In this document: positions 1 to 64,000 of the stretch, in pieces | Layout of the letters: the number at the start of each line of letters is the position of its first letter | How positions within the stretch are numbered: position 1 is the first letter of the stretch | Assembly (NCBI RefSeq): GCF_020711235.1 | Contig: NZ_JAJFAV010000002.1 | Coordinates: forward strand, 558,001-622,000 | Direction: 5' to 3' | Length of the DNA: 64,000 bases | Source of the DNA: Hymenobacter sp. 15J16-1T3B | GTDB taxonomy: Bacteria > Bacteroidota > Bacteroidia > Cytophagales > Hymenobacteraceae | Translations under genes and position numbers: made by a program | The notes under the pieces: model-generated | Seen by the model: only the letters and a program-made list of their open reading frames with translations | What the model was told of the DNA's origin: nothing | The model's database searches: none

Positions 1-498
1 GACGAGGCCTTATTCTGGCAGTACAACGCCGAAAGCAACAGCATTGCCATCCTCGTGCAGCACCTGTGGGGCAACATGCTCTCCCGCTGGACTGATTTTC
101 TGACCTCCGACGGCGAGAAGGACTGGCGCAACCGCGACGCGGAATTTGAAGCCGGCATTCAGACCCGGCAGGAGCTGCTGGCCAAGTGGGAAGCGGGCTG
201 GGCGTGCTTGTTCACGGCCCTGGATTCCGTTACGGAAGCCAACGCGGACACCATCGTCTACATCCGCAACCAGGGCCACTCCGTGACCGAGGCCGTGAAC
301 CGGCAGCTGGCGCACTACCCCTACCACGTGGGCCAGATTGTCTTCCTCGGTAAGATGGCCCTCGACGGGCAGTGGAAGTCCCTGTCCATTCCGCGGGGCA
401 ACTCGCAGGGCTACAACGCGGAAAAGTTTGCCCAGCCCAAGCGCACGGCCCATTTCACCGACGAGTACCTGCAAGGCGCGGCCCCGACAGCGTCCTAA
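1..498 (+). CDS. DUF1572 / DinB-like protein, 5' truncated by window edge
   Basis: The reading frame is open from base 1, so the true start lies upstream. Only about the last 165 residues are present. The visible part has the DUF1572 signature: NSIAILVQHLWGNM followed by SRWTDFLTSDGEKDWRNRD, and near the end HYPYHVGQIVFLGKM. The spaced histidines match the metal-binding positions of the DinB/YfiT four-helix fold. Members are small cytoplasmic proteins, probably metal-dependent enzymes acting on thiols, but no reaction has been shown for this subfamily. An internal GTG at 55 could be called as a start, but it would cut into the conserved first helix. It is the first of three closely spaced plus-strand genes, followed by an acetyltransferase and another DinB-like protein. 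Family assignment is firm; function is unknown. Confidence 0.85.
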   Translation, partial: DEALFWQYNAESNSIAILVQHLWGNMLSRWTDFLTSDGEKDWRNRDAEFEAGIQTRQELLAKWEAGWACLFTALDSVTEANADTIVYIRNQGHSVTEAVNRQLAHYPYHVGQIVFLGKMALDGQWKSLSIPRGNSQGYNAEKFAQPKRTAHFTDEYLQGAAPTAS

Positions 499-583
499 GC
501 CGAGCACTGAAAAGCAACCACCGCGCGTAAGTCCACCCCGCCGGCCAGAACACACTTCTCGTAGACGCATTCCCCTTAATGGT

Positions 584-1132
584 ATGTCCGCTTCTGATTC
601 AATAGGCCACACAGAACCCACTGTCCGCCCCGAGGCCGGGGGCGCCACCAGCGCCGCGGCGCAGCCGGTGCGCATCCTCGCCTACCAGCCGCAGTACGCC
701 CCGGATTTCAAGCGCCTGAACGTTGCCTGGATCGAGCAGTATTTCGTGCTGGAAGCCGCCGACCTGAAGATGCTGGACCACCCGGAGGATTACGTGCTGC
801 GGCCGGGCGGCCAGATTCTGCTAGCCGAGTACCAGGGGCAGATAGTAGGGGCCTGCGCGCTGGTGCGCATGAGCGCCGACACGCTGGAGCTAGCGAAAAT
901 GGCCGTGTCGCCGGCGGCGCAGGGCTTAGGCATTGGCCAGCTGCTCGCGGAGGAAGCCCTGGCTACGGCCCGGCGCATGGGCGCGCGGCGGGTGTATCTG
1001 GAAAGCAACACCGCCCTCACGGCGGCCATCGGGCTGTATTACAAACTTGGCTTCCGCAAAATTGAACCGGACCGTCCCTCGCCCTACGAGCGGGTCAACA
1101 TCCACATGGAGCTGCTCCTGGCCGAAGGGTAG
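584..1132 (+). CDS. GNAT family N-acetyltransferase
   Basis: A 182-residue protein with a single GNAT domain. Motif A is clear: LAKMAVSPAAQGLGIGQLL, where QGLGIG binds the acetyl-CoA pyrophosphate. Motif B follows in YLESNTALTAAIGLYYKLGF, the usual C-terminal part of the fold. The acceptor substrate cannot be told. I chose ATG 584 because the longer frame back to 338 only reads through the upstream DUF1572 gene in another frame and gives low-complexity sequence. Residues 1-30 are a poorly conserved Ala/Gly-rich lead. It lies 85 bases after the DUF1572 gene and 28 bases before a DinB-like gene on the same strand, so the three may be co-transcribed. Confidence 0.88.
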   Translation: MSASDSIGHTEPTVRPEAGGATSAAAQPVRILAYQPQYAPDFKRLNVAWIEQYFVLEAADLKMLDHPEDYVLRPGGQILLAEYQGQIVGACALVRMSADTLELAKMAVSPAAQGLGIGQLLAEEALATARRMGARRVYLESNTALTAAIGLYYKLGFRKIEPDRPSPYERVNIHMELLLAEG

Positions 1133-1160
1133 CGCCCCGCGCGAACAACCGGCTCCGCAA

Positions 1161-1667
1161 ATGGAAATTCCAACCATTGCCTCGTTTCTGGACTACCGGG
1201 AGAAACTCGGCCAGCGCACCATCCGCCTGGTGACGCTGGTGCCCCCGGCCCAGCTGGAGTGGCGCTGCCGCCCCGGCGGCTTCACCATCGGCGACACGAT
1301 TCGCCACCTGGCCGCCATCGAGCGGTATCTGTACGCCGAAATTGCGGCCGGTAGGCCCGCGGCTTATGCGGGTTGCGGCCGGGATTTGGCCGACGGGCCC
1401 GCGCAGGTACTGAACTTCTACCGACGCCTGCGCGCCGAGTCGACGGCCATCTTCAGCGGCCTTGCGGATGCGGACCTGCACCGGAACTGCCGGACGCCCG
1501 GCAACGGACAGATTGCTCTGTGGAAATGGCTCCGGGCTTTGCTCGATCATGAAATTCACCACCGGGGGCAGCTGTACGTGTACCTGGGCCTGCTAGGCGT
1601 GCCGGCTCCGCCGCTGTTGGGCCTTACTTCCGAAGAAGTAATTGGGCTGAGCACCTCTGCCCGGTAA
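1161..1667 (+). CDS. DinB-like domain protein
   Basis: A 168-residue DinB/YfiT-fold protein. The first metal-ligand region is IGDTIRHLAAIERY (residues 40-53) and the second is LLDHEIHHRGQLYVYL near residue 130; HxxxHRGQ is the hallmark of this family. DinB-like proteins are four-helix-bundle, metal-dependent enzymes, often thiol S-transferases for small thiols. No specific substrate can be inferred here. ATG 1161 starts directly at the conserved first helix; the longer frame overlaps the acetyltransferase and is not credible. It is the last gene of the plus-strand cluster and is followed by about 270 bases of non-coding DNA before the tRNA. Confidence 0.87.
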   Translation: MEIPTIASFLDYREKLGQRTIRLVTLVPPAQLEWRCRPGGFTIGDTIRHLAAIERYLYAEIAAGRPAAYAGCGRDLADGPAQVLNFYRRLRAESTAIFSGLADADLHRNCRTPGNGQIALWKWLRALLDHEIHHRGQLYVYLGLLGVPAPPLLGLTSEEVIGLSTSAR

Positions 1668-1936
1668 TGCACCGCACAATGTCAACGCTTTGGTACCAGC
1701 TAAGGCGGCCTGCGGACGTCGTCGTTACACGACCAACGCGGGTTGCCCCGTCGAGGTTTCTTGCTCAGTGGGTTGCTCTTATCGTCGGCTAAGAACTAGT
1801 TACCCAGCGTCAGCTCGCAGGGCTCGACGGAACGGCCGGTGTTTTTTTGCTAGACTTTTTGGCTTGCCCGCTGCTCTGCAGGTTACCGTTAGCTTGCCTA
1901 TAAGGTCTTGTAAACCGGTATTTACAAGATAGTTAG

Positions 1937-2008
1937 TAGCCGCGACGGGAATCGAACCCATATCAAGCGTTTAGGAAACGCCTATTCTATCCGTTGAACT
2001 ACGCAGCC
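1937..2008 (-). tRNA. tRNA-Arg (anticodon CCU)
   Basis: The reverse complement folds into a full cloverleaf. The acceptor stem is GGCTGCG with CGCGGCT, the D stem is GTTC/GAAT, and the anticodon stem is GGCGT/ACGCT around loop TTCCTAA, giving anticodon CCT, which reads AGG. The T arm is ATGGG-TTCGATT-CCCGT and the discriminator base is A. The CCA end is not encoded. The body is 72 nt with a 4-nt variable loop. No tRNA partner is adjacent. Confidence 0.95.
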
Positions 2009-2149
2009 AAATCAGCGGTAGCAACAAAAATACACCGAAAGCCCGCCCGGCCCAAATGCTGGCCCGGCGGGGCACGCAAAGTTGATATCCGCCGCCGCCG
2101 CCGCCGCGTATAGTCCGGATGGCCTGCCGTTTCTCCTACCTATCCTTGC

Positions 2150-3304
2150 ATGGGCCTGCTCGATGACCTGCGCGCCGCCCGCCGGGCGGCCGGGCGGCGC
2201 CACCCGGCTCCCGGAGCCGGTGCTGCCGACGACACCCAGCCCGCGCTGCTGCTGATTCCGGACATCAGCGGCTTCACGCGCTTTATCGAAGAGGCCAACC
2301 ACCCGCAGGCCCCGCACTTGGTGGCCGACCTGCTGGAAATTCTCATCGAAGCCAACTGCCTGGAACTGGAAGTGGCCGAAATTCAGGGCGACGCCATTTT
2401 GTTTTACCGCCTGGGCGAGCCGCCGCCCGTAGCCGAACTGGTGCAGCAGTGCCGCCGCATCTTCCTCGATTTTCAGAACTACCTGCAGCTGGTCGCGCGC
2501 GACACGTCCTCCGAATTGGCCGCTGCTCTGCAGGAAGCCGGCCTCACGCTCAAAATCATCGGGCACTACGGGCGGGTGAGCGTGGCCGACATCCGCGAGT
2601 TTCGCAAGCTGCTTGGGCGCGACGTGATAGTGGCCCACCGCCTGCTCAAAAACACCGTGGCCGGCTCGGAGTACGTGCTGCTCACCGAGGGCTACCTCAG
2701 CACCCAGCAGCCCGCCGAAGTGGCCCGCTGCTTTGCCTGGACGCGCCTGCAGCGTAGCGCCACCGTCTACGAGTACCTCGGCGAAATCCGGTATTTCTAT
2801 GCCTACCTCACGCCGCTGCGCCTGCTGGTGCAGGCCGAAATCGACCAGGGCAAGCTGCCGGTGACCTGCCGGGTGCTGGCGCGGCACACCGTGGCCGCGC
2901 CGCTCGGCAAAGTGCTGCGCGTGGTGAGCAACCTGCGCCTGCGGCCCCGTTGGCTGGCCGGCACCACCGCCGTGCACTACGATGCCACCAAGGCCCACCG
3001 CCCCGGCGCCAACTACAAGCTGGACCTCTACGCGGGTCAGATCGATCTGCAGGTGGTGCAGCGGCTCGACCACGACGGCCACACCGAGTACGTGGAGAAA
3101 GTGGCCCATTGGCGCCTGTTTCCCAACGCCCTGCTCTTTTTCCGCCTCGAAGCCGTCGACGACCGGCACTGCCTCGTCACGATGGAGTTTCGCTACGGCC
3201 ACGTGGCCAGCGGGCACCGCCTCATCCGCAAAGGCCAGCTCCAGCGCCTGCACCGCTGGCTGGGCCAATCGGTGCGGCAACTGGCGGCGCTGTTTCAAGG
3301 GTGA
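2150..3304 (+). CDS. DUF2652 protein with class III cyclase-like N-terminus and SRPBCC-like C-terminus
   Basis: A 384-residue cytoplasmic protein of the DUF2652 family. Residues 32-190 resemble a class III nucleotide cyclase. LLIPDISGFTRF carries a metal-type Asp (D38), and EIQGDAILF carries the second Asp (D81), with Glu at 77 where cyclases select the base. GRDVIVAHRLL (156-166) corresponds to the VNxAxRL helix: Arg164 is kept, but the Asn that helps catalysis appears as Ile160. Residues from about 235 onward look like an SRPBCC/polyketide-cyclase-type ligand fold. Whether it makes a nucleotide is unknown; the cyclase likeness is my reading of motifs. The stop codon lies inside a GTGAAGTTGTGAA repeat. 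It converges on the HD-DUF5706 gene. Several internal ATGs exist, but 2150 gives the full domain. Confidence 0.85.
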   Translation: MGLLDDLRAARRAAGRRHPAPGAGAADDTQPALLLIPDISGFTRFIEEANHPQAPHLVADLLEILIEANCLELEVAEIQGDAILFYRLGEPPPVAELVQQCRRIFLDFQNYLQLVARDTSSELAAALQEAGLTLKIIGHYGRVSVADIREFRKLLGRDVIVAHRLLKNTVAGSEYVLLTEGYLSTQQPAEVARCFAWTRLQRSATVYEYLGEIRYFYAYLTPLRLLVQAEIDQGKLPVTCRVLARHTVAAPLGKVLRVVSNLRLRPRWLAGTTAVHYDATKAHRPGANYKLDLYAGQIDLQVVQRLDHDGHTEYVEKVAHWRLFPNALLFFRLEAVDDRHCLVTMEFRYGHVASGHRLIRKGQLQRLHRWLGQSVRQLAALFQG

Positions 3305-3371
3305 AGTTGTGAAAAGTGAAATGGTGAAGAAGCATAACCTCAATTCACAATTTCTCCTTTTACAACTTCAC
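3301..3371. terminator. Inverted repeat (GTGAAGTT type) between convergent genes
   Basis: The left arm at 3301-3316 is GTGAAGTTGTGAAAAG and the right arm at 3357-3371 is CTTTTACAACTTCAC, matching its reverse complement except for one missing C. It sits between the ends of the DUF2652 and HD-DUF5706 genes and supplies the stop codon of the former. It probably acts as a bidirectional terminator and belongs to the same repeat type found at 33041 and 36808. Confidence 0.6.
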
Positions 3372-3379
3372 TACTTTCC

Positions 3380-4603
3380 CTAAGCCTTGTACAGCAGGAC
3401 GATGATGAACGTCAGGGCCGTCAGGATGAGGCCGACCATGAAGATGGTGTAGCTCACGCGCAGCAGGCGGTACTTGCGCGACAACACTTCGCCGAGGTAG
3501 TAGATGTCGGTTATCATGTTGTTGTAGAGCAGTTCCCGGTTGCGCATCAGCTCGTGCATGCCGTCTTGGAAGTGGTCGAGGCTGAGCTTGGTGAAGTTGC
3601 CGAAGAACAGCAGGTTCACCCGGCGGTTGGTGGCAATCTGCGGGGAGCGGCGCAGCCACTTAAAAGCCGTCACGTCGGGCTGGGCCGAGAGAATGGCCGT
3701 CACCACCGAGCCCAGGGCCGTAGCCACCAGCAGGCCCATGGGCACGGCCAGCACCGGGTTTTTGGTGAAAGCCGGGCCCAGGGTGGAGGTTTTGGCGCCC
3801 AGGTAGGTGATGATGATGGAGAGCAGCACCGAGTTCAGGCTGATCATCATGTTGGCCTTCTGGTCGGCCATCTGCGAGAGGCGCTGGTGCTGGCTGTAGG
3901 TCGAGCGGAACATCGTCTCGACGCCGCGCTTGCCCTCGGCGAAGCCTTCGGCCTCCTCCTCTTTTTTCTTGGCTTTCTTCTCCTGTTTCTTCAGGGCCTT
4001 GCGCTGCTCCTTGATGTTGTCCTTGAGCTGGTCTTTGTAGCGCGCTTTGCCCGCGTCGCTCAGGTACTTGTGCTGCAGCAGAAAATCCAGCTGAAACTCG
4101 GCCCACTCGGGGTTGGAATACACTTTGCCCTGGGTGGCTTCCCACTCGGTGCGCAGCAGCTCGGCGTCGGCCAAGCAGTCCTCGCGGCCGAGGTTGCTCA
4201 TGTCCGCGTCCACCAGCAGCTTCTGCATCTCCGTGTCGCGCGGTTCGTCGCGGTGGGTGGCCCGGATTAGGTCCTTGATGAGGGCAATGCGCTCGGCGGG
4301 GTAGTTTTTCTCAGTAAGCCACTGCTCGGCCAGCTCCATGCTGCGGTACTCGTGGCCGTCGTAGCGCTCGATGTAGCCCGTGTCGTGAAACCAGGCGGCC
4401 AGCATCAGCGCCTCCTGGTCGGCCGCGTCGAGCTTGGCGGCCTGGCCCAGGGCGGCGGCCTCTTTGGCCACGGTGTTGGTATGCTTGAAGGAGTGGTACA
4501 CCAGCTGCCGGGGCAGCCGCTCGTCGAACAGTTGCTCGACGTAGGCTTTGGCTTGCTTGATGATTTCGGCCTTGGCCGGTTTCAGGGTCGGGGTAGGTTC
4601 CAT
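3380..4603 (-). CDS. HD domain protein with DUF5706 (PycTM-like) membrane domain
   Basis: A 407-residue two-domain protein. Residues 15-140 form an HD phosphohydrolase domain with all expected ligands: YHSFKHT (H37, H41), WFHDTGY (H73-D74), YDGHE (H84), ATHRDE (H117) and LVDADMSNL. A charged Lys/Glu linker, probably coiled coil, runs from about 205 to 225. Residues 228-407 match DUF5706, the family named for Pycsar effectors, with hydrophobic segments near 255-275, 290-312 and 382-405. In Pycsar defence a PycTM effector responds to cCMP or cUMP and damages the membrane. HD-fused versions are common in Bacteroidota and their role is not settled. An HD domain beside a nucleotide-sensing membrane domain suggests cyclic-nucleotide turnover plus response. 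It converges on a cyclase-like DUF2652 gene 75 bases away. Confidence 0.88.
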   Translation of the reverse strand: MEPTPTLKPAKAEIIKQAKAYVEQLFDERLPRQLVYHSFKHTNTVAKEAAALGQAAKLDAADQEALMLAAWFHDTGYIERYDGHEYRSMELAEQWLTEKNYPAERIALIKDLIRATHRDEPRDTEMQKLLVDADMSNLGREDCLADAELLRTEWEATQGKVYSNPEWAEFQLDFLLQHKYLSDAGKARYKDQLKDNIKEQRKALKKQEKKAKKKEEEAEGFAEGKRGVETMFRSTYSQHQRLSQMADQKANMMISLNSVLLSIIITYLGAKTSTLGPAFTKNPVLAVPMGLLVATALGSVVTAILSAQPDVTAFKWLRRSPQIATNRRVNLLFFGNFTKLSLDHFQDGMHELMRNRELLYNNMITDIYYLGEVLSRKYRLLRVSYTIFMVGLILTALTFIIVLLYKA

Positions 4604-4831
4604 TGAGAGAAGGGCGCAGGGCGGCGGCAGCGCCGCGCCAACGGCATTTCAACGCAAGTACGCCCGCCAGGTTTGGCCGCCCGCCACCAACCCCGTTACC
4701 GGGCGGTGCGTATCGGCGCCCAACGCCAAGCGGCCGGCCTGCGTATCGGGCAAGTGACGAGCCCGCCGCCCCTGGCGGCCGGCCCGCGCAGCCGCTCCTC
4801 TTACCGCACCTTCTCTCTCCAACTCTCGCTT

Positions 4832-7800
4832 ATGAGCCGACTTCTCCTGACTAGCTTTCTACTGCTGGTCGGCAGCCTCGGGCCGTGGCTTACGGCCCAC
4901 GCCCAGGGTACCAAAACCCAGACCGCTCACCCCGAACGCCCGAATTACCGCGGCATCGGCAAGGACTGGGAAAAAACCACCCCGCCCGACAGCTCCAAAC
5001 TCACCTACACCGTCTTCCTCATCGGCGACGTGGGCAAGCCCGCCCTGCCCGAAGCCGGCGGCGAGCCGTCGTTGAACTTCCTGCGCCGCCAGATCATGAA
5101 GGAAGGCGAGCGGAGCACCACCATCTACCTGGGCGACAACATCTACGAATACGGCCTGCCGCCCACCGGCGCCCTGGACCGCAAGGTGTCGGAGCAGCGC
5201 CTGATCGAGCAGATCAACGTGCTGCGCAACTACAAGGGCGAGAAGTACATGATTCCGGGCAACCACGACTGGAAGCAGGGCCAGAAAGGCTCCCTCGACC
5301 AGGTTATCCGGGCCCAGAACTTCATCGAGGACTACATGAACAAGGACTCGGCCGCCTTCACGCGCACCGGGGCCTTTTACGTGCCGGCCAACGGCTGCCC
5401 CGGGCCCTACGAAATCCTGGTGCAGGACAACCTGGCCATCATTGCCATCAACTCGCAGTGGTTTTTGCAGACCTCCGAGCGGCCCTACGGCGCCAACAGC
5501 GGCTGCGGCGTGGCCAACGAGGCCGACTTCTTCACCCAGCTAGAGGATTTGATGGCCAAGCACCGCAACAAGAACGTGGTGGTCATTGCTCACCACCCCA
5601 TCTTCTCCGACGGCATCCACGGCGGCTACTTCACCCTGGCCGACCACCTGTTCCCGCTCAGCATCGTCTACAAGTACGCCTTCATCCCGTTCCCGATTAT
5701 CGGCTCGGTGTACCCGTTTGCGCGCAAGTACGGCGGCATTTCGCAGGACATTCCGCACCCCTTGTACCAGCAGTACAAGAAGGGCCTGATGGATATTTTT
5801 GCCAAGTACCCGAACACCATCTACGCCGCTGGCCACGAGCATAACCTGCAGTACTTCAAAGTCGGCGACCTGCACCAGATTGTGTCGGGCTCGGGCTGCA
5901 AAACCCAGCACGTACGCACCGGCCGCGACGGCGACGCCCTCTTCTCCGACAAGGAAAAAGGCTGGGCCCGCGTGAACTACTACAACAACGGCGAGGTGTG
6001 GCTGGAGTACTGGATTCCGAACGACCGCGGCGAGTCGGGCCGCATCGTGTACCGGCAGGCGCTGTACGCCAAGCAGGCCGTGGCCGGCGACGCGCCCACC
6101 GGCCCCGACCCGTTCAACGTGGACATCAAAGGCCGCCCCAACTACAAGGACTCGACGGTGACCGTGGCCGTGAACCCGCGCTACGCCCAGCGCAGCGGCT
6201 TCCACCAGGCCCTGTTCGGCAAGCACTACCGCGCCGAGTGGGCCACGCCGGTGAAATTCCCGGTGCTCGACCTGGCCACCGAGAAGGGCGGCTTGGAACC
6301 GTATAAAATCGGCGGGGGCAAGCAGACGGCTTCGCTGAAAGTGCGCAACGAGGAAGGCCGCAACTACACCATCCGCGGGCTCGACAAGGACCCCTCGGCC
6401 GTGCTGCCGGAGGCCCTGCGTGAGTCGGCCGCCAAGGACATTCTGCAGGACCAGATTTCGGCCCAGCACCCGTACGGCTCCGTGGTGTTGCCGCCGCTGG
6501 CCTCGCGCGCCGGCATCCTGCACACCAACCCCGAGCTGCGCTACATCCCGCGCGACCCGCTGCTGGGCCAGTACCTGGCCCGCTTCCAAGATACGCCCGC
6601 CGCGCTGGAGGAAGACGCCAAGGACGACCAGAGCAACGTGGCCTCGCTGAACTTCGCCACCAACCTGGTGGGTACCGACCGCGTGCTGGAGCGCATGCGC
6701 CAAGACAACGACAACCACATCAAAGGCAAGGCCTTCGTCCGCTCGCGCCTGTTCGATATGTGGATTGGCGACTGGGACCGGCACGAGGACCAGTGGCGCT
6801 GGGCCGAGAGCAAGAACGAGGACGGTGACCGGACCTTCACGGCCGTGCCCGAAGACCGCGACATTGCCTTCTTCAAGGGCGACGGGTTCTTCCCCTGGCT
6901 GGCCCGCCGCAAGTGGGCCGTGCGCAACTTCCAGAACTTCGGTGAGGACTACGCCGACTGGAAAGGCTTGAACCTGACCGCCCTGAGCAACGACCGCGTG
7001 TTTTTGGGCGAAATGTCGCGCAAGGACTGGGTGGAAACCGCCGAGGACATGAAGCGCCGCCTCACCGACGCGGCCATCGACTCGGCCCTGCGCACGCGCT
7101 GGCCCGAACAGATCTACAAGCTGCACGGCGCCGAAATTGCCGCCAAGCTCAAGAGCCGCCGCGACCTGCTGCCCCAACTGGCCAACGACTACTTCGAGCT
7201 GCTCAGCGAAAAAGTGGAAGTGAAGGGCAGCGAAAAGCAGGAACGCTTCGTGGTGGAGCGCCTGCCCGACAACAAAACCCGCGTGCTGGTGAAGAAGGTC
7301 AACAAGGAGGGCAAAACCACCAAGACCCTCTGGGACCAGACCTACAACGGCGACATCACCAAAGAAATCCGTCTCTACGGCTTTGCCGGCAACGATTCGT
7401 ACCGCGTGCGCGGCTCGGAGCCCACCAGCATCCGCCTGCGCATCATCGGCGGCATCAACCGCGACACCATCGTGGACGAATCGACCAAGGGCGGCTCCTT
7501 CTTGCGGCCCCACTCGGTGCAGGTCTACGACGCGGATTCGGGCAATGTCATCGTGCCGGGCAAGGAAACCCGCCTGCGCCTGGCGCCGGGCAGCGAGGTG
7601 AGCGAGTACGACTACCCCTCGCGCACCAACAAGCGCGACTACAAGCTGCCCTACTTCGGCCCGGCCGTGTTCTTCGGCTACAACGTCGACGACGGCGTGT
7701 TCATCGGCGGCGGCGGCACGCTGCGCACCTACGGCTTCCGCCGCGAGCCGTTTGCCACCGAGCAGACGCTGGTGGCCAACTACGCCCCCTCGCGCCAGGC

Positions 7801-8755
7801 CTACAACGTGCGTTACACCGGCGTCTTCACCGACGTGCTCGGCAAGTACGACCTGCGCATCGACTCGCGCCTCTACGGCCCGCAGCTGCTCTACAACTAC
7901 TTCGGCGCCGGCAACGACACGCGCAACGTGGCCCAGGCCGACGGCACCGGCAACCCGCTCGGCAACCGCGCCATCAACGACACCTACCGCATCCGCTTCT
8001 CGCGCTTCAACTTTTCGCCCACGCTGGAAACCGACGTGTTCAGCTTCCTGAAGTTCGGCATCGGGCCGCAGTACGACCAGTGGCGCATCGACCGGGCCCA
8101 GATCGGCCGCGAAATCCAGGCCGGCATCGACAACGGCTTTACCGGCGCGGCCACCGGCATCCGCGAGTCGGACTTCGGCATGAACCGCTACCTCGGCGGC
8201 CGGGCCTACCTGAACCTCGACGCCAGTTCCTCGCCCATCAACCCGCGCATCGGTCTGCGCTGGTACAACTCGGCCGAGTATAACTCGCAGCTCAACGGCG
8301 AGAAGCTCAAGTACGGCCGTCTGTCGTCGGAAGTGCGTTTCTACGTCTCGCCCAACTTCCCCTTCCAGCTCACCTGGGCGGGCCGCATCGGGGCTGCCCG
8401 CAACATCGGCGACTACCGCTTTTACCAAGCCAACACGCTGGGCGGTACCACCAACCTGCGCGGCTACCGCCGCACCCGCTACGCCGGCCGCAGCATGACC
8501 TACGCCAACGCCGAGGTGCGCGTGCAGCTTTTCACCTTCAACGCCTACCTGGTGCCCGGCAAGTTCGGCATCATGGGCCTGGCCGATGCCGGCCGCGTGT
8601 ACAGCAGCTACGACATCGAGAAAGGCTTCGACGCCTACCACACCGGCCTGGGCGGTGGCATCTGGATCGACGTGCTCAAGCAGGCCGTCATCAACGCTAC
8701 CTACTCGGTGGGGGAGGAGAGCTTGGTCAACGTCGGGTTCGACTTCCTGTTCTAG
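4832..8755 (+). CDS. Secreted metallophosphoesterase / kinase-like / BamA-type beta-barrel fusion
   Basis: A 1307-residue envelope protein. Residues 1-25 are a signal peptide. Residues 55-400 are a calcineurin-like phosphoesterase with every metal motif: LIGDVG (D66), GDNIYE (101), GNHDW (143), AHHP (about 252) and GHEH (about 333). From about 560 to 690 lies a region with GDWDRHEDQW (about 645) and, 27 residues on, DRDIAF. This resembles the catalytic and metal-binding loops of HipA/Fam20-type atypical kinases; that link is inference. From about 940 to the end is an Omp85/surface-antigen barrel with the LRGYRRTRY motif near 1207 and a terminal beta strand ending in F. It is probably an outer-membrane protein with soluble domains in the periplasm or at the surface. 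ATG 4832 is chosen because the signal peptide starts there; the frame extends back to 4673 without features. A terminator follows at 8782. Confidence 0.88.
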   Translation: MSRLLLTSFLLLVGSLGPWLTAHAQGTKTQTAHPERPNYRGIGKDWEKTTPPDSSKLTYTVFLIGDVGKPALPEAGGEPSLNFLRRQIMKEGERSTTIYLGDNIYEYGLPPTGALDRKVSEQRLIEQINVLRNYKGEKYMIPGNHDWKQGQKGSLDQVIRAQNFIEDYMNKDSAAFTRTGAFYVPANGCPGPYEILVQDNLAIIAINSQWFLQTSERPYGANSGCGVANEADFFTQLEDLMAKHRNKNVVVIAHHPIFSDGIHGGYFTLADHLFPLSIVYKYAFIPFPIIGSVYPFARKYGGISQDIPHPLYQQYKKGLMDIFAKYPNTIYAAGHEHNLQYFKVGDLHQIVSGSGCKTQHVRTGRDGDALFSDKEKGWARVNYYNNGEVWLEYWIPNDRGESGRIVYRQALYAKQAVAGDAPTGPDPFNVDIKGRPNYKDSTVTVAVNPRYAQRSGFHQALFGKHYRAEWATPVKFPVLDLATEKGGLEPYKIGGGKQTASLKVRNEEGRNYTIRGLDKDPSAVLPEALRESAAKDILQDQISAQHPYGSVVLPPLASRAGILHTNPELRYIPRDPLLGQYLARFQDTPAALEEDAKDDQSNVASLNFATNLVGTDRVLERMRQDNDNHIKGKAFVRSRLFDMWIGDWDRHEDQWRWAESKNEDGDRTFTAVPEDRDIAFFKGDGFFPWLARRKWAVRNFQNFGEDYADWKGLNLTALSNDRVFLGEMSRKDWVETAEDMKRRLTDAAIDSALRTRWPEQIYKLHGAEIAAKLKSRRDLLPQLANDYFELLSEKVEVKGSEKQERFVVERLPDNKTRVLVKKVNKEGKTTKTLWDQTYNGDITKEIRLYGFAGNDSYRVRGSEPTSIRLRIIGGINRDTIVDESTKGGSFLRPHSVQVYDADSGNVIVPGKETRLRLAPGSEVSEYDYPSRTNKRDYKLPYFGPAVFFGYNVDDGVFIGGGGTLRTYGFRREPFATEQTLVANYAPSRQAYNVRYTGVFTDVLGKYDLRIDSRLYGPQLLYNYFGAGNDTRNVAQADGTGNPLGNRAINDTYRIRFSRFNFSPTLETDVFSFLKFGIGPQYDQWRIDRAQIGREIQAGIDNGFTGAATGIRESDFGMNRYLGGRAYLNLDASSSPINPRIGLRWYNSAEYNSQLNGEKLKYGRLSSEVRFYVSPNFPFQLTWAGRIGAARNIGDYRFYQANTLGGTTNLRGYRRTRYAGRSMTYANAEVRVQLFTFNAYLVPGKFGIMGLADAGRVYSSYDIEKGFDAYHTGLGGGIWIDVLKQAVINATYSVGEESLVNVGFDFLF

Positions 8756-8781
8756 CGTTTCTTCCTGCGCGTATCAGCGGC

Positions 8782-8818
8782 AAAGGCCGTGGCTGTTCTA
8801 GCCACGGCCTTTGCTTTT
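8782..8818 (+). terminator. Rho-independent terminator after the phosphoesterase-barrel gene
   Basis: A 12-bp perfect stem, AAAGGCCGTGGC with GCCACGGCCTTT, and a 7-nt loop, followed by GCTTTTT. It begins 26 bases after the stop codon at 8755. Confidence 0.88.
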
Positions 8819-9340
8819 TGCGGAATGAGCAGGCTGAACGTGCTCTGCTGCTGACTGGTCGAAATGATTTAATGGCATCGTCAATTTGGGAAAGGGTACT
8901 TACAAAGCGACGGATTTTACTTTGTATATAAAAAATATTATATTTTTAGCTTAGGCAATCCGATCAGTTTTTTGCTTCGTACGTAAGCAATTTGAGTTAT
9001 TTGTATTAGAATTATTTCGATATAATTTGTATTTATAAAGCATAAAAACCTGCTGGATAGAGGTTTTGAGTAATTATCTTTGCCTGCCCAGTCAGGTGAG
9101 AACTGTCGGATTTATAGGAAGCTGCGCTGCGCAATAACCAGCAGTATAGAAAAATTCCCATTTAGGGAAGCGCACGTGTGGGCCTGCTACCGTTCAGCGA
9201 GAGGACCGAGTTATCCAGCCAGCAAAACCTGCTGTTGACCGAAAACCGCCAGACTCTGCCTGGGGCTCCAAATAGTTTTGTTGCTCCAAAGCTGTGAGAA
9301 CAAGCTTTTAAGCGCTTTTCCATCCATCAATCATACCTTC
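8819..9340 (+). promoter_or_regulatory. AT-rich leader of the giant surface-protein gene
   Basis: About 520 bases without a credible gene. The stretch from roughly 8870 to 9080 is strikingly AT-rich (runs such as TATATAAAAAATATTATATTTT near 8930) against a GC-rich background. A Bacteroidota-type -7 element TATCTTTG lies at 9075-9082, but no good -33 TTG stands 19 bases before it. That site would give a 5' leader of about 250 nt before ATG 9341. I see no small ORF or recognisable riboswitch in it. Confidence 0.5.
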
Positions 9341-12300
9341 ATGAGAACAACCTTACGAGTAGCATTTCTGCTGCTGGGTTGGGTACTTTTAGCGACTGGG
9401 GCTTGGGCGCAACCTGCCCCCAAAGACCAGTCGGCGCAGATACTCAATCCCAACAGCGGCCGCGTGACGTTGGGTCTGCCCTTGGCAGTTAGCTCCGGGA
9501 CGGTTACCTCCTACACCATCACCGGGCCCCTGCCCACCGCGGCGCAAGGCACGCTGTGGGTGAACGGGACCCAGGTAACGGCGGTACCGCGCACCGTAGC
9601 ACTAGCCGATGCCGGTAGCATCCAATTCAACCCGGCAACCACCTTTTTTGGCACGTACTTTTTCAAGTACACCGCCACGGGTACCGGCGGCACCAGCACC
9701 GCGGCTTCGTACGGCATTTCCGTGGCGAAAACGGCCTGCAATGTTACTTCCCCGCTGAACCTGTTCGACCGCGCCAACGAAAGCTGGCAGGGGCCGACGT
9801 ATCCCAGCATCACCGTTGGCGGAACGACCCTCACGGCTTCCGCCTTCACCCAGGCCACCAGCGCGAACGGCACCACGTCGCTCAGCGTTACCGACGACCT
9901 GACGATGCCCGGCAAGGCCCTGACCTGGTCGGCTGACTACAGCTCCGAAAGCACCACCGCCAATGCCTCTAGCATTACGCTGACCTTCAGCCGGCCGGTT
10001 AAGAACTTCTCCATGACGGTGGGCGACTTGGACGTCGGCTCCATCACCACCACCAACGGCTGGATTGACCAGCTCACGGTGAATGGCTACTCCACCACCG
10101 CTGCCACGACCCCCATCACGCTCACCAGCTCCGACTACGCCTTGGGCCCGAACGGGGACAACGTGTACAGCGGCAGCAACGTGTTTACCGGCACCGGGGA
10201 AAACGCCGCCACCAGCGACGACCTGGCCGGCGCCAACCTGATCATTACGTTTTCGCAGGCGGTTCAAAAAGTAGTACTGACGTACCGCAACACGACCACC
10301 GCAGCCAGCGGCAACGACCCGTCCAAGCAGGTGCTGACCATTCCGGCCATGAGCTGGTGCGCCGAGGCAGACGTGGTGACCACGCTGGCGGGGCCGGCCT
10401 CGCTGACGGCGGGCCAGGCGTCGGGCAACTACACCGTGACCTTCGACAACAACGGCCCGGACGATGCCTCGTCCGTGACGCGTACGGTGACGATTCCGGC
10501 CAACGTGGCTTCGGCGGTGACGCCGGTAAGCGGCGGCACGGTATCCGGCTCGCAAGCCGCGGGCTGGACGATTACCTACCCCGGCGGAACGATTCTTGCC
10601 AGCGCCGCGGCTTCCTCCTACACCTTCAACCTGACGCCGCTGCCCAACGTGAGCAGCATTACGGTCAGCAGCGCAACGTCGACCACGACCGACCAAGGAG
10701 CCAACACCGGAGCCGATGCGGCTTCGGTGGCGCTGAACGTTACGCAGATTGCGGACGTGACCACGACCCTGACGGGCCCGGGCAGCCTTTCGGCCGGCCT
10801 GCAGTCGGGCGACTACACGGCTACCTACACCAACAACGGCCCCTCGACGGCGGCCAGCACCACGCGCACGGTAACCATTCCGGCCAACACGGTTTCGGCC
10901 GTGTCGGCGCCCAGCGCCACGTCGGTGTCGGGCAGCCAGGCCACGGGCTGGACCATCACCTTCCCGGCCGGCAGCAACGTAGCGGCCGGCGCCAGCGGCG
11001 CGGTGAGCTACACCTTCAAGGTAACGCCCGGCCTGCTAACCAGCGGCACCAGCATCAACATCACCAGCGCCACCAGCACCACCACCAGCGAAGGCACCAA
11101 CACCGCGCCCAACACCTCGGCGGTGAGCTACACGGTGGGCGCCGTGGCCGACGTGACCACGACCCTGACGGGCCCCGGTAGCCTCTTGGCCGGCGTGGTA
11201 TCCGGCAACTACACGGCTACCTACACCAACAACGGCCCCTCTACGGCGGCCAGCACCACGCGCACGGTGACGATTCCGGCCAACACGGTTTCGGCCGTGT
11301 CGGCGCCCAGCGCCACGTCGGTGTCGGGCAGCCAGGCCACGGGCTGGACCATCACCTTCCCGGCCGGCAGCAACGTGGTTTCGGGTAACTCCGTGAGCTA
11401 CAACTTTACCCTGACGCCGCTGGCCGTAACCAGTGTATCGGCGAGCAGCGCCACGAGCACCACGACCAGCCAGGGCCTGAACACGGCCGCTGACGCTTCG
11501 ACGGTAACGCTGAACGTGACGCCGATTGCCGACGTGTACGCGCAGTTTACGACGCCCGCCACGACGTCGACCACGGCTACGGCCGGCACCACCGTCAACT
11601 ACACGGTGCAGTTTGGCAACAACGGGCCGTCGTCGGCCGACGGCGTAACCCGCGTGGTAACCGTGCCGGCCGGCGTGCCGAGCGTATCGGCCACGGGCGC
11701 TACGGTCACTGGCTCGCAAGCCGCGGGCTGGACGATTACCTACCCCGGCGGCACGTTTGCCACCGGCACCTCGGCGAGCTACAACTTCAGCATCGTGGCC
11801 CCGGCCAGCGGCTCGCCCCAGCTGACGGCGTTGACCACGACCACGACCAGCCAGAACGGCGCGACCAGCAACGATTCGCAGACGCGGACGCTGAACGTGA
11901 CGCCCATCGTGCTGAGCGGTAACATCTTCGACGACGTGAACTACGGCGGCGGCGCCGGCCGCGACTACGCCACGGCCAACTCGGCGGCTACGGCCTCGGG
12001 CTTCGCCAGCGGCGCCATCCTGCGCCCCAACGCCACCGTGGAACTCTACGACGCCAGCGGCAACTACGTGGCCTCGACCACCAGCAACGCCTCGGGCCAG
12101 TACTCCTTCAACGTGCCGGCGGCGGCGACTTACACGGTGCGCGTGGTGAACGGCACGGTGACGCCCGCTCGTACCCTGAACTCGGGCTTCACGGCTGCCA
12201 ACACCTCGGCCGTGCAGACCTTCGTGAACGGCGACGTGAACCGCGTGGGCGGCGAAAACCCGACCCGCATCGACGCCGGCGCCAACACGACCTCGGCCAC

Positions 12301-15300
12301 CCTGACCTCGCTGACGGCGGGCTCGGGTGCTACGGCTACCACGGCGCAATCCATCAAAGCGGTGACCGTGCCGGCCGCTGGCCTGACGGGCATTGACTTC
12401 GGCTTCAACTTCGACGTCGTGGTTAACACCAACGACGCCGGGCAAGGCTCGCTGCGCCAGTTCATCCAGAACAGCAACGCCCTGGCCAACACCAGCCTGG
12501 CCCAAGCCGGCCTGACGGCGGGCGTGGAAACCAGCCTCTTCATGATTTCGGACGGCGCGGTCCACAACGGCCTGCGCAGCGGCCTGACCAACCAACTGAC
12601 CAACGGCGCGGCCACCATCACCCTGAGCACGGCGCTGACCACCATCACCGACGCCAGCACCGCGCTGAACGGCACGACGCAAACCAGCAACGTGAGCGAC
12701 TCCAACGCCGCCGTTACGACGACCGGCAGCGAGTCGACCGGGCCGGAAGTGGTTATCAACTTCGGCGGCACCGACGGCTTCGCCACGACCGGCGCCAGCA
12801 CCCGCGTCATCAGCCTGGGCTTCACCAACGCCAACACGAGCGGTGGTTCGGGCACGGCGGCGCTGCGCGTCGATGCCGGCGCTACCAACGCCATCATTCA
12901 GAACAACACGTTCTACGCGAACGGGGCCAACTTCCGCCTCAACAACGTGGGCGGGGCCACCGTGACCGGCAACATCTCGCGCAACGCCCTGGCCAGTAAC
13001 TCGGATGGTATTGAGATGACGGCTTCGTCGAACAACACCATCACCGGCAACCAGTTCCTGAACAACGCCGGCTACGGCATCGACTTCATCAGCGGCCAGA
13101 GCAACGGCAACACCATTACGGGCAACGTGTTTGCCCGCAACGGCCAAAGCTCCAGCAACGGCCAGACGGCCGGCATCGGCCTGCGCGACGGCAGCTCGAA
13201 CAACAACATCTCGGGCAACACCTTTACCGGCAACATCGGCGACGGTATTTCGGCCAACAACGGCAGCAACAACGTTTTCTCGCAAAACAGCTTCTCGGCC
13301 AACGGCAACCTGGGCATCGACCTGACGACGACTACCAACAACGACGGGGACGGCGTGACGCTGAATGACTCGGGCGACGCGGACGCCAACACGGCCGCCG
13401 CCAACGGCCTGATCAACTTCCCGATCATCAGCTCCTCGACCATCCGCAACGGCAACCTGATTGTGGAAGGCTTTGCCCGCCCGGGCGTGACGGTGGAGTT
13501 GTACGTGGCGGACCCCGACGCTACCGGCTTCGGCGAAGGCCAAACCTACTTCACCACCTTCGTGGAGGGCTCGTCGGCCGACACCAATACCGGCACCGGC
13601 ACCTACTCGGGCCTGATCAACGGCCGCAACCAAGGCACCGACAACACGAACCGCTTCACGGTGAGCATCGCGCTGTCGTCGCTTTCCTCGGCCCTGCGCA
13701 CGGCCCTGACGACCTCGGGTGCCCAGCTGACGGCCCTGAGCACGCTGAGCACGAACACCGGCGGCAACTACGGCACCTCGGAATTCTCGGGCAACTCGCC
13801 GGTGCTCAGCGCCCCGGTGGCCACTAACGACGCGGCCGTGACGGCTCCCGCCACGCCCGTGACGCTGACGGTGACCAGCAACGACCTGAACAGCATCGAC
13901 GCGGCCACGGTGGCCCTGAACGGCCTAGCGGCCGGCAGCACCACGGCCGTAGCCGTGACGGGCGGTACGTTCCAGTTCCTGAGCAACGGCCAGGTGCAGT
14001 TCACGCCGACGGCGGGCTTCACCGGCATTGCCACGGTGCCCTACACGGTGAACAACACCTCGGGCGTGTCGTCCAACACCGCGTTCATCTCGGTGGAAGT
14101 GCGTACGCCCAGCATCGACCTCTCGACCACGATTTCGGCCCCGGCCAACAACACGGCCATTAACGCCGGCGCCGCCCTGACCTACACGGTGGTGGCTACC
14201 AACGGCACCGCCACGGCGGCCAGCACGGTGGTGGAAACCCTGCAGCTGCCGGCCGGCCTGACGACCAACGGCGGCACCGTGACCATCACGGGCGGGCAGA
14301 ACTTCGCCGCGGCCAGCTACGACAACACGACCGGCGTGGTGACCATTCCGGTGGGTACGCTGGCGGCTAGCTCCTCGCAGACCTACAACGTGGCCGTATC
14401 GGCCATGCCCGGCACCGGCCCGGTAACGGCTACGGCCACCATCAGCGGCGCCGTGACGGAAACCAACACGGCCAACAACTCGGTGGCCACGACGGTGACC
14501 ATCAACCCGCGCTACGACGTGGCCACAACCATCACGGGCCCGGCCACGGGCGTGGTGCGCGGCAACGAAATCACCTACACGGTGACGACCAGCAACCTGA
14601 GCACCACCGCGGGCTCGGCGTCGCCGGCGGCCAACGTGGTGCAGGTGGTGCAGCTGACGACCGGCCTGACGGGCGTCTTCGCCTCGAACGGCGGCACCTA
14701 CAACTCGAACGACGGCAAAGTGACCTTCCCGGCCATCAGCTCGCTGCCGGTGGGCCAGACGGTGGTCAACAGCATCAGCTTCGCGGCTCCGGCGGCCAAC
14801 TTCACCGTGCCTTCGGCCACGGTAACGGCCGGCGCCAGCAGCGACAACGCCGGTGACCTGAACTCGCCCTCGGTGGGCACGAACAACAACACGGCCTACC
14901 TGAACGGCCTGGGCAGCACGGCCACGGTGGCCACCAGCGCCCCGAGCGCCTCGCAGGTAAACGTGTACACCAGCATCAGCAGCTCGGCTACCAACGTGGC
15001 CCCGAATACCTCGGTGACGCTGACCGTGACGGCCAACAACGCCGGCCCGGCCACGGCTACCGCGGTGACGGAAACCCTGCAACTGCCGGCCGGCCTGGCG
15101 GGCGTGACGGTGAGCAACGGCGGCACCTACAACGCCACCACCGGCCTGGTGACCTTCACCTCGTTTGGCGACCTGGCCCCGGCCGGTAGCGCCTCGGCCA
15201 CGGTGACCTTCACGGCGCCGGCCCAAGGCTTCGTGCTGGCCTCGGCCACGGTGATGACGGCGGCCACCGACCTGGTGCCGGCCGACAACCTGGCCCAGAT

Positions 15301-18097
15301 CAAAGTGGAAGTGGCCCCGGTGGCCAACGTGGCCACCACGCTGGCCGGTCCGACCACGGTAGTGCCCGGCCAGACGGCCAGCTACACCGTGACGACCAGC
15401 AGCCTCGGGGAGGCTCCGGCCGTGGGCGTGGTGCAGACGGTGAGCCTGCCGGCCGGCCTGACGGGCGTGACGGTAAGCAACGGCGGCACCTACAACGCCA
15501 CCACCGGCCTGGTGACCTTCAGCTTCGGCAGCCCGCTGAGCAAGGGCACCACCCAGACCAATTCCATCAGCTTTACCGTGCCCACCGGCGCTACGAACTA
15601 CTCGGCCGTAGCCAACGTGAGCACCACCACGCCCGAAACGGTGCTGACCAACAACGCCGCCACGGTGGCCACGACGGTGCAGCAGACGGCGGACCTGGTA
15701 GAGAGCATCAGCGGCCCGAGCACGGCCGGCGTGGGCAGCGCGGTGACGTACACCACGACGACCACCAACAACGGTCCTTCGACGGCTACGTCGGTAGTGC
15801 CTACGCTGCAACTGCCGGCCGGCCTGAATGCGGGCGGTACGGTAATCGTGCCCGGCGGTAGCTACGACAACGCCTCGGGTCTGGTGACCTTCGGCACCGT
15901 AACGGCGCTGGCTAGCGGCGCGGCGGTGACCAACACGGCCACCTTCATCATGCCCGACGCGAGCAGCGTCAACGGCTTGGCCAAGGCCGGCGCGGCCTCG
16001 GCCGAAGCCAACCTCGACAACAACTTTGCCTCGGTAGTGACGACGGGGGCTACGCCGGGTACCGGCACGGCCAACCTGGGCACTACCATCGCCGCTTCGA
16101 CGACGCAAACCAGCCCCAACGGGCAGGTGACCATTGCTACCGGCTTCACCAACGCGGTGGGTTCGGACCCGGCGGCCAACGTAGCGCTGGCGCTGCAATT
16201 GCCGGCCGGCCTGGGTACCGTGGTGGTAAGCGGCGGCACGGGCGGCAGCTACAACAACACGACCGGCTTGGTGACCTGGAATAGCCCCGGCACCCTGAAC
16301 GGCAACGCGGCGCTGCCCGGCTACCAGGTGGTGTTCAACGCCCCGGCCAACCTGAGCTCGTTCACGGCTACGTCCTTCATTTCCTCGGCGACGACGCCGG
16401 AAAGCAACCTGACCAACAACGCCGCCAGCCTGACGGTGACGGTGGCCCCCTCGGCCGACGTGGCCACGGGCATTAGCGGCCCGAGCACCACGCAGCCCGG
16501 CGCCACGGTAACCTACGCCGTGACGACCCTGAACAACGGCGTGTCGGCGGCTTCGTCGACGCAAACGGTGCGCATCCCCGATACGGCCACCAACATCGTG
16601 GTGCCCGCCGGCAGCACGCAGTCGGCTGCTTCGGGCGGGTTCATCACCATCACCTTCCCGGCCATCAGCAACCAGCCGAGCGGCGCCGCGGGTGAAGTGA
16701 CCAACTACGTGTCGTTTACGGCTCCGAGCACGGCTTACACGGTATCGGCGGCCCTGACGCCCGGCAACGCGGTCGGCGACGACGGCAGCAACAACACCGC
16801 CAGCGTGAGCACCTCGCTCAACCGCGCCCCGGTGGCCTACAACGTGGTGAATGCCCTGCAGACGCCCGAGGCCAACACGGCGGCTCCGCTGCTCATCTCG
16901 CCGCTGGTGGCTACCGATGCCGACAACAACACGCTGACCTACACGATTACCTCGCTGCCCGCTACGGCCGCCGGTATTCTGTACCTCGGCACCGGCACCG
17001 GCTCGCCCATCACCAACGGGCAGACGCTGACGGCCGCCCAGATCAGCACCCTGCGCTTCGACCCGGTGACCAACTTTGTCGGCAACGCCTTCTTCACCTA
17101 CACGGCTACCGACAACGCCACCGCCCCGGCTACCTCGAACACGGCTATCTACACCATCGCCGTGGGCCAGGACGTCAACTCGGCCTACGTCAGCGCCCCG
17201 AACCGCGGGGGCTCGGCCAGCAACTACGCCAACGGCGACCTGATCGGCTACCTGATCGACGCCAACAGCTTCCGCTACACCAGCAGCGGCGCGCTCTACA
17301 ACACGGCCGTCGCCAACGGCACGCTGATTTCGGGTGCCGACACCGGCGTGCGTTTGACCACGACCGACGCGGCGGGTACCTCGCTGCTCAGCAGCCTGGG
17401 CCTGGCCCTGAACACGACCACGGGCGAAATCCGGGTGACGGACCGCAACCTGCTGCGCGGCGGCAGCTACTCGCTGACAATCACCACGCTGGACGCCAAC
17501 GGCGGCACCAACACCCAGCAGGTGAGCATCAGCATCGGCTTCGGCCCGCTGCCGGTGACGCTGGTTGAGTTTACGGCCAAAGCCCAAGGCGACGCGGCTC
17601 TGCTGACCTGGAAGACGGCCCAGGAGAAGAACAACGACCACTTCGACGTGGAGCGCTCCATCGACGGGCTGCACTTCGAGAAAGTGGGCCAAGTGAGCGG
17701 CCACGGCACCAGCACGGTGCAGCAGCAGTACAGCTTCACCGACGCCGGGGCTTCGCGCCTGGCGGGCAAGGTGTACTACCGCCTGCAGCAAGTGGATACC
17801 GACGGCACGACCACGGCTTCGGACGCCCGCGTGGTGAGCTTCGACAAAGCCGGCACCGTGGAGCTGACGTTGTTCCCGAACCCGGCTTCGGAAACGCTGA
17901 ACATCCGCTTGGCCGGCGCCACCGAGGCCAGCCAGGTGACGGTGTACAGCGCAACCGGCGCGCTGGTGCTGCAAGGCAAACTGGCAGGCTCGCTCAGCAC
18001 GGCTTTCGACGTGCGCACGCTGCCCGCCGGCACGTACCTAGTGAAGGTGCAGGCCGCCAACGGCCAGCCCTTGACCCGCCGCTTCGTGAAATACTAG
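9341..18097 (+). CDS. Giant T9SS-exported repeat protein (DUF11-type repeats, SdrD-like B domain, beta-helix)
   Basis: A 2918-residue surface protein. Residues 1-23 are a signal peptide ending at AWA/QP. Order, by inspection: cadherin-like module (30-140); unique beta domain (150-340); four DUF11-type repeats of the form ADVTTTLTGPGSL (342-857); an SdrD-like B domain starting LSGNIFDDVNYGG (857-1020); a right-handed beta-helix with NTITGN-type coils (1027-1360); an Ig-like module (1490-1590); about eight more DUF11-type repeats (1590-2490); a cadherin-like module (2497-2608); a typical LPVTLVEFTAKA segment; and a type A T9SS sorting domain starting LFPNPASETL (about 2845) and ending RRFVKY. 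It is probably an adhesin or cell-surface structural protein; no enzyme motif is seen. Adjacent repeats are nearly identical in DNA, which implies recent duplication. ATG 9341 opens the signal peptide; an upstream in-frame start at 9278 does not. Confidence 0.9.
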   Translation: MRTTLRVAFLLLGWVLLATGAWAQPAPKDQSAQILNPNSGRVTLGLPLAVSSGTVTSYTITGPLPTAAQGTLWVNGTQVTAVPRTVALADAGSIQFNPATTFFGTYFFKYTATGTGGTSTAASYGISVAKTACNVTSPLNLFDRANESWQGPTYPSITVGGTTLTASAFTQATSANGTTSLSVTDDLTMPGKALTWSADYSSESTTANASSITLTFSRPVKNFSMTVGDLDVGSITTTNGWIDQLTVNGYSTTAATTPITLTSSDYALGPNGDNVYSGSNVFTGTGENAATSDDLAGANLIITFSQAVQKVVLTYRNTTTAASGNDPSKQVLTIPAMSWCAEADVVTTLAGPASLTAGQASGNYTVTFDNNGPDDASSVTRTVTIPANVASAVTPVSGGTVSGSQAAGWTITYPGGTILASAAASSYTFNLTPLPNVSSITVSSATSTTTDQGANTGADAASVALNVTQIADVTTTLTGPGSLSAGLQSGDYTATYTNNGPSTAASTTRTVTIPANTVSAVSAPSATSVSGSQATGWTITFPAGSNVAAGASGAVSYTFKVTPGLLTSGTSINITSATSTTTSEGTNTAPNTSAVSYTVGAVADVTTTLTGPGSLLAGVVSGNYTATYTNNGPSTAASTTRTVTIPANTVSAVSAPSATSVSGSQATGWTITFPAGSNVVSGNSVSYNFTLTPLAVTSVSASSATSTTTSQGLNTAADASTVTLNVTPIADVYAQFTTPATTSTTATAGTTVNYTVQFGNNGPSSADGVTRVVTVPAGVPSVSATGATVTGSQAAGWTITYPGGTFATGTSASYNFSIVAPASGSPQLTALTTTTTSQNGATSNDSQTRTLNVTPIVLSGNIFDDVNYGGGAGRDYATANSAATASGFASGAILRPNATVELYDASGNYVASTTSNASGQYSFNVPAAATYTVRVVNGTVTPARTLNSGFTAANTSAVQTFVNGDVNRVGGENPTRIDAGANTTSATLTSLTAGSGATATTAQSIKAVTVPAAGLTGIDFGFNFDVVVNTNDAGQGSLRQFIQNSNALANTSLAQAGLTAGVETSLFMISDGAVHNGLRSGLTNQLTNGAATITLSTALTTITDASTALNGTTQTSNVSDSNAAVTTTGSESTGPEVVINFGGTDGFATTGASTRVISLGFTNANTSGGSGTAALRVDAGATNAIIQNNTFYANGANFRLNNVGGATVTGNISRNALASNSDGIEMTASSNNTITGNQFLNNAGYGIDFISGQSNGNTITGNVFARNGQSSSNGQTAGIGLRDGSSNNNISGNTFTGNIGDGISANNGSNNVFSQNSFSANGNLGIDLTTTTNNDGDGVTLNDSGDADANTAAANGLINFPIISSSTIRNGNLIVEGFARPGVTVELYVADPDATGFGEGQTYFTTFVEGSSADTNTGTGTYSGLINGRNQGTDNTNRFTVSIALSSLSSALRTALTTSGAQLTALSTLSTNTGGNYGTSEFSGNSPVLSAPVATNDAAVTAPATPVTLTVTSNDLNSIDAATVALNGLAAGSTTAVAVTGGTFQFLSNGQVQFTPTAGFTGIATVPYTVNNTSGVSSNTAFISVEVRTPSIDLSTTISAPANNTAINAGAALTYTVVATNGTATAASTVVETLQLPAGLTTNGGTVTITGGQNFAAASYDNTTGVVTIPVGTLAASSSQTYNVAVSAMPGTGPVTATATISGAVTETNTANNSVATTVTINPRYDVATTITGPATGVVRGNEITYTVTTSNLSTTAGSASPAANVVQVVQLTTGLTGVFASNGGTYNSNDGKVTFPAISSLPVGQTVVNSISFAAPAANFTVPSATVTAGASSDNAGDLNSPSVGTNNNTAYLNGLGSTATVATSAPSASQVNVYTSISSSATNVAPNTSVTLTVTANNAGPATATAVTETLQLPAGLAGVTVSNGGTYNATTGLVTFTSFGDLAPAGSASATVTFTAPAQGFVLASATVMTAATDLVPADNLAQIKVEVAPVANVATTLAGPTTVVPGQTASYTVTTSSLGEAPAVGVVQTVSLPAGLTGVTVSNGGTYNATTGLVTFSFGSPLSKGTTQTNSISFTVPTGATNYSAVANVSTTTPETVLTNNAATVATTVQQTADLVESISGPSTAGVGSAVTYTTTTTNNGPSTATSVVPTLQLPAGLNAGGTVIVPGGSYDNASGLVTFGTVTALASGAAVTNTATFIMPDASSVNGLAKAGAASAEANLDNNFASVVTTGATPGTGTANLGTTIAASTTQTSPNGQVTIATGFTNAVGSDPAANVALALQLPAGLGTVVVSGGTGGSYNNTTGLVTWNSPGTLNGNAALPGYQVVFNAPANLSSFTATSFISSATTPESNLTNNAASLTVTVAPSADVATGISGPSTTQPGATVTYAVTTLNNGVSAASSTQTVRIPDTATNIVVPAGSTQSAASGGFITITFPAISNQPSGAAGEVTNYVSFTAPSTAYTVSAALTPGNAVGDDGSNNTASVSTSLNRAPVAYNVVNALQTPEANTAAPLLISPLVATDADNNTLTYTITSLPATAAGILYLGTGTGSPITNGQTLTAAQISTLRFDPVTNFVGNAFFTYTATDNATAPATSNTAIYTIAVGQDVNSAYVSAPNRGGSASNYANGDLIGYLIDANSFRYTSSGALYNTAVANGTLISGADTGVRLTTTDAAGTSLLSSLGLALNTTTGEIRVTDRNLLRGGSYSLTITTLDANGGTNTQQVSISIGFGPLPVTLVEFTAKAQGDAALLTWKTAQEKNNDHFDVERSIDGLHFEKVGQVSGHGTSTVQQQYSFTDAGASRLAGKVYYRLQQVDTDGTTTASDARVVSFDKAGTVELTLFPNPASETLNIRLAGATEASQVTVYSATGALVLQGKLAGSLSTAFDVRTLPAGTYLVKVQAANGQPLTRRFVKY
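10813..10980 (+). repeat. 168-bp direct repeat, copy 1, inside the giant gene
   Basis: It matches 11209-11376 at 165 of 168 bases by my alignment and encodes the core of the second DUF11-type module. The offset is 396 bases, exactly 132 codons. Confidence 0.9.
11209..11376 (+). repeat. 168-bp direct repeat, copy 2, inside the giant gene
   Basis: Second copy of the repeat at 10813. The mismatches I see are in the CCCCTCGACG/CCCCTCTACG and GGTAACCATT/GGTGACGATT stretches. Confidence 0.9.
15083..15158 (+). repeat. 76-bp direct repeat, copy 1, inside the giant gene
   Basis: It matches 15446-15521 with two mismatches and encodes the LPAGLAGVTVSNGGTYNATT segment of a DUF11-type module. The offset is 363 bases, 121 codons. 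Confidence 0.85.
15446..15521 (+). repeat. 76-bp direct repeat, copy 2, inside the giant gene
   Basis: Second copy of the repeat at 15083, in the next DUF11-type module. Confidence 0.85.
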
Positions 18098-18126
18098 GGT
18101 GGATGGAACCCGCGAACGGCAAAACG

Positions 18127-18157
18127 GCCGCTGCTCCGAAAGGGGCAGCGGCTTTTT
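18127..18157 (+). terminator. Rho-independent terminator after the giant surface-protein gene
   Basis: An 11-bp stem, GCCGCTGCTCC with GGGGCAGCGGC (one G-U), with a GAAA loop and TTTTT directly after. It lies 30 bases past the stop codon at 18097. Confidence 0.9.
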
Positions 18158-18263
18158 GTTGGCGCCTGATTTACATCACCGCGGCCGGTGTAGCCTTTTC
18201 GGCGCGTTTGCGTTTAGACCAGCACCGTTCCCGGTTGTCTTACCCTTTGTCGCACTCGCCCCA

Positions 18264-19424
18264 ATGAATACTACTACCCCGTCGCTCACGTGGCGCCTTG
18301 GCTTGAGCTTTTCCCTGCTGTTGCTGGGCTTTTCGGTCGCGCAGGCCCAGGACCAGCCCCCGCGCAAAGGCGGGGAGCCGGTGCGCACACCGGTGTACCC
18401 GCCCCCCGCCCCGCTGTCGACCGACACGGCCCGCACCGACCAGGTCGGGCAGAGCCAGGAGTTTGCCGTGCCCTCGGTGCTGGGCAGCGGCCCGAGCAAG
18501 GGCGTGGTGGCCCACTACGAGCGGCTCGGCAACTTTTCCATCAACTCCAAGCTGCGCGACCGGGAGCCCGAAGGCCGGGCCAGCACCAACGTCACCAAGA
18601 ATGCGCGGGCCTACATCAAGGCGTACGCGCCGTTGATCAACCACCCGCACCTGAAGATGATTCTCGGCCTGAACTACGACCGGGAGGAGTTCAACTTCAA
18701 GAGCCCGGAGGGCAGCACGTTCTACCGCAACCTAGAAGAGAAGGGGCTGAAGGTCATCGGGGCGCAGTTGGCTGTCATCCGACCCGTGGACCAGGTGCAC
18801 TGGTACATTGCCCGCATCAAGGGCGAGCTGAACGGCGACTACACCTCCAGCGAGCTGGACGTGCACGACTACCTGAAGATGTCGGGCGAGTTTATCTACG
18901 GCTGGAAACGCTCCCCCAACTTTGCCTGGGGCATCGGCGGGCAGCTGGGCTACACCTTCGGGCGGCAGAGCATTTACCCGGTCATCCTTTACAACCGCAC
19001 GTTTAACCCGCGCTGGGGCGTGGAGGCGCTGTTTCCGGCCCGCGTGTCGTTCCGCTACAACGCCACCCGCAGCACCCTGCTTTTCGCCGGCTACACCGTC
19101 GACGGCTACAACTACAACATCAAGCTGCGCGAACCGCTGCAGAACGGGCAACAAACCCTCATCCTGCGCGAAACCGAGCTCAAGCCGCGGGTACGCCTGG
19201 AGCGGGAGATTTACGATTTCCTCTGGTTCGGGCTGGAGGCCGGCTACCGCTACAACGTGTCCTTCAACGCCCTCGACGAAGCCAACAACAAAGGCCTAGG
19301 CCTGCTGCGCAAGAGCCCGCGCCCGCTGCTGCTCGACAACACCCTGGGTGGCGCCCCCTACGCCGCCTTCGAACTGTTTCTGGTGCCTCCGCGCAAGTTC
19401 CTGAACAAAACCGCCAGCAAATAA
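18264..19424 (+). CDS. DUF6268-like outer membrane beta-barrel protein
   Basis: A 386-residue protein. Residues 1-29 are a signal peptide (LSFSLLLLGFSVAQAQ). After a Pro-rich lead (about 30-65) the rest alternates aromatic and polar residues in short strands typical of outer-membrane barrels, for example FSINSKLRDRE, LKMILGLNYDREEFNF and YGWKRSPNFAWGIGGQLGYTF. The pattern matches DUF6268 proteins of Bacteroidota, which are predicted barrels of unknown role. No catalytic motif is seen. ATG 18264 fits the signal peptide; the longer frame from 18099 covers the upstream terminator. It stands alone between the giant gene's terminator and a convergent polyphosphate kinase. Confidence 0.78.
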   Translation: MNTTTPSLTWRLGLSFSLLLLGFSVAQAQDQPPRKGGEPVRTPVYPPPAPLSTDTARTDQVGQSQEFAVPSVLGSGPSKGVVAHYERLGNFSINSKLRDREPEGRASTNVTKNARAYIKAYAPLINHPHLKMILGLNYDREEFNFKSPEGSTFYRNLEEKGLKVIGAQLAVIRPVDQVHWYIARIKGELNGDYTSSELDVHDYLKMSGEFIYGWKRSPNFAWGIGGQLGYTFGRQSIYPVILYNRTFNPRWGVEALFPARVSFRYNATRSTLLFAGYTVDGYNYNIKLREPLQNGQQTLILRETELKPRVRLEREIYDFLWFGLEAGYRYNVSFNALDEANNKGLGLLRKSPRPLLLDNTLGGAPYAAFELFLVPPRKFLNKTASK

Positions 19425-19443
19425 GCTGCCGGCTCACCCCGCC

Positions 19444-19474
19444 GTCATTGCAAGCAACGCGACGCAATCCTTCC
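19444..19474 (+). repeat. REP-like element, left arm
   Basis: A 31-base element starting GTCATTGCAAGCAACGCG and ending GCAATCCTTCC. Its reverse complement occurs at 19593-19623 with a single mismatch. Elements with GTCATTGCGAG...GCAATCC ends are common extragenic repeats in several phyla. Confidence 0.8.
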
Positions 19475-19512
19475 CCTCGCGGCACGACGGCCCAACGGCA
19501 GAAGCGAAAATA

Positions 19513-19551
19513 ACCCCGCCCGAAACTGCAGATGCCAGTTCCGGGCGGGGT
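19513..19551. terminator. Bidirectional terminator between DUF6268 and ppk1
   Basis: Stem ACCCCGCCCG with CGGGCGGGGT, extended after one mismatch by AACTG/CAGTT around a 7-nt loop. It is flanked by AAAATA on the left and GGTTTT on the right, so it can work on both strands. It lies between the two REP-like arms. Confidence 0.8.
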
Positions 19552-19592
19552 GGTTTTCGGGCAGTAGGTATTGGGGCGGCGTTGTTACTGGA

Positions 19593-19623
19593 GGAAGGAT
19601 TGCGTCGCGTTGCTCGCAATGAC
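19593..19623 (-). repeat. REP-like element, right arm
   Basis: Inverted partner of 19444-19474 (30 of 31 bases). A further fragment CCTCCTCGCAATGAC follows at about 19644-19658, so at least three element ends cluster in this 260-base gap. Confidence 0.8.
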
Positions 19624-19684
19624 TGCTTCCCGAACCCGCCATGCCTCCTCGCAATGACAGCGGGGTGGGCCGGCGGGAGCTTGG

Positions 19685-21778
19685 CTACTTGCGGCGCTTT
19701 TTGCGCAGGTACTCGTAGGTGGCCTGCTGGGCCCGCACGGGCTTTTCCTCGGCGCCGTCGCGCAGGTACTGGTTTTGCCAGTCGCGCGACTTTTGGTTGT
19801 CCTGGCGCTGCAGATCGAGCAGGTGGCGCACCTCGCGGCGCACGTCGGGGTCGTAGAGGGGAAAGGCCACTTCCACGCGCCGGTCGAGGTTGCGCGACAT
19901 CCAGTCGGCCGAGGCCACGTAGATGCGCTCCTGCCCGCCGTTGCCGAACACGTACACCCGGGCGTGCTCCAGGTAGCGGTCGACAAGGCCGCGCTGCTGA
20001 ATGTTTTCGCTCTGACCCGCTGCGCCCGGTATCAGGCACGATATGCCGCGAATGAGCAGCTCCACCCGCACGCCGGCCTGGCTGGCCTCGTAAAGCTTGC
20101 GGATCATGCCCTCGTCCTGCAGCGCGTTCAGCTTCAAGATGATGTAGGCCTCCTGGCCCGCGCGGGCGTGCTCGATTTCCACGTCGATGAGATGATTCAG
20201 GCGCTGGCGCAGCTCGAACGGCGCCACCAGCAGGTGCCCGAAGGGCGCGGGCGTTTCGCGGGAGCGGAAGAAGTCGAAGATGCGGGCCACCTCGGTGGTC
20301 AGCCGCTCGTCGGCCGTGAAGAGGCCGTGGTCGGCGTACACGTGGGAGGTGTCCTCGTTGAAGTTGCCGGTGCTCAGGTAGGCGTAGTGCCGCGGGGCGC
20401 CGTCCTCCTGCCGCGTGATGAGCAGCAGCTTGGCGTGCACCTTCAGCTCGGGCACCCCGTAGATGACCACCGCGCCGGCGCGCTCCAATTTTTCGGCCCA
20501 GCGGATGTTGGATTCCTCGTCGAAGCGGGCTTTTAGCTCCACCACCACGGTCACGCGCTTGCCGTTTTTGGCGGCTTTCAGCAAGGCTTTGGCCACCTCG
20601 CTTTTGCCGGCCACGCGGTAGAGCGTGATGCTCACCTCGGTTACGGCCGGGTCCTTGGCCGCCTCTTTGATCAGGCGCGTGACGTAGTCGAACGACTGGT
20701 AGGGGTAGTGGATGAGGTGGTCGTGCTGGGCCACGGCGGCCAGCAAGCTCTCTTCCTTGGCGCGCGGCAGCGAGGGATGGGGCAGGGCGTTTTGCGGCGG
20801 GTACTGCAGCTCCTTGAGCCCGAAGCCCGGAAAGCCGAAAAAGTCGCGGAAGTTGTGGTAGCGGCTGCCTTCCACCAGTTCGTCCTTGCCGATACCGGTT
20901 TTCTGCATCACGGCCCGCAGCGCCGGCTTGGGCATGGTCGGGTCGTAGAGCAGGCGCGCGGGGTAGCCGGTTTCGCGCTTTTGCAGGCTGCTCTTGATTT
21001 TGGCCAGCAGGTTGCCCGACACCTCTTCCTGGATGTCCAACTCCGCGTCGCGCGACATCTTGATGCTGCTCACTTCCACCGTCTGGTACTTCGGAAACAG
21101 CTCGTGGGCGCAGCAGCGCACCACGTCGTCGAGAAACATCACGTAGTGCTCCGCGCCTTGGTCGGGCAATTGCACGAACCGGCCGCCGTGGCGCTTGGTG
21201 GGCAGCTCCAGTACCAGCACGCGCTCCTCGTCCGCGTCCTTTTTGCCCTTCACGTGCCCGGTCAGGTACACCACCAGGTAGGTGACCTGGTCTTTAAGGA
21301 ACAGGTGGTGCAGGTTGTCGTCGAGCACGATGGGGGAGAGCAAATCCTGCACCCGGGCGCGGAAATACTCCTGCACCCACTGCCGCTGCTCGGCGCTCAG
21401 GTCGTGCTCCGTGACGAGGTGAATGTGCTGGCGGTGCAGCTCGGGCAGGATCTGGTTGCGAAACGTGTCGCCGAATACCTCCTGTTGCCGGCCCACTTCG
21501 GCCAGCACCTGCTGCAGCTGCTCGGCCGGGTCGTCGCCGAGCTTTGCGCGGGTTTTGCGCTTGAGGTTCTGCAGGCGGCGCAGCGTGGCCACGCGCACTT
21601 TGAAATACTCGTCGAGGTTGGAGGAAAAAATGGCCAGAAACTTTAGGCGCTCCAGCAAAGGTACCTCGGGGTTCTGGGCCTCCTGCAGTACGCGGGCGTT
21701 GAAGGTGAGCCAGCTTTGCTCGCGGTTAAGCAGCGTCGGCTCGGCGGACGGCGGCGGTGTGGGGGCGTCGTGCGGCAT
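19685..21778 (-). CDS. ppk1: Polyphosphate kinase 1
   Basis: A 697-residue protein of the usual length for PPK1, which polymerises the terminal phosphate of ATP into polyphosphate through a phosphohistidine. The N-terminal domain opens with LLNREQSWLTFNARVLQEA and FSSNLDEYFKVRV. The catalytic core has VSITLYRVAGKSEVAKALL, the phosphorylated-His region LKVHAKLLLITR and YAYLSTGNFNEDT. The C-terminus includes GISCLIPG and ADWMSRNLDRRVEV. All hallmark blocks are present. It lies 90 bases downstream of sixA on the same strand and may share its transcript. The product would be cytosolic or membrane-peripheral and serve phosphate storage and stress responses. Confidence 0.97.
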   Translation of the reverse strand: MPHDAPTPPPSAEPTLLNREQSWLTFNARVLQEAQNPEVPLLERLKFLAIFSSNLDEYFKVRVATLRRLQNLKRKTRAKLGDDPAEQLQQVLAEVGRQQEVFGDTFRNQILPELHRQHIHLVTEHDLSAEQRQWVQEYFRARVQDLLSPIVLDDNLHHLFLKDQVTYLVVYLTGHVKGKKDADEERVLVLELPTKRHGGRFVQLPDQGAEHYVMFLDDVVRCCAHELFPKYQTVEVSSIKMSRDAELDIQEEVSGNLLAKIKSSLQKRETGYPARLLYDPTMPKPALRAVMQKTGIGKDELVEGSRYHNFRDFFGFPGFGLKELQYPPQNALPHPSLPRAKEESLLAAVAQHDHLIHYPYQSFDYVTRLIKEAAKDPAVTEVSITLYRVAGKSEVAKALLKAAKNGKRVTVVVELKARFDEESNIRWAEKLERAGAVVIYGVPELKVHAKLLLITRQEDGAPRHYAYLSTGNFNEDTSHVYADHGLFTADERLTTEVARIFDFFRSRETPAPFGHLLVAPFELRQRLNHLIDVEIEHARAGQEAYIILKLNALQDEGMIRKLYEASQAGVRVELLIRGISCLIPGAAGQSENIQQRGLVDRYLEHARVYVFGNGGQERIYVASADWMSRNLDRRVEVAFPLYDPDVRREVRHLLDLQRQDNQKSRDWQNQYLRDGAEEKPVRAQQATYEYLRKKRRK

Positions 21779-21868
21779 GGGGCAAAGGGAGTCGGGGAAG
21801 ATGTGAAGCCGTGTACGGAGTCCGGGCTAGCAGATGCACCACTCACAATTTCACAAATTCGCCCTGGG

Positions 21869-22366
21869 TTACTCTTCGTGGTTTTTCGGCGAGTCCACGA
21901 AGTACAGTTCGGCGTTGCTGCGCTGGACGTCGGCCCACCGGTCGGTCTGGAAGTGCAGGCACACCACGGCGGCCGTGGCCATTTCGTGCACGGCGCTCGG
22001 CGAGAGGTAATTCACCGCGTCGGTCATGGTGGGGTTGTGGCCCACCAGCAGTACGCTGCCGGCCTCTTCGGGCAGCTCGTGCACCACACCGACCAAGCGG
22101 TCCAGGTCGGCTTCGTAGATGGCGTCGAGTACCTGAATGCCTTCGGGTGGGTAGTTCAGCTCCTTGGCCACCAGGGCGGCGGTGCTCAGGGCCCGCACGG
22201 CCGGGCTGCTCACCAGCAAATCCAGCTGAATATTGCGCTCGGCCAGGGCCTGGCCCATTTGGGGGGCGTCGGCGCGGCCGCGGTTGTTGAGGGGGCGTTC
22301 TTTGTCGCTGAGCCCGTCGAAGTTCCAGCTCGACTTGGCGTGGCGCATCAGGTACAGGATTTTCAT
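21869..22366 (-). CDS. sixA: Phosphohistidine phosphatase SixA family
   Basis: A 165-residue single-domain histidine phosphatase. The catalytic RH pair is at residues 8-9 (LYLMRHAKSSW) and the second conserved His at about 110 (VLLVGHNPTMTD). LVSSPAVRALSTA carries the phosphate-pocket Arg. SixA proteins dephosphorylate phosphohistidines, classically in phosphotransfer proteins. Whether that holds here is not shown, and a small-molecule phosphatase is possible. It precedes ppk1, whose enzyme uses a phosphohistidine intermediate, so a link to polyphosphate metabolism is tempting but unproven. Confidence 0.9.
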   Translation of the reverse strand: MKILYLMRHAKSSWNFDGLSDKERPLNNRGRADAPQMGQALAERNIQLDLLVSSPAVRALSTAALVAKELNYPPEGIQVLDAIYEADLDRLVGVVHELPEEAGSVLLVGHNPTMTDAVNYLSPSAVHEMATAAVVCLHFQTDRWADVQRSNAELYFVDSPKNHEE

Positions 22367-22448
22367 GGGAAGAGGGGGGAGTAGGGGTGGCGGGCTTCTT
22401 TACTGAAGCCCGTCAAAAATGGTTATCTGCTCGGCAGGGGCCAAAATA

Positions 22449-22479
22449 AAACCCGCTCCACCAGGGGCGGAGCGGGTTT
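22449..22479 (-). terminator. Rho-independent terminator after the first M43 protease
   Basis: An 11-bp perfect stem, AAACCCGCTCC with GGAGCGGGTTT. On the minus strand it is followed by a T-rich TTATTTTGG, and it lies 56 bases past the stop of the gene ending at 22535. Confidence 0.88.
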
Positions 22480-22534
22480 GAACGTGGTAAGTGTGACGGC
22501 GGCGCCGGGGCGCCGCGGGCCTGCCGGGCAGGAA

Positions 22535-24247
22535 TTATTGCTTCACGAAGCGCTGGTGCACCACCGTGCCGCCGTCGGTCAGGCGCAGGGTGTACACGCC
22601 GGCCGGCAGCTGCTGCACTTCCAGCAGGCCCGAGCCGTCGTAGCGCACCTGCTTCATGCTGGCGCCGCGGGCGTCGAATACCTCCACCTGCACATCGGCG
22701 GCTTTGTGCTCGGCCGGCAGCACCAGGTTCAGCACGTCGCTGGTCGGGTTCGGGAACAGCTTGTAGTCGGCTACCGCGGCCTTGGCCGATTCGGCGGTGC
22801 GCAGGCCACCCGAGATGGTGATGGCGTAGTCCTCGGTTTCGCCGTAGCTGTAAGAGCCGCAGCTGGTCGTGGCCGAGTTGTCGCTCATTACTACGCGCAT
22901 GCGGGTGGTGCCGTTTTTGGCCGTGCTCGGCACCGTGAAGGCGCTGCTCAGCGTGGTGCTGGCGCTGCTGCTGCGGCTGGCCACCAGCTCCCCGGCGTCG
23001 GTGAACACGCCGTTTTGGTTGTAGTCGATGTACACCTTCCAGTACTCGGTGTAAGCCGTGCTGGAGTAGCCGGCCGAGTAGTAGATGGTTTGGGCCGAGC
23101 CGGCCGCCACCGTGGTGCCCAGGGCCGTGCCGTCGTAGTAGCCGGCGTTGGCGCCCGAGCTGCGGTTGATGGAGCCCAGCTGCACCAGGTCAATCCACTC
23201 GTAGCTTACGCTGCTGCCCTTGGAGGCACAGTACGATACCGGAGTGGGCGTGCCACCGCCGCCGGGAGCCGTGCCGCCGGCCGAGGTTAGCAGGCCCACC
23301 CGGGCGCCGCCCGAGGCAAACAGCGCGTTCATGCGCGAGGACTGGCCCGTCGAGAACATGTACATGGCCGCGTCGTCCACGTAGTCCATGTAGTTCATGA
23401 ACATGTCGCTGGTGTTCGAGCACGAGGGGTTCGGGTAGGTCGGCGTGCCGTAGTTTTCGTCGGCCTGGTTGGGCGTGTCCGATACGTTGTCGGTGCCGGT
23501 GCAAGCCGTGCCGTCGTCGCCCCAGATGTGGTTCAGGTTCAGCCAGTGGCCTACTTCGTGGGTCGCGGTGCGGCCCAGGTTGAAGGGCGCCACGGCCGAA
23601 CCGCCTTTGCCGAAGGCCGTGGTCAGAATCACCACGCCATCGGTAGCGGCCGCGCCGCCGGGAAACTGCGCGTAGCCCAGCACGCCGCCCGAGAGGTTGC
23701 ACACCCACAGGTTCAGGTACTTGCTGGAATTCCACGCGTCAAGGCCGCCGGTGCTAGCCTTCTTCATCGCGTCGTTGGTGCCCCACGAGGTGGTGGAGGT
23801 TTGCTTCCGCTCGATGCCGGTGGTAGCAGCGCCGGTGGGCGTCTGCTTGGCCAGCACGAATTGCACGCCGACGTTGGCCACCAGCCCGGCAAACGCCGAC
23901 GGGGTCTTAGTGTAGTCGGTGTTGGTTTTGCTGTAGTCCTGGTTCAGCACGTCAATCTGCGACTGAATCTGGGCGTCGGAAATGTTCTGCGCCGTGGTGT
24001 TGTAGAGCACGTGCACCACCACCGGGATGGTCACCACCGCGTTGGTGCGCTGGGCGACGTTGCCCTTGTTGGCCAGGAACGCCTGCGTCTGCGACTCGAT
24101 GGCGGCGCGGCGCCCGGCCAGCGTGGGGTCGGCGGCGAGTTGCGCTTCGAAGTTGTCAACGGTGGCGCACTTGCGGAGCGACTGCGCCTGGGCGGCGGAA
24201 GTCAGCAAGCCCATGCACGCCAATGCAGCGTAAAGGGTTTTTTTCAT
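22535..24247 (-). CDS. M43 zinc metalloprotease with GEVED domain and T9SS sorting domain
   Basis: A 570-residue secreted protease. Residues 1-22 are a signal peptide. The pappalysin-type (M43) catalytic motif HEVGHWLNLNHIWGD spans 230-244 with H230, E231, H234 and H240; the Met-turn MNYMDYVDD follows at about 290. From about 335 to 485 is a GEVED domain (WKVYIDYNQNGVFTDAGELV and GETEDYAITI). The last 80 residues are a T9SS type A sorting domain starting LFPNPTSDVLN and ending HQRFVKQ. It should be exported through the outer membrane, where the sorting domain is removed. A paralogue without the GEVED domain lies directly upstream on the same strand, but each has its own terminator. Confidence 0.95.
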   Translation of the reverse strand: MKKTLYAALACMGLLTSAAQAQSLRKCATVDNFEAQLAADPTLAGRRAAIESQTQAFLANKGNVAQRTNAVVTIPVVVHVLYNTTAQNISDAQIQSQIDVLNQDYSKTNTDYTKTPSAFAGLVANVGVQFVLAKQTPTGAATTGIERKQTSTTSWGTNDAMKKASTGGLDAWNSSKYLNLWVCNLSGGVLGYAQFPGGAAATDGVVILTTAFGKGGSAVAPFNLGRTATHEVGHWLNLNHIWGDDGTACTGTDNVSDTPNQADENYGTPTYPNPSCSNTSDMFMNYMDYVDDAAMYMFSTGQSSRMNALFASGGARVGLLTSAGGTAPGGGGTPTPVSYCASKGSSVSYEWIDLVQLGSINRSSGANAGYYDGTALGTTVAAGSAQTIYYSAGYSSTAYTEYWKVYIDYNQNGVFTDAGELVASRSSSASTTLSSAFTVPSTAKNGTTRMRVVMSDNSATTSCGSYSYGETEDYAITISGGLRTAESAKAAVADYKLFPNPTSDVLNLVLPAEHKAADVQVEVFDARGASMKQVRYDGSGLLEVQQLPAGVYTLRLTDGGTVVHQRFVKQ

Positions 24248-24472
24248 GAAAAAGGGGTTGGTTGTGGAAAAAGAGGGGCGTTAGGACTTTTTGAAAGTCG
24301 GGGCGGCAAGTATTGAAATATTTACCTTGCTAACAAGTGTTTGTTGAAAAAATGTTTGAAAATGGCGCCGTTATCGTTCTTATTATGAATAATTTCCACA
24401 ACCAATGTAGGTATCGGTATGAGTTGCGCACCGGTGGTTTTATCGGATGAGTACAATTTGCCGGGAAAGCAA

Positions 24473-24506
24473 AAAAGCGCCCTTCCCGGCTGGGAAGGGC
24501 GCTTTT
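24473..24506 (-). terminator. Rho-independent terminator after the second M43 protease
   Basis: A 15-bp perfect stem, AAAAGCGCCCTTCCC with GGGAAGGGCGCTTTT, with a 4-nt loop and further T residues on the minus strand. It lies 25 bases past the stop of the gene ending at 24532. Confidence 0.92.
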
Positions 24507-24531
24507 GGCAAGATTGGTCGGGGCATTGAGC

Positions 24532-25797
24532 CTATTCCTTCATGAAGCTCTTCTGCACCGTTTGCTGGCCGTCGTTGATGGCCACGCGGTACAAGCCTTT
24601 GTTCAGGCCCTGCACGTCGAGTTGGCCGGTGGCGGCGTTGTAGCGGGCGGCTTTCATCAGCTGGCCGTGGATGTCATACACTTCCACGCTGGCGTTGGCG
24701 GTGCGCGCGCCCACGGCGTCGGTCAGGGTCAGCGTCGTCGAAGCCGGATTGGGGTACAGCGAGTACGAAGCCAGCATGGTGCGCGGAGCCGTGCCGCCGG
24801 TCGAGGTCAGCAGCGAGGCGCGGGCGCCGCCGGCGCCGAACAGCGCGTTCATGCGCGACGACTGGCCGGTGGTGAACATGTACATGCACTGGTCGTAGGT
24901 GTAGTCCATGTAGTTCATCGACATGTCGCCCTGGTTGCTGCAGGTCACGTGCGGGAAAGCCGGGCAGCCGCCGTTGCTGGTTTGCTGGGTCGGCGTGTCC
25001 GACACGAGGTCGTTGCCGCAGGTGGCGTCGCCCCAGATGTGGCGCAGGTTCAGCCAGTGGCCGATTTCGTGGGTCGCGGTGCGGCCTTTGTTGTAGTTGG
25101 TCGCCGAGCCGCCGGGCACCGACGAGTAAAGCACCACTACGCCGTCGGTAGCCGCGGCGCCGCCGGGAAACTGCGCGTAGCCCAGCAGGCCCTGGCCCAG
25201 GTTGCACAGCCACAGGTTCAAATACTTATCAGCCGGCCACGCGTCGTCGCCGCCTTTGCTGGAGTACTTCACGAAGTCGTTCGAGCTGAACGAGCGGGTT
25301 TTGGTTTGCTTGCGCACCACGCCGGTGGTATTGGCACCGTTGGGGTCGCGCTTGGCCAGCACAAACTGGATGTTGGTGTTGGCGGCTAGGCCGGCGTAGA
25401 GGGCGGGCGTGTTGGCCACGTCCGCATTCAGCTTGGCGTAGTCCTGGTTGAGCTGAGCAATCTGCGCGTCAATCTGCGACTGGGGCACGTTTTGGGCGCT
25501 GGTGTTATACACCACGTGCACCACCACCGGGATGGTCACTACCGCGTTGGTGCGGTTCATGGTGGGGTTAGCAACGAAGTTGCGGGTCTGGGCTTCGATA
25601 GCGGCCATGCGCTGGCTCATGGCCGGGTCGGCGGCCATCTGGGCGGCTAGCACTTCCATCGAGGCACACTGACGGCCGGGCGTCTCCATCTGGGGTTGCA
25701 CCGATGGTACTACGGCGCGGCCGGCATCCTGTGCCGTGGCGGGCAACAGGGCGGCAAAGCTCAGACCAAATGTTAGGGCGTAGAACGTTTTCTTCAT
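24532..25797 (-). CDS. M43 zinc metalloprotease with T9SS sorting domain
   Basis: A 421-residue secreted protease, paralogous to its downstream neighbour. Residues 1-23 are a signal peptide. The zinc motif HEIGHWLNLRHIWGD is at 243-257 (H243, E244, H247, H253) and the Met-turn region MNYMDYTYDQ follows. Both share LGYAQFPGGAAATDGVV and PVVVHVVYNT. The C-terminal 80 residues are a T9SS sorting domain starting YSLYPNPASTTL. The intervening GEVED domain of the neighbour is missing, so this is the minimal form. It is probably an extracellular protein-degrading enzyme. The upstream 220 bases are AT-rich and probably hold its promoter. Confidence 0.95.
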   Translation of the reverse strand: MKKTFYALTFGLSFAALLPATAQDAGRAVVPSVQPQMETPGRQCASMEVLAAQMAADPAMSQRMAAIEAQTRNFVANPTMNRTNAVVTIPVVVHVVYNTSAQNVPQSQIDAQIAQLNQDYAKLNADVANTPALYAGLAANTNIQFVLAKRDPNGANTTGVVRKQTKTRSFSSNDFVKYSSKGGDDAWPADKYLNLWLCNLGQGLLGYAQFPGGAAATDGVVVLYSSVPGGSATNYNKGRTATHEIGHWLNLRHIWGDATCGNDLVSDTPTQQTSNGGCPAFPHVTCSNQGDMSMNYMDYTYDQCMYMFTTGQSSRMNALFGAGGARASLLTSTGGTAPRTMLASYSLYPNPASTTLTLTDAVGARTANASVEVYDIHGQLMKAARYNAATGQLDVQGLNKGLYRVAINDGQQTVQKSFMKE

Positions 25798-25959
25798 ACT
25801 GGGGTTTGGTGGTTGTGTTGGCGAAAATTGTCTTGTAATAGACGAATAGCTTTACATAAAAGCAAAAAAATGGTTGCTAAATTTTAAATTAGGCAAATAC
25901 TATGTGTTTATGAGCGAGGAAAATAAAATGTCAATAGAAGCTGAATAGGGCAAAAAGAA

Positions 25960-25987
25960 GAGCCTGACCAGGGGACAGGCTCTCGAT
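25960..25987 (-). terminator. Terminator after hflX
   Basis: A 7-bp stem GAGCCTG/CAGGCTC with a 9-nt loop, followed on the minus strand by TTCTTTTTG. It lies 38 bases past the hflX stop at 26020. Confidence 0.75.
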
Positions 25988-26019
25988 AAAAACAGGATTT
26001 TGTACGGATAAGCGCAAGC

Positions 26020-27384
26020 CTATTCCTCGGCACTGTAGGCCGATAAATCCGGGAACGGCGGGTGGCCGGGGTACTGCTGCTCGTAGATGGCGCGCAGGCG
26101 GCGCGAAATCATGCTGCGCAGCTCGTCGATGTTCTGCCGCTCCTGGGCCGAAATGAAAATGACCGGGTCGTGCAGGCGGGCCATGTAGGAGGCCTGCAAC
26201 TGCTCCAGCGTGGGGCGCTGTTGCACGTCGTCGGCGTGGTGCAGGTCCTCGGCGTGGTCGGGCTCCACGGCGTGCAGGTGGGCGGCCGGGTCCACGTCGG
26301 TCTGGTACTGGTCGATTTTGTTGAACACCAGCAGCGTGGGCTTTTCGGCCGCGCCGATGTCCTTGAGCGTGTCGTTGACCACCTGAATGTGTTCCTCGAA
26401 CATGGGGTGCGAGATGTCAACCACGTGCAGCAGCAGGTCGGCTTCGCGGATTTCGTCCAGGGTCGACTTAAAGCTCTCGATCAGGCGGGTGGGCAGCTTG
26501 CGGATAAACCCGACGGTGTCGGACAAGAGGAAGGGCACGTTGTCGAGCACCACTTTGCGCACCGTCGAGTCGAGGGTAGCGAAGAGCTTGTTTTCGGCAA
26601 ACACGTCGGTGCGGGCCAGCAGGTTCATCAGCGTGCTTTTGCCCACGTTGGTGTAGCCCACCAAGGCCACGCGCAAAATGCCGGTGCGGGCCTTGCGCTG
26701 GGTCTGGCTTTGCTTGTCGAATTCCTGGAGCTGGTCCTTGAGCAGGCTGATCCGGTCGCGCACCACGCGGCGGTCCGTCTCGATTTCCCGTTCGCCCGGA
26801 CCGCGCATGCCCACGCCGCCGCGCTGCTTGTCCAAGTGACTCCAGAGGCCGGTGAGGCGCGGGAGCAGGTATTGGTACTGGGCCAGTTCCACCTGGGTGC
26901 GGGAAGTGGCCGTTTTGGCGCGCGAGGCGAAGATGTCGAGGATGAGCAGGGTGCGGTCGAGGATTTTGACCTTCAGTTCGGCCTCCAGGTTGCGCAGCTG
27001 CGAGGGCGACAGGTCGTCGTCGAAAATGACCACGCTGCTGCCGTGGTGCTGCACGTAGGCGCGGATTTCTTCCAGCTTACCCGAGCCGACGAAGGTGCGC
27101 AGGTCGGGCTTTTCCAGCTTCTGGATGAAGCGTTTGGTGGGCACGGTGCCGGCCGTTTCGGTCAGGAAGGCCAGTTCGTCGAGGTATTCGGTGGTCAGCG
27201 CGTCGTCCTGGCGCTTGTCGGGCACGGCCACCAACACGGCGGTTTCCTGCTCCAGCGAAGTTTCGTAGGTGGCGTCTTTGTTGCCCTTGGCCAGAATGCG
27301 GCCGGCGCGGCCCTTCACCGAATCGACGGCGCCGGGGTGGCGGGTGCTGTTCTGGCGGCGTTTGGAAGCGGGGCGGTTTGCCAT
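26020..27384 (-). CDS. hflX: GTPase HflX
   Basis: A 454-residue ribosome-associated GTPase that helps split stalled or stressed 70S ribosomes. The N-terminal HflX domain (about 60-210) includes FVGSGKLEEI and FDDDLSPSQLRNLE; the glycine-rich GGVGMRGPGEREIE linker follows. The G domain has GYTNVGKSTLMN (G1), DTVGFIRKLP (G3), VFNKID (G4) and FISAQERQNI (G5 region). Between G4 and G5 is an acidic, His-rich insertion (about 25 residues, with HLHAVEPDHAEDLHHADD), longer than I expect for this family. I start at ATG 27384 because a -7 element TAGATTTG lies at 27532-27539, overlapping the upstream ORF start at 27534. Residues 1-30 are basic. Confidence 0.95.
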   Translation of the reverse strand: MANRPASKRRQNSTRHPGAVDSVKGRAGRILAKGNKDATYETSLEQETAVLVAVPDKRQDDALTTEYLDELAFLTETAGTVPTKRFIQKLEKPDLRTFVGSGKLEEIRAYVQHHGSSVVIFDDDLSPSQLRNLEAELKVKILDRTLLILDIFASRAKTATSRTQVELAQYQYLLPRLTGLWSHLDKQRGGVGMRGPGEREIETDRRVVRDRISLLKDQLQEFDKQSQTQRKARTGILRVALVGYTNVGKSTLMNLLARTDVFAENKLFATLDSTVRKVVLDNVPFLLSDTVGFIRKLPTRLIESFKSTLDEIREADLLLHVVDISHPMFEEHIQVVNDTLKDIGAAEKPTLLVFNKIDQYQTDVDPAAHLHAVEPDHAEDLHHADDVQQRPTLEQLQASYMARLHDPVIFISAQERQNIDELRSMISRRLRAIYEQQYPGHPPFPDLSAYSAEE

Positions 27385-27531
27385 AAGGAAGTAGTCAGGA
27401 GTAAGGTCGCAGCCGACACGGGCCGGCTGATACAATGGGGTGGGAGTGGTGGCCCGGGCGGCGTGGCCGGCGGCCGCAGGCCGCGCCCGGGCGGAAGCCC
27501 GCCGAAACCGGCTTCCGCTGACAACATACGG

Positions 27532-27539
27532 CAAATCTA
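27532..27539 (-). promoter_or_regulatory. Putative -7 element (TAGATTTG) for hflX
   Basis: A match to Bacteroidota TAnnTTTG on the minus strand, about 150 bases before the hflX start. No clear -33 TTG was found. Confidence 0.4.
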
Positions 27540-27574
27540 CGGCGGGGATGAAGCGCGGCCGCCGGCGCCCGTGC

Positions 27575-28450
27575 CTACTTCAGCGTGAGGCTGTAGGCGG
27601 CCACCTGCTCGATTTGCTCGGGCGTGAGCTGGCCCTGGAACGCGGGCATCTTGCCCATGCCGTGCGTGACCATGTACGCCCGGCCCATCTGGTTGAGGTT
27701 GCTCTTGGTCAGGTCGTGGGCGCCGTTGAGGCCGCGCTTGCCGTCGGGACCGTGGCAGAGGGCGCAGTTTTGCTCGAAAAGCGCTTGCCCGGCGTCCACC
27801 ACGGCCGGGGCTTCGGGGGCGGCGGCCGGTGGCGCCGCGGCGGGTTTTTCGGTTTCGCGGCCGCAGCTGCCCAGCAGGGCCAGCACCAAGGCTAGGCCGG
27901 CGGCGCGCAGCCCGGCCGCCACCGGCGCGGCGGCCGGGCGCAGGCGGCCCCATTGCCACACCTCGCCCCAGTTCGGGTCGAGCACCGGGCCTTCGTAGGC
28001 GAGGCCGGCTTTTTCCAGCACCCGGCAGGAGGCGTTGCGCCGGGGCTGGGTCAGGGCCGTCACGCGGCGCACGGCGGGCTGCGCCAAGGCGTACTGCACC
28101 AGGGCCCGGGCGGCCTCGGTGGCCAGGCCCTGCCCGCGGAAGGCTTCGGCCACGCTGTAGCCGATTTCCACCGCGCCCTGCTCGTCGGGGCGGCCTTTGA
28201 AGCCGGCCAGGCCGATGAGCTGCCGGGCCTCGCGGTGCACCAGCAAGTAAATCCACCAGGGCTGCAGCGACGGGTCGCGGCGCAGGTGCTGGTAGCCGGG
28301 CGCCAGGGCGGCCTGGGCTTCGGCGGAACCGGGCCAACCGGCTTCGGCAGCCACGCCCAGCACGGCGGCCAGCACGTGGTGACCCGCCAGCGCGGCCTCG
28401 AAATGGGCCGGCGTGCAGGGAATCAGTTGCAGGTGGGGGGTGGTGAGCAT
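27575..28450 (-). CDS. GNAT acetyltransferase reading in frame into a cytochrome c lipoprotein
   Basis: One uninterrupted frame of 291 residues holds two unrelated parts. Residues 1-170 are a RimJ/RimL-type acetyltransferase (IGYSVAEAFRGQGLATEAAR, RRNASCRVLEKAGLAYEG, then WGEVWQWGRLR, where such proteins normally end). From residue 177 a lipoprotein signal follows (GLRAAGLALVLALLGSC), then an Ala/Pro spacer and a class I cytochrome c with NCALCHGPDGKRG and MGKMPAFQGQLT, where Met would be the distal haem ligand. An internal GTG at 27922 would start the cytochrome exactly at its signal peptide. So it is either a true fusion with an internal membrane anchor, or two genes, with the acetyltransferase having lost its stop or the cytochrome starting internally. 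Haem is attached outside the cytoplasm, acetyl-CoA chemistry occurs inside; the topology allows both. Confidence 0.8.
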   Translation of the reverse strand: MLTTPHLQLIPCTPAHFEAALAGHHVLAAVLGVAAEAGWPGSAEAQAALAPGYQHLRRDPSLQPWWIYLLVHREARQLIGLAGFKGRPDEQGAVEIGYSVAEAFRGQGLATEAARALVQYALAQPAVRRVTALTQPRRNASCRVLEKAGLAYEGPVLDPNWGEVWQWGRLRPAAAPVAAGLRAAGLALVLALLGSCGRETEKPAAAPPAAAPEAPAVVDAGQALFEQNCALCHGPDGKRGLNGAHDLTKSNLNQMGRAYMVTHGMGKMPAFQGQLTPEQIEQVAAYSLTLK

Positions 28451-28531
28451 GGGGTGAGGCGGGTGAGGAGCGAAGCAGCAAGGTACGGCCAAACGCCGTG
28501 GCTTCGGCCCGGCGCAGCCCGCCGGCGGCGG

Positions 28532-31123
28532 TTACTGCAGCTGCACCGATTCGATATCAACCTGCAGCGGGCTGCCCGTAGCCGGCCCGTCGACCACCAC
28601 TTGCAGCACTTCGGCGTCGGCCAGGCGCAGCTGGGCGGGCTGGGTGGTGGGCTGAAAGTGCAGGGGCAGGAAGCCCGGGTAGGGGCGTGGGGTGATGAGT
28701 AAGGGCGCCGGCTGCAGGGCGCTGAGCGGAATGCGCACGGTTTGCCAGTCCGTGGTCAGCGCGAGCGGGGCGGCGTAGGCCGCCGCGTCCTTGGTGACGA
28801 GCAGTAGCTGCACCCGCGCCCCGGGCTGGCTCGTGCGGGCGCGCACCAGCAGCTCTTTGGCACTGGCCAGCTCCCCGGCCCTGCCCGCCAGCTGATCGGC
28901 AAAGTAAGCCCGCAGGCTTACGGCCGGGGCGGGCTCGGCCGCGCGGGCGCCCGGTTTCGGTACGGGCACCACCAAGCGTAGGGCCAGCTCGCCGGCGGGC
29001 GTGGTCACGTAGTCGGCCCAGCCCGAGAAGGCGTTTTCGGTGCCGCGCACTTCTACGCGGCGCTGGTCGTGGGCGGCCCGGTAAAGCGGCAAAGGGCTAC
29101 CCGCTGCCACAATGGGGACTTCCCAATGCTCTTGGGAGTAAAAATCCCAGTCGCGGGGCTGGCCCGGCACGCCGCCGGGGAAGGTCAGGGGCCGCTGACC
29201 GGGGCGCTTCAGCACTACCCAGTAGCGCAGCTGGCCGGGGTAGAGCAGCTCGGCCGGCACCGTGGCCTCGGCGGTAGTGAGGCCGCGGCGCGTCATCGGT
29301 AGGGTGCGGGTGCGCCCGTACCAGTGCTGGGCCACCAGCAGCAGGGAATCCTGCGGGCCGGCGCCCGCCACCTGCACCGGCAGGCGGAGCGGCTGGCCGG
29401 CAGCGGCCTGCGCCGGCGGCGTGGGCCGGAGGCCGGGCAGCCCGGGCGTCGGCGCCGGCGCTACAAACTCGGCCAGCCCGAGTCCGCCAAGCTGGGTTTC
29501 GGCAGTCCATTTTGCGGTTGTCTTGCCGCGGGCCGTGAGCAGGTAGGTGCCAGGGCGTACCGCCAGCGCCCCGCCCTGGGCTTGCTGTTGGGCGCTGTTG
29601 CCCTTGTTAACCCCGCGCAGGCTGAACTCGGCGCCCAAGTCAGGCAGCTGCAGGCGCAGCGGCTGCTCGTTCCACTGAATGCTGGTCACCACCTTGCGCA
29701 ACGAAGCCGTTTCAAACGGGTCGCGCAGGGGCACGGCGTCGGGCATGACTTCCAGGCGCCAGACGCCGGGCGCCAGCCGGTCGAGAAAGTAGGCGCCGGT
29801 GCCCGCGTAGGTAACCACCGGGGAGGAGCCCACGCCGGCCAGGTGCTGCAGCTTTGCTGGCTTCTTCGGGGCGGTGCGGGTGTTGTTGGTGTAGTAGAAC
29901 TCCTCGTCGGTGTTCATTTCGCTCAGCTGCTCGCGGTAGCTGACGCGGAACGGGCCAAACACCGAATCGGCGGGGTAGCGGCGGAACTGCTGCCCGCGCT
30001 TCACCTCGCGGAACACTTTGCCGGCAATGAGCAGGCTCAGGGCCTTGCTCGGGGTGTAGGCCAGGTTCAGGTAGTGCGTCTGGTACTCGGTGTTGAAGGG
30101 CGCAATGGCCAGCGGATCGTAGGCAAACTGCGTGGCCCACTGAAACCCGGCCTCGCGGAAGCTGCGGGCCATCATCGGGTACATGACGGGCTGCAGCACG
30201 TCGGCCGACTCGAACTCGTACACCATCTTGGCCCGGCGCCGGAAGCGCGGGTCGTTGCGGTACGGAATGGGGTACTGGTCGACGTAGGGCAGCAGGTTGC
30301 CGCGCAGCTCGTGCCCGCTCACCAAGCCCTGCGGGTACCACTGAAAGGTGAGCCCGTCCACGTTGGCGTCAAGAATGGCCTCGTGCACGGCGAAATTCTC
30401 GGCGATGTTGTAGAAAATGGGCTTTTGCAGGCCAGTGGCCCGCATGGCCCGCACCATGCGGTTGGCGAAGTCCGTCACCTGCGCCTGGGGCTCGTGGTAG
30501 CGGGGCTCGTTGCACACCTCGAAGGCAATGATATCCGGGTCGTCGCGCAGCAGCCGCTTGGTGTAGGGGTTCTGGTGGTTCAGAAACTGCGTCAGGTACC
30601 GCTCCTGGGCCGCAATGGCGCGCGGGTTCACGTAGGCCTCGGCCTTGGAGTAGATGCTGGAAAAGCCGGTGCCGGTGTCGGGCTCGGGGTAGCCGTTGTT
30701 CCAGTAGGCAATGGGCGTCAGAATGGTCTTGATGCCGCGCTGCTTGAGCTCGGCCAACAGAAAATCGAGCAGGCGCAGGTGCTCGTTCGGCTGCAGGTTG
30801 CCCAGCGTATCGGTGATTTCCACGTCCCAGACGTGCACGCGGAAGGCGTCGACGCCCAGCCGGGTCAGGTGGTACACGTCCTGCCGTATGGCCTGCTCCA
30901 CGTCGGCCCCCACGGCCTGGTGGGCTCGGTAAGCGTGGGCGAAGGGCGCGGTGTAATTCACCCCGAACAGGGCCACCTCGCGCTTGGTATCCTGCCAGCG
31001 CAGCACGCCTTGGTTGTCCACAAACACGCCGGCCGCGGGGGCGGGGGCGCGGCGCTGGGCCTGGGCCGGCAGCGTGAGGCCGCCCAACAGCAGCGGCAGC
31101 AATAGAAAACGCAGGAGCTTCAT
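28532..31123 (-). CDS. Secreted glycoside hydrolase, GH5-like (cellulase fold)
   Basis: An 863-residue exported enzyme. Residues 1-23 are a signal peptide. Residues 35-390 look like a clan GH-A TIM barrel: LFGVNYTAPF, GVDAFRVHVWD, FEVCNEPRYH with the acid/base Glu at 206, and MVYEFESADV with the candidate nucleophile Glu at 303. The rest (about 400-860) is beta-rich and appears to hold accessory carbohydrate-binding or Ig-like domains; no sorting domain is seen. Substrate is unknown; beta-glucan or mannan are typical for the clan. A -7 element TACTTTTG at 31159-31166 stands 36 bases before the start. It is divergent from a glycosyltransferase gene 183 bases away. Confidence 0.85.
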   Translation of the reverse strand: MKLLRFLLLPLLLGGLTLPAQAQRRAPAPAAGVFVDNQGVLRWQDTKREVALFGVNYTAPFAHAYRAHQAVGADVEQAIRQDVYHLTRLGVDAFRVHVWDVEITDTLGNLQPNEHLRLLDFLLAELKQRGIKTILTPIAYWNNGYPEPDTGTGFSSIYSKAEAYVNPRAIAAQERYLTQFLNHQNPYTKRLLRDDPDIIAFEVCNEPRYHEPQAQVTDFANRMVRAMRATGLQKPIFYNIAENFAVHEAILDANVDGLTFQWYPQGLVSGHELRGNLLPYVDQYPIPYRNDPRFRRRAKMVYEFESADVLQPVMYPMMARSFREAGFQWATQFAYDPLAIAPFNTEYQTHYLNLAYTPSKALSLLIAGKVFREVKRGQQFRRYPADSVFGPFRVSYREQLSEMNTDEEFYYTNNTRTAPKKPAKLQHLAGVGSSPVVTYAGTGAYFLDRLAPGVWRLEVMPDAVPLRDPFETASLRKVVTSIQWNEQPLRLQLPDLGAEFSLRGVNKGNSAQQQAQGGALAVRPGTYLLTARGKTTAKWTAETQLGGLGLAEFVAPAPTPGLPGLRPTPPAQAAAGQPLRLPVQVAGAGPQDSLLLVAQHWYGRTRTLPMTRRGLTTAEATVPAELLYPGQLRYWVVLKRPGQRPLTFPGGVPGQPRDWDFYSQEHWEVPIVAAGSPLPLYRAAHDQRRVEVRGTENAFSGWADYVTTPAGELALRLVVPVPKPGARAAEPAPAVSLRAYFADQLAGRAGELASAKELLVRARTSQPGARVQLLLVTKDAAAYAAPLALTTDWQTVRIPLSALQPAPLLITPRPYPGFLPLHFQPTTQPAQLRLADAEVLQVVVDGPATGSPLQVDIESVQLQ

Positions 31124-31158
31124 AAGCAGAGGCCGGCTGAAGGGCCGACGCGGGCTGG

Positions 31159-31166
31159 CAAAAGTA
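31159..31166 (-). promoter_or_regulatory. Putative -7 element (TACTTTTG) for the GH5-like gene
   Basis: A match to TAnnTTTG on the minus strand. Transcription would start near 31152, giving a leader of about 29 nt. Confidence 0.5.
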
Positions 31167-31265
31167 CGGCTGCACGCGGCGCGCGGGTTAGCCCGGCCGC
31201 GCGCCCACTCGCCACGTGGGGCCGGCCGCGGCCTTCTGGATGCGGCGTAGCCCCGCCGCCCGTGC

Positions 31266-31273
31266 TACCTTTG
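31266..31273 (+). promoter_or_regulatory. Putative -7 element (TACCTTTG) for the glycosyltransferase operon
   Basis: A match to TAnnTTTG, 34 bases before ATG 31307. It supports that start over the longer frame beginning at 31262, which would lie upstream of transcription. Confidence 0.5.
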
Positions 31274-31306
31274 TACCACCGGTGCCCAACCCGCGCCGGC
31301 TTTTTT

Positions 31307-32425
31307 ATGCGCGTTGCCATCGTCATCAATACCAGCTGGAACATCTGGAACTTCCGCCGCAACCTCGTGCGCGCCTTGCAGCAGGCCGGCCACGAGGTGC
31401 TGGCCATTGCCCCGCCCGATGCCTATTCCGAGCGGCTGGAAACCGAGCTGGGCTGCCGCTACGTGCCCATCCTGATGGAAAACAAGGGCACCAACCCGGT
31501 AAAGGATGCCGCCCTCACGCGCCGCTTCTACCAGATTTACCGTCGCGAGCGGCCCGACGTCATCCTGCACTACACCATCAAGCCCAATATCTACGGCACC
31601 ATTGCGGCCAAGCTGGCGGGCATTCCGTGCGCCAACAACGTGTCGGGCCTGGGCACGGTGTTCATCGTACAGAATATGGTGAGCAAGATTGCCCTGGGCC
31701 TGTACCGCTTCGCGTTCCAGTTTCCCAAGCGGGTGTTTTTCCAGAACGACGACGACCGGCAGCTGTTTCTGCAGCACAAGCTGCTGCGCAAAGAAATTAC
31801 CGACCTCGTGCCCGGCTCCGGCATCGACGTGGACAAATTCCGGCCCGACTCCGCCGCGCCCGTGCGCCACGAGCCCTTCGTCTTCCTCATGATTGCCCGC
31901 GTGCTCTACGAAAAAGGCGTGGAGGAATACTTCGAGGCCGCCCGGCAGGTGCGCGCCGCGGTGCCCGGCACCCGCATTCAGCTGCTCGGCGGCATCGATG
32001 AGTCGGGCGGGGTAGGGGTGAAGCGCGTGGTGTTCGACGAGTGGATGAAGGCCGGCAACGTGGAGTACCTCGGCACCTCCGACGACGTGCCCGCCCACAT
32101 CCGGCAGGCCGACTGCGTGGTGCTGCCCTCTTACCGCGAAGGCACGCCCAAAACCCTGCTCGAAGCCGCCGCCCTGGGCAAGCCCCTGGTCACCACCGAC
32201 GTGCCCGGCTGCCGCGAAACCGTCGTCGACGGCGACAACGGTTACCTCTGCCAGGTGCGCTCGGCCGACGACTTGGCGGCCAAGATGCTGCAGGTGCTCG
32301 GCCTGCCCGACGCCGAGCTGCGGCGCATGGGCCAGGCCTCGCGCCGCCTGGCCGAAACCAAGTTCGACGAGCGGCTGGTGCTCGACAAATACCTGCGTAC
32401 CGTGGCCGAAATCGGCCGCCGCTAA
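31307..32425 (+). CDS. Glycosyltransferase family 4
   Basis: A 372-residue GT-B fold glycosyltransferase. The N-terminal domain starts MRVAIVINTSWNIWNFRRNL and contains VILHYTIKPNIYGTIAAKLAG, a form typical of GT4 enzymes building lipid-linked polysaccharide. The C-terminal domain has FLMIARVLYEKGVEEYFEAA and the donor-binding EGTPKTLLEAAALGKPLVTT with the EX7E pattern (residues about 285-310). The sugar donor and acceptor are not evident. It is 67 bases upstream of rfbC on the same strand, which points to surface polysaccharide synthesis. The start at 31307 follows a -7 element by 34 bases. Confidence 0.9.
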   Translation: MRVAIVINTSWNIWNFRRNLVRALQQAGHEVLAIAPPDAYSERLETELGCRYVPILMENKGTNPVKDAALTRRFYQIYRRERPDVILHYTIKPNIYGTIAAKLAGIPCANNVSGLGTVFIVQNMVSKIALGLYRFAFQFPKRVFFQNDDDRQLFLQHKLLRKEITDLVPGSGIDVDKFRPDSAAPVRHEPFVFLMIARVLYEKGVEEYFEAARQVRAAVPGTRIQLLGGIDESGGVGVKRVVFDEWMKAGNVEYLGTSDDVPAHIRQADCVVLPSYREGTPKTLLEAAALGKPLVTTDVPGCRETVVDGDNGYLCQVRSADDLAAKMLQVLGLPDAELRRMGQASRRLAETKFDERLVLDKYLRTVAEIGRR

Positions 32426-32492
32426 TGCCTCTTGGGCGGCCGCTGCGTAGTTTTCGGCCGCCCTTCCCCTTGCCTCTCCCCCTACTTGCCCG

Positions 32493-33038
32493 ATGGAAGT
32501 AATTCAGCACCCGATCAACGGGGTTATCGAGTTGGTGCCGCGCGTGTTTGGCGACGCCCGCGGTACGTTTTTCGAGTCGTTTAGCGCCCGGCTGCTGGCC
32601 GACAAAGCCGGCATCGAGGAAAACTGGGTGCAGGACAACCAGTCCATATCCGCCGCCGGCGTGCTGCGCGGCCTGCACTTTCAGCGCCCGCCCTACGCCC
32701 AGGCCAAGCTGGTGCGCGTGGCCCGCGGCCGCGCCCTCGACGTGGTGGTGGACATCCGCCGCGACTCGCCCACTTTCGGCCGGCACACCAGCACCCTGCT
32801 CACGGCCGAGCGCGCCAACATGCTCTACGTGCCCGTCGGCTTCGCCCACGGCTTCCTCGCCCTCGACGACGACACCATCTTCCTCTACAAGTGCTCGGAC
32901 TACTACCACCCGGCTTCGGAAGGCGGGCTGCTCTGGAACGACCTGGACCTGGCCATCGACTGGGGCGTGGGCACGCCCAACGTGTCGCCCAAGGACGAAA
33001 TCCTGCCCCGCCTAAGCGAGCTGGACAGCCCGTTTTAA
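32493..33038 (+). CDS. rfbC: dTDP-4-dehydrorhamnose 3,5-epimerase
   Basis: A 181-residue cupin-fold epimerase, the third step of dTDP-L-rhamnose synthesis: it inverts C3 and C5 of dTDP-4-dehydro-6-deoxyglucose. Visible active-site elements are GVLRGLHFQRPP (catalytic H62), QAKLVRV (K72), VPVGFAHGFLAL and FLYKCSDYYHP (Y132). N-terminal FGDARGTFFESF is also typical. RfbA, RfbB and RfbD are not in the window. It follows the GT4 gene closely and converges on murF across a 29-bp perfect stem-loop. Confidence 0.95.
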   Translation: MEVIQHPINGVIELVPRVFGDARGTFFESFSARLLADKAGIEENWVQDNQSISAAGVLRGLHFQRPPYAQAKLVRVARGRALDVVVDIRRDSPTFGRHTSTLLTAERANMLYVPVGFAHGFLALDDDTIFLYKCSDYYHPASEGGLLWNDLDLAIDWGVGTPNVSPKDEILPRLSELDSPF

Positions 33039-33040
33039 AG

Positions 33041-33111
33041 GTGAAGTTGTGAAGGGTGAACTTGTGAATTGACGTTCTGCCGATTCACAAGTTCACCCTT
33101 CACAACTTCAC
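33041..33111. terminator. Long perfect stem-loop between rfbC and murF (GTGAAGTT type)
   Basis: Left arm 33041-33069 (GTGAAGTTGTGAAGGGTGAA and on) and right arm 33083-33111 are perfect reverse complements over 29 bp, with a 13-nt loop. The right arm contains the murF stop codon. It probably terminates both convergent transcripts. Confidence 0.8.
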
Positions 33112-34409
33112 AAAGTGTCGACCAGGGTCTCCAGGCCCATGCCGCGGGAGCCTTTCACCAGGATGAGGCGGCCTTCGAGCGGATGCTCGCGCAGCCAGTG
33201 CGCGGCCTGGGCCTTGGTGGCGAAGTGGCGGAAGCCCGGGCGTTGGGCCCGCTGCATTTCGGTGCCAATGAGCAGCACCAGACCGAATTCCTGCCGGGCC
33301 AGCAGGTCGCCGAGGGCGTGGTGCTCGGCGGTGCTTTCGTCGCCCAGCTCGAACATATCGGCCAGGATGGCCACTTTGCGGGCGGCCTCGCCGGGGCGGG
33401 CGGCCAGGCTGGCAATGGCGGCGGCCATCGACGAAGGATTGGCGTTGTAGGCGTCCAGAATCAGCTCGTTGCGCTCGGTGCGCACTAGCTGGGAGCGGTT
33501 GTTTTTGGGGTCGTAGGCGGCCAGGGCGGCGGCAATGTCGGCCGAGGGCACGCCGAAATGCGCCCCCACGGCGGCGGCGGCGGCCAGGTTTACGAAATTG
33601 TAGGCTCCGGTGATGGTGGCCGCCACCGGCGTGCCGTCGAACAGGCGCATGCTCACCTGCGGGGCGGCCGCGAGCAGCTCGGCCGGGTAGGTGTCGCCGG
33701 CGCTCGGGTAGGTCACGCGCGCGGGCACTTGCTGGCCTATTTCGGGCAGGCGCGCGTCCTGGGTGTTGACGAAGGCCGTGCCGCCGGTGGCGGCCAGGTA
33801 GCGAAACAGCTCGCCCTTGCCTTTGGCCACGCCCTCGGCCCCGCCGAAGCCCTCCAAGTGGGCCTTGCCGATGTTGGTGATAAGGCCGTGGGTGGGCTCG
33901 GCGTAGCGGCAGTAGCTGTCGATTTCGCCTTGGTGGTTGGCGCCCATTTCCACCACCGCCATGTCGTGCTCCTTGGGGTCGATGGTGAGCAAGGTCAGCG
34001 GCACGCCGATGTGGTTGTTGAGGTTGCCGCGGGTGTACTGCACCCGGTAGCGGCGGCCGAGCACGGCGCTGAGCAGTTCCTTGGTGGTGGTTTTGCCGTT
34101 AGAGCCCGTCACGGCCACCACGGGCAATTGCAGCTGCCGGCGGTGGTGGTGGGCCAGCTCTTGCAGGGCCAGCAGGGTGTCGGGCACGTAGCCGTAGCGC
34201 GCCGGGTCGGTGGCGGCCAGGGCGGCGTCGTCGACCACGGCAAAGCGCGCGCCCTGGGCCAGGGCCTGCGGGGCGAAGTCGGCGCCGCGGAAGGAAGGAC
34301 CGTTCAGGGCCACGAACAGGGTCTGGTCCTGGGGCTGGCGCGAGTCGGTGCTCACGCTGCGGCACTGCTGAAAGCGGGCGTAGAGGTCAGGAATGGAAAT
34401 CGGTGACAT
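33108..34409 (-). CDS. murF: UDP-N-acetylmuramoyl-tripeptide--D-alanyl-D-alanine ligase
   Basis: A 433-residue Mur ligase that adds D-Ala-D-Ala to the UDP-MurNAc tripeptide in the cytoplasm, the last soluble step of peptidoglycan precursor synthesis. The ATP loop VTGSNGKTTTKE is at about 100-111. Then come GNLNNHIGVPLTLL, VVEMGANHQGEID and ITNIGKAHLEGFGG, all MurF-type blocks. ILDAYNANPSSM is the central-to-C-terminal motif, and GSRGMGLETLVDTL the end. ATG 34409 is taken as start; 34430 is also possible, and 34499 is unlikely. The stop codon lies within a GTGAAGTT-type inverted repeat. Other mur genes are not adjacent. Confidence 0.95.
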   Translation of the reverse strand: MSPISIPDLYARFQQCRSVSTDSRQPQDQTLFVALNGPSFRGADFAPQALAQGARFAVVDDAALAATDPARYGYVPDTLLALQELAHHHRRQLQLPVVAVTGSNGKTTTKELLSAVLGRRYRVQYTRGNLNNHIGVPLTLLTIDPKEHDMAVVEMGANHQGEIDSYCRYAEPTHGLITNIGKAHLEGFGGAEGVAKGKGELFRYLAATGGTAFVNTQDARLPEIGQQVPARVTYPSAGDTYPAELLAAAPQVSMRLFDGTPVAATITGAYNFVNLAAAAAVGAHFGVPSADIAAALAAYDPKNNRSQLVRTERNELILDAYNANPSSMAAAIASLAARPGEAARKVAILADMFELGDESTAEHHALGDLLARQEFGLVLLIGTEMQRAQRPGFRHFATKAQAAHWLREHPLEGRLILVKGSRGMGLETLVDTL

Positions 34410-34524
34410 ACCGGCGGGGGTGGCGTACATTGGGAACGGAACCAATTGGCTCCGGCGCAAATTTTGCTGTTTGTTCCAACCTAATTGTGTTTTCGGCAAT
34501 CAACCCAGGTGAAACCCTGATTTT

Positions 34525-36816
34525 ATGCTACACCGTGTACCTGTTTTACTGGCCCTGCTGCTGCCGCTGAGCCTGGCCGCCCAGACCACCCGGTTTGGGT
34601 TCGAGTTTCGCCCCCGCTTGGCGCCCGTGCTGGCTGCCGGCGACACCCTGCGCCGGGCCTGGGACGGCGGCCTCGACAGCCCCCAGTACTCCAACATCGA
34701 CCTGAATGGCGACGGGCAGCAGGATTTGTTTGTGTTCGAGCGCATGACGGGCCGCGTGCTCACCTACCTGAACGCGGGCACCGGCACCAACAAGCGCTGG
34801 GTGTACGCCCCGGATTACGAGTCGTTGTTTCCGGCGGACCTCACCAACTGGGCGCTGCTGCGCGACTACGACTGCGACGGCCGCCCCGACCTCTGGGCGG
34901 CCAACAACGGGTCCGATGTGCGCGTGTACCGCAATACCGTTGGCCCGGGCGGGCGCCCCTCGTTTCAGCTGGTCACCGCGCAGCTCGAGTTTCAGCAGGT
35001 AGATGGCCGCCCGTCGCTGAGCGGCGTGTACGTGAGCCCCTACGACATCCCCGCTATTCAGGACGCGAACGGCGACGGGAAGATTGATATTTTGATTCCC
35101 AGCCAGATCGGCAACGGCACGCTGCAGTACTACCAGAACATCAGCACCGGCGCCTGCGGCGGGCTGCAGTTCAACTACCGCTCGGCCGAGGCCTGGGCCA
35201 ACGTGCGGTTCTGCGGCCCCTCCGGCACCAGCTACGCCCCGGGCGGGGCCCAGTGCCGCCCGGCCGACCCCAACCCCGGCGCGGGCCGCATCAACCACAC
35301 CGGCGGGGCGGCCCTGCTGCTGCAGGATTTCGACAACGACGGTGACCAGGACCTGCTTATCGGCCGCGACTTCTACGCCGAGCTGGCCGCCATCCGCAAC
35401 TCGGGCACGGCCGCCGCGGCCAACACCAACGGCAGCAGCGTGCTCAGCAGCATTCCGAACGGGGCCGGGGCGGTGTCGGTCATCACTTACCCGGCGCCGT
35501 TTGTCGTCGACGCCACCCTGGACGGCACGCCGGATCTGGTGGTAGCCGCCGCCCAGGTCGACCACACCGACAAAACCAGCATGCGCAACAACGGGGTGTG
35601 GTTTGAAAACACCGGCACCGCCGCCGCCCCCGTGTACGTGCGCCGCACCGGCAGCTTCCTGCAAAGCCAGATGATTGACGTGAGCGAGGCGGCCGCCGCC
35701 ACCTTCGGCGACATCGACGGCGACGGACGCGTGGACATGCTCGTGGCCAACGGCCGCGACCAGTACGGCACCTACTACACCAGCACCGACTACCGTTCCC
35801 AGCTGGCCTACTACCGCAACGTGGGCACGAGCCAGCAGCCGGTGTTCAGCCTCGTCACCAGCGACTACCTGGGCCTGTCGGCCAAGAACTTCAGCAACCT
35901 GCGCCCCACGTTGGTGGACCTTAACCGCGACGGCGCCCTGGACCTGGCCTTCGGCGGCACTTACATCGGCGCTTCGTTTATCTTCTACTACCTGAACACG
36001 GCCACGGCCGGCGCCGCCGTCACCTTCAACACGGCGCAGCTCAACAACCTCAACGGGCTCGGCAACCGCAGCCAGGACACCCCCTGCTTTACCGACGTGG
36101 ACGGCGACGGCAACCTCGACCTGCTGCTGGGCACCTCGCCCGGCACCAGCGGCGGCTCGCTCTACTACTACCACCGCGACCCGGCCCAGCCCCTGGCCGA
36201 TGGCTTTACGCTGGTGAGCGACGATTACGGCGCTATCCGGGCAGGCTCGGGGGCTCGCCCCCAGGGCCTGGCGCCCGCCGTGGCCGACGTAGACGGGGAC
36301 GGCACGCCCGACCTGCTGACCATCGACGCCACTGGTACGATTCACCTCTACGCCAACTACCGCGCCCAAACCGGAGTGTTCTTCGACCGCACCGACCTGC
36401 TGCTCAACACCCTGACGAACCAGTACGAGGCCTCGCGCCTGGGCCGCACCGGCCGCTACCACTTGACCCTGGCCGACCTCAACGCCGACGGCACGCCCGA
36501 ACTGGTGGCCGGCACCGAAACGGGCGGGCTGCTGCTCTTCGGCGCCCGCAACCGCGTGACCAGCGCCCGCAGCCAAGCCGCCGAGGCGCTGCCGCTGCAG
36601 GTGTACCCCAACCCCGCCCAGGCCGTGGTGACCGTGGAAACGCCCACCGCCACCCGCGTGCTGCTGCGCGACTTGCTGGGCCGCGTGGTACAGCCCGCCG
36701 ACGCACCCCAGCGCCAGCACCAGTTGAACGTGGCCGGGCTGGCCGCCGGCGTCTACCTGCTCGAAGCTACGGACGCCACCGGCCGCCGCGGCGTGCGCCG
36801 TCTCACGGTGAAGTAG
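34525..36816 (+). CDS. FG-GAP/VCBS repeat protein with T9SS sorting domain
   Basis: A 763-residue secreted protein. Residues 1-19 are a signal peptide (LLALLLPLSLAAQ). The body contains at least seven FG-GAP/VCBS-type calcium-binding repeats, seen as DxNxDGxxD loops: DLNGDGQQDLFV, DYDCDGRPDLW, DANGDGKIDILI, DFDNDGDQDLLI, DIDGDGRVDMLV, DVDGDGNLDLLL and DVDGDGTPDLLT. These fold into an integrin-like beta-propeller. The C-terminal 80 residues form a T9SS type A sorting domain starting LQVYPNPAQAVV. A role in surface binding or adhesion is likely; there is no enzymatic motif. The stop TAG is inside a GTGAAGTAGTGAAGTGG stretch. A terminator follows at 36865. Confidence 0.93.
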   Translation: MLHRVPVLLALLLPLSLAAQTTRFGFEFRPRLAPVLAAGDTLRRAWDGGLDSPQYSNIDLNGDGQQDLFVFERMTGRVLTYLNAGTGTNKRWVYAPDYESLFPADLTNWALLRDYDCDGRPDLWAANNGSDVRVYRNTVGPGGRPSFQLVTAQLEFQQVDGRPSLSGVYVSPYDIPAIQDANGDGKIDILIPSQIGNGTLQYYQNISTGACGGLQFNYRSAEAWANVRFCGPSGTSYAPGGAQCRPADPNPGAGRINHTGGAALLLQDFDNDGDQDLLIGRDFYAELAAIRNSGTAAAANTNGSSVLSSIPNGAGAVSVITYPAPFVVDATLDGTPDLVVAAAQVDHTDKTSMRNNGVWFENTGTAAAPVYVRRTGSFLQSQMIDVSEAAAATFGDIDGDGRVDMLVANGRDQYGTYYTSTDYRSQLAYYRNVGTSQQPVFSLVTSDYLGLSAKNFSNLRPTLVDLNRDGALDLAFGGTYIGASFIFYYLNTATAGAAVTFNTAQLNNLNGLGNRSQDTPCFTDVDGDGNLDLLLGTSPGTSGGSLYYYHRDPAQPLADGFTLVSDDYGAIRAGSGARPQGLAPAVADVDGDGTPDLLTIDATGTIHLYANYRAQTGVFFDRTDLLLNTLTNQYEASRLGRTGRYHLTLADLNADGTPELVAGTETGGLLLFGARNRVTSARSQAAEALPLQVYPNPAQAVVTVETPTATRVLLRDLLGRVVQPADAPQRQHQLNVAGLAAGVYLLEATDATGRRGVRRLTVK

Positions 36817-36840
36817 TGAAGTGGTGAAATGGTGAGTGCC
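36808..36840 (+). repeat. Degenerate GTGAAGT-type repeat at the end of the VCBS gene
   Basis: It reads GTGAAGTAGTGAAGTGGTGA and continues AATGGTGAGTG. It overlaps the last codons and stop of the VCBS gene and resembles the repeats at 3301 and 33041. Confidence 0.6.
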
Positions 36841-36864
36841 GTTCGGGCACTCCTGCAATACGCC

Positions 36865-36905
36865 AACGGCCCCGGCAGCATCAGCTGCCGGGGCCGTTCA
36901 TTTTC
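36865..36905 (+). terminator. Rho-independent terminator after the VCBS gene
   Basis: A 14-bp perfect stem, AACGGCCCCGGCAG with CTGCCGGGGCCGTT, a 6-nt loop, then CATTTTC. It lies 48 bases past the stop at 36816. Confidence 0.88.
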
Positions 36906-36942
36906 AAGGTTGACCGCAAGGAAGGATGAAGTGAATTATTAC

Positions 36943-36988
36943 ACTTCACAACTTCACAACTTCACAACTTCACAACTTCACAACTTCG
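36943..36988. repeat. Tandem 8-mer array (ACTTCACA, five copies plus a partial)
   Basis: ACTTCACA repeats five times without change from 36943 to 36982, then ACTTCG. On the minus strand it reads TGTGAAGT and encodes the last residues (VVKL) and TGA stop of the nitrilase gene. Confidence 0.95.
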
Positions 36989-37773
36989 CTCGTGCGCAGC
37001 TCGAATTCGTCGGCGTCGAGCAGGGCGGGGAAGCGGCTGCGGTAGGCCTCCAGGTCGGCGCGGCGCAGGGTGCGGGTGATGCTGGTTTCCTGGTTGCCAA
37101 CTTCCACCAGGTATTCGCCTTTCATGTCGAGCAGGGCCGAGTCGCCGTCGTAGGGCTGGCCACTGGGGTCGAGGCCGAGGCAGTTCACGCCCATGGTGTA
37201 GGCCTGGTTTTCGATGGCGCGGGCGCGTAGCAGGGTTATCCAGGCGGTGCGCCGGGCGGCGGGCCAGTTGGCTACGTACAGCAGCAGGTCGTAGGGGTGG
37301 TGCAGGTCGTTGCGACTCCACACGGGGAAGCGCAGGTCGTAGCAAATCAGCGGGCAGATGCGCCAGCCGCGCCACTCCTCAATCAGACGTTGCTGCCCGG
37401 CGGCGTACACCTCGTGCTCCCCGGCCATGCGGAAGAGGTGGCGCTTGTCGTAATGGCTGTACGAGCCGTCGGGACGCACCCACAGCAGGCGGTTGTAGAA
37501 GCGGCCCTCCTCGTCGCGCGTCATCACGCTGCCCGTCACCACGGCGTCGCGGCTGGCGGCCAGCTGGCGCATCCACGTCAGCGTCGGGCCTTCGGCCGGT
37601 TCGGCCCAATGCTCGGCGTCCATGCTGAACCCGGTGCTGAACATTTCGGGCAACACAATCAAGTCGGTGGCAACGGAAATTTCGGCAACGTGCGCGGCCA
37701 GCTCGGCCCGATTGGCGGCGGGCGCGTGCCATTTTAGGGCGAGCTGAACAAAGGAAACGGTGAGGTCGGACAC
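36970..37773 (-). CDS. Nitrilase-superfamily amidase, omega-amidase type
   Basis: A 267-residue carbon-nitrogen hydrolase with the Glu-Lys-Cys triad: E43 in LPEMFSTGF, K110 in YDKRHLF and C144 in LICYDLRFP. The FSTGFSM and KRHLFRMAGEH forms resemble YafV/Nit2-type omega-amidases, which hydrolyse alpha-ketoglutaramate or alpha-ketosuccinamate. The upstream neighbour is a methionine/glutamine aminotransferase; such transaminases make exactly these ketoamides, so the pair probably acts in methionine salvage. The start is GTG at 37773; no in-frame ATG lies just upstream. The last four codons and the stop are formed by the TGTGAAGT tandem repeat, so the C-terminal tail may vary between strains. 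Confidence 0.9.
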   Translation of the reverse strand: MSDLTVSFVQLALKWHAPAANRAELAAHVAEISVATDLIVLPEMFSTGFSMDAEHWAEPAEGPTLTWMRQLAASRDAVVTGSVMTRDEEGRFYNRLLWVRPDGSYSHYDKRHLFRMAGEHEVYAAGQQRLIEEWRGWRICPLICYDLRFPVWSRNDLHHPYDLLLYVANWPAARRTAWITLLRARAIENQAYTMGVNCLGLDPSGQPYDGDSALLDMKGEYLVEVGNQETSITRTLRRADLEAYRSRFPALLDADEFELRTSEVVKL

Positions 37774-37919
37774 GGAGAAAGGGCGCTATGGGTATTTCCC
37801 GAGCATGTTACTGAATTGCGTTCATAAAGCCAAATTGAAATATATATAGTCCTAATAATAGGTTGTTATTATGCAATAATTACTAAGGTCTAAGGGATAC
37901 CAGTCAGCGAATCAATGAC

Positions 37920-39077
37920 TTATCGTTGGGTGCTGAAATGGTTCAGCCGTTCGGCGGCGGCCCGTAAGGTGTCGTCCTGCTTGGCAAAGCAGAAGCGGAC
38001 CAAACCGGGGTCGGTGCCATCATGGTAAAAGGGCGACACGGGCACCACCGCCACGCCGGCCTCCTGCGTGAGGCGGCGGGCAAAGGCCACGTCGTCCTCG
38101 CCGGGCGCCAGCTGCTGGTAGCGGGCGAGTTGGAAGTAGGAGCCCTCGGAGGGCAGCAGCTCGAAGCCGGTGCCTTGCATGAGCTGCCCGAACAGGTCGC
38201 GTTTCTGCTGCATGAAGGCGGGCAGGTAGTCGTAGCTGCCGGCGTCGCCGAGCACGTCGGCAATGGCCAGCTGAAAGGGCGTGCTCACGGCGAAGGTCAC
38301 GAACTGGTGCACGCGGCGCACTTCGGCGCTGAGTGCGGGCGGGGCCACGCAGTAGCCCACTTTCCAGCCGGTGGCGTGGTAGGTTTTGCCAAACGACGAC
38401 ACCACGAAGGCCCGCGCACGAAGCTCCGCGTGCTGCAGGGCCGAGCGGTGCGGGCGCCCGTCGAAGGTCATGTGCTCGTACACTTCGTCGGAGAGCAGCA
38501 GGGCCTCGGTGCCGCGCAGCAGCTCGGCTAGTTGCTGCCAGTCGGCCTCGGTCCACACCGTGCCGGTGGGGTTATGCGGGGTGTTCACCATCACCAGGCG
38601 GGTGCGCGGGCTCAGGGCAGCTTGCACCCGGTCCCAGTCGGGTCGGAAGCTGGGCAGGCTGAGCGGCACGTACACGGGCCGCCCGCCCGCCAGCCGGATG
38701 GCCGGGGCGTAGGAGTCGTAGGCCGGCTCGAGTACCAGTACTTCGTCGCCGGGGCGCACCACGGCCGTGATGACGGCAAACAGGGCCTCGGTGGCGCCGC
38801 TGCACACGGTAATGTCGGTGGCCGGGTCGGGCGCCGCCACGCCGTAGACGCGGGCGGTTTTGGCGGCAATCAGCTCGCGCAGGCGCGGCAGGCCGGGCAT
38901 GGGCGCGTACTGGTGCTGGCTGCCTTGGGCGTGGCGCACGAGGGCTTCGGTAAGGGCCGCGGGCGGGTTAAAGTCGGGGAAGCCCTGGGCGAGGTTGATG
39001 GCGCCGTGCTCGGTGGCCAGCTGGGTCATCACCGCGAAAATGCTGGTGCCGACGTCGGGGAGTTTGGAGGTAAGCAC
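37920..39077 (-). CDS. Methionine aminotransferase (PLP, class I)
   Basis: A 385-residue PLP-dependent aminotransferase of fold type I. Conserved features are INLAQGFPDFNPP, QYAPMPGLPRLRE, NTPHNPTGTVW (PLP-contact Asn at about 169), LSDEVYEHMTF (Asp and Tyr at about 197-200), SSFGKTYHATGWKVGY with Schiff-base K231, and VRFCFAK with the substrate-carboxylate Arg. The QGFPDF form is typical of YbdL/KAT-like enzymes using methionine, glutamine or aromatic amino acids. It probably transaminates ketomethylthiobutyrate with glutamine. It is upstream of the omega-amidase gene across 146 AT-rich bases, which may hold a separate promoter. Confidence 0.92.
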   Translation of the reverse strand: MLTSKLPDVGTSIFAVMTQLATEHGAINLAQGFPDFNPPAALTEALVRHAQGSQHQYAPMPGLPRLRELIAAKTARVYGVAAPDPATDITVCSGATEALFAVITAVVRPGDEVLVLEPAYDSYAPAIRLAGGRPVYVPLSLPSFRPDWDRVQAALSPRTRLVMVNTPHNPTGTVWTEADWQQLAELLRGTEALLLSDEVYEHMTFDGRPHRSALQHAELRARAFVVSSFGKTYHATGWKVGYCVAPPALSAEVRRVHQFVTFAVSTPFQLAIADVLGDAGSYDYLPAFMQQKRDLFGQLMQGTGFELLPSEGSYFQLARYQQLAPGEDDVAFARRLTQEAGVAVVPVSPFYHDGTDPGLVRFCFAKQDDTLRAAAERLNHFSTQR

Positions 39078-39161
39078 AGAGCGCGCAGGTAATAGTGGGA
39101 ATTCCAGGCAAGTAACGCAGGCGCAATCAACGCGGCAAACGGTGCCGGCCCCGCGCCGGCA

Positions 39162-39560
39162 TCAGCGCAGCGCCAGCGCCAAGCTGAGCAAGGGGAACAG
39201 CCGCCCTTCGTCGTCACCGGCGGGCCGCAAAGAGGTGGACTGGTACAACGGAGGCAATAGCAGCTCGTGCGCAACGCGTTGGCGGAAGGCCGCATCCGCA
39301 GCCAGCCGCTCGCCAACCAGGTTCAGAAAACGCAGCAGCTGGGTTTGGTTTGCATGGTTCCACAACGGGCTGTCCAGCCAAAGACAAAAGCCGTAGGCTG
39401 CGGCCCCGGGCTGGTGCACCGAACGGATCTGCTGGCCCTGGAGCAGCACCTGCGCCAGCACGGATTCCGGCGAGCCGGCCTGGCGAAACTGGTAGGCCAG
39501 CATCGGCAAGCCGACGGTTTCCAGCAGGATGGTAGTCTGGCGGTTTAGTGTGGTCAACAT
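39162..39560 (-). CDS. Conserved-looking hypothetical protein
   Basis: A 132-residue protein I do not recognise. It has a leucine-rich, mostly helical composition (TTILLETVGLPMLAYQFRQ, TQLLRFLNLVGERLAADAAF) and no signal peptide or clear membrane segment. It lies 31 bases downstream of the six-PAS histidine kinase and 84 bases upstream of the aminotransferase, all on the minus strand, which supports it being real. It could be co-transcribed with the kinase. No catalytic pattern is visible. Confidence 0.55.
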   Translation of the reverse strand: MLTTLNRQTTILLETVGLPMLAYQFRQAGSPESVLAQVLLQGQQIRSVHQPGAAAYGFCLWLDSPLWNHANQTQLLRFLNLVGERLAADAAFRQRVAHELLLPPLYQSTSLRPAGDDEGRLFPLLSLALALR

Positions 39561-39591
39561 CCAGCCTTGCGCTGCGCTCGAGCGGCTGTGG

Positions 39592-42500
39592 TTATTCGGC
39601 CCGCGCCGCCCCGTTTTCCGCGTTGGGCAGCTTCACCCGGAACGTGGTGCCCTCGCCTACCTGGCTTTCCACCTCCAGCTGCCCGCCGTGGGCCTGCACC
39701 AGGCGCTGCACCAGATACAGGCCAGTGCCCGAGCCGGGCACGTGGTCGTGGAAGCGGCGAAACAGCTGGAACAGGTCCTTGCCGTGGCGCGCCAAATCAA
39801 TGCCCAGGCCGTTGTCTTGCACGGTGAGCTGGGTGCCGCCGGCGGGCAGGCGCTGGGTCCAGACGCGGATGCGGGGCGGCCGGTCGGGGGCGCGGTACTT
39901 CACGGCGTTGCTGAGCAGGTTGTAGAGCACGCTCTGCAGGTTGGGTCGGATAAACTCCACGGCCGGCACCTCGGCAAAGTCCGTTTCGACCACGGCGCCC
40001 GTGTTGCGGATCTGCTCCCCAATGCTGTGCAGCACCTCCTGGGTGAGGCGCTCCAGGCGCACCTGCTCGGGGGCCGCAGTTAGGTTGTGCTTTTGCGCCT
40101 GCACCAGCGCCGACAGCTCCTGAATGGTGGTGTAAATCTGCTCCAGCGAGTGTTCGAACATTGTCACCAGGGCCGGCGCCTCGGGGTCGTCGAAGCGGGC
40201 CGAGCGCACCAGCTCGTGGAAGATGCCGCCCATGTTGTCGATGGGCTGGCGTAAATCGTGGGAGGCGGTGTAGACGAAGTTGTCCAGGTCCTGGTTGATG
40301 CGCACCAGCTCGGCGTTGCGGGCTTCCACCTCGTGCTGAAAGCGCTTGTAGTCGTCGATATCGGTGCTGGTGCCAAACCAGCGCACGATGCGCCCGTCGG
40401 CGTCGCGCATGGGGCGGGCCCGGTGCAGGTGCCAGCGGTACTGCCCGTCGGCAGCGCGGCGCAGGCGGTTTTCGTGCTCGTGCACGCGGCCCAGGCGCAC
40501 GTTGTCGCCGAGCGTGCGTTCGGCCAGGGCGCGCTCGGGCTCGGGAACCAGCGTGCCCCAGCCGTGCTGCTGCACCTCGGGCAGGGTCAGGCCGGTGTAC
40601 TTCTGCCATTCCTCGTTCAGGAAGCTGGGCGTGCCGTCGGGCTCCAGCGTCCACACCAGCTGCGGAATGCTGTCGGCCAAGAAGCGAAACTCCACCTCGG
40701 AGCGGCGCAGCTCGGCCTGCAGCTCGTACTGCTCGTGGATGTCGGTGTTGGAGCCGAAAAAGCGCAGCACCTCGCCGTCGGGCCCCAGCTCGGGCACGCC
40801 GTGCACCAGGTGCCAGCGGTACTGCCCATCGCGGCGGCGCAGGCGCGCTTCCATCATGAAAGAGCGGCGCGTTTGCAAGGCGGTCAGCAGGCGGGCGCGG
40901 GTGGCGGCCGCGTCGCTGGGGTGCAGGGCCAGCTGCCAGCCGGCTTCGGGCCCGAGCACCGCCGGGTCCTGCGGGTTCTGGCCCGTGAGGCGAAACCACT
41001 GCGGGCTCAGGTAGTCGAGCCGGCCCGCGGCGTCGGCCGTCCAGATGATGTGCGGCACGCTTTGGGTGAGGAAGCGGAAGCGCTCCTCCGAGCGCCGCAG
41101 CCGCTCGTGCAGCTCCTGCTGCTCGTGCACGTCGGTGAGCGAACCGTACCAGCGGCTGAGGCGGTCCTGGGCGTCGAATACGGGCAAGGAGCGGACCAGG
41201 TGCCAGCAGTAGTGCCCGTCGTGGCGGCGCAGGCGCAGCTGGGTGGTCCAGGGCGTGCGGGCGCGGCGGGCGCGGGCAAACGAGGTGGCCACCGGCGCCA
41301 GGTCGTCCGGGTGCACGAAGCTGCGCCAGTCGCGGCCGCGGCCGGCCAGGGTGGGCACGCCGGTGTAGTGGCCCCACTGCGGGCTCACGTACACGATGCG
41401 GCCGCTAGGGGCTTGGCTGAAGCTGATGAGCGGCAGCGCCTCCGTCATGGACCGCACCTGCTCGTTGCGGCGGCGGCCGGCGGCGGCCAGCCGCTCGCTG
41501 CGCTGCTGGGCCTGCACGCGCTCGGTGGCGTCGATGGCAAAAAAGAGCACACCCTGCACCAGCCCTTGCTCGGTCAGCAGGGGCTGCAGTGTCAGGTCGT
41601 AGTAGCGGCGGGTGTGCTGGCCAGTCACGGCGTTCAGCCAGTCGAGCAGGCGGGCGGGTTGGGTAAGGGTCCGGCCGCTGCGGTAGGCCTCGTCGAGCAG
41701 GTCCAGCAACCCCTGCTCCTGAAACTCGGCCACGGTTTCGCGCACCGACCAGCCCACCCGCAGGCGGCCGCCGAGCAGGGCCTGAAAATTGGGCGTGACA
41801 AAGGAGCAGATGTGCTCGGTGCCGAACAGGGTGGCCACGTAGGCCGGCACCTCGCCCAAAATCTGCTGCAGCTGCCGGTCCTTGGCCAGCAGGCGCTGCT
41901 GCACGCGCTTGGCGTCGTCGATGTCGGTGCAGGTGCCCAGCCACTGGCTCACGCGGCCCTGGGCGCTGCGCAGGGGCAGGGCCTGCACCAGAAACCAGCG
42001 GTAGCGGCCGTCGTGGGCGCGCAGGCGCAGCTCGGCGCGGTAGGGCTCGGCCCCGGCCAGGGCCAGCTGCCAGCGCTGGGCCGCGGCGGGCGCGTCGGTT
42101 GGGTGCAGGGCGGTGGTCCAGGCTGGGTCGGGGGCGCTCAGGCCGGGCAGGCCGGTGTAGTCGAGCCAGCGCTGGTTGAAGTAGTCGGGCTGGCCCTGGG
42201 CGTTGGTGGTCCAAACGAGCTGCGGAATAAACTCGCTCAGAAACCGGAACTGCTCCTGCTGGCGGCGCACGCCGGCGGCGGCGGTGGGCGGCGGGGCGGG
42301 CAGCGCCAAGACGTAGCGCAGCTCGGCTGCGGCCTCGGCGGGCACGGGGCGCAGCAGCAGCGCCTGCAGGCCCGCGGGGGTGTGCAGCTGCACGGTGAGT
42401 TCCCGGCGGTGCTGCCCGAGGGCGCGCAACAGCTCCTGCCAGTCGGGCCCGGGGCCGGCCAGGGGCAGGGCGGTAGCGGCGTCGGTGCCCACCAGTGCCG

Positions 42501-42633
42501 CCACCGGGCGTCCGAGCCACTGGCACATAGCCGCGTTGGCGGCCGCCACGGTGTGGTCGGCCGTCAGGGCCAGGTGAGGCGTCGGTAAGGCGTCGAACAG
42601 GAGCCCGAAATCGGGGGCTGGAGACGAGAGCAT
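39592..42633 (-). CDS. Soluble multi-PAS sensor histidine kinase
   Basis: A 1013-residue cytoplasmic kinase without membrane segments. Six PAS-like modules can be counted; several open with FRFLxxxxPQLVWT and end with a PAC segment such as WLGTCTDIDDAKR, YGSLTDVHEQQ, FFGSNTDIHEQ or WFGTSTDIDDYKR. The dimerisation domain has the H-box TASHDLRQPI (His near residue 792). The ATPase domain has LLSNAVKYR (N box), DNGLGID (G1) and GTGLYLV (G2). No receiver or output domain is attached and no response regulator is nearby, so it is an orphan kinase. PAS ligands are not evident. I use ATG 42633 because a -7 element TATCTTTG at 42673-42680 overlaps the alternative start at 42675. Confidence 0.93.
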   Translation of the reverse strand: MLSSPAPDFGLLFDALPTPHLALTADHTVAAANAAMCQWLGRPVAALVGTDAATALPLAGPGPDWQELLRALGQHRRELTVQLHTPAGLQALLLRPVPAEAAAELRYVLALPAPPPTAAAGVRRQQEQFRFLSEFIPQLVWTTNAQGQPDYFNQRWLDYTGLPGLSAPDPAWTTALHPTDAPAAAQRWQLALAGAEPYRAELRLRAHDGRYRWFLVQALPLRSAQGRVSQWLGTCTDIDDAKRVQQRLLAKDRQLQQILGEVPAYVATLFGTEHICSFVTPNFQALLGGRLRVGWSVRETVAEFQEQGLLDLLDEAYRSGRTLTQPARLLDWLNAVTGQHTRRYYDLTLQPLLTEQGLVQGVLFFAIDATERVQAQQRSERLAAAGRRRNEQVRSMTEALPLISFSQAPSGRIVYVSPQWGHYTGVPTLAGRGRDWRSFVHPDDLAPVATSFARARRARTPWTTQLRLRRHDGHYCWHLVRSLPVFDAQDRLSRWYGSLTDVHEQQELHERLRRSEERFRFLTQSVPHIIWTADAAGRLDYLSPQWFRLTGQNPQDPAVLGPEAGWQLALHPSDAAATRARLLTALQTRRSFMMEARLRRRDGQYRWHLVHGVPELGPDGEVLRFFGSNTDIHEQYELQAELRRSEVEFRFLADSIPQLVWTLEPDGTPSFLNEEWQKYTGLTLPEVQQHGWGTLVPEPERALAERTLGDNVRLGRVHEHENRLRRAADGQYRWHLHRARPMRDADGRIVRWFGTSTDIDDYKRFQHEVEARNAELVRINQDLDNFVYTASHDLRQPIDNMGGIFHELVRSARFDDPEAPALVTMFEHSLEQIYTTIQELSALVQAQKHNLTAAPEQVRLERLTQEVLHSIGEQIRNTGAVVETDFAEVPAVEFIRPNLQSVLYNLLSNAVKYRAPDRPPRIRVWTQRLPAGGTQLTVQDNGLGIDLARHGKDLFQLFRRFHDHVPGSGTGLYLVQRLVQAHGGQLEVESQVGEGTTFRVKLPNAENGAARAE

Positions 42634-42672
42634 GACGGCGCGGAAGCGGGCTAAACGGTGGGGCAGCGTAGT

Positions 42673-42680
42673 CAAAGATA
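42673..42680 (-). promoter_or_regulatory. Putative -7 element (TATCTTTG) for the PAS kinase
   Basis: An exact match to TAnnTTTG on the minus strand, about 40 bases before ATG 42633. It rules against the longer start at 42675. Confidence 0.55.
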
Positions 42681-42807
42681 CGTAGGTGGGCCCGGCCGCC
42701 GGGCGCCCCCCAGCCGGTAATCCGAAAATTTCTGCCCGAAACGCCCCTGGAAGCGCAACCCGGGCGCCCGGGTTGCCGTTTACGGCCGATTGCTCTTTCC
42801 CACCCGC

Positions 42808-43203
42808 ATGGCGCTACGCTTACTTCACCAGGATGCAGTCATTCATATTGCCTACGACACCGCCAACGACTGGCTGCTGGCCGAGTGGCAGGCCGAGCAA
42901 GACTCGTTTTCGGTGCAGGCCGGGGCGCTGAAAATGCTGGACCTACTGCGGCAAGAAGGGGCCCGCAAGGTGCTCAACGACAACCGCCGGGTGCAAACCA
43001 TCTGGGCCGATGCGGCGGAATGGGGCGGCAAGGTGTGGTTTCCGCTCATGGCCGAGGCCGGGCTGGAGTACTTCGCCTGGGTGTATTCGCCCAACGTGTA
43101 CAGCCGCCTAAGCACCGACCTCACGCTGCAACACACGAGCAAGCCCGTCGTACTGACCTTTGACAGTCTCGATACGGCCAGTGCGTGGCTGCGGCAGGTG
43201 TAA
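42808..43203 (+). CDS. STAS/SpoIIAA-like small protein, paralogue A
   Basis: A 131-residue cytoplasmic protein, one of five relatives in this window (others at 43258, 49160, 54036 and 58632). Pattern: a strand IHIAYDTANDWLLAEWQ, helix, KVLNDNRRVQTIWADAAEW, helix, GLEYFAWVYSPNVYSRLS, then a last helix ending SAWLRQV. Alternating strands and helices of this size resemble STAS/SpoIIAA-like folds, but I cannot confirm the family. It is very close to the copy at 49160 (same length; shared WFPLMA and AGLEYFAWVYSPN). No enzyme motif. ATG 42808 gives alignment from the first residue with the paralogues. It lies 55 bases upstream of paralogue B. Confidence 0.82.
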   Translation: MALRLLHQDAVIHIAYDTANDWLLAEWQAEQDSFSVQAGALKMLDLLRQEGARKVLNDNRRVQTIWADAAEWGGKVWFPLMAEAGLEYFAWVYSPNVYSRLSTDLTLQHTSKPVVLTFDSLDTASAWLRQV

Positions 43204-43257
43204 GCCCGGCCGGAGCGGCGGCCGGCGGGGCTGCGCGCCACCGTTAGCTGCCTATCC

Positions 43258-43656
43258 ATGCTCCGCCACCTATACCACGACGAGGCCGTGCGCCTCGACT
43301 ACGACCCCGACCACCGCTGGCTCTACGCCGACTGGCAGCCCCGCCAAGACGTGCGCAAGGTGCAGCTCGGCTGCGCCACCCTGCTGCATTACGCCCGGGA
43401 GCACGGCTGCCACAAAGTGCTCAACGATAATCGTTTGGTGTGCAGCTTGTGGGCCGACGCCGCGGAATGGGTCGGTACTGACTTTCTGCGCGAACTAAGC
43501 GAATCCGGGGTGCAGTACATTGCCTGGGTGTACGCCCAAAGCATCTACGGCCGCTTGAGCATCAACCAAGCCCTGGCCTACGCCCAGCAGCCCACCATCC
43601 GCGCCTTCGACGACGTGGAGGCCGCCGCCGCCTGGCTCGACAGCTGCGCCGGGTAA
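43258..43656 (+). CDS. STAS/SpoIIAA-like small protein, paralogue B
   Basis: A 132-residue relative of paralogue A, in tandem with it. Shared core: VRLDYDPDHRWLYADWQ, HKVLNDNRLVCSLWADAAEW, GVQYIAWVYAQSIYGRLS and a terminal AAAAWLDS helix. It differs in the central WFPLM segment, which reads DFLRELSESG. No signal peptide or catalytic motif. The tandem arrangement suggests local duplication followed by divergence. Function unknown; a regulatory or protein-binding role would fit a STAS-like fold. Confidence 0.8.
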   Translation: MLRHLYHDEAVRLDYDPDHRWLYADWQPRQDVRKVQLGCATLLHYAREHGCHKVLNDNRLVCSLWADAAEWVGTDFLRELSESGVQYIAWVYAQSIYGRLSINQALAYAQQPTIRAFDDVEAAAAWLDSCAG

Positions 43657-43796
43657 AGCTGGGTGGGGTGTTTGCGGGTTGGCGGAGGGAGCCGCCGGGC
43701 CGCCGGAACGCGGATTCGTAAACGCCGGCCCCGCCGCCCCGCCTCCCGCCCGCAGCGGGTTGGAAATGCGGGCCGGGCTGGGCAGCTTTACCGCTG

Positions 43797-46661
43797 ATGC
43801 TCCGTCCCACTTTGCTTGCTCCGCTGCTCGTGCTGGGCTTGGGCGCCGTTTCGGCGGCCGCCCAGAGCCTGCCCATCCTCGACCAAAACCCGCCCGAGCT
43901 GCGCTGGCAGCGCGTGCGCACCCCGCACTTTCGGGTGCTCTACCCCGCCGGCTTCGACTCGGCCGCCCAGCACACGGCCCGGCGCCTGGAGCAGGCCCAC
44001 GCCGCCGGCACGCAGTCTTTGGGCGTGCGGGCGCGGCCCCTGACGGTGGTGCTGCAAACGCAAACCACCGTCAGCAACGGCTTCGTGACGTTTTTGCCGC
44101 GCCGGGCCGAGTTCTTCGTGGTGCCCCCGCAGGACATGAGCCTGGGCACCGTCGACTGGCTTGACCAGCTGGTGGTGCACGAGTTTCGGCACGTGGGGCA
44201 GTTCGACAAGGCCCGGCAGGGGCTGGGCCGGGTGCTGGTGCCCCTGCTCGGCGACGGAGCGCTGGGCGTGATGGCGGTGGGGGTGCCGCCGTGGTTTTTC
44301 GAGGGCGACGCCGTGGGCACCGAAACGGCCCTGACGCGCAGCGGCCGCGGGCGCATTCCCAATTTCGACGTGGGCCTGCGCGCCAACCTGCTGGCCGGCC
44401 GCCGCTACTCCTACCAGGAGGCCGTGGGCGGCTCCTACCGCCACCAAGTGCCCAACTGGTACACGCTGGGCTACTTCCTGACTTCGTACGTGAAAAGCCA
44501 CTACGGCCCCGACGCCTGGGACCGGGTGCTCGACCACTACTACCGCTTTCCGTTCTACCCGTTCTCGTTTTCGGCCGGCATCCGCCACGTCACCGAGCTG
44601 AAGGTGGAGCAGGTGTACCAGCGCGCCATGCAGGAGGCCGACTCGGTGTGGCGCCGGCAGCAGCCGGAGCGGGCCCTGACCGCGGCCCGCGACTTCAGCG
44701 GGCAGGCTGGGGAAAAGGTGTACACCAACTACGAGTTTCCGCAGTACCTCACCGACAGCACCGTGCTGGCCCTGAAATCGGGCCTGGGCGACATTGCGCA
44801 GTGGGTGCGACTGGGCCGCCACGGCCGCGAGGAGAAGGTGTTCGTGCCGGGGCTGTTGCACCTGCCCGAGGCCCTGAGCGTGGCCGCCGGCAAGGCCGTG
44901 TGGCCCGAGTACCAGCCCGACGCGCGCTGGGGGCAGCGCACCTACTCCGAGCTGCGCGTGCTCGACCTGGCCAGCGGCCGGCTCACCCGCCTGACCCGCC
45001 GCACGCGCTACACCAGCGCCGCCCTCTCGCCCGACGGCACGCGCCTGGTGGCCACCGAAACCGACGCCAGCTACCGCCACCACCTCGTCGTGCTCGACGC
45101 GCGCACCGGCGCCGTGCTCCAGTCCTGGCCCAACCCCCAGAACCGCCTGTACCTGCAGCCTCGTTTTCTGCCCGACGGCCAGCGCGTGGTGGCCGTGGTG
45201 CTCGACAAGGCTGGCAAAACCATCGAAGTGCTCGACTCGGGCACCGGCGCGGCCCGGGCTCTGCTGCCCACGGCCAACGTGAACCTCTCGAATCCGCAAC
45301 CCTGGCGGGACTACGTGCTCTACAACTCCCCGCAGTCGGGCGCCGATAACATCCACGCCGTCAGCCTGAGCACCGGGCATACCTACCAGGTGACAAGCCG
45401 GCCGCTGGGCGCCTACCACGCCGCCGTGGCCCCCGACGGACGCCACCTCGCCTTCCACGACTTCCGCGCCCAGGGCAGCCGCATCGTGGAAATGCCCCTG
45501 GACCCGGCCACCTGGACGCCCGCGCCGGCCCCGGCCGCCGACCCCGAGCGGTTGTACTCCGCCCAGCTCACCGCCACCGACCCGGGCGCCCCGCGCCTGC
45601 GCCCGCAGCTCACGGCCGCCGATTCGGCCGGGCGCTTTCCGGTGCAGCGGTACTCGCCGTTGGCCCACGCTTTCCACGTGTTCAGCTACGGGCTGGTGCA
45701 GAGCCCCGAGGGCACGGGCCTGAGCCTGGGCATCCGCTCCCAGGACTACCTGAGCACCACCCAGGCCATTGCCGGCGTCTCCTTCGACCAGACCGAGCGC
45801 ACCGGCGCCGTGTTTGCGGGCCTGAGCTACCAGGGCCGCTACCCGGTCTTCGACCTCGACCTGACCCACGGCGGCCGCGACGCGGGCATCGTGGTGGGCG
45901 GCACCGAGTACCGCGACCAGTGGCGCTACACCCGCCTGCGCACCGGCCTGCGCCTGCCGCTCACGCTCACCCGCTCGAAATACCTGCAAGCCCTCACGCT
46001 GGGCGCCTACTACCTGCACGAGGAAGTGCGCGGCTACGACCTGCCCCGGCGCTACCTGCGCGACGTGGGCCCGAACAACCCGCTCAACGCCGTCGAAACC
46101 ACGCTCAGCTACGCCCGGCAGCTCAAGCAAAGCGCCCGCGACGTGGGGCCGCGCTGGGGCCAGGCCCTGCTGCTGACCGGCCGCCTCACGCCCTTCGGCC
46201 GCGGCCTCGACGCGCGGCAGTGGGGCGCCATCGGCAGCCTGTACTTCCCCGGGCTGGGCAAGCACCACTCCCTGCGCCTGCGCGCCGGCTACCAGCGCCT
46301 GCAGCAGCGCGAGTACCAGTTTGCCCCGGCCGTGTTCTTTCCCCGCGCCTCCAGCTACGTGGGCTTCGACCGGCTGGCCGTGGGCAGCGCCGAGTACCGC
46401 CTGCCGCTCTTCGATACGCACTGGGCCGCCGGCCGCTGGCTGTACGTGCAGCGCTTCAAGGGCACGGCCTTCGTCGACGTGGGGCGGGGGCGCTCCGGCC
46501 CCACCGTCGGCCGCGACTACCGCGACGTGGGCGGCTCGGTGTCGGTGGTGTTCAACTTCCTGCGGCTGCGCACCCCGCTCGAAACTGGCCTGCGCTACGC
46601 CTACGATACCTACCGGGGGCAGTGGCGCCTTGATCCGCTGGTGCTCGATATCGGCATCTAA
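43797..46661 (+). CDS. Envelope protein with gluzincin-like protease, TolB-type propeller and C-terminal barrel
   Basis: A 954-residue exported protein. Residues 1-22 are a signal peptide. Residues 30-300 resemble a gluzincin (peptidase MA) domain: VVHEFRHVGQF holds HExxH at about 124-128, and PWFFEGDAVGTET about 40 residues on offers the third ligand Glu. From about 310 to 600 are TolB/WD40-like propeller repeats, with blades such as SAALSPDGTRLVATE and HAAVAPDGRHLAFHD. From about 625 to the end the sequence is beta-barrel-like (SLGIRSQDYLSTTQ, YRLPLFDT, ending VLDIGI). It is probably an outer-membrane protein with a protease facing the periplasm or the surface. Whether the protease is active is not known. 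The start at 43797 fits the signal peptide. Confidence 0.85.
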   Translation: MLRPTLLAPLLVLGLGAVSAAAQSLPILDQNPPELRWQRVRTPHFRVLYPAGFDSAAQHTARRLEQAHAAGTQSLGVRARPLTVVLQTQTTVSNGFVTFLPRRAEFFVVPPQDMSLGTVDWLDQLVVHEFRHVGQFDKARQGLGRVLVPLLGDGALGVMAVGVPPWFFEGDAVGTETALTRSGRGRIPNFDVGLRANLLAGRRYSYQEAVGGSYRHQVPNWYTLGYFLTSYVKSHYGPDAWDRVLDHYYRFPFYPFSFSAGIRHVTELKVEQVYQRAMQEADSVWRRQQPERALTAARDFSGQAGEKVYTNYEFPQYLTDSTVLALKSGLGDIAQWVRLGRHGREEKVFVPGLLHLPEALSVAAGKAVWPEYQPDARWGQRTYSELRVLDLASGRLTRLTRRTRYTSAALSPDGTRLVATETDASYRHHLVVLDARTGAVLQSWPNPQNRLYLQPRFLPDGQRVVAVVLDKAGKTIEVLDSGTGAARALLPTANVNLSNPQPWRDYVLYNSPQSGADNIHAVSLSTGHTYQVTSRPLGAYHAAVAPDGRHLAFHDFRAQGSRIVEMPLDPATWTPAPAPAADPERLYSAQLTATDPGAPRLRPQLTAADSAGRFPVQRYSPLAHAFHVFSYGLVQSPEGTGLSLGIRSQDYLSTTQAIAGVSFDQTERTGAVFAGLSYQGRYPVFDLDLTHGGRDAGIVVGGTEYRDQWRYTRLRTGLRLPLTLTRSKYLQALTLGAYYLHEEVRGYDLPRRYLRDVGPNNPLNAVETTLSYARQLKQSARDVGPRWGQALLLTGRLTPFGRGLDARQWGAIGSLYFPGLGKHHSLRLRAGYQRLQQREYQFAPAVFFPRASSYVGFDRLAVGSAEYRLPLFDTHWAAGRWLYVQRFKGTAFVDVGRGRSGPTVGRDYRDVGGSVSVVFNFLRLRTPLETGLRYAYDTYRGQWRLDPLVLDIGI

Positions 46662-46834
46662 CGGGCTTGATGCGGGCCGGCGGCCTGAGTCAGTTCGCGC
46701 GTCGAAACAGAAAAATAAACGCGCTGTAAAATAGGATGGTGCCGAGAGGGTGAGCGAAAAATGTCGGGCTTGCTAAATCCGCTGCCGGGCTGGGCGGCGT
46801 AGGTCGCCGCACATTCAGTCACTCACTCCTCTCG

Positions 46835-47410
46835 ATGAAAAAGAACCTGTTTTCCCTGGCTCTGATTGCCCTGCTCGGTGGCGTTTCGTACTCGGCTTCG
46901 GCGCAGTCGGCTCAACTTTCGCCTAACAGCGTGATGGTGGGCGGCATGGCCATGCTGCCGAGCAAAAACATTGTTGAAAACGCCGTGAACTCCAAGGACC
47001 ACACCACGCTGGTAGCCGCCGTGAAAGCCGCCGGCCTGGTGGAGACGCTGCAGGGCAAAGGCCCCTTCACCGTCTTCGCTCCGGTCAACGACGCTTTCGA
47101 AAATCTGCCCGCTGGTACCGTAGAAAGCCTGTTGAAGCCCGAAAGCAAGGCCGCGCTGACCAAGGTGTTGACCTACCATGTGGTGGCCGGCAACATGACC
47201 GCCGACAAGCTGATGGCCGCCATCAAAGCCGGCAAGGGCAAGGCCACGCTCAAGACCGTGAGCGGCGGCACGCTGACCGCCATGATGAACGGCCCGCACA
47301 ACGTGGTGCTCGTCGACGAGGGCGGCAACGTGGCCAGCATCTCGACCTACGACGTGCTGCAGAGCAACGGCGTGATTCACGTCATCGACAAAGTGCTGCT
47401 GCCGAAATAA
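46835..47410 (+). CDS. Secreted fasciclin (FAS1) domain protein
   Basis: A 191-residue protein with a signal peptide (1-24, FSLALIALLGGVSYSASAQ) and one FAS1 domain (about 48-190). The H1 motif appears as GPFTVFAPVNDAFENLPAGT and the YH/H2 region as LTYHVVAGNMTADKL; NGVIHVIDKVLLP ends the domain. FAS1 domains mediate adhesion or binding at the cell surface; many bacterial ones have no known ligand. There is no sorting domain or lipobox, so it would be periplasmic or released. It stands alone and has its own terminator at 47432. Confidence 0.94.
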   Translation: MKKNLFSLALIALLGGVSYSASAQSAQLSPNSVMVGGMAMLPSKNIVENAVNSKDHTTLVAAVKAAGLVETLQGKGPFTVFAPVNDAFENLPAGTVESLLKPESKAALTKVLTYHVVAGNMTADKLMAAIKAGKGKATLKTVSGGTLTAMMNGPHNVVLVDEGGNVASISTYDVLQSNGVIHVIDKVLLPK

Positions 47411-47431
47411 GCTGCCGGCCCTACCCCTTAC

Positions 47432-47473
47432 AGCCCCGTCAACTGCCCGCAGTTGACGGGGCTTGGTGTTTTG
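47432..47473 (+). terminator. Rho-independent terminator after the fasciclin gene
   Basis: A 14-bp perfect stem, AGCCCCGTCAACTG with CAGTTGACGGGGCT, loop CCCG, then TGGTGTTTTG. It is 22 bases past the stop at 47410. Confidence 0.88.
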
Positions 47474-47544
47474 TCAGGAATTGTACTGTGGATAGTTGTG
47501 CTCCGGCCGCGGCAGTAGCCGACCGGCCGCCCGCCCGGGCCAAC

Positions 47545-47579
47545 AAAAAAGCCCCGCCGGGAGGTGAAACCGGCGGGGC
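47545..47579 (-). terminator. Rho-independent terminator after msrA
   Basis: A 10-bp stem GCCCCGCCGG with CCGGCGGGGC and a 9-nt loop, followed by TTTTTT on the minus strand. It is 27 bases past the msrA stop at 47606. Confidence 0.88.
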
Positions 47580-47605
47580 AGTAAAGACGGGCAGCAAGAC
47601 GCGGC

Positions 47606-48274
47606 TTAGGTGCCGGGCTTCTTGATCAGCTCCGGAAAGGCCTGCGCGAAGTGGTTGTAGCGCGGCGTCGACACGTTGCGGATGTAGGGGTTGTCGGGGT
47701 GGTTGACGAAGTAATCCTGGTGGTAACGCTCGGCCGGGTAGAAAGCCTTGAACGGCACCACCTGCGTCACGATGGGGTTCGAGTAGAGCTTGGCAGCGGT
47801 GACGCGCTTGATTTCCGCCTCAATCTGCTGCTTTTCCTGCGGGGTGCGGTAGAAGGCAATGGAGCGGTACTCCTCGCCCGCGTCGGGGCCCTGGCGGTTG
47901 AGCGTGGTGGGGTCGTGCTGCACGAAGAACACCTTCAGCAGCGTCGGGAAGCTGATGACCTTAGGGTCGTAGTAGACCTGAATGGCCTCGGCGTGGCCGG
48001 TGCCGCCGCGGCCCACCTGTTCGTAGGTGGGGTTGGGCACGGTGCCCCCCGCGTGGCCCGAAATGACGGTGCGCACGCCCTTCAGGCTTTCGAACACGTG
48101 CTCGGCGCACCAGTAGCAGCCGCTGGCAAACGTGGCCACGGCCTCGCCCGGCAGGGGCTTGGGCAGCTCGGCAAAGCGGTGGTCTTCCTGGGGCGGCGTG
48201 GCGCCCGCGCCGGAGCGGGCTTCGCAGCTGACCGCGCCCAGCGCCGCCAGCAGTAATACAAGCAGTTGTTTCAT
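47606..48274 (-). CDS. msrA: Peptide-methionine (S)-S-oxide reductase, lipoprotein form
   Basis: A 222-residue MsrA that reduces methionine-S-sulfoxide in oxidised proteins. It begins with a lipoprotein signal (LLVLLLAALGAVSC; lipidated Cys at 17), so it probably repairs envelope proteins. The catalytic motif is GCYWCAEHVFE (C53), with Cys in place of the more usual Gly after Trp, a variant also known in the family. GTGHAEAIQVYYDP and PFYPAERYHQDYF-like sequence (FKAFYPAERYHQDYF) are the other hallmarks. I prefer ATG 48274 since it opens the signal peptide; 48283 is equally possible. MsrB is not nearby. Confidence 0.95.
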   Translation of the reverse strand: MKQLLVLLLAALGAVSCEARSGAGATPPQEDHRFAELPKPLPGEAVATFASGCYWCAEHVFESLKGVRTVISGHAGGTVPNPTYEQVGRGGTGHAEAIQVYYDPKVISFPTLLKVFFVQHDPTTLNRQGPDAGEEYRSIAFYRTPQEKQQIEAEIKRVTAAKLYSNPIVTQVVPFKAFYPAERYHQDYFVNHPDNPYIRNVSTPRYNHFAQAFPELIKKPGT

Positions 48275-48431
48275 TCGGAGCATATCTGCTTCAACATACG
48301 AGCGGGCAGATTGATTCGGATGCGGCCCCGGCAAAACGCGGCGGGGCGGGCGTTGGCAAGCTCGGGCAAAACCAATTGGCTGCAAGCGGGGTAGGAGGAA
48401 AACCTACCAACCCCAACCAACACCGACCAAG

Positions 48432-49028
48432 ATGAACTTCCGACCGATAACGGTGCTGCTCCTGTTGCTGGGCTGGCTGAGCGCCTGCTCGTCCGTCAAC
48501 GTGCAGGAAAAAGCCAACGTGGATTACTCGCAGTACCGCACCTACGCCTGGGCCGATACCGAGGTGAAAACCGACAACACCCAGGGCCCGGCCCTGCGCA
48601 GCCAGCTGCAGGACGGCGTGCTGCGCCCCGCCATCGACGCCGAGCTGGCCAAGCGGGGCCTGACGCAAGCTACCTCCGGCCGCCCCGACCTCTACCTGAC
48701 CTACCACCTCTACGTGGAGCAGGCCGAGCGTACCGTGGCCAACCCGCCCAACCCCGCCGTGCCCGTGAGCTACCCCTACCTGGTGCGCTTCCGCGGCGCT
48801 CTGGTCCCCGTCAACTACACCTATTGGTACCAGGCCCCTAGCGGCTACCGCACCGAAACCTACCAGGAAGGCATGCTGGTGCTCGATTTCATCGACGCCA
48901 AGACCAACAACATGATTTGGCGCGGCTCCGTGTCCGACGCCGTCAACAACCCCGCCCGGGCCGGGGAACGGTTTGCCGAATCGGCCCGCGACATCCTCGA
49001 CAAATTCCCGGTGAAGGAGCGCAAGTAA
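48432..49028 (+). CDS. DUF4136 lipoprotein
   Basis: A 198-residue lipoprotein with signal MNFRPITVLLLLLGWLSAC and the lipidated Cys at 19. The DUF4136 domain fills the rest: VDYSQYRTYAWAD near the start, PDLYLTYHLYV in the middle and GMLVLDFIDAKTNNMIWRGS with a terminal helix ILDKFP. This is the typical form of DUF4136, an envelope lipoprotein family common in Bacteroidota with no known function. It is divergent from msrA. A stem-loop follows at 49060. Confidence 0.92.
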   Translation: MNFRPITVLLLLLGWLSACSSVNVQEKANVDYSQYRTYAWADTEVKTDNTQGPALRSQLQDGVLRPAIDAELAKRGLTQATSGRPDLYLTYHLYVEQAERTVANPPNPAVPVSYPYLVRFRGALVPVNYTYWYQAPSGYRTETYQEGMLVLDFIDAKTNNMIWRGSVSDAVNNPARAGERFAESARDILDKFPVKERK

Positions 49029-49059
49029 ACTTCGGCGCTGCTTTTGACGCGGCAGCCAA

Positions 49060-49104
49060 CGGCCCGGCCTGAATTCCGTACTACGCGGAGTTTGGGCCGG
49101 GCCG
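49060..49104 (+). terminator. Probable terminator after the DUF4136 gene
   Basis: Stem CGGCCCGGCC with GGCCGGGCCG, with further pairing inside. The T tract is weak (CTTGG), so termination is less certain. Confidence 0.45.
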
Positions 49105-49159
49105 CTTGGCGCTTGGTCCCGGCGCTACGTCCTCCTCCCACCCGCTACCCGGCTGCCGC

Positions 49160-49555
49160 ATGGCCCTCAATACCCTCTTCGCAAGCGCCTACCTGACCAT
49201 TGCCTACGACTACGCCAACGACTGGCTTTACGCCAACTGGACCGGCGAGCAGGACTACGACTCGGTGCACGCGGGCTGCCTGCACATGCTGGAGGTGCTG
49301 AAGCAGGAGCGCTGCCACAAAGTGCTCAACGACAACCGTGAAGTCACCAGCATGTGGTCGGAAGCGGCGGAGTGGGGCGGCACGGTGTGGTTTCCGCTCA
49401 TGGCCGACGCCGGGCTGGAGTACTTCGCCTGGGTGTACTCGCCCAACCACTACAGCCGCCTGAGCACCGACCTGATGCTGAGCCACACCACCCGCCCGCT
49501 GGTGCTGGCCTTCAACGACGCGGCCATTGCCCAGGCCTGGCTGCGGCAGATGTAA
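49160..49555 (+). CDS. STAS/SpoIIAA-like small protein, paralogue C
   Basis: A 131-residue protein most similar to paralogue A at 42808: both share LNDNR, EAAEWGG or DAAEWGG, VWFPLMA and AGLEYFAWVYSPN, and end in a WLRQ helix. Here the first strand reads LTIAYDYANDWLYANWTGEQ. No signal peptide, no catalytic motif. It stands alone between the DUF4136 gene and a transporter on the other strand, 6 kb from its nearest relative, so copies have spread around the chromosome. ATG 49160 matches the paralogue start. Confidence 0.82.
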   Translation: MALNTLFASAYLTIAYDYANDWLYANWTGEQDYDSVHAGCLHMLEVLKQERCHKVLNDNREVTSMWSEAAEWGGTVWFPLMADAGLEYFAWVYSPNHYSRLSTDLMLSHTTRPLVLAFNDAAIAQAWLRQM

Positions 49556-49690
49556 CGGGCCGGAACGGGTTTTCGGAAGCACACAGAACCGTAACCCGTT
49601 GTCAACCTGGGCTACGCCGACCGTCGGTTCGCTCTGCGCAGTCTGTATTCAACTAGCTTCAACGCCCGTCGGAGCCGCCGCCCGGGCGGC

Positions 49691-51010
49691 TTAGCTGTTT
49701 TCTAGGGGCCGCTCGTCAATCCGCGAGGTGTGCTTGGTGTCGGCCATGCGCCAGTAGACCAGCAGCGAGACGGCCGCGCACAGCGTCACGTACCAGTAGT
49801 AGGCCGACTCCACGCCCCATTGCTTGGCTTGCAGGGCCGCGTACTCGGCCGAGCCACCGAAAACGGCCACCGTCAGGGCGTAGGGCAGGCCCACGCCCAG
49901 GGCGCGGATGTGGGTCGGAAACAGCTCGGCCTTCACCACGGCGTTGATGGCCGTGTAGCCGCTCATGATGACGATGGCCACCACCAGCAGGCCAAAGGCG
50001 GCCCAGGTACTGCTGGCGCGGGCCAGCAGCGTAAGCAGGGGCACAGTGCCCAGGGTGGCGCCCACGCCAAAGAAGAGTAGCAGCGGCCGGCGGCCCACCC
50101 GGTCGGAGAGGGCGCCCATCAGCGGCTGCAGCACCAGGGCCACGGCCAGCGTCCAGAACGACACCTGCGCCGCTTGTTCCTTGCTGAAGCCGGCGGTGTT
50201 GACCAGAAACTTCTGCGCGTAGGTGGTGAAGGTATAGAACACGATGGTGCCGCCCAGCGTGAGGCCCACCACCGTCAGCACCTCGCGCGGGTGGCGCAAC
50301 AGCACGCGCAGCTTGCTTTCCGGGGCCGCCTCGGGTGCCGCGGCCTGCTGGCTGAACGACTCGGTTTCGGCCATGTGGCGGCGCAGGTACAGCGCCACCA
50401 GCGCCGCCGCCGCCCCAATGACGAAGGGCACGCGCCAGCCCCAGCGCTGCAGCTCGGCCGGCGTGAGCCCCTGCTGCAGGCCCAGCTGCACTAGCAAGGC
50501 CAGCAGCTGCCCGGCCAGCAAGGTCACGTACTGAAAGCTGGAGTAGAAGCCGCGGTGCCGCTCGTCGGCCATTTCGCTCAGGTACGTGGCCGAGGTACCG
50601 TACTCCCCGCCCACGCTCAGGCCCTGCAGCAGCCGCGCCAGCACCAGCAGCACCGGCGCCGCCCACCCGATTTGCTCGAACCCCGGCGTGAGGGCAATGA
50701 GCAGGGAGCCGCCGCACATCAGCAGCACCGAGAGCAGCAGGGCCGCTTTGCGTCCGTGGCGGTCGGCGTAGGTGCCCATCAGCCAGCCGCCCAGGGGCCG
50801 CATCAGAAAGCCCACCGCAAACACCGCGGCCGAGTTGAGCAGCTGCAGGGTGAGGTTGCCGCTGGGAAAGAACACCGGGGCGAAGTACAGGGCAAAGGCG
50901 GAGTACACGTACCAGTCGTACCACTCCACCAGGTTGCCGATGGAGCCGCTGATGATGGACCGGATGCGGGCGCCGGCGGTGCGCGGGGCAGAAGCGGGGG
51001 GCAAACTCAT
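49691..51010 (-). CDS. MFS transporter, metabolite:H+ symporter (KgtP/ProP-like) family
   Basis: A 439-residue, 12-helix inner-membrane transporter. The MHS signature is clear: SGSIGNLVEWYDWYVYSAFA in the first helix, FLMRPLGGWLMGTYADRHGRKAAL with the loop 2-3 motif, and LLQGLSVGGEYGTSATYLSE. The repeat of the motif in the second half is LMGALSDRVGRRPLLL. Members import organic acids such as 2-oxoglutarate or dicarboxylates, or compatible solutes, with protons; the exact substrate is not clear, though similarity to KgtP is good. Start at ATG 51010 (MSLPPASAP); the frame runs back to 51055 without features. Confidence 0.92.
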   Translation of the reverse strand: MSLPPASAPRTAGARIRSIISGSIGNLVEWYDWYVYSAFALYFAPVFFPSGNLTLQLLNSAAVFAVGFLMRPLGGWLMGTYADRHGRKAALLLSVLLMCGGSLLIALTPGFEQIGWAAPVLLVLARLLQGLSVGGEYGTSATYLSEMADERHRGFYSSFQYVTLLAGQLLALLVQLGLQQGLTPAELQRWGWRVPFVIGAAAALVALYLRRHMAETESFSQQAAAPEAAPESKLRVLLRHPREVLTVVGLTLGGTIVFYTFTTYAQKFLVNTAGFSKEQAAQVSFWTLAVALVLQPLMGALSDRVGRRPLLLFFGVGATLGTVPLLTLLARASSTWAAFGLLVVAIVIMSGYTAINAVVKAELFPTHIRALGVGLPYALTVAVFGGSAEYAALQAKQWGVESAYYWYVTLCAAVSLLVYWRMADTKHTSRIDERPLENS

Positions 51011-51239
51011 AGGACCGCAAGATGGCACCTCGCCGCCGAACCGCGGGCCGACCACGCGGCGGTGCTCACCGGCCGCGCTCGGAACGTCGGCATTACCTGC
51101 CGCCGGTCAGAATACCAGCCACCCGGCGGTATTTGTAATTATTCCTGGCAAAAATTGTAGGCACGCCGACAATTCTCCGATAATGCTCGTATTATTCGGA
51201 TACCGTCCGTTCCCCATTCCCCTTGTTTCCGATACACCT

Positions 51240-51473
51240 ATGCCTGCCACGCGTGATTACCTCAAGAAAAGAGCCTTGCTCGTTGAAAGCGTGAAGAGCT
51301 TTCACCACCAGCTGCAGGAAGCGTCGGGCCACGAAACGGCTTTGAAGGTGTACTGCCGGGCGCTGTGCCAATGGGCCGAAGACCCCAACACCGACCTGCA
51401 CCAAGCCGAACGGCTGCTCGACGAAATCCGCCACGTGTCGCAGCTGGAAGACCTCGACGACTGGAACGATTAA
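51240..51473 (+). CDS. Small hypothetical protein
   Basis: A 77-residue, mostly helical, charged protein starting MPATRDYLKKRALLVESVKS and ending LEDLDDWND. I do not recognise it. It has no signal peptide or membrane segment. ATG 51240 follows an AT-richer stretch (about 51125-51235) that could hold the promoter; the frame extends back to 50772 but that part is antisense to the transporter gene. The composition (Leu, Glu, Asp, His) looks like a real helical-hairpin protein. Confidence 0.6.
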   Translation: MPATRDYLKKRALLVESVKSFHHQLQEASGHETALKVYCRALCQWAEDPNTDLHQAERLLDEIRHVSQLEDLDDWND

Positions 51474-51551
51474 CCGCGGTCAACCCCCACAGCTACCAGC
51501 ATCACCCCAACGGCAGCTGCGCAACTCTGCTTCTCCCAACCGCTACGCCGT

Positions 51552-52610
51552 TCAGCCTTCGATATCGAGCTGCACCGGGCCGCCCACGGCGTAGCCAGTG
51601 CAGGTCAGCACCAAGCCGCGGGCCAGGTCGCGCTCGGTCAATACCTCGTTGTAGCTCATCCACACCCGGCCCTGGGTGCAGCGGGCTACGCAGTTGCCGC
51701 AGCGGCCGGCCTCGCAGCTGTAGGGCAGGCGCAGGTCGTGGCGACGGGCCGCTTGCAGGATGGTAGCCGGGTGCTGGGCCTCGAACGTGTAGGCGCGCCC
51801 AGCCCAGTGCACTGTCACGGCGTGCGCGTCGGTGTCGGGCGGGAGCAGCGGGGGCACGTAGGCCGGTTCGGTCACGAAGTTTTCGCGCCGAATGTGGTCG
51901 GTGGGCACGTGCAGCTCGCGCAAGGCGTAGGTGCACATGCGCATGTAATTCAGCGGTCCGCACACGTAGGCTAGTAGTGCGCTCGGCGGGGCTGGGGCGT
52001 ACTGCCGCACCAGCTGCTCCAGCAGCTCTTTGTAGAGGTGGGCCCGGGCCAAATCGGGCGCGTTGCTGTACAGCCACTCGATGCGCAGCTGCTGCGGGTG
52101 CCGGGCGGCCAGGGCTTCCAGTTCGGTCCGGAAAATGGTGGTAGCCGGCGCGTGGTTGGAGTACACCAGCACCACCGGCAGCCCGGGCTGCGTAGCCAGC
52201 AGCGTTTTCAGCAAGGAATAAACGGGCGTGATGCCCGAGCCGGCCGCCAAGAACCACACCTGCTGCACCGCGCTCAGGTCTTCGGGCAGGGTAAACAGGC
52301 CCGCCGCGCCGGTAGTCAGCAGCACGTCGCCGGGCCGGGCGCGGTCGACGAGCTGGCGCGAAAACAGCCCGTTGTCGATGCGCTTGACGGTAAGGGCCAG
52401 CGGCTCGTCCAGGGCCGGGCTGGAGCTAAGCGAGTAGGAGCGCCGCGTTTCCCGCCCGTGGGCGTGCTGCACCAGCGTGAGGTACTGGCCGGCGCGGTAA
52501 GCGAGGGGCTGCTCGTCGGCGGGGGCCAGCAGCAGCGTGCGGGTGTCGGCGGTTTCGGGGTGCACGGCCAGGACGCGCAGCGGGCGGTAGGGCGAGTCGG
52601 CGGAGGGCAT
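51552..52610 (-). CDS. Ferredoxin-NADP reductase-type flavoprotein with C-terminal 2Fe-2S domain
   Basis: A 352-residue electron-transfer protein of the PaaE/Hmp-like class. Residues 5-105 are the FAD-binding barrel (RRSYSLSSSP). Residues 115-235 are the NAD(P)-binding domain (FLAAGSGITPVYSLL; VCGPLNYM). The C-terminal plant-type ferredoxin has LPYSCEAGRCGNC followed by LVLTCTG: Cys at about 299, 304, 307 and 337, the normal four ligands. It would pass electrons from NAD(P)H to an oxygenase or other partner, but no oxygenase gene is nearby. ATG 52610 starts at the conserved barrel; the frame back to 52736 has no support. Confidence 0.93.
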   Translation of the reverse strand: MPSADSPYRPLRVLAVHPETADTRTLLLAPADEQPLAYRAGQYLTLVQHAHGRETRRSYSLSSSPALDEPLALTVKRIDNGLFSRQLVDRARPGDVLLTTGAAGLFTLPEDLSAVQQVWFLAAGSGITPVYSLLKTLLATQPGLPVVLVYSNHAPATTIFRTELEALAARHPQQLRIEWLYSNAPDLARAHLYKELLEQLVRQYAPAPPSALLAYVCGPLNYMRMCTYALRELHVPTDHIRRENFVTEPAYVPPLLPPDTDAHAVTVHWAGRAYTFEAQHPATILQAARRHDLRLPYSCEAGRCGNCVARCTQGRVWMSYNEVLTERDLARGLVLTCTGYAVGGPVQLDIEG

Positions 52611-52827
52611 AAGCGGAAAACGGAGTCGGCAGCAAATTCGCGACTGGCGCGCAATCGGCGGCGCCCGGCTACCCTGCAGAAAGGCAGGGCGGCCGGGCGC
52701 CGGGTGTTGGGGTTGCGGAAAAAGGACGGATGCCAACTTACGCAGGCTAAGCCATTTAGTTGGCCTTTCGCGGAATTAAGTTTTGGCTTTCGGTGAATTT
52801 TTTGTCCGCAACCGCGAAAAAAAGCGG

Positions 52828-53826
52828 CTAGCTCAGCTGCAGCCGGGCCAGCTCCCCGTCGATAAACGCCAGGTCTTCGGTCGAGAGCTGCACGTCGATG
52901 GCGCGGGCGTTCTGCTCGGCCTGCGCGGCGTTGCGGGCGCCCACCAGGGCCACGGTCAGGCCCGGCTGCGCCAGCGTCCAGCGAATCACCAGCTGGCCCA
53001 ACGTGGCGTTTTTGGCGTCGGCCAGCGGCCGCAGCCGGTCCAAGAAGGCGTTGACGCGGGTTACGTTGTCGGGGGTGAAGAGGCGGTGCGTGGCGCGCAG
53101 GTCGCCGGGCCCGAAGTCCTGGCCGGGCTTGATCTTGCCGGTCAGCAAACCCAGCTGCAAGGGGCTGTAGGCCAGCACAGCCTTGTGGTGTTCCCGGCAG
53201 TAGGGCAGCACGTCGGCCTCGATGTCGCGGCGCACCATGCTGTAAGGCACTTGGTTCGAGGCCAGCTGGAGCACCTGCTCGGCTTCCTGCATCTGCGCCA
53301 CCGAGTAGTTGCTCACGCCCGCGGCCCGCACTTTGCCCTGCTCGATGAGGCGCTGCACGGCTTCCATCGTGTCGTGAATGGGCGTGGTCACGTCGGGCCA
53401 GTGAATCTGGTAGAGGTCGATGTAGTCGGTGCCGAGGCGGCGCAAGGAATCTTCGCACTCCTTCACGATGCTCGCGGGCGTGGCCAGCTTGTACACGTCC
53501 AGGTCCTGGCCGTTGTTGTCCTTGGTTTTGAAGCCGAAGTCGCCCTGGGGCGCGGGCAAATCCCAGCGCATGCCAAACTTGGTCAGCAGCTGCACCTTGT
53601 CGCGCGGCAGGCCTTTGATGGCCTCGCCCACGATTTCCTCGCTCAGGCCCTGCCCGTAGATCGGGGCCGTGTCGATGCTGGTTACGCCCAGCTCGTAGGA
53701 GCGGCGAATGGCGCCCACGGCGTCGTTTTGCTCGGTGCCGCCCCACATCCAGCCGCCCGCAGCCCAGCTGCCAAACGTAATTCGCGACACGGTCACGCCC
53801 GAGTCGCCCAGTTGTTGATATTCCAT
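52828..53826 (-). CDS. Aldo/keto reductase
   Basis: A 332-residue TIM-barrel NADPH oxidoreductase. The catalytic tetrad is visible: D52 and Y57 in IDTAPIYGQG, K83 in LLTKFGM, and His in IDLYQIHWPD. AAGVSNYSVAQMQEA and LAYSPLQLGLLTGK are typical of the general-stress/YajO-like branch. Substrates are usually small aldehydes or ketones; none can be assigned. The start is ATG 53826 (MEYQQLGDSGV); 53853 is less likely. It is alone, 217 bases upstream of the reductase gene on the same strand. Confidence 0.94.
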   Translation of the reverse strand: MEYQQLGDSGVTVSRITFGSWAAGGWMWGGTEQNDAVGAIRRSYELGVTSIDTAPIYGQGLSEEIVGEAIKGLPRDKVQLLTKFGMRWDLPAPQGDFGFKTKDNNGQDLDVYKLATPASIVKECEDSLRRLGTDYIDLYQIHWPDVTTPIHDTMEAVQRLIEQGKVRAAGVSNYSVAQMQEAEQVLQLASNQVPYSMVRRDIEADVLPYCREHHKAVLAYSPLQLGLLTGKIKPGQDFGPGDLRATHRLFTPDNVTRVNAFLDRLRPLADAKNATLGQLVIRWTLAQPGLTVALVGARNAAQAEQNARAIDVQLSTEDLAFIDGELARLQLS

Positions 53827-53998
53827 AGCGGAAAACGTGATGCCCAGGGCCACTCCGGCGAGTGGCTTGGACGATGAAAAGACCGTTCGTTGACTTTCGC
53901 CCGGAAACGGCCGGGGGCCGTTCGGTTTAAGTCGGCTGCATTAACCGCCGCGGGCCGCCGAAGGTTATGCTTGAGCCGTATACCGAGGCGGGCCGTAG

Positions 53999-54006
53999 TA
54001 GTTTTG
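53999..54006 (+). promoter_or_regulatory. Putative -7 element (TAGTTTTG) for the STAS-like/hydrolase operon
   Basis: A match to TAnnTTTG, 30 bases before ATG 54036, which supports that start over the frame beginning at 53967. Confidence 0.5.
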
Positions 54007-54035
54007 CTGCGCTTGCCGCGCCGCTAGTTTTTCCC

Positions 54036-54449
54036 ATGTCAATTACCAAATTTCGCCGCGCCGACGGCCACGTTTACCTCACCGCCGAGCGTAACCGCGA
54101 AGAAGGCTGGATCCACGCCCGCTGGTCGGGCGTGCAAACGCAGGAAACCGTGATGGAAGGCGGCATGGCCTACGTGCAGATGCTGCGCGAAGAGCCCTGC
54201 CCCAAGCTGCTCAACGACCATTCCGAGCTCATCGGCCGCTTCACCGAGGCCAACGAGTGGATTGCCAACGTCTGGACGCCGCTCATCCTGCAGGCCGGCC
54301 TGCGCTACTTTGCCCACGTCCTCTCGCCCGGCCTCTTCGGGCAACTGTCCATCGAAGACCTGCACCAGCGCATCGAAGGCGTGTTCGACCTGCGCATGTT
54401 CGGCGACCTGGAAGAAGCCAAGCAGTGGCTGCGCAGCGTGGAGGCATGA
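54036..54449 (+). CDS. STAS/SpoIIAA-like small protein, paralogue D
   Basis: A 137-residue, diverged member of the five-copy family. Recognisable positions: WIHARWSGVQT in the first strand pair, PKLLNDHSELIGRF, ANEWIANVWTPLILQAGLRYFAHVLSP, FGQLS and a final EAKQWLRSV helix. The LNDNR motif becomes LNDHS. No signal peptide. Its last codons overlap the start of the alpha/beta hydrolase gene (ATGA), so the two are translationally coupled and probably work together or are co-regulated; this is the only paralogue in a clear operon. Confidence 0.8.
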   Translation: MSITKFRRADGHVYLTAERNREEGWIHARWSGVQTQETVMEGGMAYVQMLREEPCPKLLNDHSELIGRFTEANEWIANVWTPLILQAGLRYFAHVLSPGLFGQLSIEDLHQRIEGVFDLRMFGDLEEAKQWLRSVEA

Positions 54450-55252
54450 GCAGCGCCGCGTGCACCGTCCGCGAAACCGACGTCCGCCTCGGCGGCTACT
54501 GCCTGCGGGTGCAAACCCTCCGGGTGCCCGACAAGGCCGCCGACGCCCGGCCCTGGCTGGTGTTTCTGCACGATTCGCTGGGCTGCATCCGCCTCTGGCG
54601 CGACTTTCCCGCCCGCCTCGCCCTGGCCACCGGCTGCCACGCCCTCGTCTACGACCGCCGCGGCTACGGGCAGTCTACTCCCTTCAGCGGTGAGCCCCGC
54701 GGGCTTGATTACCTGGCCGCCGAAGCGCCCGTGCTGCACCAGCTGCTCGACGCCTGCCAAGTCGACCGGGCTGTCCTCTTCGGGCACTCCGACGGCGGCA
54801 GCATCGCTTTGCTGGCCGCCGCCCGGTTCCCCACTCGCGTGGCCGCCGTGGTGACGGAAGGCGCCCACGTCTTCGTCGAGGACCTCACCCTGGCCGGCAT
54901 CCGCGCTGCCCAAGCGCAGTACCTCACCACCAACCTGCCCGAGCGCCTCGCCCGCTACCACGGCGACAAAACCGACGCCGTCTTCCGCGCCTGGGCCGAT
55001 ACCTGGCTGTTGCCCGAATTCCGGGATTGGAACATCGAAAGCCACCTGCCGCGCATCGGGTGCCCGGTGCTGGTGCTGCAGGGCGCAGCCGACGAATACG
55101 GCACCGCAGCGCAGGTCGAGGCCATTGCCCGCCAGGTCGGCGGCCCGGCCGAGGCCGTGCTGCTGCCCGGCGCCGCCCACAGCCCGCACAAGGAAGCCCC
55201 GCACGAAACGCTGCGCCTGGCCGTGGACTTCGTGCGCCGCGCGTGCGCTTAG
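54446..55252 (+). CDS. Alpha/beta hydrolase
   Basis: A 268-residue cytoplasmic alpha/beta-hydrolase. The nucleophile elbow is FGHSDGGSIAL (S115), preceded by LVYDRRGYGQS. The acid is probably the Asp in LQGAADEYGT (about 219) and the base the His in GAAHSPHKE (about 249). LVFLHDSLGCIRLWRDFP is the oxyanion-hole region. Such proteins are esterases, C-C hydrolases or haloperoxidase-like enzymes; the substrate is unknown. ATG 54446 overlaps the stop of the STAS-like gene by 4 bases. A terminator follows at 55267. Confidence 0.92.
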   Translation: MSSAACTVRETDVRLGGYCLRVQTLRVPDKAADARPWLVFLHDSLGCIRLWRDFPARLALATGCHALVYDRRGYGQSTPFSGEPRGLDYLAAEAPVLHQLLDACQVDRAVLFGHSDGGSIALLAAARFPTRVAAVVTEGAHVFVEDLTLAGIRAAQAQYLTTNLPERLARYHGDKTDAVFRAWADTWLLPEFRDWNIESHLPRIGCPVLVLQGAADEYGTAAQVEAIARQVGGPAEAVLLPGAAHSPHKEAPHETLRLAVDFVRRACA

Positions 55253-55261
55253 GGTAGGGGC

Positions 55262-55297
55262 AAAAAAAGGGGGCGCGAGCTGCTGCTCACGCCCCTT
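55262..55297. terminator. Terminator between the alpha/beta hydrolase and Gfo/Idh genes
   Basis: Stem GGGGCGCGAGC with GCTCACGCCCC (one mismatch), loop TGCT. A run of seven A residues on its left gives a T tract on the minus strand, so it mainly serves the gene ending at 55374. Confidence 0.75.
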
Positions 55298-55373
55298 CTG
55301 AAGCTCGCGTCGGGTCCATTCCCCAATGCCCTTGCCAGCCGGAGTAGTTTTGGTGCATTCTCCCAACCCCTGG

Positions 55374-56708
55374 CTACGTCCGGTTGACTTGCGGCTTCAG
55401 TGTAGTTAACTCCCCGATGCGCACCGGCTTGCCCGAGTCGATGCTGTGGCGGGCGGCAATGCCCACCAAGATGGACATGGCCCCGTCGCGGGTACCGGCG
55501 GCCTGGCGGTACGGGTCCTGGCCATCGGGATTAAAAATTTGTTTGCGCAGCCGTACGTCGCCCCCGCCGTGCCCGGGTTCGTTGTTCGGCAGGCGGATGA
55601 TTTCGCGCTTGCCGAAGTTGGTCGTCAGCTGAATTTCGTCGACGGGCTCTTCGTCCCAGGTTTGCTTTTCCTTGATCCAGGCTTCCAGGCGCCCTTTCGT
55701 GCCGTTGAAGGCAATGCGGTAGCCTTCGTAGGGCGAGTAAGTGGTCAGCGAGTAGCTCACCTGCACCTGGTTGGCGTACTTGATCTGCACCGCCATCTTG
55801 TCGAAGATGTCGATGTCCTCGCGCCACACGCAGCCGTCGCGGTGGTAGCCGTCGTACTGCTCGTTGGCGGCGTAGATTTTCATCAGCCGCTCGTCCTTGG
55901 TCATGTCCCAGTAGAACGCGCACTTGTCCTTGTGCGGGCAGGGGCGGCAGTGGGTGTGCCGAAACGAGTTGTTTTTGCCGTAGAAGTTCAGCTGCCCGAA
56001 GGCAAACACCTCCTCCGGGTCCGACTCCAGCCACCAGTTCAGCAAATCGAAGTGGTGCGTGGCTTTGTGCACGAGCAGGGAGCCGCTGTTCTGACGCAGG
56101 CGGTGCCAGCGGCGGAAGTAGTCGGCGCCGTGGTGCACGTCGAGGTACCAGTGAAAATCGGCCGAGGTGACCTGCCCGATGGCGCCGGCTCGCAGCAGCT
56201 CGTAAATCTTCTGGCGGTGCGGGGAGTAGCGGTAGTTGAAGGTCACTTTCACCTTCTTGCCCGTGCGCCGTTCCGCGTCGATGATGGCCTGGGCCTTCTT
56301 CTCGTCGGTGGTCATGGGCTTCTCCGTCACAATGTCGGCCCCGTACTCCAGCCCTTTCACGATGAACTGGTCGTGGGTCGCGTCGACGGTGGTGACGATG
56401 AGCACGTCCGGCTTCACCTGCTTCATCATCTTGTCGAAGTCGGTGAAGGTGGGGCAGCTCACGCCCAGCATTTTCTTGCCGGTTTCCACCCGGCCGGGGT
56501 TGATGTCGCAGAGGCCCACAAACTCTACCCGCTCGCCGTGCTCCTTGAGCACGTCCACGCCCCACATGCCCAGGCCGCGGTGCCCGGTGCCCACCATGGC
56601 CACGCGCGTTTTCTTGCCCGCCGCGAAGCCTCCGGCCAGCAGCTCGGGAGCGAGCAGGGCGCCGGCGGCGACAGTGCCAGAGTGCTGCAAAAAGGTGCGG
56701 CGTTGCAT
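55374..56708 (-). CDS. Gfo/Idh/MocA family oxidoreductase, exported
   Basis: A 444-residue NAD(P)-dependent sugar-type oxidoreductase. Residues 1-30 look like a Tat-type lead (QRRTFLQHSGTVAAGALLA), so it is probably periplasmic. The Rossmann start is RVAMVGTGHRGLG (35-47), and VTEKPMTTD carries the conserved EKP (129-131). The C-terminal half contains YRYSPHRQK, ATHHFDLLNWW and an unusual cluster HTHCRPCPHKDKCAF (C254, C257, C263) that could bind a metal. GH109 glycosidases share this fold and export pattern, so hydrolysis by an NAD mechanism is an alternative to simple dehydrogenation. The substrate is unknown. Confidence 0.9.
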   Translation of the reverse strand: MQRRTFLQHSGTVAAGALLAPELLAGGFAAGKKTRVAMVGTGHRGLGMWGVDVLKEHGERVEFVGLCDINPGRVETGKKMLGVSCPTFTDFDKMMKQVKPDVLIVTTVDATHDQFIVKGLEYGADIVTEKPMTTDEKKAQAIIDAERRTGKKVKVTFNYRYSPHRQKIYELLRAGAIGQVTSADFHWYLDVHHGADYFRRWHRLRQNSGSLLVHKATHHFDLLNWWLESDPEEVFAFGQLNFYGKNNSFRHTHCRPCPHKDKCAFYWDMTKDERLMKIYAANEQYDGYHRDGCVWREDIDIFDKMAVQIKYANQVQVSYSLTTYSPYEGYRIAFNGTKGRLEAWIKEKQTWDEEPVDEIQLTTNFGKREIIRLPNNEPGHGGGDVRLRKQIFNPDGQDPYRQAAGTRDGAMSILVGIAARHSIDSGKPVRIGELTTLKPQVNRT

Positions 56709-57061
56709 GGCGTGGGTGGGAGGAAAACGGGTGGGAACGATTCGGTGAGCGGGTTGCGAGGTTGAATGTTGGGGGAATTCTTCTGAAAGTCACCCGCTTG
56801 CCGGCTGATTTTTTGCGCAAACGTTATCGGGAACGTTGCCAATCGAGGCTACCAAACGGTTGTTTGGGCGTCGTAACGCCGCTTTTCCCAGGCCCGCCCC
56901 GCGCAAGCTGCGGAGTGCGTACGAGCCGCGCGGGACGGCCGCCAACGGCCGGGCTTAACAACCTAAACGTGCTGTGTTACGTCCGATTATCTTGTTGGGA
57001 GGCAACTATTTTGCCTATCTTAACGATTCCCTACCCAGTACCCCACCAGCCGAACGCAATT
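56709..57061. other. Intergenic region between divergent Gfo/Idh and DUF2141 genes
   Basis: About 350 bases with no credible gene. A near-palindromic GCAAACGTTATCGGGAACGTTGC lies at 56817-56839 and could be an operator for the Gfo/Idh gene. A promoter-like ACTATTTTGCC lies at about 57006-57016, before the DUF2141 start. I see no other structure. Confidence 0.4.
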
Positions 57062-57514
57062 ATGAAGTCCTTGCAGCTTGCTTTCGTCGCCCTCGGCGGC
57101 AGCCTCTTCGGGGCCGCCGCGCCCTGCCTGGCCGGTAATCCGGTGGCCACGTCGTCTGTCACGGTAGTGGTGTCGCAGCTCGCCTCGACGGAATCGACCG
57201 TGAAACTGTACTTCTACAACCTGCGCGAGTCGTTTTTGAAGCCCAAGCAATACGCCTTCGTGAAGGCGGTGCGGCCGGGTGGGCAAGACCGCATTACACT
57301 GCCCATCGAACTGCCCAACGGCGACTGGGCCGTGGCTATTACCCAGGACACCAACAACAACGACAAGCTGGACAAGAACATGATGGGCATCCCGACCGAG
57401 CCCTTCGCCTTTTCCAACAACGTGCGCCCGCGCTTCGCCCCGCCCGAATTCGACGACTGCAAGTTCACCGTCAACGGCCCGGGCAAGGTGGTGAGCATCG
57501 TGCTGAAACCCTGA
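57062..57514 (+). CDS. DUF2141 secreted protein
   Basis: A 150-residue exported protein: signal peptide 1-24 (LQLAFVALGGSLFGAAAPCLA), then a beta-sandwich DUF2141 domain. The family hallmark is clear: WAVAITQDTNNNDKLDKNMM followed by GIPTEPFAFSNN and a final FTVNGPG strand. DNNxxLD resembles a calcium loop. The function of DUF2141 is unknown; members are small periplasmic or secreted proteins in Bacteroidota and Proteobacteria. Start ATG 57062 gives a good signal peptide; the frame back to 56762 lies in the intergenic region. It ends 20 bases before a 64-bp perfect palindrome. Confidence 0.92.
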   Translation: MKSLQLAFVALGGSLFGAAAPCLAGNPVATSSVTVVVSQLASTESTVKLYFYNLRESFLKPKQYAFVKAVRPGGQDRITLPIELPNGDWAVAITQDTNNNDKLDKNMMGIPTEPFAFSNNVRPRFAPPEFDDCKFTVNGPGKVVSIVLKP

Positions 57515-57534
57515 GGTAAGCGGCTGTTCGAGCA

Positions 57535-57598
57535 GCCCTTTCCACAACAAAAGAGCCCATTCCCGCGCGGGAATGGGCTCTTTTGTTGTGGAAAGGGC
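57535..57598. terminator. 64-bp perfect palindrome, bidirectional terminator
   Basis: Bases 57535-57566 and 57567-57598 are exact reverse complements, 32 bp each with no spacer (centre CCCGC/GCGGG). AAAAGAGCCC and GGGCTCTTTT give T runs within each arm on both strands. It lies between the convergent DUF2141 and SDR genes. Confidence 0.85.
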
Positions 57599-57610
57599 CG
57601 AAGGCGCACC

Positions 57611-58411
57611 TTATTTACCCTCGTCCACCGGCTTGCCCTGCTGGTGCAGGTTGGCCGCTACCAGGTTGTCGGGAATGACGTGGCTGACGGCTACCTGCAC
57701 TTTGTTCATGAAGCCGGACACGACTTTGTCCTTGCCGGCCAGCAGCGCCTCGTAGCCGTCCTTGGCCACGTCGGCCGGGTCGGCTTTGCTGCCCTCGGCC
57801 ACGAGCTTGGAGCGCTCCATGTCGGCCTTGCGGAAGAAGTCGGTGTCCGTCACGCCCGGCAGCAGCGCGGTAATGGTGACGCCCTTGTCTTTAGTTTCCT
57901 CGCGGATGGCCTCGGTAAAGGACGTCACGAAGGCCTTGGTGCCGTGGTACACCGACTGCAGCGGCCCCGGCAGCTCCCCGCCGATGGACGACACCTGCAG
58001 GATCTTGCCCGAGCCGCGGGCCACCATTTCTTGCAGGAAGCACTTGGTAAGTACCACGTAGGCGCCGATGTTGAGCTGAATGATGTCCAGCTCGCGGTTG
58101 ATGTCCGTGTCGATAAACTCGCCGTACTGGCCCTGCCCGGCGTCGTTGACCAGCGCTTCTACCCGCAGGCCCTGGGCTTTCACGGTTTCGTAGACTTCAA
58201 ACGGCGCCTCGCGCTGAAACAGGTCCTTGGCGATGGTGACGACCTCCACGCCGAACTGCTGGCGGAAGTCGGCGGCCACGCGGTCCAGCGCCTGCTGGTC
58301 GCGGGCCACAATGACGAGGTTGTAGTGGTCCTTAGCAAACAGCTTGGCCAGCTCGTAGCCGATGCCGCTGGTGGCGCCCGTGATGAGGGCGTAGTTGGAA
58401 GTAGATGCCAT
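57611..58411 (-). CDS. Short-chain dehydrogenase/reductase
   Basis: A 266-residue classical SDR. The cofactor motif is TGATSGIGYE (11-20), followed by VARD at 36-39, which suggests NADP. The NNAG motif reads NDAGQG (89-94). Catalytic Ser is in SSIGGELPG (141-142), with Y155 and K159 in VYHGTKAF. ALLPGVTDTDFF completes the substrate side. It matches the DltE/YdfG-like cytoplasmic SDRs of unknown substrate. ATG 58411 begins the Rossmann fold; the frame back to 58840 overlaps no conserved sequence and is rejected. Confidence 0.93.
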   Translation of the reverse strand: MASTSNYALITGATSGIGYELAKLFAKDHYNLVIVARDQQALDRVAADFRQQFGVEVVTIAKDLFQREAPFEVYETVKAQGLRVEALVNDAGQGQYGEFIDTDINRELDIIQLNIGAYVVLTKCFLQEMVARGSGKILQVSSIGGELPGPLQSVYHGTKAFVTSFTEAIREETKDKGVTITALLPGVTDTDFFRKADMERSKLVAEGSKADPADVAKDGYEALLAGKDKVVSGFMNKVQVAVSHVIPDNLVAANLHQQGKPVDEGK

Positions 58412-58596
58412 TGGTTGCGTAACTCGTTGGTGATGGTCGGAAGAGCTTTCTAACGACCCGGTTATGCTTCCCGTTGCGCAAAACTGAAGCGGCGGTTGAG
58501 CTTGCGCGGGCTTACGGTCGGGCTTGGGCGGGGCGTAACCCGCAGAGGCTTTGCGCCGTTTGGGGCATGAAACTCGGGCGGATTGGCAGCGGTTTG

Positions 58597-58604
58597 TAGC
58601 TTTG
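58597..58604 (+). promoter_or_regulatory. Putative -7 element (TAGCTTTG) for STAS-like paralogue E
   Basis: A match to TAnnTTTG, 28 bases before ATG 58632. Confidence 0.45.
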
Positions 58605-58631
58605 CCTTGATGCCCGCGTTTTCCGCCGCCC

Positions 58632-59060
58632 ATGTCTGACGTTGTTCTGCAAGCTGAATCGTACGGTTCCCTGCTGTTTGCCCCGGAAGTGCCCTGCATT
58701 GTGGTGCAATGGCACGCCTTTGCCAACTCGCAGCAGTTCCGCGGCCTGATGAACCAGTCGTTGGAGGCCTTTGCCGACCAGGCGCAGCAGTACTGGCCGC
58801 TGGGCTGGCTTATGGACGCACGCCAGATGAGCGCCATCACCCCGGCCGACCAAATTTGGCTGGAAACCGACTGGAATGCCCGCGCCTATGCCGCCGGGCT
58901 GCGCCACATCGGCATTGCCACGGCCGAAAACATCTTCGGGCGCATTGCCACCCAGGTATACATTGCCAACACCGTGGCCCAAACGCACTACACCCTGGAC
59001 GCCGCCTCATTGCCGACGCTGGACGAGGCCAAGGACTGGGTACGCGAGGCCCTGGGCTAG
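58632..59060 (+). CDS. STAS/SpoIIAA-like small protein, paralogue E
   Basis: A 142-residue protein, the most distant of the five copies. It keeps the layout: strand pair CIVVQWHAFANSQQF, helix, PLGWLMDARQMSAIT (LMDAR in the place of LNDNR), helix, AGLRHIGIATAENIFGRIA, then LDEAKDWVREAL. The D-x-R after a strand and the final EAxxW helix are the shared positions. Families of this form are often annotated as STAS/SpoIIAA-like; I infer this from pattern only. It is alone, with its own promoter element, and converges on the YdeI-like gene across a long hairpin. Confidence 0.78.
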   Translation: MSDVVLQAESYGSLLFAPEVPCIVVQWHAFANSQQFRGLMNQSLEAFADQAQQYWPLGWLMDARQMSAITPADQIWLETDWNARAYAAGLRHIGIATAENIFGRIATQVYIANTVAQTHYTLDAASLPTLDEAKDWVREALG

Positions 59061-59095
59061 CCAGTGCCTTAGCTGCTGGCCCACCGCCCGCTAAC

Positions 59096-59150
59096 ACCGC
59101 GGCCGCCCGCCAGTCCGCGGTAGGTGCGGAGGGTGGCGGGCGGCCGCGGT
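59096..59150. terminator. Long hairpin between convergent genes
   Basis: A 17-bp perfect stem (59096-59112 with 59134-59150, core CCGCGGCCGCCCGCC). There is no T tract, so it may be a terminator of rho-aided type or only a transcript-stabilising structure. Confidence 0.5.
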
Positions 59151-59162
59151 TCGGTGAGCGGC

Positions 59163-59666
59163 TTACGAAGCGTCCTTGGGCGGCCGAAACGGGACGGCCC
59201 CGTTGGCCAGCTGGTGCAGCAGCTTTACCACGCGCTGGGCGCGGGTTTCGGGCCGCTTGGCCGCGTCGATGTAGTGCACGAGGTTGCGCTGCCGGCCCGG
59301 CGTGAGGCGCACAAAGGCCGCAGCGGCTTCCGGCCATTCTTCCAATCCGTCGGCCAGTTCTTCGGGCAGGTCCACCTGATTCGGGTTGGGGTCGGGGGCC
59401 AGCGTCACGGTTACTGGGGTATCGGCGCTGAGGCGCAGCTCCCGGCGCAGGGCTTTGCTCACGAGCAGAAACCGTTGCCCGGTGCTCATCGGCAGCAGGC
59501 CGCGGCGGATGGGGTGGCCGTTGAGCGTGCCCACCACGCGCTTCACGCTGTTGCCGCCCAGCGCCTCCACCACGTCCTCGGGCACGATGATGATGGCCAT
59601 GGGCATAAAGCCCAGGCCGTTGGGCTGCAACTGGCCTTCAAACGTGAACGAGGCGGCGGCGGACAT
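59163..59666 (-). CDS. DUF1905 / YdeI-like protein
   Basis: A 167-residue protein with an N-terminal DUF1905 domain (PMAIIIVPEDVVEALGG, VVGTLNGHPIRRGLLPM) and a C-terminal YdeI/bacteriocin-protection type segment (FVRLTPGRQRNLVHYIDAAK, RAQRVVKLLHQL). This two-part arrangement is common in Bacteroidota. The function is not established; YdeI homologues are linked to resistance to envelope stress or peptides. It starts 2 bases after the stop of the upstream lipoprotein gene, so the two form an operon. Confidence 0.9.
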   Translation of the reverse strand: MSAAASFTFEGQLQPNGLGFMPMAIIIVPEDVVEALGGNSVKRVVGTLNGHPIRRGLLPMSTGQRFLLVSKALRRELRLSADTPVTVTLAPDPNPNQVDLPEELADGLEEWPEAAAAFVRLTPGRQRNLVHYIDAAKRPETRAQRVVKLLHQLANGAVPFRPPKDAS

Positions 59667-59668
59667 GC

Positions 59669-60274
59669 TTACTTTTTCTTGGCCGGCTCGGCCTTGGCGG
59701 GCGCTGCGGCGCGCAGCTCCGCGCCGGCGGGCACCGAAATTTCGCGCGAGGTCTGGAATTCGGGCTGCTTGTCGGCGCCTTCCTCCAGGCGGCGCTGCAC
59801 GATGCGCACGTGGCCGCCGGTGCTCGGCAGCACGGCTAGGTCGTTGCTGGTGCCGGAGTTGGGGTCGTAGCTGCGGAAACCGAGCAGCATGCTGCCGGGG
59901 AAATTGGCGCGCTTGGCTTCGGCCGCATCCACTTGGTCGGGCTTGCCGGCGAAAGGGCCCAGGTCAATTTCGCGCGCCTCGCCGCCGCTCAGCACCAGAT
60001 AGGCCATGGTGCGGGCTGGGCCGCCGTCGGTGCTCTTCATCGGCTCGAAGCGAAAGGCCATGTCCACCGGCTGGGCGGCTTTGGCGGCCGCGGCGGGGGC
60101 TTCTTCGTTGGTAGAGCCGGACACGCCCGGGGCGGCTTCGCTGGCATCGGCGGCCCCGGCTTCAGGGGCTTTCACGTCGCCGGCGGGGGCCGACTGCTCG
60201 GTGGCGGGCGGGTTTTGGTTGCAGCTGCCGAGCAGCAGGGTGGCGGCCAGCAGGGTAAGAGCGTAGCGTTTCAT
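59669..60274 (-). CDS. Hypothetical lipoprotein
   Basis: A 201-residue lipoprotein: signal MKRYALTLLAATLLLGSC with the lipidated Cys at 18. Residues 20-70 are a low-complexity Ala/Pro/Glu spacer. The rest (PVDMAFRFEPMKSTDGGPAR, MAYLVLSGGEAREIDLGPF, GSMLLGFRSYDPNSGTSND) is a small beta domain I do not recognise. The C-terminus is Lys/Ala-rich. It directly precedes the YdeI-like gene. Start ATG 60274 is fixed by the lipobox; the frame back to 60397 is not credible. Confidence 0.8.
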   Translation of the reverse strand: MKRYALTLLAATLLLGSCNQNPPATEQSAPAGDVKAPEAGAADASEAAPGVSGSTNEEAPAAAAKAAQPVDMAFRFEPMKSTDGGPARTMAYLVLSGGEAREIDLGPFAGKPDQVDAAEAKRANFPGSMLLGFRSYDPNSGTSNDLAVLPSTGGHVRIVQRRLEEGADKQPEFQTSREISVPAGAELRAAAPAKAEPAKKK

Positions 60275-60484
60275 CAAACGGGGAAGAGAAGGACCAACGG
60301 AGGGGTTTTCGGTAGGTAAGGATAAGCATAAAAGCCGCGCCCGCCGCAAGCCCCGCCCGAAAAAGCCCTTTTGCCGCCGCTGGCACAGGCTTGCCACCGC
60401 CGCTTTCCGCCGGGGAACCGCCGCCCGGAAACCTTTCGCTTGCTGCGCCGCTTATAGCCGCCGTACTCCTTTTGCCCCGACGAT

Positions 60485-61186
60485 ATGAAAGTTGAAATCT
60501 GGTCCGATATCATGTGCCCGTTCTGCTACATCGGCAAGCGGCGCTTCGAAGCCGCGCTGCAGCAGTTTGCCCACGCCGACAAGGTGGAAGTGACTTGGCG
60601 CAGCTTCGAGCTGGACCCGAACATGCAGACGCGCCCCGGCCAGACCATTCACCAGTTGCTGGCCGAACGCAAAGGCGTCTCGGAAGCCGAGGGCCGGCGC
60701 ATGAACGAGCACATGGCCGGCGTGGCCCAAGAAGTGGGCCTGCGCTTCGATTTTGAGCGCATGCAGCCGGTCAACACCTTTAAGGCCCACCGCTTTGCGC
60801 ACCTGGCCGCCGCCCACGGCCAGCAAGATGCAGCCGAGGAGCGCCTGTTCGCTGCCTACTTTACCGAGGGCCGCAACCTCGACGACGACGCCACCTTGGC
60901 CGCGCTGGGCGCCGACCTGGGCCTGCCCGCCGACGCCGTGCCCCACATGCTGGCTTCCGAGGCGTATGCCCAGGAAGTGCGCGTCGACGAATACCACGCC
61001 CGGCAGATTGGCGTGCGCGGCGTGCCTTACTTCGTGTTCAACGACAAGTACGCCGTATCGGGCGCCCAGCCGGCCGAGCTGTTCCAGGAGGTGCTGACCA
61101 AGGTGTGGGACGAGTTCAACCCCGCGCCTGCGCCCGTTACCCTGGCCGACGGCCCCGCCTGCGGCATCGACGGCGCCGACTGCTAA
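60485..61186 (+). CDS. DsbA-family oxidoreductase, FrnE-like
   Basis: A 233-residue thioredoxin-fold protein without signal peptide. The active site is SDIMCPFCYIGKRRF (C11-P-F-C14), then a helical insertion (about 60-165), and the cis-Pro loop GVRGVPYFVFNDKYAVSGAQ. This is the FrnE/2-hydroxychromene isomerase-like branch of DsbA proteins, cytosolic thiol oxidoreductases linked to oxidative stress. The C-terminal ACGIDGADC adds two cysteines, as in FrnE of Deinococcus, which has an extra C-terminal CxxxxC-type motif. The partner is unknown. A strong terminator follows at 61213. Confidence 0.94.
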   Translation: MKVEIWSDIMCPFCYIGKRRFEAALQQFAHADKVEVTWRSFELDPNMQTRPGQTIHQLLAERKGVSEAEGRRMNEHMAGVAQEVGLRFDFERMQPVNTFKAHRFAHLAAAHGQQDAAEERLFAAYFTEGRNLDDDATLAALGADLGLPADAVPHMLASEAYAQEVRVDEYHARQIGVRGVPYFVFNDKYAVSGAQPAELFQEVLTKVWDEFNPAPAPVTLADGPACGIDGADC

Positions 61187-61212
61187 GGGCAGCTGGAAGT
61201 TGACCAATCCGG

Positions 61213-61243
61213 AAACGGCGCCCTGCAAAGGGCGCCGTTTTTG
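61213..61243 (+). terminator. Rho-independent terminator after the DsbA/FrnE gene
   Basis: A 12-bp perfect stem, AAACGGCGCCCT with AGGGCGCCGTTT, loop GCAA, then TTTG. It is 26 bases past the stop at 61186. Confidence 0.9.
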
Positions 61244-61296
61244 CTGATGCCGGCGGCGGAGCGGGGCGTGGTTATCTTCGGCTTTTGCCCGTTGTA

Positions 61297-61605
61297 ATGT
61301 CCGCTGCCGAAACCGAATTCCGCGCCATTGGCGCCGCTTTACCCCAGGCCGAAGCTGGTCAGCTGTTCGGCAAGCCGTGCTACAAAATCAACGGCAAAGC
61401 CTTCGTGTGCTTCTTTCAGGAAGCCATGGTGTTCAAGCTCACCGCCGAGGCCCACCGCGAGGCCTTGGCCCTCGACGGCTCCCTGTTGTTCGACCCGGCC
61501 GGCAAGGGGCGCGCCATGAAGGAGTGGGTGCAGGTGCCCGCCGAGTACCAGGCACGGTGGCCGGCATTGGCCGCCGCGGCGCAGCAGTACGTGCGCGAAC
61601 AGTAG
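61297..61605 (+). CDS. TfoX/MmcQ-like small protein
   Basis: A 102-residue protein starting MSAAETEFRAIGAALPQAEA. The central strands GQLFGKPCYKINGKAFVCFF and MVFKLTAEAHREAL, then a MKEWVQVPAEYQARW segment, match the TfoX N-terminal/MmcQ-YjbR-like fold. The function is not known; it is too short to hold the TfoX C-terminal domain. Start ATG 61297 follows a near match to the -7 element (TATCTTCG at 61273-61280). A START-domain gene converges on it. Confidence 0.8.
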   Translation: MSAAETEFRAIGAALPQAEAGQLFGKPCYKINGKAFVCFFQEAMVFKLTAEAHREALALDGSLLFDPAGKGRAMKEWVQVPAEYQARWPALAAAAQQYVREQ

Positions 61606-61642
61606 GTGCGCCCGATGGGGGCAGCACCCGGGGCAGCCACCT

Positions 61643-61700
61643 ACGGCCGACGCCCGCCGCGGCTCCGGTTGCGGGAACTTGCGCGGCGGGCGTCGGCCGT
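61643..61700. terminator. Long hairpin between convergent TfoX-like and START genes
   Basis: A 19-bp perfect stem (61643-61661 with 61682-61700, core GGCCGACGCCCGCCGC) and a 20-nt loop. No T tract. It is similar in kind to the hairpin at 59096. Confidence 0.55.
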
Positions 61701-61712
61701 GGCTGAGAGTGG

Positions 61713-62411
61713 TTAGCGTTGGGCGGTTTCGGGGCTTAGGAACCCGAACGAGCGGTTTTGGTAGCGCGGCAGCTGCAGGCCGTTGCGGAGCTTCATAAAC
61801 GAGTTGTACGGAGCCACCGGCGCAATCATGTTGATCAGCCAGGTCGGCAATTCTCCGCCCGGATCGACGCGAAAGGTGTAGGCAATCTGCAGGCGGCTGT
61901 CGGTAATCTGGCGCACCGTCCACTGGCCCGTCCAGGAGGGCACGCGCACGATGTCGTTCTGCGGAGCCACCATGCCGTTGACCGAGTTGGTGTGGATGAT
62001 GAGCTGCCGCTCGGCCGGGGCGTACTGAAACTGAAGGTGCATCACCACGTCGCGGTTGGCCACGGGGCGGGGCATTTGGCTTTCGAGGTAGTAATACAGC
62101 TCCGTTTCACTGACGCGGCGCAGCAGGCGCGCGCGCTTGGTATTGCTGATGACCTCCGTGTAGTTGTCCACGTCGGTGTACAGTGCTACCAGCTGAGCCA
62201 GGGTGCCGGGCATCTCGCAATGCACCCGGATTTCCTTAAAGCGGCTATCGGGCGAGTGCCGCGAGTACACCTGAATGCCGTTCTTGTTGGTTTCCAACCG
62301 CCACGACTCCAGCGCCGCTGCCTGCGTGGCAAGCGGCGCCGTTAGGGCGGGGCCAAGCAAGCTCAGCACCGCGGCGAGGCTGGCTATACACAACGCGCGG
62401 AGGGTACGCAT
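61713..62411 (-). CDS. START-domain protein, exported
   Basis: A 232-residue protein with a signal peptide (1-28, SLAAVLSLLGPALTAPLA). The START/SRPBCC domain fills the rest: WRLETNKNGIQVYSRHSPDS, FKEIRVHCEMPGTLAQLVAL, YTDVDNYTEVISNTKRARLL, YYYLESQMPRPVANRDVVM and a final helix SFMKLRNGLQLP. START domains bind lipids or other hydrophobic ligands in a deep pocket. A periplasmic ligand carrier is likely, but the ligand is unknown. Start ATG 62411 opens the signal peptide; 62471 is less likely. Confidence 0.92.
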   Translation of the reverse strand: MRTLRALCIASLAAVLSLLGPALTAPLATQAAALESWRLETNKNGIQVYSRHSPDSRFKEIRVHCEMPGTLAQLVALYTDVDNYTEVISNTKRARLLRRVSETELYYYLESQMPRPVANRDVVMHLQFQYAPAERQLIIHTNSVNGMVAPQNDIVRVPSWTGQWTVRQITDSRLQIAYTFRVDPGGELPTWLINMIAPVAPYNSFMKLRNGLQLPRYQNRSFGFLSPETAQR

Positions 62412-62588
62412 GAGGAGGTCAGGTGGGGCGTAGTAGGGAAACGAGCAGCAAAACGGATTGTGAAAATACAACCTTGAAACTGAATAAAACAGTTTTCATG
62501 CCGGAACTCACAACTTTATGTGAGTTCCGCGGTTTCCCCGCGCCGCCAAGCTAGTCTTCGGCCTAGAAACGGCCACCCGCAGTGCTCC

Positions 62589-62969
62589 TCACGCGGCGGC
62601 CGGCAGGTGCGTACGGCAGGCAAAATGAAAGAGCGGCGAGAGCAGCAACTTGCTGAGCTGCACTTCGCGCATGGCGTAGCCGTTGCTGCGGTGCTCTTCG
62701 AAGTAGGCGCGGCAGGCGCGCTGCACGGCGTTGTACACGGCTGCGGCCGAATAACGGCTCAGCAGTTCGCGCAAGGCGTTGAGGTCGTCGGCGCTGAAGT
62801 GGGCATTCAGGGCCAAAAACGACAAGAATTCTTCGCGCGCCGCCAACGAAGCCGGCTGAATGGTAGCCGTGGTGCCGGCGGTATGGGCCGGAGCGGTGGC
62901 CGAGGCGCAGGTGGCCTGCATTATAAAGCGGATCGATTCAGCGGCGGAGGAAGTAGAAGTGTGCATCAT
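62589..62969 (-). CDS. Hypothetical protein
   Basis: A 126-residue protein I do not recognise. Residues 1-45 are Ala/Thr/Ser-rich; the rest is helical (REEFLSFLALNAHFSADDL, LRELLSRYSAAAVYNAVQRA and ACRAYFEEHRSNGYAM). There is no lipobox or membrane segment. It has a convincing Bacteroidota promoter at 63026-63055, 57 bases upstream, which argues that it is expressed. A palindrome overlapping the -33 element suggests regulation. Confidence 0.65.
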   Translation of the reverse strand: MMHTSTSSAAESIRFIMQATCASATAPAHTAGTTATIQPASLAAREEFLSFLALNAHFSADDLNALRELLSRYSAAAVYNAVQRACRAYFEEHRSNGYAMREVQLSKLLLSPLFHFACRTHLPAAA

Positions 62970-63025
62970 GATTGACTTGGTGGAAGTTTGTATGAATATA
63001 GGTAAATAAATTATATATTAAGTTA

Positions 63026-63055
63026 CATAAATAAGGAATTTTACCAGTAGTCCAA
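63026..63055 (-). promoter_or_regulatory. Promoter for the hypothetical gene at 62589
   Basis: On the minus strand TTG (63055-63053), a spacer of exactly 19 bases, then TATTTATG (63033-63026), one base off TAnnTTTG. The spacing is the Bacteroidota -33/-7 norm, and the region is AT-rich. Confidence 0.6.
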
Positions 63056-63065
63056 TTGCAATTGG
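63052..63065. promoter_or_regulatory. 14-bp perfect palindrome CCAATTGCAATTGG, possible operator
   Basis: Perfect inverted repeat (CCAATTG/CAATTGG) overlapping the -33 element of the adjacent promoter. A partial copy, ACCAATTTT, follows at about 63070-63078. A bound repressor would block the promoter. Confidence 0.45.
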
Positions 63066-63227
63066 TTAAGACCAATTTTCGAGCTCGACGGTAAGGGCGC
63101 CGCCACAAGGACTATCGATGAGCCGTTGACTATCGTTGTTTTCGATACTAATGGCTACGCGCAAGCCTGGTGCCCGGCGGGCGGGCTCATTTCGGCCAGT
63201 GCCCGCCACTCGCCGGGGCCGTAAGGC

Positions 63228-63656
63228 CTACGCCGAGACGGTGATAAGGCATTGAGAGTACTGATTTTCCGCTTCTTGCTGGTGCTGTTGGGCGAGCAAG
63301 CGCCGCCACAGCGCGTAAGAAATCAGCATGAAGCCGAGAAACAGCAGGGGTGAGGCCACCAGCCAAAAGCCGTCGTGGGCGGCCGAGCGGGCCACGCTGG
63401 CGCCGAGCAAGTTGAAGGTGAAGCCGGCGTACGCCCATTCCTTGAGCGTGCGGTGCCAGGGCTGCAGCAGCGCCGCGGCGCCCAGCAGCTTGCCGATGCC
63501 CAGCACCGTGAGCACGTGCTCGGGGTAGCCCAGGTGGCGCATGATTTCCTGGCCTGAAGGATGGTGAATAACTTCAGAAATGCCGCCGAACAGCATAAAG
63601 GCGGCGAAAGGCAGAGCAAAGCTCCAGTGCAGGGTGGCTATGGTTTTCGGTTTCAT
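63228..63656 (-). CDS. DoxX-like membrane protein
   Basis: A 142-residue inner-membrane protein with four predicted helices: FALPFAAFMLFGGISEVI, VLTVLGIGKLLGAAALLQP, WAYAGFTFNLLGASVA and FWLVASPLLFLGFMLISYAL. LTVLGIGKLLGAAALL and KEWAYAGFTF are typical of DoxX/DoxD-like small proteins of Bacteroidota. No catalytic residues are known for the family; some are linked to thiol or oxidative stress. It is divergent from the GlxA-like regulator, with 135 bases between the starts, so that regulator may control it. A -7 match TATTTTTG lies at 63701-63708 on the minus strand. Confidence 0.88.
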   Translation of the reverse strand: MKPKTIATLHWSFALPFAAFMLFGGISEVIHHPSGQEIMRHLGYPEHVLTVLGIGKLLGAAALLQPWHRTLKEWAYAGFTFNLLGASVARSAAHDGFWLVASPLLFLGFMLISYALWRRLLAQQHQQEAENQYSQCLITVSA

Positions 63657-63700
63657 GGCGCAGCGTGGTTTGCTAATAAAGTTGGGGTTGATTTGTATTC

Positions 63701-63708
63701 CAAAAATA
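63701..63708 (-). promoter_or_regulatory. Putative -7 element (TATTTTTG) for the DoxX-like gene
   Basis: An exact TAnnTTTG match 45 bases before ATG 63656. No TTG stands 19 bases upstream. Confidence 0.4.
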
Positions 63709-63791
63709 TTAGCAATTTGCGCGTGTTGCCGGGGGCAAATGCGTCCGGTTGCGGGTGTATTCCGACATTGTGCTACGCAAAAAGCAAAGCC

Positions 63792-64000
63792 ATGAAGCAA
63801 ATAACGATTCTAGTGCCGCACGGCGCCGTGCTCGGCAGCATCGAGGGGCCGCGGCTGGTGTTTTCGGAGGTTAATCAGCTGCTGCAGCGCTTGGGCAAGC
63901 CGCCCCTGTTTCGGGTGCAGCTGGTGGGGCTCACGCCCGAAACGCCGGTGTGCGGCGGGCTTTACAGCATCCGCACCGAACAGCTCATCGGCGACGTGGA
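63792..64000 (+). CDS. GlxA-type AraC-family transcriptional regulator, 3' truncated by window edge
   Basis: The first 69 residues of a protein that runs off the window, starting MKQITILVPHGAVLGSIEGP and continuing through VNQLLQRLGKPPLFRVQLVG. This is the start of a DJ-1/PfpI-like domain as in GlxA-family regulators, whose C-terminus is an AraC-type helix-turn-helix. Only the N-terminal domain can be seen; the DNA-binding domain must lie beyond 64000. It is divergent from the DoxX-like gene, an arrangement in which the regulator often controls its neighbour. Confidence 0.75.
   Translation, partial: MKQITILVPHGAVLGSIEGPRLVFSEVNQLLQRLGKPPLFRVQLVGLTPETPVCGGLYSIRTEQLIGDV

Follow-up and report, generated by a model that had tools for sequence, protein, structure and literature searches.

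A predicted kinase-fold domain between a phosphoesterase and an Omp85-type barrel, and its gene neighbourhood in the Bacteroidota

The locus and the parts of its central protein

The window, by which we mean the whole analysed stretch of 64,000 nucleotides from Hymenobacter sp. 15J16-1T3B, contains a gene whose product carries a metallophosphoesterase (M), a kinase-fold domain (K) and an Omp85 barrel (B) in one chain, and which we refer to as MKB. Its frame is open from the ATG at 4832 to the stop at 8755 and encodes 1307 residues; the mechanically called ORF begins earlier, at TTG 4673. The features of the locus are the following, with residue numbers referring to the MKB protein.

2150-3304, plus strand: DUF2652 protein; 9 of 80 loci have a neighbour that looks similar by eye
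3380-4603, minus strand: HD-PycTM, an HD phosphohydrolase with a PycTM transmembrane domain (PF18967, E 1.9e-30; PF01966, E 8.3e-6)
4832-8755, plus strand: MKB gene, encoding 1307 aa from a signal peptide through M, K and a beta-rich stretch to the Omp85 barrel
4832-4903, plus strand: putative Sec-type signal peptide, residues 1-24, assigned by eye (ends in AHA at residue 24) and by a heuristic scan of relatives
5009-5896, plus strand: calcineurin-like phosphoesterase M, residues 60-355 (PF00149 and presumed metal ligands)
6149-7210, plus strand: predicted kinase-fold domain K, residues 440-793 (AlphaFold2 model of 425-982; VIA-align model ranges up to 16-369)
6311-6328, plus strand: glycine-rich loop GGGKQT, residues 494-499, linking N-lobe strands 1 and 2 (DSSP of the model)
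6374-6388, plus strand: end of the third N-lobe strand, R515-K519, assigned by strand order only
6767-6796, plus strand: putative catalytic loop GDWDRHEDQW, residues 646-655 (conservation; profile alignment to CotH GNWD)
6854-6862, plus strand: putative metal-loop DRD, residues 675-677 (conservation; aligned to CotH PYDYD)
7211-7651, plus strand: beta-rich stretch between K and the barrel, residues 794-940 (DSSP of the models)
7652-8752, plus strand: Omp85 16-strand barrel B, residues 941-1307 (predicted fold; LRGY at 1209-1212)
18099-19424, plus strand: DUF6268 protein, with a relative downstream of MKB in 15 of 80 loci (from Hymenobacter, Rufibacter and Pontibacter)
19685-21778, minus strand: PPK1 (polyphosphate kinase 1), 697 aa (TIGR03705, E 6.9e-227; Pfam)
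21869-22366, minus strand: SixA-like histidine phosphatase adjoining PPK1 (PF00300; TIGR00249 at 68.7 bits, below its cut-off of 74.5)

As the first-pass annotation had proposed, a complete calcineurin-like phosphoesterase precedes the barrel: PF00149 matches residues 60-272 above the Pfam cut-off (E 9.6e-7), the motifs GDVG, GDNIY, GNHD, AHHP and GHEH follow one another in order, and all seven presumed metal ligands (D66, D102, N144, H145, H254, H335 and H337) are present in the window protein. Across 85 aligned rows, the window protein counted among them, this ligand set is full in 67, while 12 show losses and 6 are cut at the start of the frame. The BamA-type barrel on the C-terminal side also held up, with 16 strands in the model from residue 941 onward and a predicted fold resembling BamA/TamA-type barrels (Z 22.4-25.4 among the 50 entries listed); LRGY we take to be the L6 motif RG(F/Y) of Omp85. 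The NCBIfam profile Omp85_fam matches residues 1135-1307 at E 4.4e-23, but its 82.4 bits lie below the cut-off of 200, and no POTRA domain was recognised in the protein by Pfam or NCBIfam profiles. The region between M and B had been put at about 130 residues, which is too small: the predicted kinase-fold domain alone takes up some 350 and is followed by the beta-rich stretch, which the VIA matches barely cover and whose fold they did not identify.

Fold and presumed active site of the K domain

Modelled with AlphaFold2 without templates (558 residues), K reached a pLDDT of 92.4, and all 50 entries listed by VIA-align were atypical kinases with Z-scores of 10.5-15.0. PI4KIIbeta (4wtv; Z 15.0, 261 aligned) headed these 50 entries, which also included B. 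cereus CotH (5jd9; Z 14.8, 255 aligned), CtkA (13.8), HipA (11.2) and the Golgi casein kinase 4kqb (10.8), presumably a Fam20 protein. Foldseek results were weaker and mixed, with HipA in first place (E 3e-4) ahead of RIO2 and JAK2 pseudokinase domains; its TM-scores stayed below 0.4 (0.27-0.33), and the matches listed were kinase-fold throughout. Among viral structures the top match was a PI3/4-kinase-like phage protein (E 3.6e-8), which has the same fold and brought no known function. Set against HipA, Fam20C and CotH, the predicted fold proved kinase-type and not unrelated (VIA Z 10.8-14.8). On this model K almost certainly has a protein-kinase-like (PKL) bilobal fold, and the earlier suspicion that the DWDRH/DRD region is kinase-like is borne out by a predicted fold in the PI4KII/CotH/HipA/Fam20 group and by the conservation of its loops.

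Searches for known families returned no match for K in Pfam, NCBIfam or PDB sequences, and the whole MKB protein, compared with PHROGs, matched there through its phosphoesterase. An STI1-HOP match (E 0.22) and scattered Pfam matches among the homologues were taken as noise. K had no Pfam or PDB sequence match to PI3_PI4_kinase, despite the fold Z of 15.0, and the window protein no Pfam match to HipA_C (PF07804); a HipA assignment was rejected by profile comparison (hhalign P 0.18, no alignment). CotH (PF08757) gave no match to the window protein up to an E-value of 1 and was not among the 25 families listed of the 40 matched by any of 76 homologues. With a profile built from 24 CotH proteins of the phylum, out of 25 retrieved, hhalign aligned K at P 6.6e-5 and Prob 64, laying GDWDRH on GNWD and PEDRD on PYDYD, while 21 unrelated neighbour families used as controls gave P 0.08-0.78. 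Half-sets of the CotH proteins yielded P values of 1.9e-4 and 0.018. A further CotH cluster, of four members, aligned over 33 columns in another stretch (P 0.012). We regard the sequence support for a relation between K and CotH as thin. CotH is described as an ATP-using Ser/Thr kinase that needs D228 and D251 for activity (PMC7821199), and these two residues would, by the alignment, lie within the two loops aligned to K.

In the glycine-rich loop, G494, G495 and Q498 are conserved among homologues. R515 and K519 are found in 123 of 123 homologous domains, and R515 stands, by strand order, at the position of the beta3 ATP-binding Lys, where a Lys-to-Arg change inactivates many ordinary kinases. 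The motifs GDWDRHEDQW and DRDIAF (675-680), both reported in the first-pass annotation, are present as described, except that D675 follows D649 by 26 residues and not 27. D649 is the presumed catalytic Asp, with Q654 (+5) apparently in place of the catalytic-loop Asn; among homologues, residue 654 is mostly Gln and rarely Asn. D647, W655, D675 and D677 are invariant, and H651 is kept in 122, in the 123-row set, part of which was found with the motifs themselves and which, like a set of 125 ORFs, holds a few duplicates (the window gene itself appears as L001 and L086); the motifs are therefore not due to chance. The pattern search for homologues used the motifs under test and kept the best 80 of 579. 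In 64 homologues found by profile, with no motif selection though with a profile built from five paralogues, R515, K519, D649, H651, Q654, D675 and D677 are complete in 61. The DWDRHxxQ and DRD positions are thus kept, departures being seen mostly in duplicated copies.

D649 and Q654 are both altered in six of the eight departing rows (including four related copies from Pontibacter and one row with degeneration throughout). The paralogue from the same genome as the window (L002) carries G649/N654 and has lost M ligands, and the degenerate copy L003 carries S649/R651; the latter is absent from the 64 rows because a long antisense ORF displaced it in L118. Seven of the eight directly adjacent K pairs examined consist of one intact and one degenerate copy. 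Judged from the model and the conserved positions, K is probably a catalytically competent phosphotransferase.

Distribution and gene neighbourhood of K

K occurs in 146 of the 395 genomes sampled from the phylum, as MKB, as KB and as K alone. The genome list used below covers 124 of these 146 with 150 matches, weaker ones being left out, and its MKB, KB and K labels are assigned by frame length alone. The proposed union of a phosphatase and a kinase-like domain in one outer-membrane protein applies to the MKB form but not to the many relatives without M. Nine of 12 barrel-less K proteins have, by eye, a lipoprotein-like Cys.

The divergent neighbour of the MKB gene encodes HD-PycTM; the only role we know for the PycTM family is that of a defence effector. 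A gene for PycTM, mostly in the HD-PycTM form, lies within 15 kb of the K gene in 47 of 58 K-positive genomes (those of 60 chosen regions) and in 20 of 23 families, where about 0.6 pairs would be expected assuming 4.3 Mb genomes and ignoring kinship; such distances count only pairs on the same contig. PycTM is present in 56 of the 58 K-positive versus 7 of 50 K-negative genomes, the latter comprising 20 listed as negative and 30 absent from the positive rows, taken in handle order and not at random. Within the nine families that hold both kinds, the figures are 35 of 37 versus 7 of 33, and exactly one PycTM occurs in 46 of the 58 K-positive genomes. We consider it very likely that the K gene and HD-PycTM form a functional system.

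PPK1 lies within 15 kb of the K gene in 42 of the 124 listed genomes, compared with about 1.5 pairs expected on the same assumptions, and in 18 of the 58 K-positive genomes. Since some of the 60 regions had been shifted to include PPK1 (G261, G140, G286 and G345), PPK1 counts were taken from the distance lists. No PPK1 was found within 15 kb of K in the other 82 genomes, partly since drafts are in many contigs, nor at that distance in any of the listed genomes from f7, a large family, nor beside any of nine K-alone genes. PPK1 itself occurs in 362 of the 395 genomes, so its presence alone is uninformative. An SdiA-regulated gene stands within 15 kb of K in 28 of the 58 genomes, the same-strand order HD-PycTM, PPK1, SdiA, (M)KB recurs in loci L160, L163, L167 and L175, and a beta-propeller lipoprotein gene often adjoins the K gene. 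Neighbourhood counts from ORF clusters are lower bounds, long antisense ORFs having displaced real genes in GC-rich genomes (PPK1 in L116). CotH beside VTC, considered as a polyphosphate parallel, proved weak: of 17 VTC matches, 3 had a CotH match at a distance of about 6 kb or less. The neighbours of the K gene point to an as yet unstudied system that handles phosphate in the cell envelope.

Interpretation and relation to known systems

We think it reasonably likely, on the predicted structures, that the MKB protein is an extracytoplasmic, outer-membrane-anchored phosphotransferase of CotH/PI4KII type within a polyphosphate-linked envelope system. The protein would be exported by Sec, with its N-terminal parts facing the periplasm as Omp85 N-termini do. 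The phosphate donor would sit under the Gly-rich loop of K, held by R515 and K519; catalysis would fall to D649 as the catalytic Asp, together with Q654, and metal binding to D675 and D677. K might then phosphorylate an envelope substrate, and M might remove phosphate either from that substrate or from the donor, with HD-PycTM, presumably in the inner membrane, as a near-constant partner and PPK1 as the maker of polyphosphate. As the periplasm is not expected to contain ATP, we take polyphosphate, or something made from it, as the first donor candidate; that polyphosphate serves the K system as donor, substrate or signal is plausible, though we lean slightly against it.

Instead of transferring phosphate, K could be a non-catalytic kinase-fold receptor whose binding of a nucleotide or of polyphosphate acts as a switch on the phosphoesterase, the barrel or HD-PycTM. 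The invariant Arg for Lys and the Gln for Asn would suit such a role, as would the persistence of K copies that lack D649 with most of the site intact and the recurrent pairing of intact with degenerate copies; a pure receptor, however, would not need the catalytic- and metal-loop residues that are complete in nearly all profile-found domains, and we find this unlikely. Kinase-fold enzymes with adenylylation or other such chemistry exist, and the systematic replacements in the presumed donor site, together with the PPK1 linkage, could point to adenylylation (as in SelO), polyphosphate hydrolysis or transfer between polyphosphate chains. We hold this to be quite improbable: there is no direct sign of it, and the sole family with a profile alignment to K is CotH, described as an ATP-using Ser/Thr kinase (PMC7821199).

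The likeness of the barrel to BamA and TamA (Z 22-25, with LRGY) would also fit an Omp85 assembly or secretion factor of TamA or two-partner type, with K and M taking the place of POTRA domains and the neighbours incidental; yet K occurs without a barrel, mostly with the lipoprotein-like Cys, and its linkage to neighbours is far above chance expectation, so that we give this very little credence. Equally hard to credit is a Pycsar-like anti-phage defence locus in which a PycTM effector and a nucleotide cyclase are the core and the K protein is accessory. PF18967 and PADLOC PycTM models do match the neighbour at 3380-4603, and class III cyclases stand near K in some lineages, two of two tested matching PycC models, but PycTM is mostly single in a genome, near K in most families and fused to an HD domain, the cyclase cluster appears in a minority of loci (at least 13 of 80 and at least 7 of 60), and PADLOC returned no match for the DUF2652 or MKB protein.

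The fullest form of the phosphotransferase reading, namely a conserved trans-envelope system of the phylum in which PPK1 polyphosphate, and not ATP, feeds an outer-membrane CotH/PI4KII-like kinase, HD-PycTM is the partner in the inner membrane and the phosphoesterase acts as eraser, is conceivable but doubtful; if true, it would amount to cell-envelope phosphorylation without extracellular ATP. We know of few kinase-fold enzymes outside the bacterial cytoplasm, for which the source of the phosphate donor is a problem, and the question raised is whether polyphosphate can drive phosphorylation there. Here a predicted kinase-fold family, unrecognised by Pfam, NCBIfam and PDB sequences and fixed in the outer membrane, occurs in more than a third of the genomes sampled (146/395) and is accompanied by HD-PycTM and, in about a third of genomes, by PPK1. 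The linkage to PycTM, the main new finding, gives that family a function to look for. Among the papers listed by a literature search, with preprints and most subscription journals outside its scope, none described the K domain or its locus.

Among known systems, CotH resembles K in fold (Z 14.8), in its place outside the cytoplasm and in a profile alignment over both acidic loops, whereas the window protein differs in its Omp85 barrel, phosphoesterase, DWDRHxxQ and DRD motifs, Arg at beta3 and other partners. PI4KII is the top structural match, and its loops DRG and DNG resemble the DRH and DRD of K, but identity is about 8-10% and the window protein is bacterial with a signal peptide. HipA, HipT and CtkA share the fold (CtkA Z 13.8, HipA 11.2, HipA being the best Foldseek match), and the DxHxxN spacing of HipA is that of D649-x-H651-x-x-Q654; HipA is cytosolic and works in toxin-antitoxin pairs. 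The 16-strand barrel with LRGY is Omp85-like, as in BamA and TamA, while the window protein lacks a profile-recognised POTRA domain and has a kinase-fold domain and a phosphoesterase in front. With Pycsar PycTM effectors the neighbour at 3380-4603 shares PF18967, but its PycTM is fused to HD, mostly occurs once per genome and stands beside K, sometimes PPK1, and not beside PycC. The secretory-pathway kinases of the Fam20C type, finally, are eukaryotic, have neither barrel nor phosphoesterase and show no sequence match to K; they nevertheless share its fold (4kqb, Z 10.8) and a location outside the cytosol, and the intact and degenerate K pairs are reminiscent of Fam20C and Fam20A, themselves an intact/degenerate pair.

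A predicted kinase-like fold between a phosphoesterase and an Omp85 barrel

The frame at 4832-8755 (+ strand) of the window encodes 1307 residues, joining a metallophosphoesterase (M), a middle domain (K) and an Omp85 barrel (B), hereafter MKB. The calcineurin-like phosphoesterase match (PF00149, Pfam) spans residues 60-272 (E 9.6e-7), and its motifs are complete up to GHEH (residues 334-337). The barrel, residues 941-1307, carries LRGY; a model of residues 793-1307 (pLDDT 87.5) has 16 barrel strands, and among the 50 entries listed its matches to chains of the BamA and TamA type scored Z 22.4-25.4 (best Foldseek E 3.5e-10). K itself, residues 440-793, went unrecognised in Pfam, NCBIfam and PDB sequence searches. 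The first-pass annotation had proposed HipA/Fam20-type kinase loops here, and we modelled residues 425-982 with AlphaFold2 (76 sequences, without templates; pLDDT 92.4, pTM 0.92). When this model was compared with solved structures using VIA-align, all 50 entries listed were atypical kinases. For models that match nothing clearly, the tool states a background of 7-8 for the best Z, or 14 where the model is mostly helical; the K model is mixed.

VIA-align matches to the K model
PI4KIIbeta (4wtv): Z 15.0, rmsd 4.6, 261 aligned
PI4KIIalpha: Z 15.0
CotH (5jd9): Z 14.8, rmsd 4.1, 255 aligned
CtkA: Z 13.8
HipA: Z 11.2
PI3K-type: Z about 11
Golgi casein kinase: Z 10.8

Foldseek alone was weaker and mixed, with HipA first (E 3e-4), followed by RIO2 and JAK2 pseudokinase domains. 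K is thus, by prediction, a kinase-fold domain.

Active site, forms and paired copies

The active-site map rests on strand order and conservation rather than on coordinates.

Predicted active-site elements of K
494-499: Gly-rich loop
R515: end of strand beta3, in place of the kinase Lys; K519 four residues on
D540: helix after beta3
D649-R-H651-E-D-Q654: predicted catalytic loop
D675-R-D677: predicted metal loop

In a 123-row set found partly by motif patterns, R515, K519, D642, D647, W655, D675 and D677 were each present in every row, D649 in 116, H651 in 122 and Q654 in 118. Because of this partial motif selection, the 64 profile-found domains give the cleaner figure: R515, K519, D649, H651, Q654, D675 and D677 were all kept in 61, the exceptions being the second own-genome MKB, which has G649 and N654, and a single copy from each of two KB pairs (K and barrel only) in tandem. 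Five of the 88 motif-found rows departed, four of them second copies of Pontibacter K-alone pairs (S649, N654) and the fifth a KB protein (G649). What speaks most strongly against an ordinary kinase is the invariant Arg at the Lys position, with Gln for Asn. Conservation is weaker in M than in K: its full ligand set was found in 67 of 85 rows, while 6 rows are truncated where the frame begins and 12, including own-genome L002, have losses.

Within the phylum, the K profile matched 146 of 395 genomes and 75 of 171 genera, and the own genome holds five copies. Among 125 K-bearing ORFs of the first loci (a total that takes in some duplicates, the broken L067 and one ORF that is an antisense artefact) 84 were MKB, 25 KB and 16 without a barrel; in L067:5899-8484, a stop between K and barrel breaks the KB frame. 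In a heuristic scan, 83 of 92 ORFs had a signal-like start. For the 12 barrel-less ORFs with such a start, a lipoprotein-like Cys lay at its end in 9 by eye and 4 by script pattern.

Eight directly adjacent K pairs were examined (L037, L047, L055, L081, L141, L146, L159 and own-genome L003/L005), and at least two more exist (genome:contig G072:C27 and G166:C1). Seven of the eight combined one intact copy with one degenerate at the catalytic loop, while in L141 both were intact. L003 and L005, barrel-less genes in opposite directions at L118 (G000:C33), comprise one intact copy and one with S649 and R651. Where a few kb separate the two copies of a locus (L039, L040, L072, L080), no departure was seen. 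Fam20C and Fam20A form a kinase/pseudokinase pair, and the intact/degenerate K pairs resemble such pairs.

Conserved gene neighbourhood

The linkage of K to its neighbour genes is the main new result.

Gene set of the window, in order
DUF2652
3380-4603 (-): HD phosphohydrolase with PycTM transmembrane domain (HD-PycTM)
4832-8755 (+): MKB
9278-18097: long repetitive ORF
DUF6268
19685-21778 (-): polyphosphate kinase 1 (PPK1)
21869-22366 (-): SixA-like histidine phosphatase

In 80 loci the commonest neighbour cluster was HD-PycTM (43 loci), followed by PPK1 (24), an SdiA-regulated beta-propeller lipoprotein (22), DUF6268 (15) and SixA-like (15); clusters were named by Pfam from one or two members each, and linkage was then tested by family searches. 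Of 58 K-positive genomes, 47 had PycTM (PF18967) within 15 kb of K, covering 46 of 55 genera and 20 of 23 families (about 0.6 pairs expected); the SdiA-regulated gene was as close in 28 of the 58. PycTM was present in 56 of 58 K-positive versus 7 of 50 K-negative genomes and, within the nine families holding both kinds, in 35 of 37 versus 7 of 33. The seven K-negative genomes with PycTM all belong to families f2, f3, f8 and f24; it was missing from all 21 K-negative genomes of f4, f5, f7, f17 and f18. Four genomes (G005, G066, G087, G152) have PycTM away from K and beside PPK1.

For PPK1 (PF13090), 42 of 124 genomes had the gene within 15 kb of K, against about 1.5 expected; these represent 23 of 62 genera and 10 of 24 families. 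With architectures assigned by frame length, it was near KB genes in 15 of 42 matches, all within 5 kb, near MKB genes in 32 of 98, and within 15 kb of K-alone genes in 0 of 9. Both own-genome PPK1 genes share a contig with a copy of MKB, the distance being 12.2 kb in the window and 2.8 kb at the paralogue.

Gene orders around K
HD-PycTM divergent from MKB: e.g. L119, L162, the window
HD-PycTM, PPK1, SdiA, (M)KB on the same strand: L160, L163, L167, L175
SdiA-KB convergent with PPK1-SixA-HD-PycTM: L145, L146, L148, L158, L161
MKB then HD-PycTM: L124, L147, L151

Gene order thus varies between lineages, and proximity retained despite this speaks for selection. The repetitive ORF of the window (2939 residues, surface-type by eye) separates MKB from the DUF6268-PPK1-SixA block; in related loci of Hymenobacter, L006 for example, these genes sit near one another, and the ORF therefore looks inserted. 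An M43 metallopeptidase with a GEVED domain and type IX secretion tail (22535-24247) adjoins the SixA-like gene. In f17 (L145, L148, L154, L161) a CotH-type gene, confirmed by Pfam for L145, lies near KB, placing two kinase-fold envelope genes together. In f24 (L128, L134, L136, L138) the gene immediately after MKB encodes a class III cyclase with TPR repeats and stands ahead of HD-PycTM wherever the latter is present. A family of ~800 residues (e.g. L160:16108-18504) lies near K in 20 of 60 loci; the one member tested had no Pfam, NCBIfam or PADLOC match.

Possible function and relation to known systems

Beside the computed results (predicted K fold, conserved acidic site, barrel and linkage) we infer, in falling strength, that K probably transfers phosphate, that the N-terminal domains of MKB would face the periplasm, that M may oppose K, and that polyphosphate could be donor or substrate. 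The main objection to a role for polyphosphate is that two in three genomes show no PPK1 linkage, while PycTM is nearly constant. The PycTM domain name links the locus to Pycsar; a nucleotide cyclase is near in some loci only, and the locus was therefore not filed as defence. No description of this architecture and gene neighbourhood appeared in the literature searched.

Compared with a profile of 24 out of 25 CotH proteins, the K profile gave P 6.6e-5 and Prob 64, GDWDRH aligning with the GNWD loop of CotH and PEDRD with its PYDYD loop; PMC7821199 reports that CotH D228 and D251 are needed for activity. When the CotH set was split in two, P was 1.9e-4 for one half and 0.018 for the other. Of 22 neighbour families used as controls, 21 gave P 0.08-0.78. 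The lowest control (P 0.012) was a four-member CotH cluster, aligned over a different 33-column stretch and therefore adding no support. The HipA profile gave no alignment with that of K (P 0.18). K should be filed neither as CotH nor as HipA, the family profiles of both being without a match, nor, from likeness of fold alone, as PI4KII. K is a new family within a known fold group, and may well work like CotH, HipA or PI4KII.
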